A stretch of 38,409 nucleotides of DNA, taken from NCBI GenBank assembly GCA_028874795.1, contig JAPPHT010000079.1:1-38409 (forward strand), read 5' to 3'. Below are positions 1-38,409 of the stretch, piece after piece (within the stretch, counting starts at the first letter, position 1; each line of letters begins with the position of its first letter). The position numbers and the translations under genes were made by a program. This stretch comes from Chloroflexota bacterium (GTDB taxonomy: Bacteria; Chloroflexota; Dehalococcoidia; Lucifugimonadales; Australimonadaceae). Below the pieces are notes generated by a model. The model saw nothing but the letters and a program-made list of their open reading frames with translations, had not been told where the DNA came from and did not search any database.

Positions 1-15
1 CATGCTATGCTTCCG

Positions 16-35
16 CAAGCCCCTGTGGGGACTTG
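16..35. repeat. Imperfect palindrome just past the truncated recombinase
   Basis: A 20-nt imperfect inverted repeat (CAAG, one mismatched base, CCC, short loop, GGG, mismatch, CTTG) lies immediately downstream of the premature recombinase stop, at the edge of the window. It could be a small terminator-like hairpin or a repeat at which the sequence was broken. There is no T-tract. Confidence 0.4.
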
Positions 36-36
36 T

Positions 37-1227
37 TCAGAGCATCCCTAGCTCATCCTCGATGGTCTCCAGCCGCTGGCGCTGTTCGGCGGCCACTCCG
101 TCCATCCGTTCGTCTACGACCTTGACCAAGGCTCGGATGTTGCCGTCGGTCAGGATGTTGGAGCGGATGTTGGCGATGACCATCTCCTCGAAGCGCCTGG
201 CGTTGATCCTCGGGGAATCGCACGCCCCGGCGCCATTCTTCATGATCGACTGGCAGACGTAGTAGGAGAACCGGCCGCTCTTGGCGTCGTGTCCGCTGAA
301 CGCCCGGTTGCAGGCCTTGCATTTGACGAGGCCGCTGAGCATGTAGGTGCTTCCCACGCGGCGGGGGTGCGTCTCCTTCGGTGCGCGGGAGTGCATGAGC
401 CTGCTGACGCGGCGGAACTGGGCCCTGGAGATGATGCCGGGGAATGCGTTCTCCACGCGGACCGGCTCGGCCTTGCCCTTGCCGCTGACGCCCCAGAGGA
501 GCGTCCCCGTGTAGGCCTCGTTGCTGAGCATGTTGTGGATCACGGTCTTCGACCAGCGCCTTCCTGCGGGGCTGGCGAATCCCTCTTCGTTTAGGGTCTT
601 GGCGATGTCGAGCATCCCCTTGCGGGCCTCGGCCATGTCGAAGATACGCCTGACGACGGAAGCCGTGTCCTCGTCGGGGTCCAGCCTGGGCCGCTTCTTG
701 GCCCCATCCTGCACCATCAGCCTGCGGTAACCGTAGGGCACCCTGCTGGTGACCCAGAAGCCCCTGGATGCCGCCTCGCGCATGCCCCGGGTGACCTCCT
801 GAGCGAGGTTCTCGGAGTAGAACTCGTCCACGCTCTCGATGATGCCCTCAAGCAGCTTTCCGGTGGGCGAGTCGTCGGCCTGCTCGGTGATGGAGACGAC
901 CCTGACGCCCTTCTTGCGGAGCATGGACTTGAAGGCGACGGCGTGCTCGCGCTTGCGGGTGAAGCGGGAGAACTTCCAGACGAGGATTTCCTGGAATGGG
1001 GCGTCGGGCCTCGTGGCCGCGTCGATCATCTTGCGGAACTCAGGGCGGTCGGCGACGCGCCCGCTCTCGGCCTCGTCCACGTACTCTCGGGCAACCAGGT
1101 AGCCGTTCTTCTCGGCGTAGTCCCGAAGCGCCCGCAGCTGGGCCGCCACGGACAGGTCCACGTCTTGACGGTCGCTGGAGACCCTCGCGTAGAGGGCTAC
1201 GGGTGTGTAGTCGGTCCTTTCGTTCAT
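37..1227 (-). CDS. Large serine recombinase, C-terminally truncated
   Basis: Site-specific DNA recombinase of the large serine family, which cuts and exchanges DNA through a 5'-phosphoserine link. The N-terminal resolvase domain has YARVSSDRQ with nucleophile Ser17, counted from the ATG at 1227. The recombinase domain follows, then a zinc ribbon (CKAC...YYVC...ACDSP). This start is chosen because GGAGG lies 8 nt upstream; the ATG at 1242 overlaps that Shine-Dalgarno sequence. It begins 17 nt after the RHH gene, so the two are probably co-transcribed. It closely resembles the recombinase at 33420 up to 'RLETIE.EL', where that protein continues with about 120 coiled-coil residues. Here six residues (ADVRRR) seem deleted, LGRLW becomes LGML-stop, and similarity ends. 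The coiled coil that controls integration versus excision is therefore missing, and the protein is probably inactive or altered. Confidence 0.88.
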   Translation of the reverse strand: MNERTDYTPVALYARVSSDRQDVDLSVAAQLRALRDYAEKNGYLVAREYVDEAESGRVADRPEFRKMIDAATRPDAPFQEILVWKFSRFTRKREHAVAFKSMLRKKGVRVVSITEQADDSPTGKLLEGIIESVDEFYSENLAQEVTRGMREAASRGFWVTSRVPYGYRRLMVQDGAKKRPRLDPDEDTASVVRRIFDMAEARKGMLDIAKTLNEEGFASPAGRRWSKTVIHNMLSNEAYTGTLLWGVSGKGKAEPVRVENAFPGIISRAQFRRVSRLMHSRAPKETHPRRVGSTYMLSGLVKCKACNRAFSGHDAKSGRFSYYVCQSIMKNGAGACDSPRINARRFEEMVIANIRSNILTDGNIRALVKVVDERMDGVAAEQRQRLETIEDELGML

Positions 1228-1244
1228 GGTGATGTCCTCCATAG

Positions 1245-1448
1245 TTATCGCTGCTCTTCTTGGCGGGCCTCTGCCCGCTGGCGGCGTTCACGCCGCAGCC
1301 ACTCCCGCTCCTCCATGTACAGACGGATGGCCTCGCGAAGGAACTCGCTCATGGAGCGACCCTCCTCTGTGAGGACCTGCTGCACCTGCTCGGCCATGTC
1401 AGGCGGCATCGAGAAGGTGATGGTCTTCGACTTCCTGGAAGTGGGCAT
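1245..1448 (-). CDS. Ribbon-helix-helix (CopG/Arc-type) regulator
   Basis: A 67-residue DNA-binding protein. Residues 8-45 fit an RHH fold: a beta strand (KTITFSMP), then helix A (PDMAEQVQQVLTEEG) and helix B (SMSEFLREAIRLYMEE). The tail is very basic/acidic and helical. The ATG at 1448 is chosen because AAGGAG precedes it by 3-4 nt; longer in-frame starts upstream lack a Shine-Dalgarno and would run through the promoter. It ends 17 nt before the recombinase start, so it is likely the first gene of an rhh-recombinase operon and an autorepressor acting at the inverted repeat 22 bp upstream. The second recombinase at 33420 has no such partner. Confidence 0.85.
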   Translation of the reverse strand: MPTSRKSKTITFSMPPDMAEQVQQVLTEEGRSMSEFLREAIRLYMEEREWLRRERRQRAEARQEEQR

Positions 1449-1469
1449 GCTCTCCTTTTGCCTCCAAGT

Positions 1470-1486
1470 GTAAGACATTGTCTTAC
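1470..1486. promoter_or_regulatory. Operator-like inverted repeat upstream of RHH gene
   Basis: A perfect inverted repeat, GTAAGAC-ATT-GTCTTAC, lies between the predicted -10 box and the RHH start codon, over the likely transcription start. RHH dimers typically bind such short palindromes, so autorepression of the rhh-recombinase operon is inferred. Confidence 0.6.
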
Positions 1487-1490
1487 TCTT

Positions 1491-1520
1491 ATCATGAACG
1501 AACCGGCGCTCCGTTGTCAA
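1491..1520 (-). promoter_or_regulatory. Sigma-70-type promoter of the rhh-recombinase operon
   Basis: On the minus strand, TTGACA (1515-1520) is followed after 18 nt by CATGAT (1491-1496). The start point would fall in the operator palindrome at 1470-1486. Confidence 0.55.
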
Positions 1521-2065
1521 GGTAGGAGGCAGCTGTGGTGCCGTTGGTCCAGGCGGGCTGGCGAAGCGGGTCGAATGGAGATGCAACCCGGGGCTGGTCT
1601 CACCCCGCGGGCGTACACCGCGCACGCGGATTGCGGTCGCAGAGATGGGTTGGGTGACAGGGTATCGACGCGGCGTATCTGGTCGCGGAGGGACCGGTCT
1701 CGGCATCCGCTGCCCAGGGGGCTATTACTCGTCGTCGGTGGATCTCGGCCTCAGCGTACGGGCTGGTGCGTTGCTCCGTCCCCTCATCTCGTTTGCGGTT
1801 GCGACCGGGAGTGCGGTGCGTATTCCAGTCCTCCCGGCAGCGTGTCCACGGTAGGGTGAGCGATTCCACTATCGTTTCCGGTACTCCTCTTCGATTTGGT
1901 CACCACGGCCCTGTCCGGCGTGCGTGCGTACACCTGCCGCTATAGGCCAACTATGAAGCTAGCCAGAAGCCCAGGGGCCAAACAAGGGCCGCCCGTCACA
2001 TCGTCGACAGGTCTTTTGGAGGGGGCGTTTTGCAGGGACTCGCAGGGCGATTCGACAGGGGTATC
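1521..2065. other. Gap with no intact gene; possible decayed FGE-like fragment
   Basis: No convincing gene. On the plus strand around 1690-1860, GGYYSSSVDLGLSVRAGA and nearby pieces in shifted frames resemble the C-terminal part of formylglycine-generating-enzyme (FGE-sulfatase) domains (RGGSW...R.A.R...VGFR). This would be a frameshifted remnant and the call is weak. The rest (1860-2065) shows nothing recognisable apart from the end of the helicase operon. Confidence 0.25.
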
Positions 2066-5000
2066 CTATTGGGTGCTGAAGTCCCCTCTTGGGGTTGTCA
2101 CAGGAGGGCTCAGGTCCACTGTCAGGGCTGAAGCGAGGCTCTCCGTTCGCTCGTCGGGAACCTCCCGCAGGATGAACTCCATGAGGTCGTCCTGGCGCGG
2201 CTGGCCAAATACCATGCGATAGACCGCCAGCGACCTCCGAAGCAGGTCCACTCGCTCCTGGTCCCGCGACATTGGCAGGACCGGAGAGTGGCGCTGGATG
2301 CGGGCACTACCCTCCGTGAACACCCAGTGCGGAACGAGTCCCCCGTCTCTCTCGTACTCTTCGTCCGCAAGGCGGTAGGCCAGCTCCCACGGGCTGAGGC
2401 GGTCACCTCGCGCAAGCGCTCCTCGGGCCTCCTCGATCGCACGTGCCCCGACCTTCTGCGCGACGTTCTTTCTGATGGCGTGCCCGTGATAGCGGTGCAC
2501 GCGCCCTTCGCGCTGTTCGAGGTCGACCGGATTGGCTGGAAGATTCCAGTGGACGACGGCGTGGCAGTACCAGTGGAAGTCCAGTCCCTCCTGCCCTATG
2601 GAGGTCGTGCCCAGCACGAATGGCCAGAAGGGCGAGTTGAACGAGGCGCGGATGTCGTCGAGGTGCAGCCCCGCCTGCTGATCGGCCGCATTACCCCCGT
2701 CGCTAACGTAACGCCGCGCGAAATGCTGGCGCATCGAGAATGGCCGCCGCACCACACCGTCGGCCGTAGTCTCCCACTCCGAGACTGCCAGGGGACGGGC
2801 GGCGAGTTGGATGGCGTTACAAAGCTCGTCCACCAGGGCTGCCGCGCCGTCACCTCCGCCTATAGACTCTCGTATGACGTGGAAGAACTCGTCCAGAACG
2901 GCGGCAAGGCCACCCTCCAGCACATAAGCGAGGACCCGCCGCCAGTACTGCCTCTCCGCACCGGGAACGCTGGGGACATAGACGTTTCGCAACAGTCCCT
3001 CGGCTGCCGGAGTGCGAAAGAGCGATCTGAAGGCGTGAGCCGCCCTCATCGACTGTTCCTTCAACCCGTCGTGGGAGGGAGAAGTCGACGTGATACGCGA
3101 CAGGGCCCTCAGGGCCGCATTGGCCGGCGACCCCGTAGCAAGGGCCGCCATGACGTCAAGAAGGTCCCCGGGAGGACGTCCCATACTGGAACGGTCGGAC
3201 AGACCCGACATCACGCGAGCCGCGAGTGTCTGCCAGAGCATCGATTCTCCGGCTTCATCGTCGCCGCCCGTCGCGGGAGGGCCATGAAGCCAGTGGAGTG
3301 AGTCTGTCGACTCTCCAGACAGCAGGAGCGGCGCGACGGCATACCAGATCTCCTGCGGCGGCCCCTCGACGGAAGCGTCCCTGGTCAACTTCTCGACTTC
3401 GGGTCGCAGCCGTTCCCGCACTTCGTTCAGGAGGCCAGGAACGTCAGTCGGCGCGTAGTGAAGCGGATCTCCCGCGTCGGCAAGTGCAGCTGAAGGAGTC
3501 AGAAGCGAGAAGAGCGAGTACGAGTTGGGCGCGATACCCAGCAGCTGGGCCTCGTACCGCCGCGCCCGCTCGGCGTCCGGCACGTACCGGCGCTCGGCGG
3601 CGTAGCTCGACATGGCCGCGATGGCGCGCGGCACCATGGTCCACGATGAGAATACGAGGCGTTTGGTTGACGAGCGAGCCCTCTCGAAGTCGCTCCCCAG
3701 GGTGTACAGGGGAAGCGACGGTGGCAGCCAGAGGAGTTCAAACAGATGCCCGTCCTCGATACCCGCAAGCAGCCCTCGCATCCGGCCATTGCCGCCACCA
3801 ATGTCTCTCCGCTCCTCCATTGCCCGCCGGTCCACCTGCAGTCCGGTTCCGCGAGTGACCAGTTGGGCCGCCGCACCGTTGGATTCGACCTCAACCGTCG
3901 CTCTGAGTCTGTCCGAGAGCCGGTAGTTATCCATGAACGACAGCAAGTAGGGCGTGGACTTCCAGTATTCCATCACTCCCGGGGCGTTGATCGCGGCCGC
4001 CACTTCGCGGGCGCCAAGGTACGCTTCGACGTCATCGACACTGAGGTCGACCACAGCTTCGGCGATCTCCAACATCGGGTCTCCGCCGGACGCCCTGCCG
4101 CGACGCTCGGTCCTTGTCATGACTCGCAGCAGTTCGCTCTGAACCCTGTCGCGGTTTCGAGAGAGCCGGGCAAGCGCCGCGGCGCTGGTCTCGTCTTCGG
4201 AGACGGCGCGGGGCAGCGCCGAGCGAAACTCCCGCAGCGACTCCTCAAGCGGGGCCACTGAACCCTCCGGCCCCTGGAGAAACTCAACTGTCCGAAGGAA
4301 ATCCCTGTGGTGGTCGTCGTCATTCTCGTGGCTCAAGGTGTACATCTTGTATGGGGTAGCCGAAAGAAGCAGAGTTCGCACCTTGGTGTGTTCGTCCTCG
4401 TATTCGAACAGGCGCTGCGCCAGCTCACCACTGGTCGTCCTGTGGTTCAGCAACTCCCTGAATCGCTGGAACTCGTCCAGCACCACCAGGTCAGGTTCCA
4501 GTGCGTCAAGGCAGGAGTACGCAAGGAGCCTTCTGAGCTTGGATACGAACCGGCTTCTGACTCGCCACGCCCCGGGGTCTGTACCACTCGCCAGAAGATC
4601 GCGCACGTCCACGAACTCTCCATACAGCTCGGAATCGCGACCTCCGACCCGCTGTTCGAACTGCTTCGCTATGGTGTCGTCAATGGGACGGTCCGGGTGC
4701 CAGGACTCGTACTCCCTGAAACGGGCGACCGAGGCGAGCCCTCCCTGGAATACCCGGCGGGCGTTTGGCCCCAAATCACCCCAAGCCCGCGTGAGCATGC
4801 GAAACAGAATGATCCGCTCCTCGGCGACTCCCTCAGCGCTCGCAGACCCGAAAGAGGTACCCGGCGTGAGCGCGATCAGGTTCACGGACTGGTCGAGGGT
4901 GCCCAGCCGGTACGGCAGCAGCGTGATCCGCTGAGCGAGCGGCCTGGTATCGATGGAGAGGCGGTTCTTGATCCTTTCCACATTCTGGCGCGCAATCGCC

Positions 5001-5251
5001 TGGTTGGAGCAGATGTAGATGACGTCGATTCTTGGTACACCCTCGGCCCGCAGGTGGTCGATGGTCTGGGCTACGACGCCCGCGGCGACAAGCGTCTTTC
5101 CCAGCCCAACCTCGTCGGCGATCAGGAAACGACGTGTGCCGTTCTCAGAGACGTATAGTCTGCCGAAGGCGTACTCAGCCGTCCGGCGCTGGAATTCCTT
5201 CAGCCCGCTGAGGACCTTCTCCGTGTACGCCTCCGGCCCCTTCGCAGTCAT
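2066..5251 (-). CDS. SNF2/SF2-type DNA helicase of a three-gene defence-like operon
   Basis: A 1061-residue superfamily-2 helicase. Visible motifs: a Q-like motif (FQRRTAEYAF, 20-29), Walker A DEVGLGKT (46-53), Walker B as DEFQ (259-262) instead of DEAH/DEAD, SATPYK (297-302), and near the C-terminus GQEGLDFHWYCH followed by QREGRVHRYHGH (motif VI with Arg fingers). A long middle region of several hundred residues separates the two RecA-like lobes. Its ATG overlaps the TGA of the PLD gene by 4 nt, so the two are translationally coupled. SNF2-like helicases beside PLD nucleases occur in several phage-defence systems. The operon role is inferred: translocation on or remodelling of invading DNA, feeding the nuclease. 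No terminator was seen after the TAG. Confidence 0.88.
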   Translation of the reverse strand: MTAKGPEAYTEKVLSGLKEFQRRTAEYAFGRLYVSENGTRRFLIADEVGLGKTLVAAGVVAQTIDHLRAEGVPRIDVIYICSNQAIARQNVERIKNRLSIDTRPLAQRITLLPYRLGTLDQSVNLIALTPGTSFGSASAEGVAEERIILFRMLTRAWGDLGPNARRVFQGGLASVARFREYESWHPDRPIDDTIAKQFEQRVGGRDSELYGEFVDVRDLLASGTDPGAWRVRSRFVSKLRRLLAYSCLDALEPDLVVLDEFQRFRELLNHRTTSGELAQRLFEYEDEHTKVRTLLLSATPYKMYTLSHENDDDHHRDFLRTVEFLQGPEGSVAPLEESLREFRSALPRAVSEDETSAAALARLSRNRDRVQSELLRVMTRTERRGRASGGDPMLEIAEAVVDLSVDDVEAYLGAREVAAAINAPGVMEYWKSTPYLLSFMDNYRLSDRLRATVEVESNGAAAQLVTRGTGLQVDRRAMEERRDIGGGNGRMRGLLAGIEDGHLFELLWLPPSLPLYTLGSDFERARSSTKRLVFSSWTMVPRAIAAMSSYAAERRYVPDAERARRYEAQLLGIAPNSYSLFSLLTPSAALADAGDPLHYAPTDVPGLLNEVRERLRPEVEKLTRDASVEGPPQEIWYAVAPLLLSGESTDSLHWLHGPPATGGDDEAGESMLWQTLAARVMSGLSDRSSMGRPPGDLLDVMAALATGSPANAALRALSRITSTSPSHDGLKEQSMRAAHAFRSLFRTPAAEGLLRNVYVPSVPGAERQYWRRVLAYVLEGGLAAVLDEFFHVIRESIGGGDGAAALVDELCNAIQLAARPLAVSEWETTADGVVRRPFSMRQHFARRYVSDGGNAADQQAGLHLDDIRASFNSPFWPFVLGTTSIGQEGLDFHWYCHAVVHWNLPANPVDLEQREGRVHRYHGHAIRKNVAQKVGARAIEEARGALARGDRLSPWELAYRLADEEYERDGGLVPHWVFTEGSARIQRHSPVLPMSRDQERVDLLRRSLAVYRMVFGQPRQDDLMEFILREVPDERTESLASALTVDLSPPVTTPRGDFSTQ

Positions 5252-7101
5252 TTCAGACGTTTCCTAGCGGTCCAGAGTGCGTCCCATACGGCTTTGAACT
5301 CCTGTCCCAGCAGCTCGGCTCCCGCCTCGGTGCTGCGCAGTTCCTCAATCAGCGAATTCACATCATCCAGCCTGCGTGGATCGCTGCCCAACGTCTCCAA
5401 CATGCGCTCCATCAGACCCGGAAGTGCGACTCCCCACGACGAATCGGATTTGCCAGTCGAGAGTGAGCCGGCCAGGTCTGCCAGTGACAACTCCTGGTCC
5501 GGCGACAGCAGTAGCCAGAGCAGTTGCATGAATCTACGCTTGTCGCGCAATATGGCGGCAATCAGTCTGGGCAGACGGTCTTCGGGGAGCCCGGACAGCC
5601 GGATCACGCGGGCGAACCGACTGGACTCCGTCTTTCCTTCCAGCGATGCCCGAACCTCAATCGCCAGGAACGCCGACAGCTCCGACAATGACAGACCTTC
5701 GAACTCGGTACCGTCCTCAAGCGGCTCTCCGCGGTCGGCTTGCAGCGTTGCAGGCCAGCACCTGACCTCCGCAATCGCCGGACCCAGATCGGGCACCCTG
5801 GGCAACTCCAGCCGTATGCAGTACCGGCCATTTTCCGAAGCAGCCACGGAACCGCCGACATCCACGCGTGCCAAACTCTGCACGGCGTTGTCCAGCAACC
5901 GGTCGAGACGCATCTGGGACTCATCCTCGGCCGCAGTCCCCGCTTCGCATGTGTCGAACTCTTCGATCAGGCTGCCGAACGTGCCCGACTCTCCATCCCG
6001 GCTCCCCTTCAACAATGCGTCGATGCCGAAGCGGCTTTTCCTGCCCTCTAGTTCGACCATGAACTCGACGTTGCGGGGTTGGGTGCCAAGCGCCGCCGCC
6101 GTCGAGTTTGCCGATCCTACGGCAACTCGAGCGTTCCATCCGTCATCAGTCACGATGACCTTTGCGTGCAGGCCGGCCAGCAGAGGAAGGGACTCGTCGG
6201 CGTCCTCCGGCTCGGCCTCCAGGGCGGACCTAAAGGCGAAGACCTTCTCGAATGAGCTCAGCGAGTCCTGCGATACCGTCAGCAGCGCCTCCCTCCGGCT
6301 AACCAGCACTGAGCCTCTCCTTCTCCGGGTGACCGATCGCAGAAACTCCCCGTCCAGGAAGGGCGAGATAACCAATAGCCGACGGCGCTCAAGATCGGGA
6401 AAAGGGGGATTGGCCCGGCGCAGCCCGAACGGCATGAATCGGCTGAGCTTGAGCCCCTCCGGTGGGCTCCACCGCACCCGAAGCAGTTCCTCGGACAGCA
6501 GATCGACGCTATCCTGGTGGAACCCGGTTACAGGTCCTGGCGCCAGCGAGGGCAGGCGCTTGACGAAATCGGCGAGCGGGCGATTGATCGAGTAGGCGTT
6601 GACACGACTCTCGTCCAACACGCCACCCAGCACGAGGGATACGTCCCACGACGAGTCGAATGTCAGGTTACGCGACTGGGTGATCAGCCTGTATCTCACG
6701 GGTTGGTCTTCCGTACCCTCGCGCGCCTCGTAACGCAGCACCCACACCTTGGGATGGAATATGGCTCCACGCTCCATCGGGTCTGGCGGAAAGACGGCGA
6801 CCACGGAATCCTCTATGAAGGCCAGCGCAGACTGGACGGCTCGCGGCACGCCGGTGTAGCCGCCCTGGCTGAACACAATGATGCGTCCGGCGTACCTCCG
6901 CGCGCTCTCAAGCATGGAGAGCGGCTCGGTGGCCAGACGACCTTCTCCGTCCTGGGCGTCCCTGAAGGTGAACGCAAGCGGCACCGAGAGGAGCGCCATC
7001 AGGTCCAGGGTGAACGTCGTGCCGACGGCGCGGCTGAGAACGTAGCCGTCGGGGGGTCGGAGGGTATCCAGAAACAGCCGTCGCCGACCGGGCTCCAGCA
7101 T
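5248..7101 (-). CDS. Phospholipase D-like nuclease
   Basis: A 617-residue protein with two HKD-type half-sites: H116-P-K118 followed by SRN145LT, and H312-A-K314 followed by GS330AN332S. Both halves are present, as in PLD-superfamily nucleases that act through a covalent phosphohistidine. The C-terminal 270 residues are alpha-helical and unassigned. The start at 7101 is chosen because GGGGAG precedes it and TGATG overlaps the stop of the DUF6361 gene by 1 nt; an upstream in-frame ATG at 7158 would lie inside that gene. No signal peptide or membrane segment is seen, so it is probably cytosolic. It sits between the DUF6361 gene and the helicase with overlapping ends, implying fixed stoichiometry. 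It probably cuts nucleic acid rather than lipid. Confidence 0.85.
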   Translation of the reverse strand: MLEPGRRRLFLDTLRPPDGYVLSRAVGTTFTLDLMALLSVPLAFTFRDAQDGEGRLATEPLSMLESARRYAGRIIVFSQGGYTGVPRAVQSALAFIEDSVVAVFPPDPMERGAIFHPKVWVLRYEAREGTEDQPVRYRLITQSRNLTFDSSWDVSLVLGGVLDESRVNAYSINRPLADFVKRLPSLAPGPVTGFHQDSVDLLSEELLRVRWSPPEGLKLSRFMPFGLRRANPPFPDLERRRLLVISPFLDGEFLRSVTRRRRGSVLVSRREALLTVSQDSLSSFEKVFAFRSALEAEPEDADESLPLLAGLHAKVIVTDDGWNARVAVGSANSTAAALGTQPRNVEFMVELEGRKSRFGIDALLKGSRDGESGTFGSLIEEFDTCEAGTAAEDESQMRLDRLLDNAVQSLARVDVGGSVAASENGRYCIRLELPRVPDLGPAIAEVRCWPATLQADRGEPLEDGTEFEGLSLSELSAFLAIEVRASLEGKTESSRFARVIRLSGLPEDRLPRLIAAILRDKRRFMQLLWLLLSPDQELSLADLAGSLSTGKSDSSWGVALPGLMERMLETLGSDPRRLDDVNSLIEELRSTEAGAELLGQEFKAVWDALWTARKRLK

Positions 7102-8336
7102 CAGCTCCCCTCCAGTGCGCTCAGTATGTCGCCGCCGATGCTCTTCACCTGCGTCCACCTATACTCAAGAAGACCGGAGAAGGGATAGCCGCGCTTCCGA
7201 TCGCGTGCCTCGGCGTAGGAAAGACGTGCCCTGACACCCTTCAGCGCACGCTCACGCTCACGCACGAGCCGTCGTGCATCCTGACTATCCTGGATGGGAC
7301 CGCTTCCCGGCGCCGACACCAGCTCAAACCACCGGTCGGCGAACTCCCTGGTCCTTGGGCGCAGCCTCGGATTGGCATGATGCAGCCGGCGCCACATCGA
7401 GTCGCGGTCCCAGCGACTCAGTTCGGTGCCAAGTGCGTCAACGTCTCTAGACCAATTCGCGAGCCGGTCTGAGTAGTCGCGCTCGCTGGACTCGTCGCCC
7501 AACAACTCGGCGAGCATGAGATTGAACAGGAGGACACCACCCTGGTGGACGAGACTGAATAGCTGGGCGTCTCTCAGCCATGCACGCGCCGTAGCCGACG
7601 CACTCTCCGCCACGGGATGGTCCCAGGGCAGCCTTCCGGCTCTCAACTGCTCAACCCGGCTGTGCCTGAGAATGTGGGCAAGGAAACTCTGGCTATGGGT
7701 GAGCTCGACTCGTTCACGAAGGTACTCACCTTCCTCCAGCGAAAGCGTGAATGTAGCGATCGCCGGAAAGTCACGCGGCCGGGCGGGCACGTTGGCCCAG
7801 TTCCCGGCGACTCCTTCGGATGCCTCGTCCCGGCGCCCCTCCACTGGTTCCTCCAGCGCGCGACCGAAACGGACCCGAAAAGAGGGATGCCTTAGAGACT
7901 CGAAGTATGCAGGAATCGATCCCGGATACCTACGGATCCCCCAACTGGCCGTGCCCAGCCAGTAGATGTCGTGCGGCCATCGCTGCAGGTTGGCCCCGGC
8001 CTCCCGCCCAATCACTCCCGGTTCTCCAACATGACTCTCGACGAGGGCGTTTCGGAGTTGCAACTGCAGCCAGCGGGCATGGTTGGCGTGATTTGGCGTC
8101 GAGCTAGCCTCGACCATCTGCATAATCCAAGGGACGAAGAGGAAGTAGCGTGCCCTTGTCTGAATCGTGCTAGTGCCTGGGAAAAGCGCGTCTGAGAACG
8201 TGTCGCGGATGCTGCCGATTCCCAGTTCGTCGAGAGTGCCTGGCTCGTTCAGCGCGGAAACGAGCTGAAGAACCGTCCGTCGTTCGTGCTCGCTGCTATC
8301 CAACCAGCTGAGCGTGGAGTTAGAGACCTCATTCAT
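7101..8336 (-). CDS. DUF6361-family protein
   Basis: A 411-residue protein whose N-terminus (STLSWLDSSEHERR, then GTSTIQTRARYFLFVPWI) matches my memory of the DUF6361 family, a protein of unknown function found beside PLD proteins and helicases. The conserved FPGTSTIQTRARY block is at about residues 52-64. No catalytic motif, membrane segment or signal peptide is visible. It is the first gene of the operon and overlaps the PLD gene by 1 nt. There is no strong Shine-Dalgarno before the ATG. A promoter about 90 bp upstream would drive all three genes. PLD plus helicase combinations are known in catalogued defence systems (for example Azaca and Mokosh); I cannot tell whether this trio is one of these. 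Confidence 0.75.
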   Translation of the reverse strand: MNEVSNSTLSWLDSSEHERRTVLQLVSALNEPGTLDELGIGSIRDTFSDALFPGTSTIQTRARYFLFVPWIMQMVEASSTPNHANHARWLQLQLRNALVESHVGEPGVIGREAGANLQRWPHDIYWLGTASWGIRRYPGSIPAYFESLRHPSFRVRFGRALEEPVEGRRDEASEGVAGNWANVPARPRDFPAIATFTLSLEEGEYLRERVELTHSQSFLAHILRHSRVEQLRAGRLPWDHPVAESASATARAWLRDAQLFSLVHQGGVLLFNLMLAELLGDESSERDYSDRLANWSRDVDALGTELSRWDRDSMWRRLHHANPRLRPRTREFADRWFELVSAPGSGPIQDSQDARRLVRERERALKGVRARLSYAEARDRKRGYPFSGLLEYRWTQVKSIGGDILSALEGS

Positions 8337-8341
8337 TGTCG

Positions 8342-8557
8342 TCAGCGTTTGATGGTTCGTCCGCGTTGTCCCGGGTGAGCACTGGACGGTCTAGACGCAG
8401 GGCAGGGACTGGAACGGCGATGAGAATATGTGCCTCCTACAGATACTGTGTCAAATCTGCGGACATTCCCTGACGATGTCAGGTCGTCCTCGACAATCGC
8501 GTCCAGCGTCGCCCTGGCTTCTTCCGGCACGCTGAAGTTGATCCTGTCGACCCGGAG
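8342..8557 (-). pseudogene. Remnant of an RHH antitoxin-like N-terminus
   Basis: The minus strand reads LRVDRINFSVPEEARATLDAI followed by VEDDLTSSGN, which fits the beta strand and first helix of a CopG/RHH antitoxin (R.NFSVPEE...LD.LVE...SS). A stop codon directly precedes it, no start codon is present, and after SSGN the frame runs into unrelated sequence. It is a dead fragment, and the promoter of the DUF6361 operon now lies inside it. Confidence 0.5.
8425..8454 (-). promoter_or_regulatory. Promoter of the DUF6361-PLD-helicase operon
   Basis: TTGACA (8449-8454) and CATATT (8425-8430) on the minus strand with an 18-nt spacer. The predicted start lies about 80 nt upstream of the DUF6361 ATG. 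Confidence 0.5.
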
Positions 8558-8581
8558 TCAAGATGTATCTCACAACGTCAC

Positions 8582-9094
8582 CTAGCTGGAACTCTCGTCG
8601 GGTCGAGCAGCTTGCCAGTATCTAATCGCGCCAAACACAAAGAGCTTGATACCCATTAGGACGAAGATGAAGAAACCCACGAAAACTACGGATTCTATTA
8701 GCCACGACATCGTGGGTACCTTGTCGGCCAGCAGGCTGATGCCAGCCAACATGCCAAATACAAACGCGAAGAAAACACTGAGGAGGCGAAGATACTGCCC
8801 GGCCGAGGAAGTCCTAGCTCCTTTCGTCCACGATCGAATTCTGCAAGGCAGCAAAGGCTCAACAAGAACCAGGACCGAAAGGGTCAGGCAGAACAAAGTC
8901 ATTGCGAGAGTCACTTGCGGACCGGTGGCCTGCGGCACTATCCCATCCGTTTTGAAACCCAGTCCTGCTGCAGTCAGGCCCTGCGCGTAAACGAAGAGCA
9001 GGAGGAACCACGTTGCGCTCTCCTCTATTTCCAGACTTGGCCGGCTCTTGAGCCAGCTCTTCAAGGCGTGAACGAGACGTGTCGCTATCTTCAA
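8582..9094 (-). CDS. Four-helix membrane protein of unknown function
   Basis: A 170-residue protein with about four transmembrane segments (roughly residues 28-46, 60-80, 100-122 and 130-155) and short charged loops. The start is TTG at 9094, chosen because AGGAGG lies 7 nt upstream. I recognise no family. It is monocistronic or loosely linked to the NYN gene 66 bp upstream on the same strand. Small polytopic proteins in such islands are sometimes membrane-disrupting effectors, but nothing here proves it. Confidence 0.7.
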   Translation of the reverse strand: MKIATRLVHALKSWLKSRPSLEIEESATWFLLLFVYAQGLTAAGLGFKTDGIVPQATGPQVTLAMTLFCLTLSVLVLVEPLLPCRIRSWTKGARTSSAGQYLRLLSVFFAFVFGMLAGISLLADKVPTMSWLIESVVFVGFFIFVLMGIKLFVFGAIRYWQAARPDESSS

Positions 9095-9160
9095 CGGTAG
9101 GCCTCCTGCAAGAGGTTGTTTTCACATCTCCCTTGATCACATTGGCGTTCGTTAGGACCC

Positions 9161-9790
9161 TCACCAACCGTCCGGCTTTCGAATGGTCCCGATCTCGTCG
9201 CGTAGCGTATCGGGAAGGAGGCTTCGTCTCAGGTGGCTCTTCCAGAGGCGCTTCACGTAGGATGCTGCGTCGGCAAGCTCCCTCGGGCTGCTGTTCCTAG
9301 AGTTGGGGTTGACCAGCGTGACCCGCAAACCCAGGTTGTCCCGCACGTACCGCATCGCTCCTGCGAAGTCGGCGTTGTTGGACACCACCACGGCGTGCTC
9401 GTACTCCCGATTGAACCCGTCCACCAGGAGACGGGTGGCGAGGTTCACGTCCGATCCCTTCTCCTCGGAGTCCCTGACCAGGACGTAATCGGGCAAGCCC
9501 GGCGCCGGCTCCGCCAGCGGCCGGCGCTTGATGCCGGACCGGAAGACGCCGTAGTAGGCGTCGAAGCCCGGCAGCGTCGCCAGGGCTCTCAGGTAGATGA
9601 GCTGGCGACGGGGCTGATTGGGATTGCCGGGGCGGACATCAAGACGGGCCGTGAAGTAACAGACCCGGTTGATCGAGTCCTGGGGAAAGAGGGTCTCGGC
9701 GAGCTTCCTCAGGTCGAGCCAGCGGAAGAGCGAATCCTTCAGGGCGCGGTAGTAGCGATTGAAGCCGTCTATATGGACGTTGGTAATCAC
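9161..9790 (-). CDS. NYN-domain (PIN-like) ribonuclease-like protein
   Basis: A 209-residue protein with a NYN/LabA-type fold. It opens with the strand HIDGFN carrying the first acidic residue (Asp8), has EEKGSDVNLATRLLVDGF in the middle, then VVVSNNADFAGAMRYVRD, the typical acidic site near a strand end, and LGLRVTLVNPN. This arrangement matches the Mg-dependent RNase sites of NYN proteins (PF01936/DUF88). The start is GTG at 9790 with GGGAG 6 nt upstream. A 10-bp hairpin lies in its leader. NYN proteins act on RNA and occur in both housekeeping and defence settings; the partner here is unknown. Confidence 0.85.
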   Translation of the reverse strand: MITNVHIDGFNRYYRALKDSLFRWLDLRKLAETLFPQDSINRVCYFTARLDVRPGNPNQPRRQLIYLRALATLPGFDAYYGVFRSGIKRRPLAEPAPGLPDYVLVRDSEEKGSDVNLATRLLVDGFNREYEHAVVVSNNADFAGAMRYVRDNLGLRVTLVNPNSRNSSPRELADAASYVKRLWKSHLRRSLLPDTLRDEIGTIRKPDGW

Positions 9791-9812
9791 TCTCTACTCC
9801 CATATAACGACA

Positions 9813-9836
9813 GAGACCGCCCTTCTGGGCGGTCTC
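9813..9836. promoter_or_regulatory. Strong hairpin in the leader of the NYN gene
   Basis: A perfect 10-bp stem GAGACCGCCC with a TTCT loop and the exact complement, 22 bp upstream of the NYN start codon. Neither side has a T-tract, so it is not a classic terminator. An RNA element or a protein-binding palindrome controlling the NYN gene is possible. Confidence 0.5.
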
Positions 9837-10104
9837 GACCCTACCGGCGAAGCGATAGGGGTGGTAACGGAACGATGGTAGGAACGGTGACGGCTGTCAA
9901 CGCTCGACGCCGGTGACAGCGCGTGGACGAGGTCGTTGCAAACACCCTTGCATGCGGTTCGCATGTGCCTGTCAGACTCCACAGTGTCCCTCGCACTCGT
10001 TCCCGAACGCATCCCCAGTCCTCCCATTCCCGAGGCCAGATACGCCTAGTGCCGTTCACCGCGCGGCGCTGGTTCCGCCGGGGCGCTGGTGGCTGGGCCG
10101 CTAT
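9837..10104. other. Intergenic DNA without a recognisable gene
   Basis: About 270 bp between the NYN gene and the LRR fragment. A minus-strand TTGACA at 9895-9900 could be a -35 box for the NYN gene, but no good -10 follows. GCTGTCA and TGACAGC (about 9893-9919) form a loose inverted repeat. Nothing else was seen. Confidence 0.3.
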
Positions 10105-10422
10105 CTAACCACCATCACGCGGCAGGCAGGTCAGGCCGGTCTTGGTGGGGCAGGAGGCGTTGGTGTTCCTCAGGTCCAGGTATTCAAGTCTGGGCGCGTT
10201 GCTGATGTTCACTGCATGGAAGGGGAGTTGAAAATTGAGGGGGACCCTGGCCCCCTTTCCGTTGTTGTCCAGGTAGAGCGCCTCCAGCCTGGGCATCTGG
10301 TTGCTGTTGAACTGCAGGGTCCTGAGCCTGTTGCCGGAGAGCCAGAGGATCTTGAGCTGGGGCCTGCTGGACGAGGACGAGGCGGGAGAGTGACCCTGCC
10401 CTGCCCTGGAGAAGGTGAACAC
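10105..10422 (-). pseudogene. Leucine-rich-repeat protein fragment
   Basis: The minus strand encodes up to 105 residues with clear leucine-rich repeats: LKILWLSGNRLRTLQF, then PRLEALYLDNN, then PRLEYLDLRNT with a capping NASCPTKTGLTC. A TAA sits five codons before the GTG at 10422, and no Shine-Dalgarno or signal peptide precedes it. It therefore looks like the 3' end of a larger, probably exported LRR protein whose 5' part is lost. A genuine short protein starting at GTG cannot be excluded. LRRs bind proteins; nothing nearby suggests a partner. Confidence 0.5.
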
Positions 10423-10561
10423 GATAGGGAGGAGTTAGCCCGAGCGGGCGAAGCACATGCCCATACCTGAATCGACATCCGTTCTGCACCTGGGACCTAG
10501 AGCAAGATGGCCCTCGCCTCGTTGTTCGGCACCTGGGGAGCCCGGAACCTCACCCCCCTCG

Positions 10562-11056
10562 TCACCTGCCGTCAAGGCCTCGTGCATCGTTATCCCTTCG
10601 GAGCAGGTAGACAATCCCTGACATCACCAGCACCAGAAGGAATACGACGAGTGGAGGCAGCCATAGCCCAACTGCCCAGTCCGCCTCAAGCAGCGCCGCG
10701 TAAAGGGCTGCAACGGCCAGCAGACCGACTGCCACACCGGAGAGAAATGCCAGCAGTGTTCGGGACTTGCGCCTGGCGGGTCTCGGGCTCGGCGTCGGCA
10801 CATCGTCTTGGGGGGGTTCTTCTGCTATGACACGAAGCAGCCGAATGACCTCCCGGTTGTGTCCGGTTGAATTGATGAGGAGCATCAAGGCCAGGTAGGA
10901 GATGAAAAGCGAGCCAAGGGCTGCCGCCGCTAGCGTCACATAGGTGAGGTCCCCTTCGCTCTGTAGGAAGAGTCCGCCGAGCACTGCGACGAACACTATC
11001 CCGAACAGGGCGAAGCGTCCCGCTTCCAGAGCCGCCTCTACAAGTCGCTTGCGCAT
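10562..11056 (-). CDS. Membrane protein of unknown function
   Basis: A 164-residue protein with about four transmembrane helices: two hydrophobic segments at residues 12-32 and 38-62, a charged, proline-rich cytosolic-looking loop (EEPPQDDVPTPSPRPARRK, about 79-98), then two more at 100-122 and 128-150. The ATG at 11056 has only a weak AAGG upstream. No family recognised. It is transcribed away from the membrane gene at 11347, across a 290-bp gap that shows no convincing gene, only small frames of poor quality. Confidence 0.65.
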   Translation of the reverse strand: MRKRLVEAALEAGRFALFGIVFVAVLGGLFLQSEGDLTYVTLAAAALGSLFISYLALMLLINSTGHNREVIRLLRVIAEEPPQDDVPTPSPRPARRKSRTLLAFLSGVAVGLLAVAALYAALLEADWAVGLWLPPLVVFLLVLVMSGIVYLLRRDNDARGLDGR

Positions 11057-11346
11057 CGGGTACGAACCTTATCTTATCCAAAGGAGTGGTGTTGGACCCT
11101 TGATGCCGGCGTCCATAGCGCGTCGCAGGTTACGGCGGACGCGAGCGCGGCGGGGACGCCCGGTTGGCCGCTGGACTGGAAGACGGCTGTCGATGTGGCG
11201 GACAGCAGACGCTTGCCTGTGAATGAGTCGTACCCCACGGGGACGACGGCTACCATTCCGCATCGGTTAGGCGATTGACATCAGCATAGCCGCAGTACGA
11301 ATAGACCGACGGATCCCGGTGTTGAATCCTGCTGAAGGGGGCTGAC

Positions 11347-11949
11347 GTGGAAATCAAAGACGGAATGATCGACATAACCTGGTTGGGGCCGGAATCGTGG
11401 TTGGGAGTGAGGCTGGGAACTTGGATTCTGATCGTATTCTTGCTGAGTCTCCCGTTCCTCATGGAGTACGTCTTTGCAAAGCAGGACTGGTATAAGCGCT
11501 TCAATGACAACGCGCTCCTCCAACGACGCCTTTTCTACACCATGGCGCCGCTTCTCCTGCTGGTCATGGGGTACGGGATCTACCTTCTCGTGTTGGAGGT
11601 GACAAGCGGTGTCAGGGAGTTCGGGTTCGTCTGGATTCCCCAAGGAGTGCTAGTGTTCGCCGCCGCGGGACTGTTCTTGGCAAAGGGCTCGTTGCTACTC
11701 TGGAAGCCGCTGGAGGGTCCAAACTACACCCGCAACTGGAGGCAAGGCTATGTTGGCGTGTTTCGGGACGGACTTGAATTCAGTATCGTCGGTCTGCTGC
11801 TAGGCTTGGCCACCGGTGATCGGGCAGCAGTGGATGATGCAGCGTTCGCGTTCGGGATTCTCGGCATCATCCTGTCCATCATAGGCGAGACCATCAAGTG
11901 TTTCCGACACCTTAGACGCACAGCAGGCGACGCGCGGACTATACCCTGA
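11347..11949 (+). CDS. Polytopic membrane protein of unknown function
   Basis: A 200-residue protein with about five hydrophobic segments (near residues 20-42, 64-86, 95-113, 140-156 and 165-182). The start is GTG at 11347, preceded by GGGGG at 5-nt spacing; ATG at 11365 is the alternative. A TTGACA at 11275-11280 with a poor -10 region near 11296-11302 may be its promoter. No family is recognised and no catalytic residues stand out. It is flanked by unrelated small genes. Confidence 0.65.
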   Translation: MEIKDGMIDITWLGPESWLGVRLGTWILIVFLLSLPFLMEYVFAKQDWYKRFNDNALLQRRLFYTMAPLLLLVMGYGIYLLVLEVTSGVREFGFVWIPQGVLVFAAAGLFLAKGSLLLWKPLEGPNYTRNWRQGYVGVFRDGLEFSIVGLLLGLATGDRAAVDDAAFAFGILGIILSIIGETIKCFRHLRRTAGDARTIP

Positions 11950-12124
11950 GCGACCCACTGCGCTTACACTCGCATACTTCGCCTGGCGCACGCGTCGGTG
12001 CTCGTTCCCGCGACGACCACGGACCCCGATGCATACATCGAGGAGGTGGTGCCGAAGGCGGCCCAGGCAGAGCGGTCGCCGTTAGCGCTCGAAGTAAAGG
12101 CACTCACATCAGCCACGCCGTCGA

Positions 12125-12196
12125 CGGTGAGCCTTGCTGTTGACGCTCCGCACGGCTCACCGGACAATTTAGAACAGCGGTGGGGCACACCCCACC
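12125..12196 (+). promoter_or_regulatory. Two hairpins in the leader of the GIY-like mini gene
   Basis: First, a 9-bp inverted repeat CGGTGAGCC (12125-12133) with GGCTCACCG (12154-12162). Second, a perfect 7-bp hairpin GGTGGGG-CACA-CCCCACC (12179-12196) directly before the GGAGG Shine-Dalgarno of the gene at 12218. The second stem would sit close enough to the ribosome site to affect initiation. Confidence 0.45.
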
Positions 12197-12217
12197 TGAA
12201 TAGGAGGCACAGACCAC

Positions 12218-12454
12218 ATGGCTTGCAGAATAGGGATCACCACAGACCTAGAGGAACGGAAACAGCACTGGCAGTCTAGTTGCCGAGGTTTCCGCAACTG
12301 GACTGTCATCCAGTGCGGCCTAACCAAGTCGGCAGCAGACGCGATGGAAAAGCGGCTTGCCGATGAGCAAGGCTGCGAGGCACACCCAGGCGGGGCAGAC
12401 AACGGCCAGAGCAACTGGTGCGTGTACAGGTTCGAGCACGACGGCTGCTCCTGA
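12218..12454 (+). CDS. GIY-YIG-like mini protein
   Basis: A 78-residue protein. CRIGITTDLEERKQHWQ resembles the second half of a GIY-YIG nuclease core (YIG.T.DL..R...H), and a C-terminal VYRF strand follows. The GIY strand and the catalytic glutamate of full nucleases are not visible, so it may be a reduced or inactive relative. Similar 70-90-residue proteins with 'IGITT...R...W...RNW' are, as I remember, scattered in bacterial genomes without assigned function. GGAGG lies 10 nt before the ATG. It is bracketed by hairpins on both sides, as if an independent small unit. Confidence 0.6.
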   Translation: MACRIGITTDLEERKQHWQSSCRGFRNWTVIQCGLTKSAADAMEKRLADEQGCEAHPGGADNGQSNWCVYRFEHDGCS

Positions 12455-12470
12455 TACCCTGAGGAACAGA

Positions 12471-12517
12471 TTGCCCCCGCGTTGGCCCCGAGCATAGGCT
12501 CAGGGCAGCGGGGGCAA
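12471..12517 (+). terminator. Long hairpin after the GIY-like gene
   Basis: An outer 10-bp stem TTGCCCCCGC (12471-12480) pairs with GCGGGGGCAA (12508-12517). An inner stem is formed by GCCC.GAGC and GCTC.GGGC around an ATAG loop. It is very stable but lacks a following T-run. It may end the gene at 12218 or be a structured RNA. The next 275 bp to the peptidase gene show nothing. Confidence 0.45.
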
Positions 12518-12793
12518 CTCGGGGGAGGCAAGGGCGCGTTGCGGAGACGATAGGCCGTTTCGCTGGGTGAAGGGACACACCGGCGATGTTGAGGACGAAC
12601 GTTGCGATCAACTGGCAGTGGAGGCCGCCCATGCTGAGAGCCTTCCGGCAGACGACGGCTACGAGTCGCCAACGGTACATCTCGGTCAGCATCAGGCTAG
12701 TTGGGGGCCTTGGGATTGAGGGGCGACAAGGGCAGCTTGGTGACCGGGCGTCCTGCCCCAATTTGCCGTATCCGCGACAGGGTACGTGAGCAC

Positions 12794-13843
12794 CTACTGG
12801 AACTGGGCAATGGCCCAGACCTCTTCGTCGCCTATCTTCATTGCCTCGAAGTGGACTTCGCCGTGACCGATGGGTCCTCTCGAGCTCGTCTCCCAGGTGT
12901 CGAGCGCCTCGGTGCCCTCATGGGGCTCTCCCCACTCATCTCGGAAGCAATGCGTCACAGTGCTGGACTCCGGGACCCGCATGTTCGGGTGGAACCGTAT
13001 TCCCAGGTCTTCTGCCGAAGGGCTGTATGAGCCATGCCGCACCCGCAGCTTGTCCTCGGGGGGGTCCTCAGGGAAGAAAGACATCTGTGGGTTGCGCAGT
13101 TCTCGCACTTCGGAGACCTTCAGGCCCATGTGGCACTGCAAGAACCAGACCGGGGAGGGAACGTACCGCAGGCAGGCGTTTGCGGTGGCTTCGCGGCTGG
13201 CGTCAGGTGCGATTCGTTCGCGGACCCTGTCGATCACGTCAAACGTAAAGCGGCCCTCCCGCGCATACTCCTCCCGGACAACGGGCTCGAACATATCTGG
13301 GAAGAAGGCCAGAGTAGCAGCCACGCGGTCTACCAGAACCTCCCCAGGTTCGGGCCGGTGTTGCCTTGTCCGGCGAAAGGCGAAGGCCAACTGCTGGCCA
13401 TCGAGAAGGCAGTGAACGATTTCGTGCCACTTGCTCCAGTATCGTCGGTACCCATGCCATCCCAGACAGTTGATGATTGCCCAGTACTTCCGGTGCCAGG
13501 GCTTCGGGTCCAGGCGACGAACGGTAATGGCGTCCGTGTCTCCGTCGAATTCGGTCTTCAGGTCGCCGATGGCAGCCTGCTGGACCGGCGCCTCCTTTCC
13601 GAGCACTGCATCGATTTCCTCTTCGGTATGCACCTCGGTGAAGCTCATATCCAGCGATGCCGCGAATTCAGCCGCCAGATCGCTCAGGGTCTGAGGGGTG
13701 CCGTGTGCCGCCGCCCAGGCGCGGAGCCGGGCAAGGCAGTGTTGGACGATCATGTCCTCGTAGTTGCCGGCTGAGCCGAGCTGCAACTCCCCAGCGACGC
13801 GCTTGAGCTCGAGGTCGTAGGTGCCGTTTCGGCTGTTGCTCAC
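12794..13843 (-). CDS. ImmA/IrrE-type metallopeptidase (CapP-like)
   Basis: A 349-residue predicted zinc peptidase with H140-E-I-V-H144 at the end of a helix and a downstream helix VDRVAATLAFFPDMF (about 171-185) that stands for the third-ligand helix of ImmA/IrrE proteins; its expected Glu appears as Asp172. The C-terminal 150 residues are unassigned. It overlaps the XRE gene by 4 nt (ATGA). Such pairs work as damage switches: the peptidase cleaves or inactivates the repressor. In CBASS loci the same pair is known as CapH/CapP. The divergent operon here is CBASS-like, which supports that role. Confidence 0.82.
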   Translation of the reverse strand: MSNSRNGTYDLELKRVAGELQLGSAGNYEDMIVQHCLARLRAWAAAHGTPQTLSDLAAEFAASLDMSFTEVHTEEEIDAVLGKEAPVQQAAIGDLKTEFDGDTDAITVRRLDPKPWHRKYWAIINCLGWHGYRRYWSKWHEIVHCLLDGQQLAFAFRRTRQHRPEPGEVLVDRVAATLAFFPDMFEPVVREEYAREGRFTFDVIDRVRERIAPDASREATANACLRYVPSPVWFLQCHMGLKVSEVRELRNPQMSFFPEDPPEDKLRVRHGSYSPSAEDLGIRFHPNMRVPESSTVTHCFRDEWGEPHEGTEALDTWETSSRGPIGHGEVHFEAMKIGDEEVWAIAQFQ

Positions 13844-14268
13844 TTCGCCTCCTCCAGGAAGCGCTTCACGGCCAGATAGAGGTCGCGCCAGTCTTCCTTG
13901 CCCTTCCCCGTCCGCGGGCCGCCGCCGCGTCGGGCGACAATCGACTGGTCAATTTCGAGAAGGGTCATCGTCTGTCGATAGGTCAGACCCACTTCCTCTG
14001 CGAGTTCACCGAGGCTTCTTGGGACCTCGATCGATGGCGGCTCATATTCTTGGGGCGCTGGCCCTCCTCTGAGCAGGTATTCCACCGACGCGTTGAGGGC
14101 GTCAGCCACCTGGAGCAAGCGTCGGCCGCTGATGCCTGAGCGGTCTTGTTCGACCTCCCAGATGAAGCTCTTGGACAGACCAGAACGGTCCGCCAAGGCT
14201 TCGAGGGTAAGGCCCAGCTCATTCCGAATGAAGTTGATCCTCTGGCCCACAGTATCCAGCTGCGGCAT
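13840..14268 (-). CDS. XRE-family repressor (CapH-like)
   Basis: A 142-residue protein. Residues 7-62 form a helix-turn-helix of the XRE/lambda-Cro type (GQRINFIRNELGLTLEALAD, then RSGLSKSFIWEVEQDRSG). The C-terminal part holds RSLGELAEEVGLTYRQTMTL, a second HTH-like stretch and possible oligomerisation or cleavage region. GGGGGAA precedes the ATG. It is cotranscribed with the IrrE-like peptidase and divergent from the CBASS-like operon. A promoter with a small palindrome over its -10 box lies 20-53 bp upstream and is the probable target. Confidence 0.85.
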   Translation of the reverse strand: MPQLDTVGQRINFIRNELGLTLEALADRSGLSKSFIWEVEQDRSGISGRRLLQVADALNASVEYLLRGGPAPQEYEPPSIEVPRSLGELAEEVGLTYRQTMTLLEIDQSIVARRGGGPRTGKGKEDWRDLYLAVKRFLEEAK

Positions 14269-14287
14269 GGTTCCCCCGCTTTCAGGC

Positions 14288-14316
14288 TTGACATACCGGA
14301 ATCCAGGAAATATACT
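14288..14316 (+). promoter_or_regulatory. Near-consensus promoter facing the CBASS-like operon
   Basis: TTGACA (14288-14293), a 17-nt spacer and TATACT (14311-14316). This is the best sigma-70 promoter in the window. Transcription would start at about 14322-14324 and run to the MBL gene 360 nt away. Confidence 0.7.
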
Positions 14317-14321
14317 GGTAT
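14312..14321. promoter_or_regulatory. Probable XRE operator over the -10 box
   Basis: ATACTGGTAT is an inverted repeat (ATAC-TG-GTAT) covering most of the -10 element; ATACC at 14293-14297 gives a third, separated half-site. Binding here would block the plus-strand promoter. The assignment to the XRE protein is inferred from position. Confidence 0.5.
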
Positions 14322-14322
14322 T

Positions 14323-14394
14323 ATGGAAGCACTTGGTCTGACACTCCGGCTCCTATCCTACTTCTCAAACTGCGAAAACGCAAGTCGGGCATAG
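14323..14394 (+). CDS. Possible leaderless 23-residue leader peptide
   Basis: An ATG begins 6 nt after the -10 box, exactly where transcription should start, and opens a 23-codon frame (MEALGLTLRLLSYFSNCENA plus three residues). It has no Shine-Dalgarno, so translation would have to be leaderless. The toxin-antitoxin-like operon at 21887 shows the same -10-to-ATG geometry. It may be a regulatory upstream peptide or chance. Confidence 0.3.
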   Translation: MEALGLTLRLLSYFSNCENASRA

Positions 14395-14684
14395 CTGAGG
14401 GACGAGAGAAGGGCATCAGGCCAGCGTGTCTGCACCACGCGGCTCCTATAGGGAGCTCTGCGTATGGCAGACCGAAATCTACATACGGCATGATGGCCGT
14501 AGGCGAAGGAGTAGAGGAATGATTGCAGGTGGGAAGCTCACGTTGAAGGTGGCGACGCCTCCAGGCGTCTACGAGAACATGCCCCGCGACCCGGGTTTGC
14601 CTTGCAATCCTGGTTGCGGGCAGGCACATCCCGGTCAGGAAACAGACTACGCGAACTCCCGCATACGGATAGGAGGACGGACCG
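14395..14684 (+). other. Long leader before the MBL gene
   Basis: About 290 nt between the micro-frame and the MBL start. It holds weak hairpins (GCTCC with GGAGC near 14442-14456; GACGCC-TCCA-GGCGTC at 14554-14569). A frame from 14426 overlapping the MBL start is not convincing. No known riboswitch was recognised. Confidence 0.35.
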
Positions 14685-15806
14685 ATGGCTAAGTTGACCT
14701 TCTTCCCCCTCGGCAACGCCGACTGCTGCCGCATAGACCTGGACAACGGCAACAAGCTGTTGTTCGACTATGCGGCAACCCGCGACCCCTCGGACAAGAA
14801 CGACCTCCGGATCGACCTGCCCAAGGAGCTACGGAGCGACCTACAGGCAGCTAAACGCAACCACTACGAGGTTGTCGCGTTCACGCATCTGGACAAGGAC
14901 CACTACGGTGGCGCCTCGGAGTTCTTCTACTTTGAGCATGCGCAGAAGTACCAAGGCGGCGACCGTGTACGCATAGAGACGCTCTGGGTGCCCGCAGCGG
15001 TTATTGTCGAGAAGGCACCGGACGAGGATGAAGCCCGGCTCATCCAGAGTGAAGCCCGCTACCGCCTCCAGAAGGGCGCGGGAATCCGCGTCTTCTCGCG
15101 GCCCGATGCGCTCAAGGACTGGTTGAAGGAACATGGCCTGACCGTTCAGGAACGGGCTTTCCTCATCACGGATGCAGGGCAGGTGGTGCCAGAGTTCAAC
15201 ACGAAGGCACACGGCGCCGAGTTCTTCGTCCACTCGCCGTTCGCAAGCCGCAAGGAGGACGGCACCCTCGTTGATCGTAACCGCGACTCCATCGCCATGC
15301 AGGCGACGTTCGTGTGCGGCGGAACCGCAACACGAGTAATCCTGGGCGCCGACCTCGACCACGAGACTTTGTCAGACATCGTGCGCGTCACGAAGGCTAA
15401 GGGAAATCAATCCCGGCTTGCATGGGATGTGTTTAAGCTTCCCCATCACTGCAGCTACCTTTCGCTGGGACCGGAGAAGGGCAAACACAAGACCGAGCCT
15501 GTACCGGAAGTGAAGTGGCTCTACGGGAAGCAGGGTCAGACACGCGGAATCATGGTATCCACCAGCAAACCCATACCGGCTGGCGACGAGATTCAGCCAC
15601 CCCACAAGCAAGCCGCTGAGTACTACCGTGAGGTGGCCAGCGCCATCAGGGGTCAGTTCGTTGTGACCATGGAGCATCCCAGTCGATCCAAACCGGACAA
15701 GCTGGAAATCACGGCCTGTGACGGCGGTGCTACGGTCCTGAAGCGAGTCCCCTCAGCTGCCGTTGTGGCCACCAGGACACCGTCCCCCAGGGCGGGGCGA
15801 GCGTAG
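14685..15806 (+). CDS. Metallo-beta-lactamase-fold hydrolase
   Basis: A 373-residue MBL-fold enzyme. The metal site is H68-L-D70-K-D72-H73 in the style of ComEC/Rec2-type MBL domains, followed by a later acidic ligand in LGADLDHE and a histidine motif LPHHCSY. No signal peptide or membrane segment is visible. AGGAGG 8 nt upstream supports the ATG. It is the first gene of the operon, 6 bp before the E2-E1-JAB gene. MBL proteins beside E2-E1-JAB fusions and polymerase-beta-type nucleotidyltransferases were noted in comparative genomics of prokaryotic ubiquitin-like systems by Iyer, Burroughs and Aravind. The substrate is unknown; a nucleic acid or cyclic nucleotide is plausible. Confidence 0.85.
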   Translation: MAKLTFFPLGNADCCRIDLDNGNKLLFDYAATRDPSDKNDLRIDLPKELRSDLQAAKRNHYEVVAFTHLDKDHYGGASEFFYFEHAQKYQGGDRVRIETLWVPAAVIVEKAPDEDEARLIQSEARYRLQKGAGIRVFSRPDALKDWLKEHGLTVQERAFLITDAGQVVPEFNTKAHGAEFFVHSPFASRKEDGTLVDRNRDSIAMQATFVCGGTATRVILGADLDHETLSDIVRVTKAKGNQSRLAWDVFKLPHHCSYLSLGPEKGKHKTEPVPEVKWLYGKQGQTRGIMVSTSKPIPAGDEIQPPHKQAAEYYREVASAIRGQFVVTMEHPSRSKPDKLEITACDGGATVLKRVPSAAVVATRTPSPRAGRA

Positions 15807-15812
15807 GGCGGC

Positions 15813-18089
15813 GTGGAGCGATTCTCCTTCCTTACTCAGGGAGCCGCGGTGGCGCCCGAACGCCTCACCGTTGGCAGGGCACGGGGGCTGGCGTGTTTCC
15901 TCGCGGCGAGACTGAACGCGTTCGCCGAGCTGAAGGAATGTCGCATCGGAGGACAAGATGGCACACATCACGACATCGTGTTCGTGGATGTGGACGTGGA
16001 AGTACCCCAACACCCGACCCACGACATTCGTCACTCCGAACCTCTGGCGATTGTGTTCACTCCGGAAGATGACCACCCACCGGCTGTCTTTGCCTTGCGG
16101 CCGGACTTTCCCCGTGTGCCCCATCTCAATCTGCTCCCTGCGGGATTTCCCCCCAGCCTGTGTTTGTATGACCGGCCGTTCAATGAAGTCCTCATCGACT
16201 GGACTGCTCCCAAGTTCGTTGAGCGCATCAGGCAGTGGCTGTCCCAGACCGCCAACGGAACGCTGCACGCAGGTGACCAGCCCCTGGAACCGCTGCTATA
16301 CCTGTCTGACCCGATAGCGGACCTCATAGTCCATGATGAGACGTTCTCCGTAGATTTCCCCGATGAGCCGTTATGGCTATCCGTACAGATGGTCCCGAGG
16401 GGCCCTCTCTTGTTCACGGCTATCTGCCAGCCATTGAATGTGAGGGAGATTCCCAACGAACTCAATTGCATCGCGTTGGTCATCTCATGCCCACCCCGGG
16501 TGCATGGAGTCATCAGTCATAGGCCCGATACGCTTCAAGAACTTCACGACCTCACCGCGGACTCGGGACTCGACCTCATTCAGTTGCTTCGTGAGGAGTT
16601 GAGGAAGTGGCTTGAAGATTCTGACGTGGAGACGGAGCACTTGCTCGGCGTCAGTCTTGCGCTCATGATTCGACTCCCCAAAATGAGAGTGCCAGGGGGC
16701 CCCACCGAGGTCGTTGAGGTTCGTGCCTTCATGGCGATGGCAGCGGTCGGCGAGGTCGGAGCGGACATCGGGGTGTGGGCGGTGAATGACGGCAAGCCAG
16801 GTCTACTGATCTCTCCCGACGAAACCAGGGTTGGTCAGGGTGTACTACTTGTCCCCCTGAATGCACATGCTGCGTTCTCTCGTTCGCAAGCGGCGGCTGC
16901 TAATGGATTCGGGCAGCCACCTCGCACGCAAATCGCGGCCATTGGCGTGGGCGCGCTCGGCTCCCAGGTAGTGTCCAATCTCGTGCGGTCCGGGTTCGGG
17001 CAGTGGGCGCTGATCGACGGGGACGTGCTCCTGCCTCACAACCTCGCTCGACACGCACTGGACGGGCTGCATCTTGGATTGCCCAAGGCGCTCGCTCTCG
17101 CAGGGGTGTCGAACGGCATAGTCGGTGGCGGACAGATCGCTGGCGGCATCGTGGCAGACGTCTTGAGACCAAGGGAGAACAGCTCACTCGTCCACGCCGC
17201 GCTCTCGGAAGCTGAAGTCATCCTCGACATGTCGGCCTCTATTCCTGTCGCCAGGCACCTGTGCAGAGACGTGGAGGCACGGGGTCGGCGGATCTCCTTG
17301 TTCCTCAACCCCTCAGGAACTGCGTTGACTCTGCTCGCCGAGGATAGAGCCCGGAAAGTCCCCTTGGACATGCTGGAGATGCAGATGTACAGGGAGATTG
17401 CCGACAACCCGGAGTTGAGCGGGCTCCTGGAAACCACCGGCAGGCTGAGGACGGGGCAGTCATGCAGGGATCTATCGACCCAGATTCCACAGGACCTCGT
17501 AGCCCTCCATGCTGCCATTGGCAGCCATGCGGTCCGGAGAGCATTGGAGTCGGAAGGCGCCCAGATATCAACATGGCGTGTGGAACCGATTACACATGCC
17601 GTGGGCGCCATCCAGAGCAAGCCCGCACAGCCAAGCAAGAGGAAGTTGGGGAGATGGACCGTGCATATAGATTCTCAACTCCGGGAGGAGTTGGCCGGCC
17701 TGCGCCGCGAGCGGCTGCCCAATGAGACCGGCGGTGTCTTGATTGGCGCGTCGGACATGCAGCGCGGGCTGATCTATGTTGTCGGTGCCATTGCCTCCCC
17801 GGAAGACAGCGAGGAGTCACCGACGTCCTATGTGCGGGGTTCGAAAGAGCTGGAGCAGCGCGTGTCAGAAATCTCGGATGCTACGGCTGGCATGCTCGGT
17901 TACATCGGGGAGTGGCACTCGCATCCTGAAGGAGTCAACGTCCGGCCGAGCGCCAAAGACCGGGCTCTTCTGGCATGGATCAAGAGCAACATGCAGATGG
18001 ATGGGACTCCAGGGGTGATGGCTATCATCGGCGACGATGGGAGGATCGGTCTTCGTCTGGCCGATCCCGGTCCTGGGAGCGCACGGTAG
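15813..18089 (+). CDS. E2-E1-JAB triple fusion (Cap2-Cap3-like)
   Basis: A 758-residue ubiquitin-like conjugation enzyme with three domains. Residues 1-170 form an E2-like domain with likely catalytic Cys117 (SLCLYDRPFNEV) and the typical WL.....G.LH...QPLEP ending. Residues 360-620 form a ThiF/E1 adenylation domain, with GVGALGS (about 377-383) and DGD, and Cys551 in GQSCRDLST as probable thioester site. Residues 620-758 form a JAB/MPN isopeptidase with E638, H702-S-H704 and S713..D716, all ligands present. Type II CBASS normally splits this into Cap2 (E2-E1) and Cap3 (JAB). The chain could thus both attach and release its target. The start is GTG 15813, 6 bp after the MBL stop; the Shine-Dalgarno is weak. 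No separate Ubl gene lies in this operon. Confidence 0.9.
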   Translation: MERFSFLTQGAAVAPERLTVGRARGLACFLAARLNAFAELKECRIGGQDGTHHDIVFVDVDVEVPQHPTHDIRHSEPLAIVFTPEDDHPPAVFALRPDFPRVPHLNLLPAGFPPSLCLYDRPFNEVLIDWTAPKFVERIRQWLSQTANGTLHAGDQPLEPLLYLSDPIADLIVHDETFSVDFPDEPLWLSVQMVPRGPLLFTAICQPLNVREIPNELNCIALVISCPPRVHGVISHRPDTLQELHDLTADSGLDLIQLLREELRKWLEDSDVETEHLLGVSLALMIRLPKMRVPGGPTEVVEVRAFMAMAAVGEVGADIGVWAVNDGKPGLLISPDETRVGQGVLLVPLNAHAAFSRSQAAAANGFGQPPRTQIAAIGVGALGSQVVSNLVRSGFGQWALIDGDVLLPHNLARHALDGLHLGLPKALALAGVSNGIVGGGQIAGGIVADVLRPRENSSLVHAALSEAEVILDMSASIPVARHLCRDVEARGRRISLFLNPSGTALTLLAEDRARKVPLDMLEMQMYREIADNPELSGLLETTGRLRTGQSCRDLSTQIPQDLVALHAAIGSHAVRRALESEGAQISTWRVEPITHAVGAIQSKPAQPSKRKLGRWTVHIDSQLREELAGLRRERLPNETGGVLIGASDMQRGLIYVVGAIASPEDSEESPTSYVRGSKELEQRVSEISDATAGMLGYIGEWHSHPEGVNVRPSAKDRALLAWIKSNMQMDGTPGVMAIIGDDGRIGLRLADPGPGSAR

Positions 18090-18097
18090 GGAGTCTC

Positions 18098-18829
18098 ATG
18101 GCCTCAACCTTAGACTTTCTGAAACTAACAGACCGCTACGAGCTCAAGGCTCGCTTGCTGCCGGCCCTTCTTGCAGTACTGGTGGGGGCTCCCGGTGCCG
18201 CGGCAGTGCTCAGCTCAGCCCAACTGGGCTGGCTTACCAATCTGTTGACCGGAGGAGGGCTTGCCACCGTATGCCCTGTCGCGCTTGCGTACTTCGCCTC
18301 AGCCGCTGGTCGTCGTTACGAACGGAAGATCTGGCCTCGGTGGCCATACGATTCGCCAACCAACCGCTGGCTCAACCCGAATGACGCAACCTGCTCTCAG
18401 CAGCAGAAGGAGCTGTGGTACGCCGCGATCCGGGAGACCACCGGGATCGACATCCCCCGCGTCGCCGCCAAGGGAGACCAGGAAGAGCTCGGCCGGGTCA
18501 TCAACGATGCGGTTCGTGCTTTGCGGACCTTCTTTCGAGGCAAGGAGGGCCATGGTCTACTGGCTACTCACAACGAGGACTATGGCTTCGCGCGGAACCT
18601 TGCCGGAATGTGGTTGGTTTGGCTTCCACTATCTATAAGCAGCGTCGTTGCAGCCTGGCTCAGCTATGTTGTAGAGGGAACCGGGTTGTCCTGGGGCGTG
18701 ATGGCAACCGCAATACTATTGGTGTGCCTGATCCTACTACGGGCGCTGCCAGGATACGTTCGGCAACGCGCAGACCGATATGCAGAGAGTTTCTTCGGAA
18801 TGCTGCCCCGTGTGATGTCTCATCCGTGA
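18098..18829 (+). CDS. Four-helix membrane protein, candidate effector
   Basis: A 243-residue protein: helices at about residues 20-40 and 47-68, a cytosolic-looking loop of about 100 residues with WLNPNDATCSQQQKELWY and a charged helix, then two helices at 168-190 and 196-217. The start at 18098 has GGGAG 4 nt upstream and follows the fusion gene by 8 bp. Family not recognised. Membrane proteins with two to four helices are the commonest CBASS effectors, opening or breaking the inner membrane when a nucleotide signal binds. This is a candidate by position only. Confidence 0.7.
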   Translation: MASTLDFLKLTDRYELKARLLPALLAVLVGAPGAAAVLSSAQLGWLTNLLTGGGLATVCPVALAYFASAAGRRYERKIWPRWPYDSPTNRWLNPNDATCSQQQKELWYAAIRETTGIDIPRVAAKGDQEELGRVINDAVRALRTFFRGKEGHGLLATHNEDYGFARNLAGMWLVWLPLSISSVVAAWLSYVVEGTGLSWGVMATAILLVCLILLRALPGYVRQRADRYAESFFGMLPRVMSHP

Positions 18830-18971
18830 GCGGAAGACTCGGCCTCGGGTCGAATCAAGACAACGGACTCAGGCTCTGCGGCAAGCAGGGGAGCACACGA
18901 GCAGCCTCAGGAACATCTTCACCGAACCCCCTGTCGGCTACTGGATTGGCGAAGGGCGAGGAAAGCCAACA

Positions 18972-19793
18972 ATGAAACTTGCCATCGTTCGTGAGACTTA
19001 CAAGACAGTCCGTCCTCGGCTCCCCGGAGCCTTTCTGGTCAGCGTGATTCACTGCGTGCCAATTTACGTCTTCACTTGGTGCTTCAGCGTGATCGATGAC
19101 CTGTCCGCCCGTGTCTCGATAAGCCTGCTCGTCGCCATGTTGCCAGTGGAAGAGCTCTTGTCCGAACCGAGACCCTGGAAGAAGCGAGGGGAACAATACG
19201 GGATCTCGGCATTCTTCGTGCTCGCATTGCTGCTTGCAGCCGCCGACGAATTCGATTGGCATGGGCTGGCGATCAACGTGGTCGTTGCGATGCTCATACT
19301 CCCCTACGGATGGCTGGTCTGGAAGCTGATGCGCGGGAGCGGGTTGCTGCTAATGGCGCTAGTGCTTGCGATCGCCTTGACCATGGTCTACTGGACTGCT
19401 GCACTGGCCGGTGATGAAAGTTGGTTCGAACTTCTGTTGCTGCCGGTGCCGGTAGTGATATTCGGCGGAATCATCTGGGCACCTCTGGCACGGAAGATAT
19501 TGGACGTTGCCGGACGACGGAAAGACTGTCCATTGAGCGGCCCAGGCATGCAGGCGCTTACAATGGCCACACTGTTTCTGCCGGTCATTATTGTCGCCGT
19601 CGCCGTTCCAGGGATGCTTGACCTCAGCCCGGCCTGGTCGGCAGTATCGCTGACCATCGTCGGTGTCTTGCTCAGCTCCCTGGTTGCTTCGCCATTGAGG
19701 GTATTCCTGCTGAGATGGGGAAAACTGGAGCCAGCGTCGTTCACTCACTCCGAAAAGGGACTCGAAGACGACCGTCCCAAGAATGGAGGATAA
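18972..19793 (+). CDS. Polytopic membrane protein ending in Gly-Gly
   Basis: A 273-residue protein with about seven to eight hydrophobic segments and short loops, no signal peptide and no recognised family. The hydrophilic C-terminal tail after the last helix ends in DDRPKNGG. By the positive-inside rule (LRVFLLRWGK) the tail should face the cytosol. A terminal di-glycine is the kind of end an E1 enzyme activates, which matters because the neighbouring CD-NTase lacks one; the link is speculative. The ATG has GAGG about 10 nt upstream. A 142-bp gap without a gene precedes it, and the next gene starts 6 bp after its stop. Confidence 0.7.
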   Translation: MKLAIVRETYKTVRPRLPGAFLVSVIHCVPIYVFTWCFSVIDDLSARVSISLLVAMLPVEELLSEPRPWKKRGEQYGISAFFVLALLLAAADEFDWHGLAINVVVAMLILPYGWLVWKLMRGSGLLLMALVLAIALTMVYWTAALAGDESWFELLLLPVPVVIFGGIIWAPLARKILDVAGRRKDCPLSGPGMQALTMATLFLPVIIVAVAVPGMLDLSPAWSAVSLTIVGVLLSSLVASPLRVFLLRWGKLEPASFTHSEKGLEDDRPKNGG

Positions 19794-19798
19794 GCTTC

Positions 19799-20869
19799 AT
19801 GCCGTCGGAACAGCACGAACAGTGGAAGCGGGACCTCTTCGACCACCTGGATAGGAAGCTGAGCGGATGTGTCTCGTGCGAGTTCGGCGAGAGCCGGGAT
19901 GGTCACGCCCCCACGCATCGCGGGAGGCACCGCGAGCCTTCCCAGCAGATCCTGTGGACGTGCGAACGAATGCACCCTCACAGCTACGATCTTCTGCGGG
20001 GTGCAGGGTCCGTAGTGATGGAGCAGCAACAGTCGGCTCCAATCAGCGGCCGGTGCCGTCCGGACCTCACCATCCTGGACACCCACCGTAAGCCCCTGGC
20101 ATTCATTGAGGTCGTGCGGTCCAACCGTCCCAGCAACTCCCTTCGAGTGGCAAAAGAGTTGGGAATCCCGCTGTTCACGATTCTTGCCCCTCACAGACGG
20201 TCACTCCGCCCGGGTCTTCAGTTGTCACGTCCCTGGTGGGACTTCGATCCCACTCTGCCGGAGGAAGACAGACGCCACATGTACTTCATGGAGCAGGTTG
20301 CGGACGAGTTGACGAGACGGAATGGCGATGGCGACTCAACGTGGGCCAATTTGGACATGATGCTGGATGACGACAGGGAATTGGTCTTTGCGAGTTTCCG
20401 AGGCTCTCCGCCCGACCTGGCGAGCCCCACGTTTCCGAGAACGGGAGACCTGATCGTCGCGGAGCTGTGCTCATGGGGCTGCGACAAGGCAATGGAGGTG
20501 CTGAAACAAGAACGCATGATGGACGAACAGGATGCCATGGCCTCCATGCGTGAGACTCTAGAGCAAGACCTGGGGAGGATCATCCTCAGCGCCATAGGGG
20601 GCGCGAAAGACCAGGCCGCAAGGTTCGTAGTTCCCGTGGGCACGCAGGAAGTGCATGTTGAGATGAGCCTGCAGCCGCTCAATCCCCACGTCGGAGCCAA
20701 CGATCCCATCGTCCTGAGCCTGCTGGATCAGCTGTCGCAAGCGGCCGAGACGGTACGGAACAGGTACAGACGAGACACGTCGGGCAACAGCATCGAGAAC
20801 CCAAGCCCAAGCGGAATGGTCCCTGACGGCGATGTGGGCAGCCTTTCGGCGCAGCGACCTGAGCAGTAG
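19799..20869 (+). CDS. PD-(D/E)xK-like protein with altered active site
   Basis: A 356-residue protein. Residues 85-125 (CRPD89LTILD, then FIE104VVRS, then LGIPLF) match a restriction-endonuclease-like core of the type seen in CoiA-like proteins. The expected ExK lysine is valine (E104-x-V106), so cleavage may be lost or the lysine relocated. The N-terminal part has CVSC and WTCERMH, possible metal ligands. The C-terminal 180 residues are unassigned. GGAGG 9 nt upstream supports the ATG. It sits between the membrane genes and the CD-NTase, so a nucleotide-responsive effector or recognition role is possible. The first codons (EQHEQWK) are repeated exactly before the recombinase at 33420. Confidence 0.65.
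   Translation: MPSEQHEQWKRDLFDHLDRKLSGCVSCEFGESRDGHAPTHRGRHREPSQQILWTCERMHPHSYDLLRGAGSVVMEQQQSAPISGRCRPDLTILDTHRKPLAFIEVVRSNRPSNSLRVAKELGIPLFTILAPHRRSLRPGLQLSRPWWDFDPTLPEEDRRHMYFMEQVADELTRRNGDGDSTWANLDMMLDDDRELVFASFRGSPPDLASPTFPRTGDLIVAELCSWGCDKAMEVLKQERMMDEQDAMASMRETLEQDLGRIILSAIGGAKDQAARFVVPVGTQEVHVEMSLQPLNPHVGANDPIVLSLLDQLSQAAETVRNRYRRDTSGNSIENPSPSGMVPDGDVGSLSAQRPEQ
19808..19828 (+). repeat. 21-nt direct repeat, copy 1
   Basis: This stretch encodes EQHEQWK at the start of the PD-(D/E)xK-like gene and recurs base for base at 33390-33410, in the same reading frame relative to the downstream gene. A chance 21-nt match in a window this size is unlikely. Confidence 0.8.
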
Positions 20870-20880
20870 GGAGAGCGGAT

Positions 20881-21714
20881 TTGCCCATCCCGGATTCGAC
20901 ACTGGGACAATGGAGCCATCACCACGCGGCGACGGCATCGGTGCAGGCACACACGGCAATCCGTGACGCCTTGGTCCGTCAGGGTCTGCCGGTGCATGAG
21001 ATGTTCCTTCAAGGCTCTTACAAGAGCGACACGAACCTGCGAAGGGACAGTGATGTGGACCTGGTCGTACAACTTGATGAGCGTCTGAGGCCCAGGGTGG
21101 CGGCGCTCACTGGGCCGCAACTCCAGGACAACGAGTCTCACAAGCTTGCATATGGAAGATGGCAGTCGTTCCGCCGGCTTGTGTTGGCCGCACTCAGAGC
21201 CAGATTCGGTCAAGCGGTGACTCCAGGCCGCAAGTCCCTGAAGATCGCCAGGGGTCCGATTCCGGCGGCGGCCGACGTTGTCGTGACGCTCAAGTGTGGC
21301 AACGGCATTGCACTCTACATCCCCGACGAGCATCGTTGGGCCGTGAGCTATCCCCAGCAGCATCACTCCAAGGGAGCGAGGAAGGAACGGGGCACTGGCG
21401 GCAGGTACAAGCGGGCAACCCGCATGTTCAAGGCGGCGCGCAATCACCTGATTGACAGCAACGCGCTCGCCAAGGGCACGGCACCTTCGTACTTTGTGGA
21501 GTGCCTCCTGTACAACGTCCCCAATGGCCTGTTCAGAAGCAGCCTCGGCGAAACGTACGTCGAAGTCGTCAACTGGCTCTGGGCGGCGGAACTGGCCGAT
21601 TTCACGTGCCAGAACCAGCTGGTCGACCTCTTCGGTTCATCCAAGGATCAGTGGTCCGTGGACAAGGCCCGAGCCTTCATCCAAGCGCTCGCCCGCCTAT
21701 GGAACGAATCGTAG
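20881..21714 (+). CDS. CD-NTase-like nucleotidyltransferase
   Basis: A 277-residue polymerase-beta-type enzyme. The active site is G45-S46-Y47 followed by D58-V-D60 and a third acid at D132 (AADVVVTL), as in CD-NTases of CBASS and OAS/cGAS-like proteins, which make cyclic or linear oligonucleotide signals. The start is TTG at 20881 with GGGAG 7 nt upstream. It is the last gene of the operon, 11 bp after the nuclease-like gene. In type II CBASS, Cap2 conjugates the C-terminal residue of the CD-NTase, usually small (Gly/Ala). Here the chain ends ARLWNES, so that chemistry may differ. The product nucleotide cannot be told from sequence. Confidence 0.82.
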   Translation: MPIPDSTLGQWSHHHAATASVQAHTAIRDALVRQGLPVHEMFLQGSYKSDTNLRRDSDVDLVVQLDERLRPRVAALTGPQLQDNESHKLAYGRWQSFRRLVLAALRARFGQAVTPGRKSLKIARGPIPAAADVVVTLKCGNGIALYIPDEHRWAVSYPQQHHSKGARKERGTGGRYKRATRMFKAARNHLIDSNALAKGTAPSYFVECLLYNVPNGLFRSSLGETYVEVVNWLWAAELADFTCQNQLVDLFGSSKDQWSVDKARAFIQALARLWNES

Positions 21715-21849
21715 GCGCATGCGTCTTGAGCCTGTTCTTTTACAGGGCGGCGTTTTACCGTCACTTCCGCTGTTGCGGAGTCGATACGAGTGACCAATTG
21801 GGCACAACGGCGCTAGAGATGCTTGGAATCAAGTGGCCAACCCCCACCC

Positions 21850-21879
21850 TTGACTGCTCAGTGGTGCAGAATCTATACT
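21850..21879 (+). promoter_or_regulatory. Promoter giving a leaderless antitoxin mRNA
   Basis: TTGACT (21850-21855), 18-nt spacer, TATACT (21874-21879). The ATG at 21887 lies 7 nt beyond the -10 box, so transcription and translation start coincide; no Shine-Dalgarno is present. Confidence 0.6.
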
Positions 21880-21886
21880 GTTTCAC

Positions 21887-23017
21887 ATGCTGCGCAACAG
21901 CTACATATCAGAAACAAGGCTCCTCGACACAGCCGCTAAGGAGATAGGCGCACGGCTGCCCCGGCGGTGGCGCTTACTCGACCGCGAGGGCGATGAGGCT
22001 GTGCGATCCCCGCAGGACTCCTCCCGCAGAATCGACGCCATCTGGGAAATCCGAGACCCCGATGGGCTCTCGACTGACATCATCGTGGAGGTCAAGGCGA
22101 CCCCGGTGGAACCCAGGCTCGTCGGCAGCGTGGAGTCCCAGCTGAAGGCACTGTCAGACTTGAGGTGCAGACAAGCAAGCGTCAATCCTGTCTTCATGCT
22201 GGTTTCGACCTACCTGAGCCCCCTAACGAGGGAGCGGCTGGCGAAAGCCGGCATTAGCTATGCCGACTCGACCGGCAACATCAGATTCACCATTGAACGT
22301 CCCGCGGTGTATATCGAGACCCAGGGGGCGGACAGGAACCCCTTCAGGGATGAGCGTCCCCTTCGCTCGCTGAAGGGAGGCCGTGCTGGCCGCGTCGTGA
22401 GAGGCCTCCTCGACTATCAGACGCCCTTCGGAACCCGGGAGCTAGCTGCTGAGACGGCAAGCTCCCCTGCCATGATATCGAGGGTGTGCAGCCTGCTGGA
22501 GGCGGACGAGATTGTCACCAAGGAGAGCCCAAGGGGACGCATCGTCTCGGTAGACTGGGAGACTCTGGCCCGTAGATGGGCAATGGACTACGACTTCACG
22601 GCCTCCAACACCCTCACATCGTGGCTTGAACCTAGGGGAACAGGGGCCCTGTTCGCCCGACTTCGCGAAACGGGACTCCAATACAGCGTGACTGGGTCCT
22701 TTGCGGCGTATCGTCTGGCTCCGTTTGCGGAGCCGCGCCTAGCCTCACTCTACGTTGACGATCCGGAGACTGCAGCACAGTCATTGGGACTGCGCCCGGC
22801 AGATGCCGGAGGCAATGTTCTCCTCGTGCGGCCATTCGACCCCGTGGCGTTCGAGCGCGCTGAACGCGACGACGGCATCACCTACGCCCGCGTAACCCAG
22901 GTCCTACTCGACCTCATGAAGGGGCCTGGGCGAGGTCCGATCGAGGCGGAAGCCCTCTCGGGATGGATGCGGGACAATGAGGACAGATGGAAACTATCGA
23001 TGACCAGCACTACATAG
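21887..23017 (+). CDS. Nuclease-like/winged-helix protein, probable antitoxin or regulator
   Basis: A 376-residue protein. The N-terminal third has a PD-(D/E)xK-like core (RRIDAIWEI, then DIIVEVKATP with the complete ExK). The middle is a winged helix (FGTRELAAETASSPAMISRV, then CSLLEADEIV). The C-terminal part, with SFAAYRLAPFAEPRLASLYV, resembles the sensing region of AbiEi-like antitoxins. It overlaps the nucleotidyltransferase gene by 31 nt. This layout (regulator plus AbiEii/MenT-like enzyme) is that of type IV toxin-antitoxin pairs. Leaderless start from the promoter at 21850. A direct role of the nuclease core is unproven. Confidence 0.7.
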   Translation: MLRNSYISETRLLDTAAKEIGARLPRRWRLLDREGDEAVRSPQDSSRRIDAIWEIRDPDGLSTDIIVEVKATPVEPRLVGSVESQLKALSDLRCRQASVNPVFMLVSTYLSPLTRERLAKAGISYADSTGNIRFTIERPAVYIETQGADRNPFRDERPLRSLKGGRAGRVVRGLLDYQTPFGTRELAAETASSPAMISRVCSLLEADEIVTKESPRGRIVSVDWETLARRWAMDYDFTASNTLTSWLEPRGTGALFARLRETGLQYSVTGSFAAYRLAPFAEPRLASLYVDDPETAAQSLGLRPADAGGNVLLVRPFDPVAFERAERDDGITYARVTQVLLDLMKGPGRGPIEAEALSGWMRDNEDRWKLSMTSTT

Positions 23018-23811
23018 ATGCTCGCGAGACGCTGCTCGACTCCGTCGAGGCGCTGGGACCCCACAGCGATGCGGTCATTCTGGTAGGCGCCCAAGCGATT
23101 TACGTGCAGGTAGAGGGCGAGGATGACAGCATCGCCGTCGCCCAGTTTACCTATGACGCAGACCTCGCGCTCGATCCCGACCTGCTGGGGGATAGTCCTA
23201 CGTTAGTCGACGCCATGGGCCGTGCGGGATTCCTGCTGTATGACCAACCGGGCCTGTACAGGAGAGAAAGTGGGGCGCAGGTCGACCTGCTGGTGCCGCA
23301 GGCGGTGGGCGGGCCTGGCCGAAGGGCTGCCCGGCTTGGCGTCCATGGCAACAGGGCGGCCATGAAGGTTCATGGACTCGAAGGCGCTCTTGTCAGCCAT
23401 AAGCTGACGAAGGTCAGCTCACTAGTTCCGGGTGCAGACCGCTCATGCTTGCTGAAAGTGGCTGGGCCGGCCGCGCTGCTGGTGGCGAAAGTACACAAGA
23501 TCGGGGAACGTCTCCAGGACCCCGATCTACGTCGTCGGGACCAACTCCCCAAGGACGCCTTCGATATCTACAGGCTCCTTCGTGCCATTGACACTGCCGA
23601 GATGGTAGAGGAGTTCAGGATCCTGCAGGCGCACGAGATATCAAGCCCGGTGACCTCCGAGGCATTGTCAATGTTCCAACGCCTGTTCAGCACCCCGTCC
23701 GGCATGGGCACGGAGCTGGTAGTCAGGGCTGTCCCCTCCACCGAGGACCTGGATTTCATCGCCGCGTCGAGCGTCGCTCTCAGCCAGGACTTGCTGGAGG
23801 CGACCACGTAG
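22987..23811 (+). CDS. AbiEii/MenT-like nucleotidyltransferase, probable toxin
   Basis: A 274-residue nucleotidyltransferase-fold protein. VILVGAQAIYVQ is the glycine strand, TYDADLAL holds the paired acids, and a later K-rich segment (SHKLTKVSS, VAKVHKIGERL) and KDAFDIYRLL match the family pattern. AbiEii/MenT enzymes block growth by adding nucleotides to tRNA or other targets. Its ATG lies inside the end of the preceding gene, with GAGG about 4 nt upstream, so translation is coupled. Toxicity is inferred from gene order. Confidence 0.72.
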   Translation: METIDDQHYIDARETLLDSVEALGPHSDAVILVGAQAIYVQVEGEDDSIAVAQFTYDADLALDPDLLGDSPTLVDAMGRAGFLLYDQPGLYRRESGAQVDLLVPQAVGGPGRRAARLGVHGNRAAMKVHGLEGALVSHKLTKVSSLVPGADRSCLLKVAGPAALLVAKVHKIGERLQDPDLRRRDQLPKDAFDIYRLLRAIDTAEMVEEFRILQAHEISSPVTSEALSMFQRLFSTPSGMGTELVVRAVPSTEDLDFIAASSVALSQDLLEATT

Positions 23812-23850
23812 CTGGCGCAACGCTGTTCGGCACTAGGAGGCCTTAGCACA

Positions 23851-24540
23851 ATGTGGGTTGATGACCTTCCAACAAACAGTTCCTGGACTCGTCTTTGGTC
23901 CGGGTACATTCGGTGCGGCAATTGTTCAGGCATTCGCACATTCGATGATCCTTGTCCGGCCTGTGGTGCTGATCTACCGAAGGAGGGGCACACCCTTATA
24001 GTCGCTGACGGACAAGAAATCTCGGTTCCGCCCGTATACATGGGGGCGGAGACACGATATGAGGACTATGTCTATTTGCAGCTAATGGAGCGTGAATGGC
24101 AACGCATGGCACGCGACTCAGCATCACAGGACCATTTGCCGCACACGACGCAGGTCTCCACGGGCGCAGCACTGGTGCTGCTGTTCTGGACATACTTTGA
24201 AACCCGGCTCGAATACCTCCTTCGCAGTGGCCTTCCGAACGTTCCCCCTGTGTTCCTAGAGGACGCACTGAGTCGGTACTCTTCTGTCGGAGCGCGACTG
24301 GACAGATTCTACAAGATTGCGTTCGACTCGACTTATCACTCGGACCTAGTGAGTTTGGGATACTCCGATGTAAGTGCCCACCTAGCCAGAGTTCAAGAGC
24401 GACGAAACGCGTTTGCTCATGGCTCGCCGCAGAGCATTGACGACAACCTCGCCACATCAGTCGTAGAAATGCTCAAGCGTGAACATGAGGCATGGATCGC
24501 AGTCTACAACCATCGTGTCTCTAGACCTCCGACAAAGTAG
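23851..24540 (+). CDS. Zinc-ribbon plus HEPN-type protein
   Basis: A 229-residue protein. The N-terminal zinc ribbon is C22-x2-C25...C35-x2-C38. The C-terminal half is helical and ends with R185-N-A-F-A-H190, the Rx4H motif of HEPN ribonucleases, with the usual polar residue after Arg. HEPN RNases cleave RNA in many toxin and defence systems; the ribbon may bind nucleic acid or protein. AGGAGG 10 nt before the ATG supports the start. It lies 39 bp after the nucleotidyltransferase toxin-like gene and may be its third partner, or stand alone. The 226 bp that follow hold no convincing gene. Confidence 0.68.
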   Translation: MWVDDLPTNSSWTRLWSGYIRCGNCSGIRTFDDPCPACGADLPKEGHTLIVADGQEISVPPVYMGAETRYEDYVYLQLMEREWQRMARDSASQDHLPHTTQVSTGAALVLLFWTYFETRLEYLLRSGLPNVPPVFLEDALSRYSSVGARLDRFYKIAFDSTYHSDLVSLGYSDVSAHLARVQERRNAFAHGSPQSIDDNLATSVVEMLKREHEAWIAVYNHRVSRPPTK

Positions 24541-24766
24541 GAGTGCGCAATGCGGCTGCAGCCGGAGAGGCGGATAAGGGGAAAGGCTTGAAGCACACGA
24601 AGGTCGGAAGACCTGACGCCGGAAAACCAATCCAGGCGGTTGGCAGCGTCCGGAATGCCGCCCACTCCAAAGCGACAGGACTTTCCGGTCTGGGAGGTTC
24701 ACACACGATTAGCACACTAGGTGAGTTGGAGTCAGTGGACCATGAGACTCGTACATGAGGCCATCG

Positions 24767-25573
24767 ATGGAGCATGAGACCACACGGCAGGTTGAATCCT
24801 GCTTGCCGCAGCCACTTACACGCCGCAACGCGGATGGTCAGGTCTACCAGCGCCTGGCGGTTGTGGACAGGCAGATCGAAGAGGCCCTTGGGCTGAACGA
24901 CGAAGAGCTTCGAAGCCGACTGGCAGTTCGTGACGAAGAGTCGCCCATTTATCTAAAGGAGGAGTCGCTGGCTTATCTGATACGGCACCACCACGCAGCG
25001 GGAAATCGAAAATGCGTCAATGACCTGACTGAGTGCCTGCTGAAGCGTTGTGCGACCTGGATAAACGGCAAGTTGAGGGGCTTGAGAACGGACCTGAGGG
25101 AAGATGGGTATGCAGCAGTCGTCGCGGAGATATTCGCCCGGATGCTGGACATGGCTAGCGACCGCGGGGACTTTCTTCAAGTCCGCTTCTGGAAGGGCAT
25201 CGAGAGAATCACGGTGGATGTCTTTCGGAAGCAAATCAGGCAGTTCGATACTGAGTCCAGCGGTGACTACGACCAAGTGACCATCGACGAACTAACTCAG
25301 CAGGGCGCCGTGGTGGTGCCGGCTGCTTCCGGTGATCGCAACGTCGCATCGGAGGCGATCGATAACGTCTTGATTGAAGCGGCGCTGAATCAGCTGGAGG
25401 AGCCCATCCGGTCCGCATACCTGCTCCGCCACCTCGAGGACTGGCCAATCGAAGACAAAGACCCAGCTGTACAGACGATCAGCAGACACTTTGGCAAGAC
25501 GCCTCGAACGATCAGAAACTGGCTGTCCAAAGCTGATGAGATTCTGGAGGCATGGCGAGGAGAACAGAGATGA
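24767..25573 (+). CDS. Sigma-factor-like protein
   Basis: A 268-residue protein. The N-terminal 70 residues are unassigned. A helical region follows (LLKRCATWINGKLRGL..DGYAAVVAEIFARMLD...FWKGIERITVDVFRK) resembling sigma region 2 of ECF-type factors. The C-terminal HTH (LNQLEEPIRSAYLLRH, then ISRHFGKTPRTIRNWLSKAD) resembles region 4. GAGG 6 nt before the ATG at 24767 favours it over the ATG at 24755. It overlaps the next gene by 4 nt. It probably directs RNA polymerase to the downstream IrrE-UvrD and Bil genes; that target is inferred. Confidence 0.7.
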   Translation: MEHETTRQVESCLPQPLTRRNADGQVYQRLAVVDRQIEEALGLNDEELRSRLAVRDEESPIYLKEESLAYLIRHHHAAGNRKCVNDLTECLLKRCATWINGKLRGLRTDLREDGYAAVVAEIFARMLDMASDRGDFLQVRFWKGIERITVDVFRKQIRQFDTESSGDYDQVTIDELTQQGAVVVPAASGDRNVASEAIDNVLIEAALNQLEEPIRSAYLLRHLEDWPIEDKDPAVQTISRHFGKTPRTIRNWLSKADEILEAWRGEQR

Positions 25574-26214
25574 ACAGACCAATGGACAGAGGAATGCTGG
25601 AGGACGTACTTGACGCCTTCGTGGCGTCCGGCGTCGGCCCAAATAGCCCGCTTGAAGAATGGACTCGGCGGTACCCGCAGTTCGAGCGAGAGATCATCGA
25701 GTTCGCAGCCAGTTGGAGCCTGATGAAGTGGTTGCCTCCCGCAGCCAACGCGGAGGAAGTCACCGAAGAAACGCTTGTGCTTCGAGGCATGAGTGTTGTC
25801 CAGAACATACTTCACGGGCAATCGACGGAGTCTGCCTCAGATCCCGCGGTGCCTTTCGAGAGTCTGATAGCAGAAGGGCAAGCAATGGGTCTGGAGCCGA
25901 GCCGGCTGGCGCATGCTGTTGGATTGGGGGACAGCCTACTCAGAAAGCTTGACCGCCGCTTGATCGCCTGGGCCACCATCCCGGAAGAGCTGATTGATCG
26001 CCTTGCCCAAGCAGTTGAACGCGAGGCAACGAACATCAGGGCCTACTTACAGCTGGACCCGATACTGGCGGCTAGGACCGAGCATCGCTCCGAGCAAGCG
26101 CCGAAGCTCATGGCGCAGGAGGACTTCTTCGACGCGGTTCGCGTTGACCCGACAATCGACCTCGAACACGCTGAACACTGGTATGCGCTTGAACGGTCCA
26201 CGGGGGAACCGTGA
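25570..26214 (+). CDS. Anti-sigma/HTH-like partner protein
   Basis: A 214-residue protein of no certain family. The N-terminal part (LEEWTRRYPQFEREIIEFAA) is like the sequence that anti-sigma and kinase-linked regulators carry. The C-terminal part (AMGLEPSRLAHAVGLGDSLL, then RKLDRRLI, then IPEELIDRLAQ) is an XRE-like helix-turn-helix pattern. The ATG overlaps the sigma-like stop and is preceded by GGAG; its own end overlaps the IrrE-UvrD start by 4 nt. The tight coupling suggests a sigma regulator that is itself the target of the IrrE domain downstream. This is a hypothesis. Confidence 0.55.
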   Translation: MNRPMDRGMLEDVLDAFVASGVGPNSPLEEWTRRYPQFEREIIEFAASWSLMKWLPPAANAEEVTEETLVLRGMSVVQNILHGQSTESASDPAVPFESLIAEGQAMGLEPSRLAHAVGLGDSLLRKLDRRLIAWATIPEELIDRLAQAVEREATNIRAYLQLDPILAARTEHRSEQAPKLMAQEDFFDAVRVDPTIDLEHAEHWYALERSTGEP

Positions 26215-29200
26215 GCCACTGGGACGAAATAAGGAGGCTGGCACGGACACAGCGCACTGCGGCGCTTCGAGAAGCAGGGGGAGAGCCCTCAGCTGAATCA
26301 ATGCTCGCTGCGGCAGAGCGGCTGACTGGCTTCGAAAGAATCGGCCTGGCCGCCAGTGACTCGTTGCTGGACGGCGCCGATGCGGCGCTCGACCACGTCA
26401 TGAAGAGGGTGTGGTTCAACCGCGAAGTCGAACCCAGGCTGGCTCGCTTCTATCATGCTCACGAGTATGCCCACTTGTGGTTGCACCCTGAACGGGAGAG
26501 CCAGCCAGAGTTCAACCTGGATCCCGAGGCCATTGAGGAACCCTTGCCGGTTGGCGTGAATCGGGTTGAGGGTTATGGGCCGGAGGAACTGAGGGAGCGT
26601 GAGGCGAATGTCTTTGCACGGGAGTTCTTGCTCCCAACTGACTTCCTGCGTGCGTTGTACGATGCCGATAAGGCTAGCGCGAGCGACGTCGCAGGGAGGC
26701 TGGGACTCCCCGAATCGCTTGTTCTACAACAGATGGCACGGGCGCTGCTCACGCCGGAAATCCGTCCTGCTGACGTATCAACTGGCGGAACGGACGAACG
26801 TCCCATGGACCCCAGCCAGCAGGACGCTGCTCACGCACCGCGAGGGCCATTGCTCCTGGAAGCCGGTCCGGGGACTGGGAAGACCCGCACCCTGGTGGGC
26901 CGGATCGTGTTTCTCCTTGAACAAGGGGTGCCTCCAACAGCCATCCTTGCGCTGACGTTCTCGAACCGCGCGGCCGAGGAGCTGCGGTCACGCGTGGCAG
27001 AGGCCAGACCGGAGGATGCGCCCCGCATCTGGATCGGGACCTTTCATGCCTTTGGTCTGGAGTTGCTGCGCAGGTACAGCTCTCACGTAGGACTCCCAGC
27101 CCGGGTAAGCGTGCTGGATCCGTCCGATTCTATCGCCTTGATGGAGGGGATGGTCTCAGACTTGGAGCTGGACCACTATCAGAATTTGTATGACCCCGCG
27201 CTCTACCTGCGTGACATCATGTCGGCAATATCCCGGGCGAAGGACGAGCTCGTAGGGCCACAAGAGTATGCCGAGCTCGGCGAGAACATGCTTGCTCAGG
27301 CCACTACGCCTGACGAGACAGAGGCGGCCGAGAAAGCTGTCGAGGTTGCGCGCGTCTACAAGACGTATCAGGATGCCCTTGACCGAGAGCATCTACTCGA
27401 CTTCGGGGACCTCATCTACAAGTCAGTGACGCTGCTCAGGACGCACGTCGAAGTACGGGACACGCTGCGGAGCACGTATCGCCACGTTCTGGTCGATGAG
27501 TACCAGGACGTGAACCGTGCGAGTGGGCTCTTCCTTAAAGAGTTGGCCGGTGCGGGCGCAGGTCTGTGGGTGGTAGGGGATACACGTCAGGCAATATACC
27601 GGTTCCGCGGCGCCGCCCCGGCCAATATGCGGCGATTCGGCGAGGACTTCCCCGGGGCAAAGCTAAAGTCTCTCAGATACAACTACAGGTCCCAACCAGC
27701 TATTGTGGATGTCTTCGCAGGGCTGGCACCCAGTATGCGTGCAAGCCAGGGCGGCCCAGGGTTCGTCCGTTGGGAGCCGAAGCGTCCTGATTCTGGTGGT
27801 CAGGTCTTGATGGAGGTTGCCGACGACCTTGCCGCTGAGGCGGCCGGAGTGGCTACGGAGATTGAGCGTCAGCGGGCCTCGGGCATCCCTTACACTCAGC
27901 AAGCGATTCTTTGTCGTTCCCATACCAACCTTGGAAGAGTCGCAGCCGAACTCGAAGGGTTGGGCGTGCCGGTTCTCTACCTGGGTGACCTCTTCGAGCG
28001 TCCGGAAATCCGAGACATGCTGTCCCTCTTGTCCTTCGCCTGCGAACCTGATGGGCGCGGTCTAGTTCGATTGGCGCGGTTTCCCGAGTACGACGTCCCA
28101 CTCGATGATGTTCTCGCGCTGCTCGAACTGGCAAAGGAACGGAACGTCCCCTTCCCGGACGCCTTGGTTCTGGCTGCGACGGCAGCGACGATCTCGCCAG
28201 AGGGTAGAGAAGGCCTTGCTCTGCTGGGACGCCATGTGGATGGGATGAGGCATGTCGGACCCTGGACGCTGCTCACGTACTACCTGTTCGAGAGAAGCCG
28301 CTATCTGGACACCCTCTTGGGCGATCCGTCCGTGGCGGGGCAACACCGCTTGCTGGCACTGTATCAATTCCTCCAGTTCGTCCACGAACAGCGACCGGCT
28401 GCTCCTGGGGAGGCGACTGACGCCAAGCTCCGTCTCTTGCGGTACGTGCGCCGACTTGAGATATACGGAGACGAGAAGCAACTCCGGCATCTGCCGACCT
28501 GGGCGGACGACATCGATGCAGTGCGACTCCTGACCGTGCATGCGAGCAAGGGACTGGAATTTCAGGCCGTCTACTTGCCGTTTCTGGGCAGAGGTCTGTT
28601 CCCGGCCCGACGTCAAGCACAGCCTTGTCCTCCTCCCGAGGGTATGATCGTATCTGCCAGTGATGACCACGACGAAGAAGAGGAGTGCCTCTTCTTCGTC
28701 GGGCTATCCCGTGCGAGAGATTTCCTGTGCCTTTCGCGAGCTCGCAGGTACGGAGCGCAGAACAGCCATGCGTCAGATCTGCTCGACAACATGGCAGGCC
28801 TGTTGCCTAGGGCTCCGTCCGGCGCTGTCACTTGGGTATCCACGCCCACTGCTCCGGTTTTCGTAGCAGACCCCACGCCGGCAAGCGAGCCCTTCGCCGC
28901 TGAAGATCTGGATGTCTACATTCGTTGCCCACGTCAGTACTACTACGAGAGCGTCCTCGGGTTGAATCGGAGACGCGAGGATTCCGGGTACGTCGAGTTT
29001 CACCGCTGCGTCTATCGTGTGTTGCGCTGGATGGCGGAGGAACGCGCCTCTGGCAATCCCGTGGATGAAACGGCCGCGCTCGCTTACCTGGCAGAAGTCT
29101 GGCAGGAGCAAGGGCCAGAAGAGCACCCGTACAAGGAGTTGTATCGCGCGTCGGCCGTTGATTTGGTGGAGATGGCTGCGAGGCGCCCATACACGTCTCA

Positions 29201-29603
29201 AGGGTCCGCAACAAGGCCAACGTGGGAAGTGTCAGTGCCACATGGCCTGATTCGATTCACTCCCGATCACGTCGAGGTCCTCAGCGATGGCTCCGAGGTC
29301 GTTGAACGTCTCCGCACGGGTCGTCCGACGAAGAGCGAGGTAGGAAAGGACATTTATGCTCTGTACGTGACGGCGGCCCGGTCGGCTGAGCCACGCGTTC
29401 GACGGCGCGTACAGGTGCGCTACCTGTCGGCCGATCAGGTAGACCCGGTCGACCCACGACCCGGACCCATCAAGACTCGCCTGGACCGTTACAACGAAGC
29501 CATCAAAGGCATCCTGCGCGAGGATTTCTCACCCCAGCCTAGCGACCGCATCTGTCCCCGCTGTCCTCACTACTTCGTCTGCCCGGTGGGCCAGGACGCG
29601 TAA
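26211..29603 (+). CDS. IrrE peptidase-UvrD helicase-FeS nuclease fusion
   Basis: A 1130-residue three-part protein. Residues 1-190 form an ImmA/IrrE-type zinc peptidase with H84-E-Y-A-H88 and EREANVFAREFLLP as third-ligand helix. From about 200, a UvrD/Rep SF1 helicase: Walker A GPGTGKT (219-225), GTFHAFG, VDEYQDVN as motif II, GDTRQAIYRFRGA, and HASKGLEFQAV. The C-terminus has an AddB/Cas4-like nuclease module: one Cys in YIRCPRQYYY and three in CPRCPHYFVC, the pattern of a 4Fe-4S cage. Between them lies FTPDHVEVL...VVERLRTGR, where the usual catalytic lysine seems replaced, so cutting is uncertain. The start is GTG, overlapping the previous stop. No Walker residues are missing. It could process DNA ends and proteolyse a regulator on sensing damage. 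Confidence 0.85.
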   Translation: MSHWDEIRRLARTQRTAALREAGGEPSAESMLAAAERLTGFERIGLAASDSLLDGADAALDHVMKRVWFNREVEPRLARFYHAHEYAHLWLHPERESQPEFNLDPEAIEEPLPVGVNRVEGYGPEELREREANVFAREFLLPTDFLRALYDADKASASDVAGRLGLPESLVLQQMARALLTPEIRPADVSTGGTDERPMDPSQQDAAHAPRGPLLLEAGPGTGKTRTLVGRIVFLLEQGVPPTAILALTFSNRAAEELRSRVAEARPEDAPRIWIGTFHAFGLELLRRYSSHVGLPARVSVLDPSDSIALMEGMVSDLELDHYQNLYDPALYLRDIMSAISRAKDELVGPQEYAELGENMLAQATTPDETEAAEKAVEVARVYKTYQDALDREHLLDFGDLIYKSVTLLRTHVEVRDTLRSTYRHVLVDEYQDVNRASGLFLKELAGAGAGLWVVGDTRQAIYRFRGAAPANMRRFGEDFPGAKLKSLRYNYRSQPAIVDVFAGLAPSMRASQGGPGFVRWEPKRPDSGGQVLMEVADDLAAEAAGVATEIERQRASGIPYTQQAILCRSHTNLGRVAAELEGLGVPVLYLGDLFERPEIRDMLSLLSFACEPDGRGLVRLARFPEYDVPLDDVLALLELAKERNVPFPDALVLAATAATISPEGREGLALLGRHVDGMRHVGPWTLLTYYLFERSRYLDTLLGDPSVAGQHRLLALYQFLQFVHEQRPAAPGEATDAKLRLLRYVRRLEIYGDEKQLRHLPTWADDIDAVRLLTVHASKGLEFQAVYLPFLGRGLFPARRQAQPCPPPEGMIVSASDDHDEEEECLFFVGLSRARDFLCLSRARRYGAQNSHASDLLDNMAGLLPRAPSGAVTWVSTPTAPVFVADPTPASEPFAAEDLDVYIRCPRQYYYESVLGLNRRREDSGYVEFHRCVYRVLRWMAEERASGNPVDETAALAYLAEVWQEQGPEEHPYKELYRASAVDLVEMAARRPYTSQGSATRPTWEVSVPHGLIRFTPDHVEVLSDGSEVVERLRTGRPTKSEVGKDIYALYVTAARSAEPRVRRRVQVRYLSADQVDPVDPRPGPIKTRLDRYNEAIKGILREDFSPQPSDRICPRCPHYFVCPVGQDA

Positions 29604-29694
29604 AGGTCACTGCCGCCGGCCCGGCCATTTCCGGTCTGTCCCTTCTTCTCCGATTGTCCTAGTAAGGGCATCAAACGACGCCCACTCCAGAGAG

Positions 29695-29710
29695 TCCCAC
29701 TGCTGTGGGA
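29695..29710 (+). promoter_or_regulatory. Hairpin before the Ubl gene
   Basis: A 6-bp stem TCCCAC-TGCT-GTGGGA directly upstream of the GAAAGGA ribosome site of the gene at 29725, in the only gap (121 bp) of the 24767-32829 gene run. It may set the expression ratio between helicase and Bil genes. There is no T-tract and no convincing promoter in the gap. Confidence 0.4.
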
Positions 29711-29724
29711 GAAAGGACAGTCGA

Positions 29725-30246
29725 ATGACTCAGCTCAATGCGCCCGACCAGATTGAGATCTTCATCCAGGGAGAGGGAATCCCGAAGATCACCCTTGTGA
29801 AACTCGGCCCGAAGGACACGGTGGCGGATATCGTCAAGATAGCCCGCGAACATGGCCTGAGCGCGCCTGAGGACACAGAGGTGTGCGTCTTCATCGAGAA
29901 CACCGACGTCACCCTGGAACTGGACGTGAAGATCGATGAGGCCGGCCTCACTCCCCGCAGCCGGGTGCACATACACCGCTGCAAGAGCGTCGAGGTCACG
30001 GTCAACTACAACCAGGACCAGAAGAAGGGGTTCTTCGCCCCATCGGCAACGGTTGACCGGGTGAAGGAATGGGCGACCGGGAAGGACCAGTACAACCTGT
30101 CGCCCGTTGACGCCGCAGAGCATGTGCTCAAGGTGTGCAACTCAGGCGACCAGCCTGACGAAGAGGTGCATATCGGCACGCTCGTGAAGTTCCCCGACGG
30201 GACCCTCTGCTTTGACCTGGTTGCCAAGCAGCGGGTCGAGGGTTAG
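29725..30246 (+). CDS. bilA: Tandem ubiquitin-like protein (BilA-like)
   Basis: A 173-residue modifier with two beta-grasp domains: residues 7-86 (IEIFIQGEG ... LGPKDTVADIVKIA ... SRVHIHRC) and 88-173 (VEVTVNYN ... SATVDRVKEWA ... FDLVAKQRVEG). Like ISG15 and the BilA of bacterial ISG15-like operons it carries a double Ubl. It ends in a single glycine (RVEG), exposed in the primary product, so the JAB enzyme is not needed for maturation. AGGA precedes the ATG. It is the first gene of a Ubl-E2-JAB-E1 operon in the published BilABCD order. Bil systems attach the Ubl to phage structural proteins and impair virions. Confidence 0.85.
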   Translation: MTQLNAPDQIEIFIQGEGIPKITLVKLGPKDTVADIVKIAREHGLSAPEDTEVCVFIENTDVTLELDVKIDEAGLTPRSRVHIHRCKSVEVTVNYNQDQKKGFFAPSATVDRVKEWATGKDQYNLSPVDAAEHVLKVCNSGDQPDEEVHIGTLVKFPDGTLCFDLVAKQRVEG

Positions 30247-30249
30247 GGC

Positions 30250-30738
30250 TTGTCCGCGCAGACAATGGGAGTGGACGAGCAGGTGTTTCGGGCCCACCTC
30301 GAAGCCGGACCGTTCCAGAGTGGCTTCGACCGCGGCCGGTGGCGCCTGCTCTCCATAAACTGGCCCCACGCCGTAATCGCTGTCCAGGCGGCTGACAGGG
30401 AGGGCGGTCCAACTGAGTATGCGCTGCGCTTCGAGTGCACGAACTACCCTCAGTCGCCCCCAACAGCTCAGCCATGGGATGCTGATGGAGATGCCCCGCT
30501 GCCACCAGAGCGCTGGCCAAGTGGAACGAAACGGGTATCCAAGGCCTTCAATCCTGGATGGAACAACGGTCAGTGCCTCTATCTGCCTTGTGACCGCCTC
30601 TCGATCGACGGCCACGACGGGTGGCGGACCCAGTTCCCCTGGATGATCTGGTCACCAGAAAGCGATATCACACACTACCTGAGGATTGTCCATGACCTTC
30701 TCAATTCCAGCGACTATTCGGGCCCTCGCGGCGCCTAA
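30250..30738 (+). CDS. bilB: E2-like conjugating enzyme (BilB-like)
   Basis: A 162-residue UBC-fold protein: ALRFECTNYPQSPPTAQPWD is the central strand and YP motif, and GQC109LYLPC114DR holds the probable catalytic cysteine (Cys109 favoured), followed by WMIWSPESDITHYLRIVHDLL as the C-terminal helix. The start is TTG at 30250 with GAGGG 7 nt upstream, inside the end of the Ubl gene; ATG 30265 is an alternative with poorer spacing. It receives the Ubl from the E1 and passes it to a target. It overlaps the JAB gene by 47 nt. Confidence 0.82.
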   Translation: MSAQTMGVDEQVFRAHLEAGPFQSGFDRGRWRLLSINWPHAVIAVQAADREGGPTEYALRFECTNYPQSPPTAQPWDADGDAPLPPERWPSGTKRVSKAFNPGWNNGQCLYLPCDRLSIDGHDGWRTQFPWMIWSPESDITHYLRIVHDLLNSSDYSGPRGA

Positions 30739-31216
30739 GCACCGACTGAGGTGCCCCAGGGGAGTTTGGCGGCAGGGACTTACAGAGGTCGCCAGACGCG
30801 GAGGAGGACGCCACGAAAGTGGCGCGTTCCTGCTCGGCTACAGAGATGGCCTGCGTGGTCATGTGGTGAGATTCGCGTACTACGACGATTTCGACCCAGC
30901 CTGCCTTGACTCCGGCATTGTGGTCTTTGATGGAGCGGCTTTCGGACCGTTGTGGCAGCTCTGCCGGGAGACCGGTCTAAGGGTGCTCGCCGATTTGCAC
31001 ACGCACGGCGGCTCCGGACCGGCGCGGCAGAGCCCGCTTGACAGGGACAACCCGATGATCGCGCAGGCCGGTCACGTGGCGCTGATCGTGCCGAACTTCG
31101 CGATTGGCTTCAGGATGCGGGACGTGGGCGTCTACGAGTATCTCGGCGGTCACAGGTGGCGCAATCACAGCACGGTCGGCTTGGGACGATTCTTCTATAC
31201 AGGAGTATGGGCATGA
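30692..31216 (+). CDS. bilC: JAB/MPN isopeptidase (BilC-like)
   Basis: A 174-residue JAMM-type zinc enzyme with E42 in HESGAFLLGY, H103-T-H105 in LADLHTHGG, and S114..D117 (QSPLD), the full metal-site set. It would remove the Ubl from conjugates or adducts. ATG at 30692 is favoured over TTG 30686 because GAGG lies 7 nt upstream. It overlaps the E2 gene by 47 nt and the E1 gene by 4 nt (ATGA). Confidence 0.85.
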   Translation: MTFSIPATIRALAAPKHRLRCPRGVWRQGLTEVARRGGGRHESGAFLLGYRDGLRGHVVRFAYYDDFDPACLDSGIVVFDGAAFGPLWQLCRETGLRVLADLHTHGGSGPARQSPLDRDNPMIAQAGHVALIVPNFAIGFRMRDVGVYEYLGGHRWRNHSTVGLGRFFYTGVWA

Positions 31217-32628
31217 CAAAGAACGCAGTCATAGGACCAGATGAGTTGCACAGACACCTCAAGCTCGTCCTAGATACGGGAGAGGCGGGAAGCCTCGAAG
31301 AGGCACGGCGCCTCTTCGACAGCTATCGACTCGGCATCGTGGTGGGGGGCAGCGTCGCCCACTCACCAACGATGCAGGCAGCGGTGCTGACAGCGGTAAA
31401 CACAGGCCGTCGCAGCTTTCTGGGCGGAGTGAGTGTCGAGGGTACGCTTGATGTGCCCCTGTTGGTCCCCTGGGGACGTTGCCGCATCCTGCGGGAAGCT
31501 ATTGTAGATCTAGGAGGGGTCATTGCTGACTGCGCTCCTGGCATTCCGCGCATCGTGATGGGGGGTAAGTCCCCGCCGCCTACGGATGCTGATTTCGCTG
31601 TGCGCGCGACGTTTGATGGCTGGCGTGCGGGCGTTGCACCTCTGCATCAAGGTCTTCAACTCCCGGAGCGGCAAGAGTGCATTCCGGCAGGAGTTCTCGC
31701 GGGAGCACTCGGGGTTTCAGAGGCATTCCAGTTCGTGCGCGGCGATAACGCCGTGGCTGGGCGACGAGATGTTGGACTGTCGCTGTGGCAGCCGGATAAG
31801 GCCATCAACTGGCTAGACGCTGGTGAGTTGGGACCCAAACTAGAACGACTGCCGGCAAATGCCTGGATTATCGGGCTCGGCCACCTGGGCCAAGCGTTTC
31901 TTTGGACACTCGGTCTCCTGCCCTATGAGTCCCCTGAGGAGGTCAACCTCGTACTCCAGGATTTTGATGAGCTCGTCGAGGCCAATGACAGCACCTCGCT
32001 CCTCACAACGCGGGCGATCCTGGGGGCGAAGAAGACGCGAGCGATGGCGGCTTGGTGTGAACTACGCGGGTTCTGCACTTCCATAGTGGAGCGGAAATTC
32101 GCGGGCGACTTTGTGGTTGCAGGGGATGAGCCACGTGTTGCCCTGTGTGGCGTAGACAATGCTCTTGCCCGAGCGGACCTCGAAGATGTTGGGTTTGACC
32201 GCGTCATTGAAGCTGGCCTGGGTGCCGGCACCCAGGAATACCTCGCATTTCAGACCCACACGTTCCCGGCCAGCCGAACAGCAAGGCATCGCTGGGGGAC
32301 GGAAGGACACCGGCCCGATGCGGATGCCGTGGCCGAGAATCCCGCCTACCGTTCACTAGCTCAAGACGGGGTCGACGATTGTGGAATCATCACGTTGGCT
32401 GGCCGCACCGTTGGTGCGTCATTTGTGGGTGCAGTCACGGCGGCAGTGGTCATCGCCGAGCTCATAAGGCTGGGATTGGGCGGACCTCGATACGAGCTTG
32501 TAGATGGGAGCCTACGCTCGCTTGAGCTGCGCCAGGCGGTGGTGTGTAGTGATGGTCCGCCATTCAACCCAGGTACGACAGCCGCTACGCTGGAGCCTGG
32601 CCCATCAACGGCCTACATGAGTAGATGA
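31213..32628 (+). CDS. bilD: E1-like activating enzyme (BilD-like)
   Basis: A 471-residue ThiF-type enzyme. The first 200 residues are a family-specific N-terminal domain. The Rossmann adenylation domain starts at AWIIGLGHLGQAFL (217-230), with LQDFD.LVEAN for ATP and acidic contacts. VDDC390GIITLAGRTVG gives the likely thioester cysteine. It adenylates the terminal Gly of the Ubl and hands it to the E2. The ATG at 31213, overlapping the JAB stop and with AGGAG 7 nt upstream, is preferred to earlier in-frame ATGs. It completes the four-gene Bil set. Confidence 0.85.
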   Translation: MTKNAVIGPDELHRHLKLVLDTGEAGSLEEARRLFDSYRLGIVVGGSVAHSPTMQAAVLTAVNTGRRSFLGGVSVEGTLDVPLLVPWGRCRILREAIVDLGGVIADCAPGIPRIVMGGKSPPPTDADFAVRATFDGWRAGVAPLHQGLQLPERQECIPAGVLAGALGVSEAFQFVRGDNAVAGRRDVGLSLWQPDKAINWLDAGELGPKLERLPANAWIIGLGHLGQAFLWTLGLLPYESPEEVNLVLQDFDELVEANDSTSLLTTRAILGAKKTRAMAAWCELRGFCTSIVERKFAGDFVVAGDEPRVALCGVDNALARADLEDVGFDRVIEAGLGAGTQEYLAFQTHTFPASRTARHRWGTEGHRPDADAVAENPAYRSLAQDGVDDCGIITLAGRTVGASFVGAVTAAVVIAELIRLGLGGPRYELVDGSLRSLELRQAVVCSDGPPFNPGTTAATLEPGPSTAYMSR

Positions 32629-32829
32629 ATGGAAGATGATAAGACGTCGGAGTGGCAGTCGTACTCCGCAACTCAACAAAAGACAATCCGGCAGGGACTG
32701 AGCATCCTGGCGAAGGTCGCTCTCCGCGCTCACCTGAGAGAGCAGGCGCCTAAGCCCAGGGTTGCACAGCCGCCGAGACCGAATGAAGAAGACTCGGAAG
32801 GGGATGCGAGTGACAATTCAGGGTGTTAG
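32629..32829 (+). CDS. Small charged protein trailing the Bil operon
   Basis: A 66-residue hydrophilic protein. A possible amphipathic helix at about residues 16-38 (KTIRQGLSILAKVALRAHL) is followed by a proline-rich, then acidic tail. Its ATG directly abuts the E1 stop codon, so it would be read by reinitiation. No family recognised, and it may be spurious. Confidence 0.4.
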   Translation: MEDDKTSEWQSYSATQQKTIRQGLSILAKVALRAHLREQAPKPRVAQPPRPNEEDSEGDASDNSGC

Positions 32830-32928
32830 GAAGGAGTCGAGCTGAAGAGGCGCCGGTATCGTCGGGGAGGGCCGACGCGGAGCGCAGAGGAGGCCGGGTG
32901 GAGTCGCAAACGGGAAAGGGCGCTGGCC

Positions 32929-33284
32929 CTAGTACAAGATCAGGGTCTTGGGGGCCAGCTGCTGTTCGATGTGGTCCACCTCCAGGGCCACACAATCAAG
33001 GCTGTATGTCCCCGGCAGGACCGGGGAATCGTCCTCTCCGAATACCACCTGGGTGATCTCGCTCTTGCCGTCTATCGAAACCCAGGCCTGGCCATAGTCC
33101 AGATCGATCCCCCGCCCACCGGCTTATGGGACCTGCGTTTGCCCCTCGGCTCTATTCCCAGGCTGCGCAACAGGCCAACGGGCAACGTGGTGTAGAAGGC
33201 ACCGGTGCCCACGACCACCTCGATGTCCTGTCTCTGGCGACCGTCCATGCCGGAAATCCGCAGCGGCCGCTTGAATGTCCCTAT
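32929..33284 (-). pseudogene. Dead retropepsin-like aspartyl protease
   Basis: The minus strand encodes a clan AA (retroviral-type) protease in two frames. Upstream is RISGMDGRQRQDIEVVVGTG with AFYTTLPVGLLRSLGIEPRG; after a shift comes IDLDYGQAWVSIDGKSEITQ, then VVFGEDDSPVLPGTYSLD to a TAG. Three defects are visible: the catalytic Asp of the V-D-T-G-A motif is Gly; the frame changes near 33105-33140; and the likely start is ATA (33282-33284) after a good GAAGAGG ribosome site. The intact ancestor would be about 118 residues. It lies between the Bil operon and the right-hand recombinase. Confidence 0.72.
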
Positions 33285-33389
33285 CGCGGAAGCCTCTTCT
33301 CGGCAATTTCCACCACCACATTTGTCGCATCCCAAGAGCCTGTTAGGCGGAATGGCTGCACGGGAACCGTTCCATGGGCTGCCGTGACC
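33285..33389. other. Upstream region of the right-hand recombinase
   Basis: About 100 bp with no gene. It contains a short palindrome GGAAC-C-GTTCC (33363-33373), a possible operator. No RHH partner gene or clear promoter was found, unlike the left-hand copy. Confidence 0.3.
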
Positions 33390-33410
33390 GAACAGCACGA
33401 ACAGTGGAAG
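33390..33410 (+). repeat. 21-nt direct repeat, copy 2
   Basis: Identical to 19808-19828. It encodes EQHEQWK in frame with the recombinase that follows, from a GTG at 33384, and so may be the remains of the 5' end of another gene fused to the recombinase upstream region. Confidence 0.8.
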
Positions 33411-33419
33411 GAACCCAAG

Positions 33420-34976
33420 ATGAGTAAAAGACCCGAACCCACACCGGTGGCCCTCTACGCCAGGGTCTCCAGCGATCGCCAGGACGTGGACCTGTCGGTC
33501 GCAGCCCAGTTGCGGGCGCTGAGGGACCACGCCGAGAAGAATGGCCAGGTGGTCGTCCGTGAGTACGTCGACGAGGCCGAGAGCGGCTGGGTCGACGACC
33601 GGCCCCAGTTCAACAAGATGATTGAGGAAGCCAGATCTCCCGATGCCGCATTCCGGGAGATACTGGTCTGGAAGTTCTCACGGTTCACCAGGAAGCGCGA
33701 GCACGCCGTCGCCTATAAGTCCATGCTCCGCAGGCGCGGCGTCAGGGTCGTCTCCATAACTGAGAACGCCGACGACACTCCAGCTGGCAAACTCCTTGAA
33801 GGAATCATCGAGAGCGTCGACGAATTCTATTCGGAGAATCTGGCGCAAGAGGTCCGGCGTGGGATGCGGGAGGCCGCTTCCCGGGGTTTCTGGGTCGCCA
33901 GCAGGACACCCTACGGCTACAACAGGATCATGGTGCAGGACGGTGCCAAGAAGCGGCCCAAGCTGGAACCCGATGAGGAAACGGCCTATGTCGTCAAACG
34001 GATCTTCGAGCTGGCCGACACCGGAAAAGGGATGCTGGACATTGCCCGCACACTCAACAACGAGGGCATCTCCAGCGCCACCGGAAAGCTCTGGACCGGT
34101 AACGCGGTCCGCTTCATCCTCGCCAACGAGGTGTACACCGGGACCCTGGTCTGGGGCAACGCCGCCAGGGACGAGGCCGAGCCTGTTCGAGTCGATAGGG
34201 CGTTCTCGCCCCTAATCTCCAAGGCTCTGTTCCGCCGGGTGAACGCCAGGATGCGCTCCCGCGCGCCCAAGACCATCCATCCCCGTAGGGTGGGAAGTTC
34301 CTACATGTTCAGCGGGCTCGTCAAGTGCTACAGATGCAACACATTGCTTTCGGGCCAGGACGCCAAGAGCGGCAGGTTTCACTACTACGTCTGTCAAACC
34401 CTGATCAAGCGTGGGAGCGGTGGCTGCGACACCCCCCGGCTCAACGCCCGCCGCTTCGAGGAGCTGATCGTCAGGAGGATTCGCTCTAGCATCCTAACCG
34501 AGGGCATCATTGGCGATCTGCCAAAGGCCGTTGCCAAAGAGCTGGATGGCCTGGTCCGCGAACAACGTGGGAGACTGGAGACCATCGAGTCTGAACTGGC
34601 TGACGTGCGGCGCCGGCTAGGCCGGCTCTGGGACGTTGTGGAGACCACCGACGACGTCCCGGCTGACATGGATATCCGGATCAAGGCCAACACTGAGAGG
34701 CGGAGCCTTCTTGAGGCATCGTTGGAGGAGGCTCAGTCCATCCTTTCCCAGCGCAGGTCGGTCAAGTCCGACCTGGAGGCCATCGTTGCACGGGCGCAGG
34801 ACATGGGCGAGTTTCTAGGGGAGAGCGAGTTGTCCGAGCGCAAGGCCTTTGCCGAAACCTTCATTAAGGAGCTCGTAGTATTGCCAGGCAGAGCCGTCGT
34901 CTACTACACCGTGCCAATGGCTAACAACATTCATAATTCCAGATCTGACTCCGAGGAATTGCTGCTGGGCGGCTGA
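33420..34976 (+). CDS. Large serine recombinase, full length
   Basis: A 518-residue serine recombinase. The resolvase domain (1-150) has YARVSSDRQ with Ser17. A recombinase domain follows, with YGYNRIMVQDGAKKRPKLEP and NEGISSATGKLWTGNAVRFI. The zinc ribbon is CYRC...YYVC...GCDTP, then a C-terminal coiled-coil region of about 120 residues and a beta tail ending in LLLGG. AAGGA 7 nt upstream supports ATG 33420; GTG 33384 in the same frame is an alternative. It is a close paralogue of the recombinase at 37-1227 but complete. It points right, away from the island, as the left copy points left. No RHH gene precedes it. The 111 bp after it, up to the convergent NTPase gene, show no att core that can be recognised. 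Confidence 0.92.
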   Translation: MSKRPEPTPVALYARVSSDRQDVDLSVAAQLRALRDHAEKNGQVVVREYVDEAESGWVDDRPQFNKMIEEARSPDAAFREILVWKFSRFTRKREHAVAYKSMLRRRGVRVVSITENADDTPAGKLLEGIIESVDEFYSENLAQEVRRGMREAASRGFWVASRTPYGYNRIMVQDGAKKRPKLEPDEETAYVVKRIFELADTGKGMLDIARTLNNEGISSATGKLWTGNAVRFILANEVYTGTLVWGNAARDEAEPVRVDRAFSPLISKALFRRVNARMRSRAPKTIHPRRVGSSYMFSGLVKCYRCNTLLSGQDAKSGRFHYYVCQTLIKRGSGGCDTPRLNARRFEELIVRRIRSSILTEGIIGDLPKAVAKELDGLVREQRGRLETIESELADVRRRLGRLWDVVETTDDVPADMDIRIKANTERRSLLEASLEEAQSILSQRRSVKSDLEAIVARAQDMGEFLGESELSERKAFAETFIKELVVLPGRAVVYYTVPMANNIHNSRSDSEELLLGG

Positions 34977-35087
34977 CTCATGCCGACTGGTGTGGTACCC
35001 AGGGTTTGGCCTACTGTGACGCAGTTCAAGTCCGTGCGATGGGCTATCTGGGCCGGACTGAAATTGATTCAATTGGTGCCAGCTATC

Positions 35088-38000
35088 CTACTCGCTAGCA
35101 CTTGGCATGTCTTCAGACCGAGCGTCCGATTCTGACTCAGGATCCTCGGGTTCAATGCCTAGGATCGCTCCGATTCTCTTCAGATCGGCCAGTGTCGGTT
35201 CATCCTCTTCAGTATCATCGATGCGTTGTCGGATACGGTCCTTGAAATCGCCAGCAGCAGCCGGGTCAATATTGCTGGTAAACAGCGAAGCATCTGCCTC
35301 CGCGAGGCCAGCCATCCATGCGATGCCACTTTCATTGTCTGCCTCCAGGATGGGCCTGCACACTTGGTCGATGAATCTCTGGTCGCTGGCCAGAATGCTT
35401 GCGCCAGATAGTATGTCACCAAATAGGGCAAAGAACTCTTCGCTTGCTTCGCCGCCCGAGTTCTTTAGTATTTCGTATGCTCGTCTGTGAAAGAGCTCTC
35501 GGTGGTCAGCGTCCAGCAATGTGAAGAGGTCTGACCAAGATTCGTTCGTGATCGCACTCACCGAGCCATCTGAGACCTGCTCCGCATAATCGAGGAGAGC
35601 ATCGTAGTAGGTGGTGCCGAGTACCATATTGACTCCACGCCCCTTCAATTCCATGACAAGGTCCAAGAGATCTCCTTGCGATGTGAGTGCCTCCGACCAG
35701 GCATCCCTACTGACCGACGATAGTCCATCTACACACCAGGCCACGAAATCCGTACTTGTCGAGCTTCTCAGGAGAGCGAGATAGAGAGCACTATCCTGGA
35801 CATCGAAGGTCTCGCCGAGTATGCCAGCAACGAGGTTATCTATTCCTGGCAAGTCTTTCAGGAAAGCTTCGAAACTCTCCGAGCTTTCCTCGCCTTCCCC
35901 TAGTACTTCTCGTATCACGGCCCAGTTCTCACTCACAAGATCGGGAGGCTTTGGAACATCATTGGAGGTAAGTAGCGTATGCAGAACTTTTACCACGAAC
36001 GGAGGAATTGTCCCATCCTCGGAAGTCATCTTGAATACCGCTGGGAGACTCTGGGTTCCCTTCGCAAGGGATGCAAAGCGTTCCGCGGAGCCGGGCACAC
36101 GGTCCGGATCTTGCAGGAGTTCGTTGAGGTACTGGTATCCCGCACCGGAATTCCCGATGTGACTGGGCTCTCGTCCATCGGGAATAGCTTGCAAGAAGCC
36201 GAACATGCACTCTGACACAGCTTCCATATGGTTTTCTGAGACCGCTTGGTACAAGTGATGAAGGTAGTGACCCCTCTCTGCAAAACCCGCAAAGTCATCC
36301 TGGCTAATCAAGCCCGCCTGGCGAGCAACACGAAGTGTCTTCACCAGGGGCACGAACTGATCGCCGGGGAACGATTCACCAGATTGGAGGCGGGAGGACA
36401 CTTGGCCGGCTACGGAGTTCATGGCGTTCCCGGATCTGGTCGCCATCGCCGCATAGACCGGGTTGAAGGTGTTCTCGTCCAGTTGATTGTTGGCGATCTG
36501 CTGAGTCAGCTGCTCGTCAATTTCTTGAACGGCCCGAAGTTCAAAGTACTGCAGCAGACGACCGCTAGGGTCCTTCTCCATTACCTCATGTGACACCTCG
36601 ACCCACTGTTCCGCACTAAGTGGAACCTCAAGGCCCTGCTCCAGATGTTCACCTGAGCCAAGCTGCACAAGGCCTTCAACTAGGGTGAAGGCAGAAGACA
36701 TCCAAACCTCAGGCGACACGCCCCCTTCCTGCCGTTCTCCCGTTGAAGGCCCGACACGTGCATTTGAGGCTCCCGCGAGAAGAGCCGGGAACACCTCCTC
36801 CGGGTTACCCACGAGATGTCCCACCCTAGCCATCCCTTGGGCAGTCTCCGCATCAAATGGAGCCCAAGCTTCGACTGCTACTGCCGCCGCCCGAATAGTC
36901 GCCCGAAGTGCTTCCGATTCAGGCTGACTGTGGGAACGATCAAAGAGTTGGCTGTCTGCAAGAGCAGCGGCTGACTTCGCTAGGTCAGCTGGAGCAAGGC
37001 TGTCCCAATCACTCGCCCCCGCAGGCACAGTGTCTTCTAGGACGGACCAGAAGCCCGCACCGTGAATCGACTCGAGCTCCGACAGGGCTTTCCCATCACC
37101 TTCCGCAAGAGCAGTCTGGATCGGGATTCTCAAGAGTAGTTGTCGTGCCACCTCCACGGGCTTTCCAAAGTGAAGCGCCGCAATGATGCCTCTCCAATCG
37201 TGTCCAATGATCCTACTGAGCAGATCAATGTCTTCATTAGAAAGAAGGGCCTTACGCACATCCTCGCAATCCCTCTGAAAGAGTACATAGCAAGCAAGAT
37301 GGGAGAGCGGGAACTCGTCTTGCCATTCCCTGTGGAGAGCCCCTACTTGGTTGACAAGAGTCTTGAGGTCGCGAGGAGTGGGTGCTGACGTATCGGGCCC
37401 GCCCTTGGTAGCAAAGGCACGGAACACGCCATGATAGTCCTCTTCTGGGTGATCCGGAAATGCTTGCTGAAGAGCCTCTTTGAGGAACTCGCGCCAGTTC
37501 GAAAGCAGGAGTGGAGGAACTCTGAATCTTAACTGGAAGGTCTTGTCCAGAAAGGATGTGGCCAGCTTTGAGTTGGCACTAGGGCCAGACCCGTCCCACA
37601 GACGCAGTATGGCCTTGTCGTCGTAAGGAATCAGAATCCACAGTCGATCAATCCAGTCAGGCCGTTGATACTCCTTGTGCCCAAGGAAAGTCTGTAGTGT
37701 CGACCATATCGACAGAGCATCCGACGGTTCAACGCGATCCAGGTTGTCCACGACGATGAGCAGCTTGCGGTCTTCCGCCTCCAAGGCGTCGTCCAGTAGA
37801 TCACGGAATACGGACTCGAACTCAACCGACGTGGGATCTGGGGACTGGGACACCACCGTACGAGACTCGGTTGACGCTTGCCCGGTGACTAAGGCGGGAA
37901 GCTCGCTCAACCAGCCCCCCTCCTCGCTTGTTCTGCCCTTGCGCCTTCTCACCCAGGATCCGACCACCCCTAGGTATCCGTAGCAAATGGCTGGGGCGAG

Positions 38001-38378
38001 TGCCAAAGCTAAACCAAGGCCAATTAGCACGGCTCTCACCGGCCCGGAGACTTCCTTGGAGCCCCAGAGCGAAAGACCAGCACCAAGCAGGGCTGCGCCA
38101 ATAGGAACGGCGAGAAGGGACAAGGCGAACTTGGCTCCCTCAGGAGTCAATCTTGGAACAACTCTGGTTGTTTCCTCGCGACGGCGCTTGGCAAGTTCGT
38201 CAATGCGCCGGTCCCACTGCTCTCTGTCAACCCATCCGAACTCCTGAACTTGCTTGATGAGATTCTCCAGAAAGGTGCGTCGAAGCGGGTCGCCTTGGTG
38301 GGACCACATGTCGAAGACTGCAACCTTGTGTGCGCGTTCCTTCGCCTGCGAGAGCTTAAGGATGCTCTGAATAACCCG
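35088..38378 (-). pseudogene. KAP-type P-loop NTPase lacking its Walker A end
   Basis: The open frame runs from 38378 to 35088 (about 1096 residues). Its first codons read RVIQSILKLSQAKERAHKVA, then VFDMWSHQGDPLRRTFLENL, which are the residues right after Walker A in KAP NTPases. Two transmembrane helices are inserted (near residues 63-85 and 92-118 from the ATG at 38309), as typical of KAP. Walker B is LLIVVDNLDRVEPSDALSIW, and a long helical C-terminal region of about 700 residues follows, ending acidic. A TGA at 38379-38381 stops the frame just where GxWGSGKS should be, and no frame there encodes it. The gene is cut at its 5' end. KAP proteins are membrane-linked and often sit in defence islands. 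Confidence 0.75.
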
Positions 38379-38409
38379 TCAACGTTGAGTTGAGCGGATG
38401 GACGGGGTT
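38373..38409. repeat. Inverted repeat at the break in the KAP gene
   Basis: AACCCGTC (38373-38380) pairs with GACGGGGTT (38401-38409), one base bulged, around a 20-nt centre holding the palindrome TCAACGTTGA. The repeat starts within the first two codons of the surviving KAP frame and ends on the last base of the window. This suits the end of an inserted element or an assembly break at a hairpin. Confidence 0.45.

Follow-up and report, generated by a model that had tools for sequence, protein, structure and literature searches.

The window analysed here, a stretch of 38,409 nucleotides from a Chloroflexota contig, carries a pair of overlapping reverse-strand genes back to back with a forward-strand operon, and the intervening control region contains one near-consensus promoter and two candidate operators.

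12794-13843, reverse strand: putative metallopeptidase gene (P0002, 349 amino acids), with HEIVH at residues 140-144 and E168 as candidate third ligand
13840-14268, reverse strand: putative XRE-family repressor gene (P0001, 142 amino acids), from Pfam HTH_3, PADLOC capH and PDB matches
14288-14316, forward strand: promoter TTGACA-17-TATACT, directed toward the 6A-MBL operon, from a consensus scan (11 of 12 bases)
14293-14302, forward strand: candidate operator O2, ATACCGGAAT, a spacer sequence that overlaps the final base of the -35 box and differs from ATACNNGTAT at one position
14312-14321, forward strand: candidate operator O1, ATACTGGTAT, over the -10 box, toward the expected start site
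14685-15806, forward strand: MBL-fold protein of the 6A-MBL system (NF058524, 395 bits; cut-off 220)
15813-18089, forward strand: E2-E1-JAB fusion, 6A-MBL cap2_3 (NF058523, 638 bits; cut-off 320), with Prok-E2_A, ThiF and Prok-JAB domains
18098-18829, forward strand: protein with hydrophobic segments, possible membrane effector (translation read by eye; no PADLOC or NCBIfam match)
18972-19793, forward strand: apparently polytopic membrane protein, possible effector (translation read by eye; no family match)
19796-20869, forward strand: protein of unknown family, possibly nuclease-like (translation read by eye; no family match)
20881-21714, forward strand: CD-NTase-like nucleotidyltransferase (PADLOC Cyclase, 249 bits; NF053871, 202 bits, below the cut-off of 350)

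The two reverse-strand genes share 4 bp (GTGA), and GGAGGAGG lies upstream of the P0002 start codon. Their coding scores, 0.32 bits per codon for P0001 and 0.25 for P0002, are similar to the 0.23 of the MBL gene, which was itself in the training set, and the P0002 frame scores above the other five frames. On the opposite strand, TTGACA-17-TATACT begins only 19 bases from the P0001 start codon. The two genes probably encode a repressor together with a protease that disposes of it; they stand back to back with an anti-phage operon, whose promoter they appear to keep closed as long as the cell is not under threat.

With both of its marker proteins above the NCBIfam cut-offs, the operon downstream of the promoter is identified as a 6A-MBL anti-phage system. 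Between promoter and MBL gene lies a 363-nt leader (14322-14684), for which a structured RNA was not supported (no Rfam match, fold z -1.5); a 57-residue open reading frame at 14519-14692 overlaps the MBL start and carries no coding signal (-0.05 bits per codon). In the 15 plasmid 6A-MBL stretches surveyed below, an annotated patatin-like phospholipase gene follows the MBL gene in ten, and no annotation names a cyclase, although many genes there are hypothetical; the window has its CD-NTase-like gene. Of the CD-NTase and effector expected of CBASS, the former has family matches here (PADLOC Cyclase, and NF053871 below its cut-off) and the latter only candidates read by eye. No paper using the term 6A-MBL, and none on MBL/JAB/ThiF/patatin defence systems, was found in a literature search from which subscription papers were mostly absent.

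The operon is embedded in a larger defence-gene block, flanked by two similar large serine recombinases at 37-1242 (reverse strand) and 33126-34976 (forward strand; both from translations read by eye); because they bracket the defence genes, they suggest that the island is or was mobile. A Bil operon, BilA-D, occupies 29725-32628 on the forward strand (PADLOC 168-558 bits), approximately 8 kb downstream of the CD-NTase gene, so that, on these family matches, 6A-MBL and Bil represent two ubiquitin-like conjugation systems in one island. The island also contains ZacABC genes at 2066-8336 (reverse strand; very strong PADLOC matches, 373-984 bits) and, at 26211-29603 on the forward strand, a fusion of M78 (IrrE), UvrD helicase and PDDEXK, near which a protein with a sigma-region-4 match is encoded (24755-25573).

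P0001 matches Pfam HTH_3 at 39.4 bits (cut-off 23) and the PADLOC capH model at E 7.8e-9, and the sequence-only reading had been accurate in describing a divergent XRE gene that faces a TTGACA-17-TATACT promoter. The closest solved structure is PDB 7t5u, titled as the N-terminal domain of E. coli MS115-1 CapH (E 5.5e-10), while Deinococcus DdrO (6jq1) aligns with residues 9-138 (E 8.4e-7). A CapH-type XRE HTH domain is present: across 59-68 aligned columns, 24-29 residues are identical to those of each of seven CapH relatives, as against 19 of 60 for DdrO. The C-terminal 74 residues behave differently, scoring 56 against the DdrO C terminus, a value that none of 5,000 shuffles reaches (best 55), and above shuffles against none of the seven CapH C termini (P 0.14-0.90). 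This match is a short one, since a PDB search with the C terminus by itself ranks unrelated chains above the C-terminal chain of DdrO, which appears only at E 0.9; the match gains strength from its collinearity with the full-length alignment. A DdrO-like C-terminal dimerisation domain with the cleavage-loop region is present in P0001. As judged by these alignments, P0001 is a CapH-like HTH joined to a DdrO-like, not a CapH-like, C-terminal domain. The CapH/CapP-like label of the sequence-only reading thus suits the HTH; it does not extend to the C terminus or to P0002, which has no M78/CapP profile match. An AlphaFold model of P0001 alone (pLDDT 51.3) has DdrO as its top Foldseek match, which is best taken as sequence-driven support only.

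In DdrO, residues 116-121 form the cleavage-site loop, E116-L117-R118-G119 were tested and are important for cleavage by PprI, and R118 touches single-stranded DNA in a modelled complex, according to part of the text of PMC10904395. If this loop corresponds to the ELRG of the aligned 6jq1 sequence, its counterpart in P0001 would be A112-R113-R114-G115.

CapH/CapP consists of an HTH repressor and a protease activated by single-stranded DNA, and governs CBASS and related operons. A CapH-like HTH occurs in 98 plasmid records, of which 60 were listed and seven, the CapH relatives used here, were fetched. All seven have an HExxH partner (six annotated as ImmA/IrrE, that of L050 recognised by alignment), five of these CapH/CapP-type pairs show a 4-bp gene overlap, and annotated CBASS or ubiquitin-like genes lie opposite five pairs. 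TTGAC occurs in every one of the seven intergenic regions, as it does at the 6A-MBL loci L053 and L054. GTTCGG stands on both sides of it in all seven, the downstream copy following the start of TTGAC by 29-47 bases and so lying past the expected -10. Flanking GTTCGG copies are a feature of these seven fetched relatives, not taken from a published criterion, and the window differs from them: a motif search of its promoter region returned no GTTCGG.

The window resembles these systems in the GLSKS(F/Y)(I/L)WE(V/L)E helix of the P0001 HTH, found also in L046-L048, in an overlapping or adjacent gene pair divergent from a defence operon, and in sites placed around a TTGAC promoter. It departs from them in the length of P0001 (142 residues against 106-111 in the CapH relatives), in a C-terminal domain unrelated by score, in the missing GTTCGG sites and in the lack of a recognisable M78 domain in P0002. 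To DdrO, P0001 is collinear over its full length, including the C-terminal cleavage-loop region, and has likewise an HExxH partner; unlike DdrO and PprI, however, the window genes are adjacent and stand beside one defence operon, and P0002 is not recognisable as PprI by sequence.

The peptidase named by the sequence-only reading is encoded outside the coordinates it had given, in the gene at 12794-13843 on the reverse strand; HEIVH is found there, but the label rests on one motif and is not established. The third-ligand column of CapP falls on E168 by hhalign but on D172 in a MAFFT alignment. HExxH arises in 5.3% of P0002 shuffles, and HExxH with a downstream E...[AD]..[AF], a pattern written after seeing the protein, in 0.2%. 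Searches of P0002 gave no match in Pfam at E up to 10, none in NCBIfam at E up to 0.1 and no M78/CapP domain by profile. In a weak alignment to CapP that keeps the catalytic register, its catalytic region scores 5.4 bits on a 14-protein M78 profile, a value reached by 29 of 1,000 shuffles that kept HEIVH. When three true M78 proteins are left out one at a time, each scores far higher on that profile, at 64-145 bits (64 and 75 for the two distant ones). The C-terminal region gives no CapP signal, with 185 of 1,000 shuffles as high, in a test of little power because the true M78 protein L059, when left out, also scores only -1.6 bits. Whole-profile hhalign yields 22.5 for P0002, less than the 23.1 or more attained by at least 10 of 200 shuffles in which HEIVH was kept; an earlier hhalign against CapP alone had been slightly favourable, at 20.7 against a best of 19.7 among 30 plain shuffles.

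No convincing relatives of P0002 were found in overlapping genome samples from the phylum (400), the class (197) and the order (147), where the best match outside its own genome reaches E 0.002 over 28 residues, and none in viral contigs, plasmids or phages. Genome contigs hold one match, of 71 residues at 100% identity, in a Chloroflexota MAG fragment that is useless for comparison because it evidently comes from the same or a near-identical organism and begins inside the gene. An AlphaFold model of P0002 alone (pLDDT 36.5) was discarded. In sum, P0002 is a likely but unproven metallopeptidase of marginal M78 similarity and, as a presumed protease, an unusually divergent one.

The position of the pair can be compared across 6A-MBL loci. 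Our sample comprised 15 of 118 matching plasmid records (chosen from the first 21 of 40 listed) and seven loci from genomes of the same phylum, giving 23 with the window. A divergent HTH with an HExxH protein occurs at 8 of the 23, the window included: as two genes in the window, L053, L054, L027, L030 and L036 (L030 and L036 being nearly identical), and as a single HTH-M78 fusion in L072 (4425-5507) and L074 (4296-5360), where repressor and protease appear to be joined in one chain. A WYL regulator takes the divergent slot at five loci (L024, L026, L029, L037 and L071), and exact inverted arms of at least 8 bases are found in four of these five WYL-locus intergenic regions. Such genes resemble CapW/BrxR-type control in filling the same slot, assigned as WYL only, and differ from the window in being a single WYL protein with no protease. 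At one locus, L032 of Bradyrhizobium sp. 26S5, divergent genes at 3003-4767 are annotated as a sigma-70 factor, a hypothetical protein and an ImmA/IrrE peptidase, possibly a sigma/anti-sigma version of the switch; the sigma-annotated protein has no Pfam domain at E up to 10. At the other nine (L025, L028, L031, L033, L034, L035, L038, L073 and L075) no regulator was recognised, as judged by annotation or by eye, with one upstream gene (L025) scanned against Pfam. On this survey, the divergent slot that the pair occupies is one in which 6A-MBL operons often have a regulator.

The most serious rival reading retains repression by P0001 at the -10 box and denies that P0002 cleaves it, making P0002 either an unrelated protein or a partner, akin to an antitoxin or sensor, whose binding relieves repression. 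The absence of any M78 signal beyond the motif, with 5.4 bits where distant M78 proteins attain 64 and 75, and the frequency of a chance HExxH (5.3% of shuffles) speak for it. P0002 nevertheless occupies the same divergent position as the separate or fused M78 partners at seven other 6A-MBL loci, and its neighbour P0001 carries the DdrO-like cleavage-loop region, which together leave this reading rather unlikely.

Between the XRE gene and the 6A-MBL operon, a consensus scan found TTGACA-17-TATACT as the sole site matching at least 9 of 12 positions; at the 9-of-12 level, 5 kb contained 2 sites, compared with 1.0 +/- 0.9 in shuffles. The -10 box is buried as the sequence-only reading had claimed: the palindrome ATACTGGTAT overlaps five of its six bases. 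This palindrome alone is not strong evidence, because a perfect 4+4 palindrome with a gap of 2 lies over the -10 in 3.1% of dinucleotide shuffles and one with any gap of 0-8 in 29%. The operator case is helped by the second copy, O2, whose centre is 19 bp from that of O1, the two together contacting both promoter hexamers. Within 80 bp, 1.4% of flank shuffles contain another ATACNNGTAT match with no more than one mismatch (P 0.014); in a looser test, which takes ATACTGGTAT itself as the reference and allows two mismatches, the figure is 5.8% (P 0.058). The range 14293-14321, offered by the sequence-only reading as the place to look for binding, spans both sites, though only the one at the -10 had been named. 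The operator word is somewhat common in the window and not special to the promoter, because the whole window holds 10 matches with at most one mismatch, eight of them distant from the promoter, where 2.9 are expected.

The same reading had proposed a search for the word upstream of homologous operons, and the outcome was mostly negative. With at most one mismatch, ATACNNGTAT is found at none of the seven promoters of the CapH relatives, and the motif occurs in 3 of 14 6A-MBL upstream regions, namely the window and the near-identical pair L030 and L036; the others tested were L053, L054, L027, L071, L072, L074, L024, L026, L029, L037 and L032, which completes the set of 14 loci at which a regulator was recognised. 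In L030 and L036, the Phaeobacter/Ruegeria 6A-MBL promoters, ACTGGTAT forms an inverted pair whose second copy makes up TATACC, a -10 by eye. As a shared operator it was set aside, since the L030/L036 repressor has a different recognition helix and the likeness is possibly coincidental. The arrangement that seems most like the window's among the regions compared is that of L074, where the perfect arms AGTTTACA and TGTAAACT flank a presumed -10 (by eye) and one arm comes right after the -35.

Site placement bears on a second rival, in which the pair is a toxin-antitoxin or selfish module concerned with autoregulation only, the defence promoter is no target and the palindrome is a chance product of an AT-rich -10. 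The 29% of shuffles with some 4+4 palindrome over the -10 would fit this, as would the 9 of 23 6A-MBL loci without a recognised XRE-peptidase or WYL neighbour. It is nonetheless improbable, given the second motif copy (P 0.014, or 0.058 in the looser test), comparable site positions in all seven CapH-relative intergenic regions and a single promoter-like site of at least 9 of 12 between XRE gene and operon. Some regulators activate from a position next to the -35, as O2 would allow, but that P0001 is an activator or anti-activator working from O2, and not a roadblock at the -10, is very improbable indeed, with the promoter already at 11 of 12 consensus bases, O1 overlying the -10, and DdrO and CapH described as repressors in parts of PMC10904395 and PMC13373217.

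We therefore think it probable that the pair is a repressor-protease switch akin to DdrO/PprI and CapH/CapP, though not plain CapH/CapP. P0001 would bind at the -10 box (O1) and within the spacer (O2), barring RNA polymerase from the near-consensus promoter and repressing the 6A-MBL operon, and would probably also limit its own divergent transcription. P0002, as the dedicated metallopeptidase of P0001, would respond to stress (the analogy points to single-stranded DNA produced by phage attack or DNA damage) and, once activated, would cut P0001 in the loop of the C-terminal dimerisation domain, predicted near A112-G115; the cut repressor would then leave the DNA and the defence operon would come on. 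The gene pair, its coupling, the promoter, the positions of the sites, the identity of the operon, the DdrO-like C terminus and the recurring layout are read from the DNA itself; binding, repression, cleavage and trigger we infer.

In favour of the switch are the identity of the operon, the CapH-like HTH with a full-length DdrO-like alignment, the GTGA coupling and the HExxH motif, together with, as far as sequence comparison goes, the separate or fused HTH and M78 proteins at seven other 6A-MBL loci and the site positions of the CapH relatives. Against it count a P0002 without family match or convincing relatives, the unfavourable whole-profile hhalign, and a short operator word without GTTCGG that most of the homologous operons tested do not share. 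The prediction by the sequence-only reading of tight repression with release on peptidase activation fares accordingly: the anatomy, the layout at seven other 6A-MBL loci and the sites of the CapH relatives fit it, and the family label attached to it was half right.

Switch control of ubiquitin-like operons is itself already established, because CapP is activated by single-stranded DNA and cleaves CapH, and CapW or CapH with CapP occurs in 219 of 544 Bub operons, as reported in part of the text of PMC13373217. The novelty lies in the combination: a CapH-type reader is joined to a DdrO-type cleavage domain, the HExxH partner belongs to no recognised family, and the operator word differs. A bolder extension, tentative and on balance doubtful, is that P0002, far from being a stray M78 protein, represents a new HExxH repressor-protease family, either very divergent or unrelated, that has replaced CapP at this 6A-MBL operon and cuts a chimaeric repressor with a CapH-type reader and a DdrO-type cleavage domain, its trigger possibly other than single-stranded DNA.

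Two specific predictions follow from the switch: P0001 should have its cleavage loop near A112-G115, and 14293-14321 should contain two operators. If true, it would tie together in one repressor the DNA-damage switch of Deinococcus and the CapH/CapP switch of CBASS, and the upstream slot of 6A-MBL systems would hold, interchangeably, a WYL regulator, a repressor-protease pair in two genes or an HTH-M78 fusion in one.

Follow-up and report, generated by a model that had tools for sequence, protein, structure and literature searches.

A window of 38,409 nt from a Chloroflexota bacterium (assembly GCA_028874795.1, contig JAPPHT010000079.1, positions 1-38,409, forward strand), the whole stretch of DNA analysed here, bears on how ubiquitin-like (Ubl) immune operons are silenced and switched on: in it, three overlapping genes precede a BilABCD operon. 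BilABCD is a known bacterial ISG15-like conjugation system with anti-phage activity. The initial annotation, which overlooked both BilABCD directly downstream and the degenerate catalytic site of a nuclease domain, took the three genes for a possible new defence module. We propose instead that this triad is probably an inducible transcription switch for the adjacent Bil or multiubiquitin operon, in which DNA-triggered cleavage would free a sigma factor for two promoters. The identities of the proteins, the order of the genes and their link to UBL operons, together with the promoter-like elements in common and co-evolution, lend computational support to the switch model.

Organization of the locus

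The ORF coordinates confirmed three genes in the order sigma factor, regulator and fusion, with a 4-nt overlap at each junction, as first read. The triad and the operon behind it are as follows.

24755..25573, plus strand: sigma-like gene, ORF from ATG (Sigma70_r4_2; AF2 pLDDT 87; structural and PDB profile matches)
25570..26214, plus strand: middle regulator gene, 214 aa (AF2 pLDDT 85; XRE-like HTH matches)
26211..29603, plus strand: IrrE/M78-UvrD-FeS PD-(D/E)XK fusion gene, 1130 aa, GTG start (Pfam, conserved residues)
29725..30246, plus strand: BilA, ubiquitin-like protein (PADLOC 3.7e-50)
30250..30738, plus strand: BilB, E2-like, Pfam DUF7665 (PADLOC 5.8e-67)
30686..31216, plus strand: BilC, JAB-type protease (PADLOC 1.3e-60)
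31156..32628, plus strand: BilD, E1-like (PADLOC 3.1e-168)

The likely start of the sigma-like gene is the ATG at 24767, internal to the 24755 ORF, where a GAGG is better placed; the initial annotation used the same start. bilA begins 121 nt downstream of the triad, and BilA, BilB, BilC and BilD follow in this order.

The surroundings hold further defence-like genes. Just upstream of the triad region lies a weak AbiEi/AbiEii-like pair (21887-23811, plus strand), a protein with a restriction-like N-terminus plus HTH followed by a nucleotidyltransferase-like protein. A ZacABC system occupies 2066-8336 (minus strand; PADLOC E 4e-296, 6e-160 and 6e-112), and a 1073-aa KAP-family NTPase stands at the island edge (35088-38309, minus strand). 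Positions 12794-18089 carry another Ubl-type operon, equipped with a protease controller of its own: an HTH_3 gene and a 349-aa protein with WHEIVH form a CapH/CapP-like pair (12794-14268, minus strand), and divergent from it are genes for a putative MBL-like protein, which PADLOC matches weakly, and for an E2_A-ThiF-JAB fusion (14685-18089, plus strand). Large serine recombinases near both ends (37-1242, minus strand, and 33126-34976, plus strand) suggest that the island is a mobile element. Among the host's relatives, the triad fusion was absent from the 97 other genomes searched, in which four weaker matches were helicase-only; this is consistent with horizontal acquisition.

Conservation of the triad and its link to Ubl operons

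A plasmid search with the 214-aa middle protein alone yielded nine records, in which the protein was encoded between a sigma-like gene and, mostly, a UvrD fusion. The triad was followed by Bil genes in L002, L004 and L006-L008 and by a multiubiquitin-E2-E1 operon in place of Bil in L009; in L005 (Cupriavidus), sigma, middle and Bil genes were present and the fusion was missing. When plasmids were searched with the IrrE part or the sigma-like protein as query, the same triad turned up before Bil in Xanthomonas, before multiubiquitin-ThiF-DUF6527 operons in Mesorhizobium, Acinetobacter, the cyanobacterium Leptolyngbya, Klebsiella and Cereibacter, and divergent from a multiubiquitin operon in Robbsia. 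Scanning the fusion alignment against 84,980 species genomes gave 43 genuine relatives, from Proteobacteria, Acidobacteria, Chloroflexi, Armatimonadota, Planctomycetota and Opitutaceae.

To count UBL adjacency, we took the 40 loci that had been found by the fusion protein alone and had enough downstream sequence. A UBL operon was adjacent in 34 of them (9 Bil and 25 multiubiquitin), and Pfam confirmed Multi_ubiq, Prok-E2_E, ThiF and DUF6527 in the non-Bil operons; none was nearby in 6 of the 40 (L019, L026, L028, L044, L047 and L057). The three genes themselves were near-constant neighbours, as the initial annotation required, with sigma and middle genes upstream of the fusion in 37 of 41 assessable loci. 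Pairwise distances of the sigma, middle and fusion proteins correlated at 0.82-0.84 with each other and at only 0.46-0.54 with those of the E1 protein, so that the triad evolves as a unit and swaps partners.

Some loci depart from the common layout. In one Armatimonadota genome (L057:6562-12648) the triad is followed by a WGR-PARP protein, a possible alternative effector under the same controller. In Methylobacterium (L028:5262-11288) the middle and fusion genes stand beside a DncV-like (CBASS) cyclase, with no sigma or UBL gene detected. Divergent from a multiubiquitin operon are the triad of L014:3593-11177, whose sigma scores weakly, and the middle and fusion genes of L052:1442-9030, where no sigma was detected.

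In several Bil operons that lack the triad, a different pair lies upstream: an XRE HTH gene and an ImmA/IrrE gene in L161, L163 and L164, and both domains in one protein in L159. Because this CapH+CapP arrangement fills the same slot, the triad occupies the position of a controller.

A predicted ECF-like sigma factor and an XRE-type regulator

The first protein matched Sigma70_r4_2 in Pfam (3e-6), a family recognized in 22 of 34 members, and the sigma4 fold was matched with a Z of about 10. The sigma2 fold (core binding and -10 recognition) was recognized by structure only, Pfam giving no sigma2 match to this protein. Sigma2 spans about residues 66-168 and sigma4 about residues 198-272; in the AF2 model (pLDDT 87), residues 65-272 align to sigmaE, SigH, SigL, SigK, AlgU and others. 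Sigma factors fill the top ranks of the structure search, and a profile search of PDB sequences matched SigL/FliA/SigH. On the basis of the model, we predict an ECF-like sigma factor with sigma2 and sigma4, and these structural matches, together with the promoter pair described below, agree with the initial reading of the first protein as a sigma factor.

No Pfam family matched the middle protein of the window, and some of its homologues matched HTH_31 (8e-8) or HTH_3. In its AF2 model (pLDDT 85), an N-terminal domain of helices is followed by an XRE domain with five helices (residues 95-164) and by a C-terminal tail. The nearest structures to the XRE domain are 3kxa and CapH (7t5u, Z 7.5, rmsd 2.1 over 63 residues), and SinR, P22 c2, ImmR and DdrO match as well, all with moderate Z values; CapH, ImmR and DdrO are all IrrE-type substrates. 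This XRE HTH resembling known IrrE/CapP substrates fits the regulator originally assumed. The N-terminal domain had no significant homology to the class I (zinc-type) anti-sigma profile (hhalign P 0.44): 'YPxFxxEL' was aligned to 'CPxCRxEL', with YP on CP, but not significantly. From gene order and the logic of the circuit, we infer that the middle protein binds the sigma factor.

Promoter-like elements shared by the triad and the Ubl operon

Two bipartite elements resembling promoters flank the triad.

24682..24710, plus strand: promoter element 1, TTTCCGGT-N16-CGATT, upstream of the sigma gene (autoregulation predicted); one of two genome-wide matches
29628..29655, plus strand: promoter element 2, TTTCCGGT-N15-CGATT, upstream of bilA; the other of the two genome-wide matches

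In the 3.33-Mb host genome, the pattern TTTCCGGT-N14..16-CGATT had exactly two matches, one upstream of the sigma gene and one upstream of bilA; the reversed-control pattern had none. Judged from sequence, the operon of the sigma-like gene is headed by a putative bipartite promoter cognate to this factor. In most loci the gap between fusion and UBL operon is 80-120 nt and holds TT(T/A)CCGGT-N15-CGATT or a variant. A weight matrix (PWM) trained on the UBL gaps and applied with leave-one-out ranked the gap first or second over the entire locus in 37 of 44 cases; across both strands of the 38-kb window, the bilA gap was best (23.3), the region upstream of sigma second (19.3) and the next site 11.9. 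We also compared the bilA gap with the sigma upstream region in 17 Bil loci by an alignment-free within-locus test that uses no prior motif, and a shared bipartite element was detected in 10 of them at p<=0.02. The window's own score was borderline in this test (p 0.059), even though both its sites are exact and unique.

The paired elements were identical at 17/17 positions in L003, L023, L025 and L046. In general, pairs were identical or near-identical within a locus and different between clades (for example, ttccgattt..gcgactta in L003, gccttttcg..ggcttgag in L023 and cccattttt..cgcttcac in L046), as predicted for co-evolution with a dedicated sigma factor. Cupriavidus L005, which has lost the fusion, has kept both elements alongside the sigma and middle genes. 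The CapHP-type Bil loci had no such element before bilA, and no clear motif match was found in the divergent loci L014 and L052 or in the Aminobacter locus L162.

In most multiubiquitin loci the motif was not found upstream of sigma; these loci carry the second copy within the sigma coding sequence instead, about 218 nt ahead of the stop codon. Codons counted at the aligned positions of this copy were CGG/CGA in 17/18 (expected 7.1), NCG in 16/17 (expected 5.9) and ATT in 14/16 (expected 3.8, P 2e-8); the P values range from 1e-6 to 2e-8 and are optimistic since the sequences are related. This codon bias indicates that the internal copy in multiubiquitin sigma genes is under nucleotide-level constraint.

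Alternatively, the middle HTH protein could use the element as its operator. That protein would then be a CapH-like repressor on the bipartite element, the sigma-like protein an accessory activator, and the protease would de-repress with no anti-sigma step. The proximity of its HTH to CapH, with SinR, P22 c2, ImmR and DdrO nearby, and the known logic of CapHP and DdrO (PMC13373217, PMC10904395) fit such a repressor, yet we regard it as unlikely: the element is not a palindrome, keeps its spacer strictly at 14-16 nt and resembles the -35/-10 pair of an ECF promoter, unlike dimeric XRE operators; the sigma-like protein possesses both sigma2 and sigma4; and a repressor model does not account for the middle protein's N-terminal domain. 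In the preferred reading, that of a pair of sigma promoters, the sequences support the wiring of both promoters.

The region between the second element and bilA may add a further layer of control.

29656..29724, plus strand: structured 5' leader of bilA (z -3.1), whose first nucleotides GTCCT pair with the Shine-Dalgarno AGGAC

In 36 non-redundant loci, the stretch of transcript between the -10 and the start of the bilA or multiubiquitin gene was structured (mean z -2.6), and the Shine-Dalgarno zone paired with the first 16 nt after the -10 in 21 of them. The sequestering leader is not universal, being absent, for example, in L002, L003 and L049. A transcript that starts within the stem, from the sigma promoter, would escape sequestration; read-through from upstream would not. 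T4 gene e is a precedent for such leader control.

A protease-helicase fusion with a predicted nuclease-dead FeS domain

The third gene encodes three domains.

26397..26729, plus strand: M78/IrrE-like zinc protease domain, HExxH (H84, E85, H88) and E129 (Pfam; invariant in 15 homologues)
26805..28760, plus strand: UvrD/PcrA-like SF1A helicase domain, motifs intact (Pfam, alignment)
28896..29585, plus strand: AdnA/AddB-like FeS PD-(D/E)XK domain, predicted nuclease-dead (Pfam, alignments)

Pfam matches to the fusion were Peptidase_M78 (7.7e-10, residues 63-173), UvrD-helicase (2e-68), UvrD_C (1e-26) and, at the C-terminus, PDDEXK_1 (1.7e-10, residues 896-1125). H84-E85-H88, E129 as the third-ligand Glu, and C906, C1115, C1118 and C1124 were invariant in 15 homologues, the four FeS cysteines of the C-terminal domain were invariant in 32 sequences, and the UvrD helicase motifs were fully conserved in the homologue alignment. 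The zinc peptidase, the helicase and the FeS ligands of the initial annotation were therefore borne out; the active nuclease was not, and we rejected it on account of its replaced catalytic residues. When the fusions were aligned to AdnA, the catalytic Asp and Lys of 'VVDLKTG' were replaced, mostly by Arg, with the Lys kept in a few. Mycobacterial AdnA (6PPJ, 7SJR) was the one solved protein to match the C-terminal domain significantly (E about 2e-10). From these alignments, we predict that the domain binds DNA as a nuclease-dead FeS module and that the motor and protease preceding it are active.

The conserved motor raises the question of whether the fusion is mainly a direct antiviral effector, a helicase acting on phage DNA, with sigma and middle proteins regulating the whole seven-gene cluster. 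GajB and DRT-associated helicases score on the fusion, on its helicase part only, and the fusion is sometimes lost with sigma, middle and Bil retained (L005), both of which would suit an effector. We find this role improbable, since the nuclease is degenerate, an effector needs no N-terminal M78 protease with invariant metal ligands, and the triad is divergent from the UBL operon in L014 and L052, as expected of a control cassette. The GajA OLD nuclease partner expected of Gabija had no match among the genes adjoining the fusion (sigma, middle and Bil).

A model for the proposed switch

At rest, the XRE-HTH middle protein would keep the ECF-like sigma factor inactive and/or block its promoters. 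The fusion would engage abnormal DNA (phage or damage-derived ends, ssDNA) through its UvrD motor and nuclease-dead FeS domain, and this engagement would activate its IrrE/CapP-type zinc protease, which would cut the middle protein. The freed sigma factor would then bring RNA polymerase to the two TTTCCGGT-N15/16-CGATT promoters, that of its own operon, giving positive feedback, and that of bilABCD. A protease that frees a sigma factor, as the initial annotation suggested, is still the most economical design; we infer the trigger, namely DNA as the signal, as well as cleavage of the middle protein and release of the sigma factor. The sensing step is modelled by analogy on PprI/IrrE and CapP: IrrE/PprI is directly activated by ssDNA (PMC10904395), and CapP likewise, as cited in PMC13373217.

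That the triad and Bil are functionally unlinked, passive neighbours in a dense defence island, as the six assessable fusion loci without a UBL operon might hint, is highly implausible given the same order in several phyla, the 34/40 adjacency, the slot shared with CapHP and, above all, the promoter elements common to both operons, which largely refute it. The near-constant UBL neighbour and the matched elements also rule out a stand-alone defence system, so that the defence module first assumed gives way to a regulatory cassette for the Ubl-conjugation immune operons adjoining it.

We see an even chance that the triad represents an unnamed controller class, in which a DNA-sensing, helicase-coupled protease cuts an HTH-bearing anti-sigma and so frees a dedicated sigma factor, the sigma regulon comprises only its own and the Ubl operon, the leader sequesters the Shine-Dalgarno, and the multiubiquitin promoter lies inside the sigma gene. 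If the switch is true, a dedicated sigma factor and a helicase-driven protease would form a further, mechanistically different controller beside the three DNA-damage ones, spread over several phyla and conjugative plasmids. It offers a testable promoter code, one copy of which is hidden in a coding gene, and can serve as a marker in the search for new Ubl systems.

Comparison with known controllers and systems

Three controllers, CapW, CapHP and CapKS, govern the response of Bil, Bub, CBASS and other immune operons to DNA damage (PMC13373217). Of 544 Bub operons, the 2026 CapK/CapS paper assigns about half to these three: CapW or CapHP is present in 219 and CapKS in 59 (PMC13373217). No paper in the literature searched brought IrrE, UvrD, sigma and ubiquitin together; the triad could still be described in the primary papers on Bil, Bub and CapP. 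The class, DNA-responsive transcription controllers of immune operons, is known, and the composition of the triad is new to the literature searched.

The closest likeness is to CapH+CapP. An XRE HTH protein and an M78/IrrE protease, with HExxH and a downstream Glu, are encoded just before an immune operon, in the same Bil slot, and the middle HTH has CapH among its closest structural matches. The triad departs from the stand-alone two-gene architecture in that it adds a sigma factor, its protease is fused to a UvrD helicase and an FeS domain, its HTH protein has an extra N-terminal domain, and a sigma-type promoter pair replaces the repressor operator. IrrE/PprI-DdrO of Deinococcus and ImmA-ImmR of ICEBs1 likewise pair an HExxH protease with an XRE-type regulator, but these are derepression switches without helicase or sigma, whereas the triad probably releases a sigma factor. 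CapK+CapS and CapW/BrxR resemble the triad as interchangeable transcriptional controllers before immune operons such as Bub and CBASS, and CapK+CapS also before Bil; their protein families (kinase/STAS and WYL, respectively) are unrelated to it. With AdnA and AddB-type helicase-nucleases, the fusion shares the UvrD motor and the C-terminal PD-(D/E)XK domain, but it lacks the catalytic Asp/Lys and carries an extra N-terminal protease. Finally, ECF pairs of the sigmaE-RseA type share with the triad sigma2 and sigma4, an overlapping partner gene, an autoregulated promoter and, as proposed here, proteolytic release; in the triad, the partner bears an XRE HTH and the protease would be a soluble, DNA-linked metalloprotease instead of a membrane protease.
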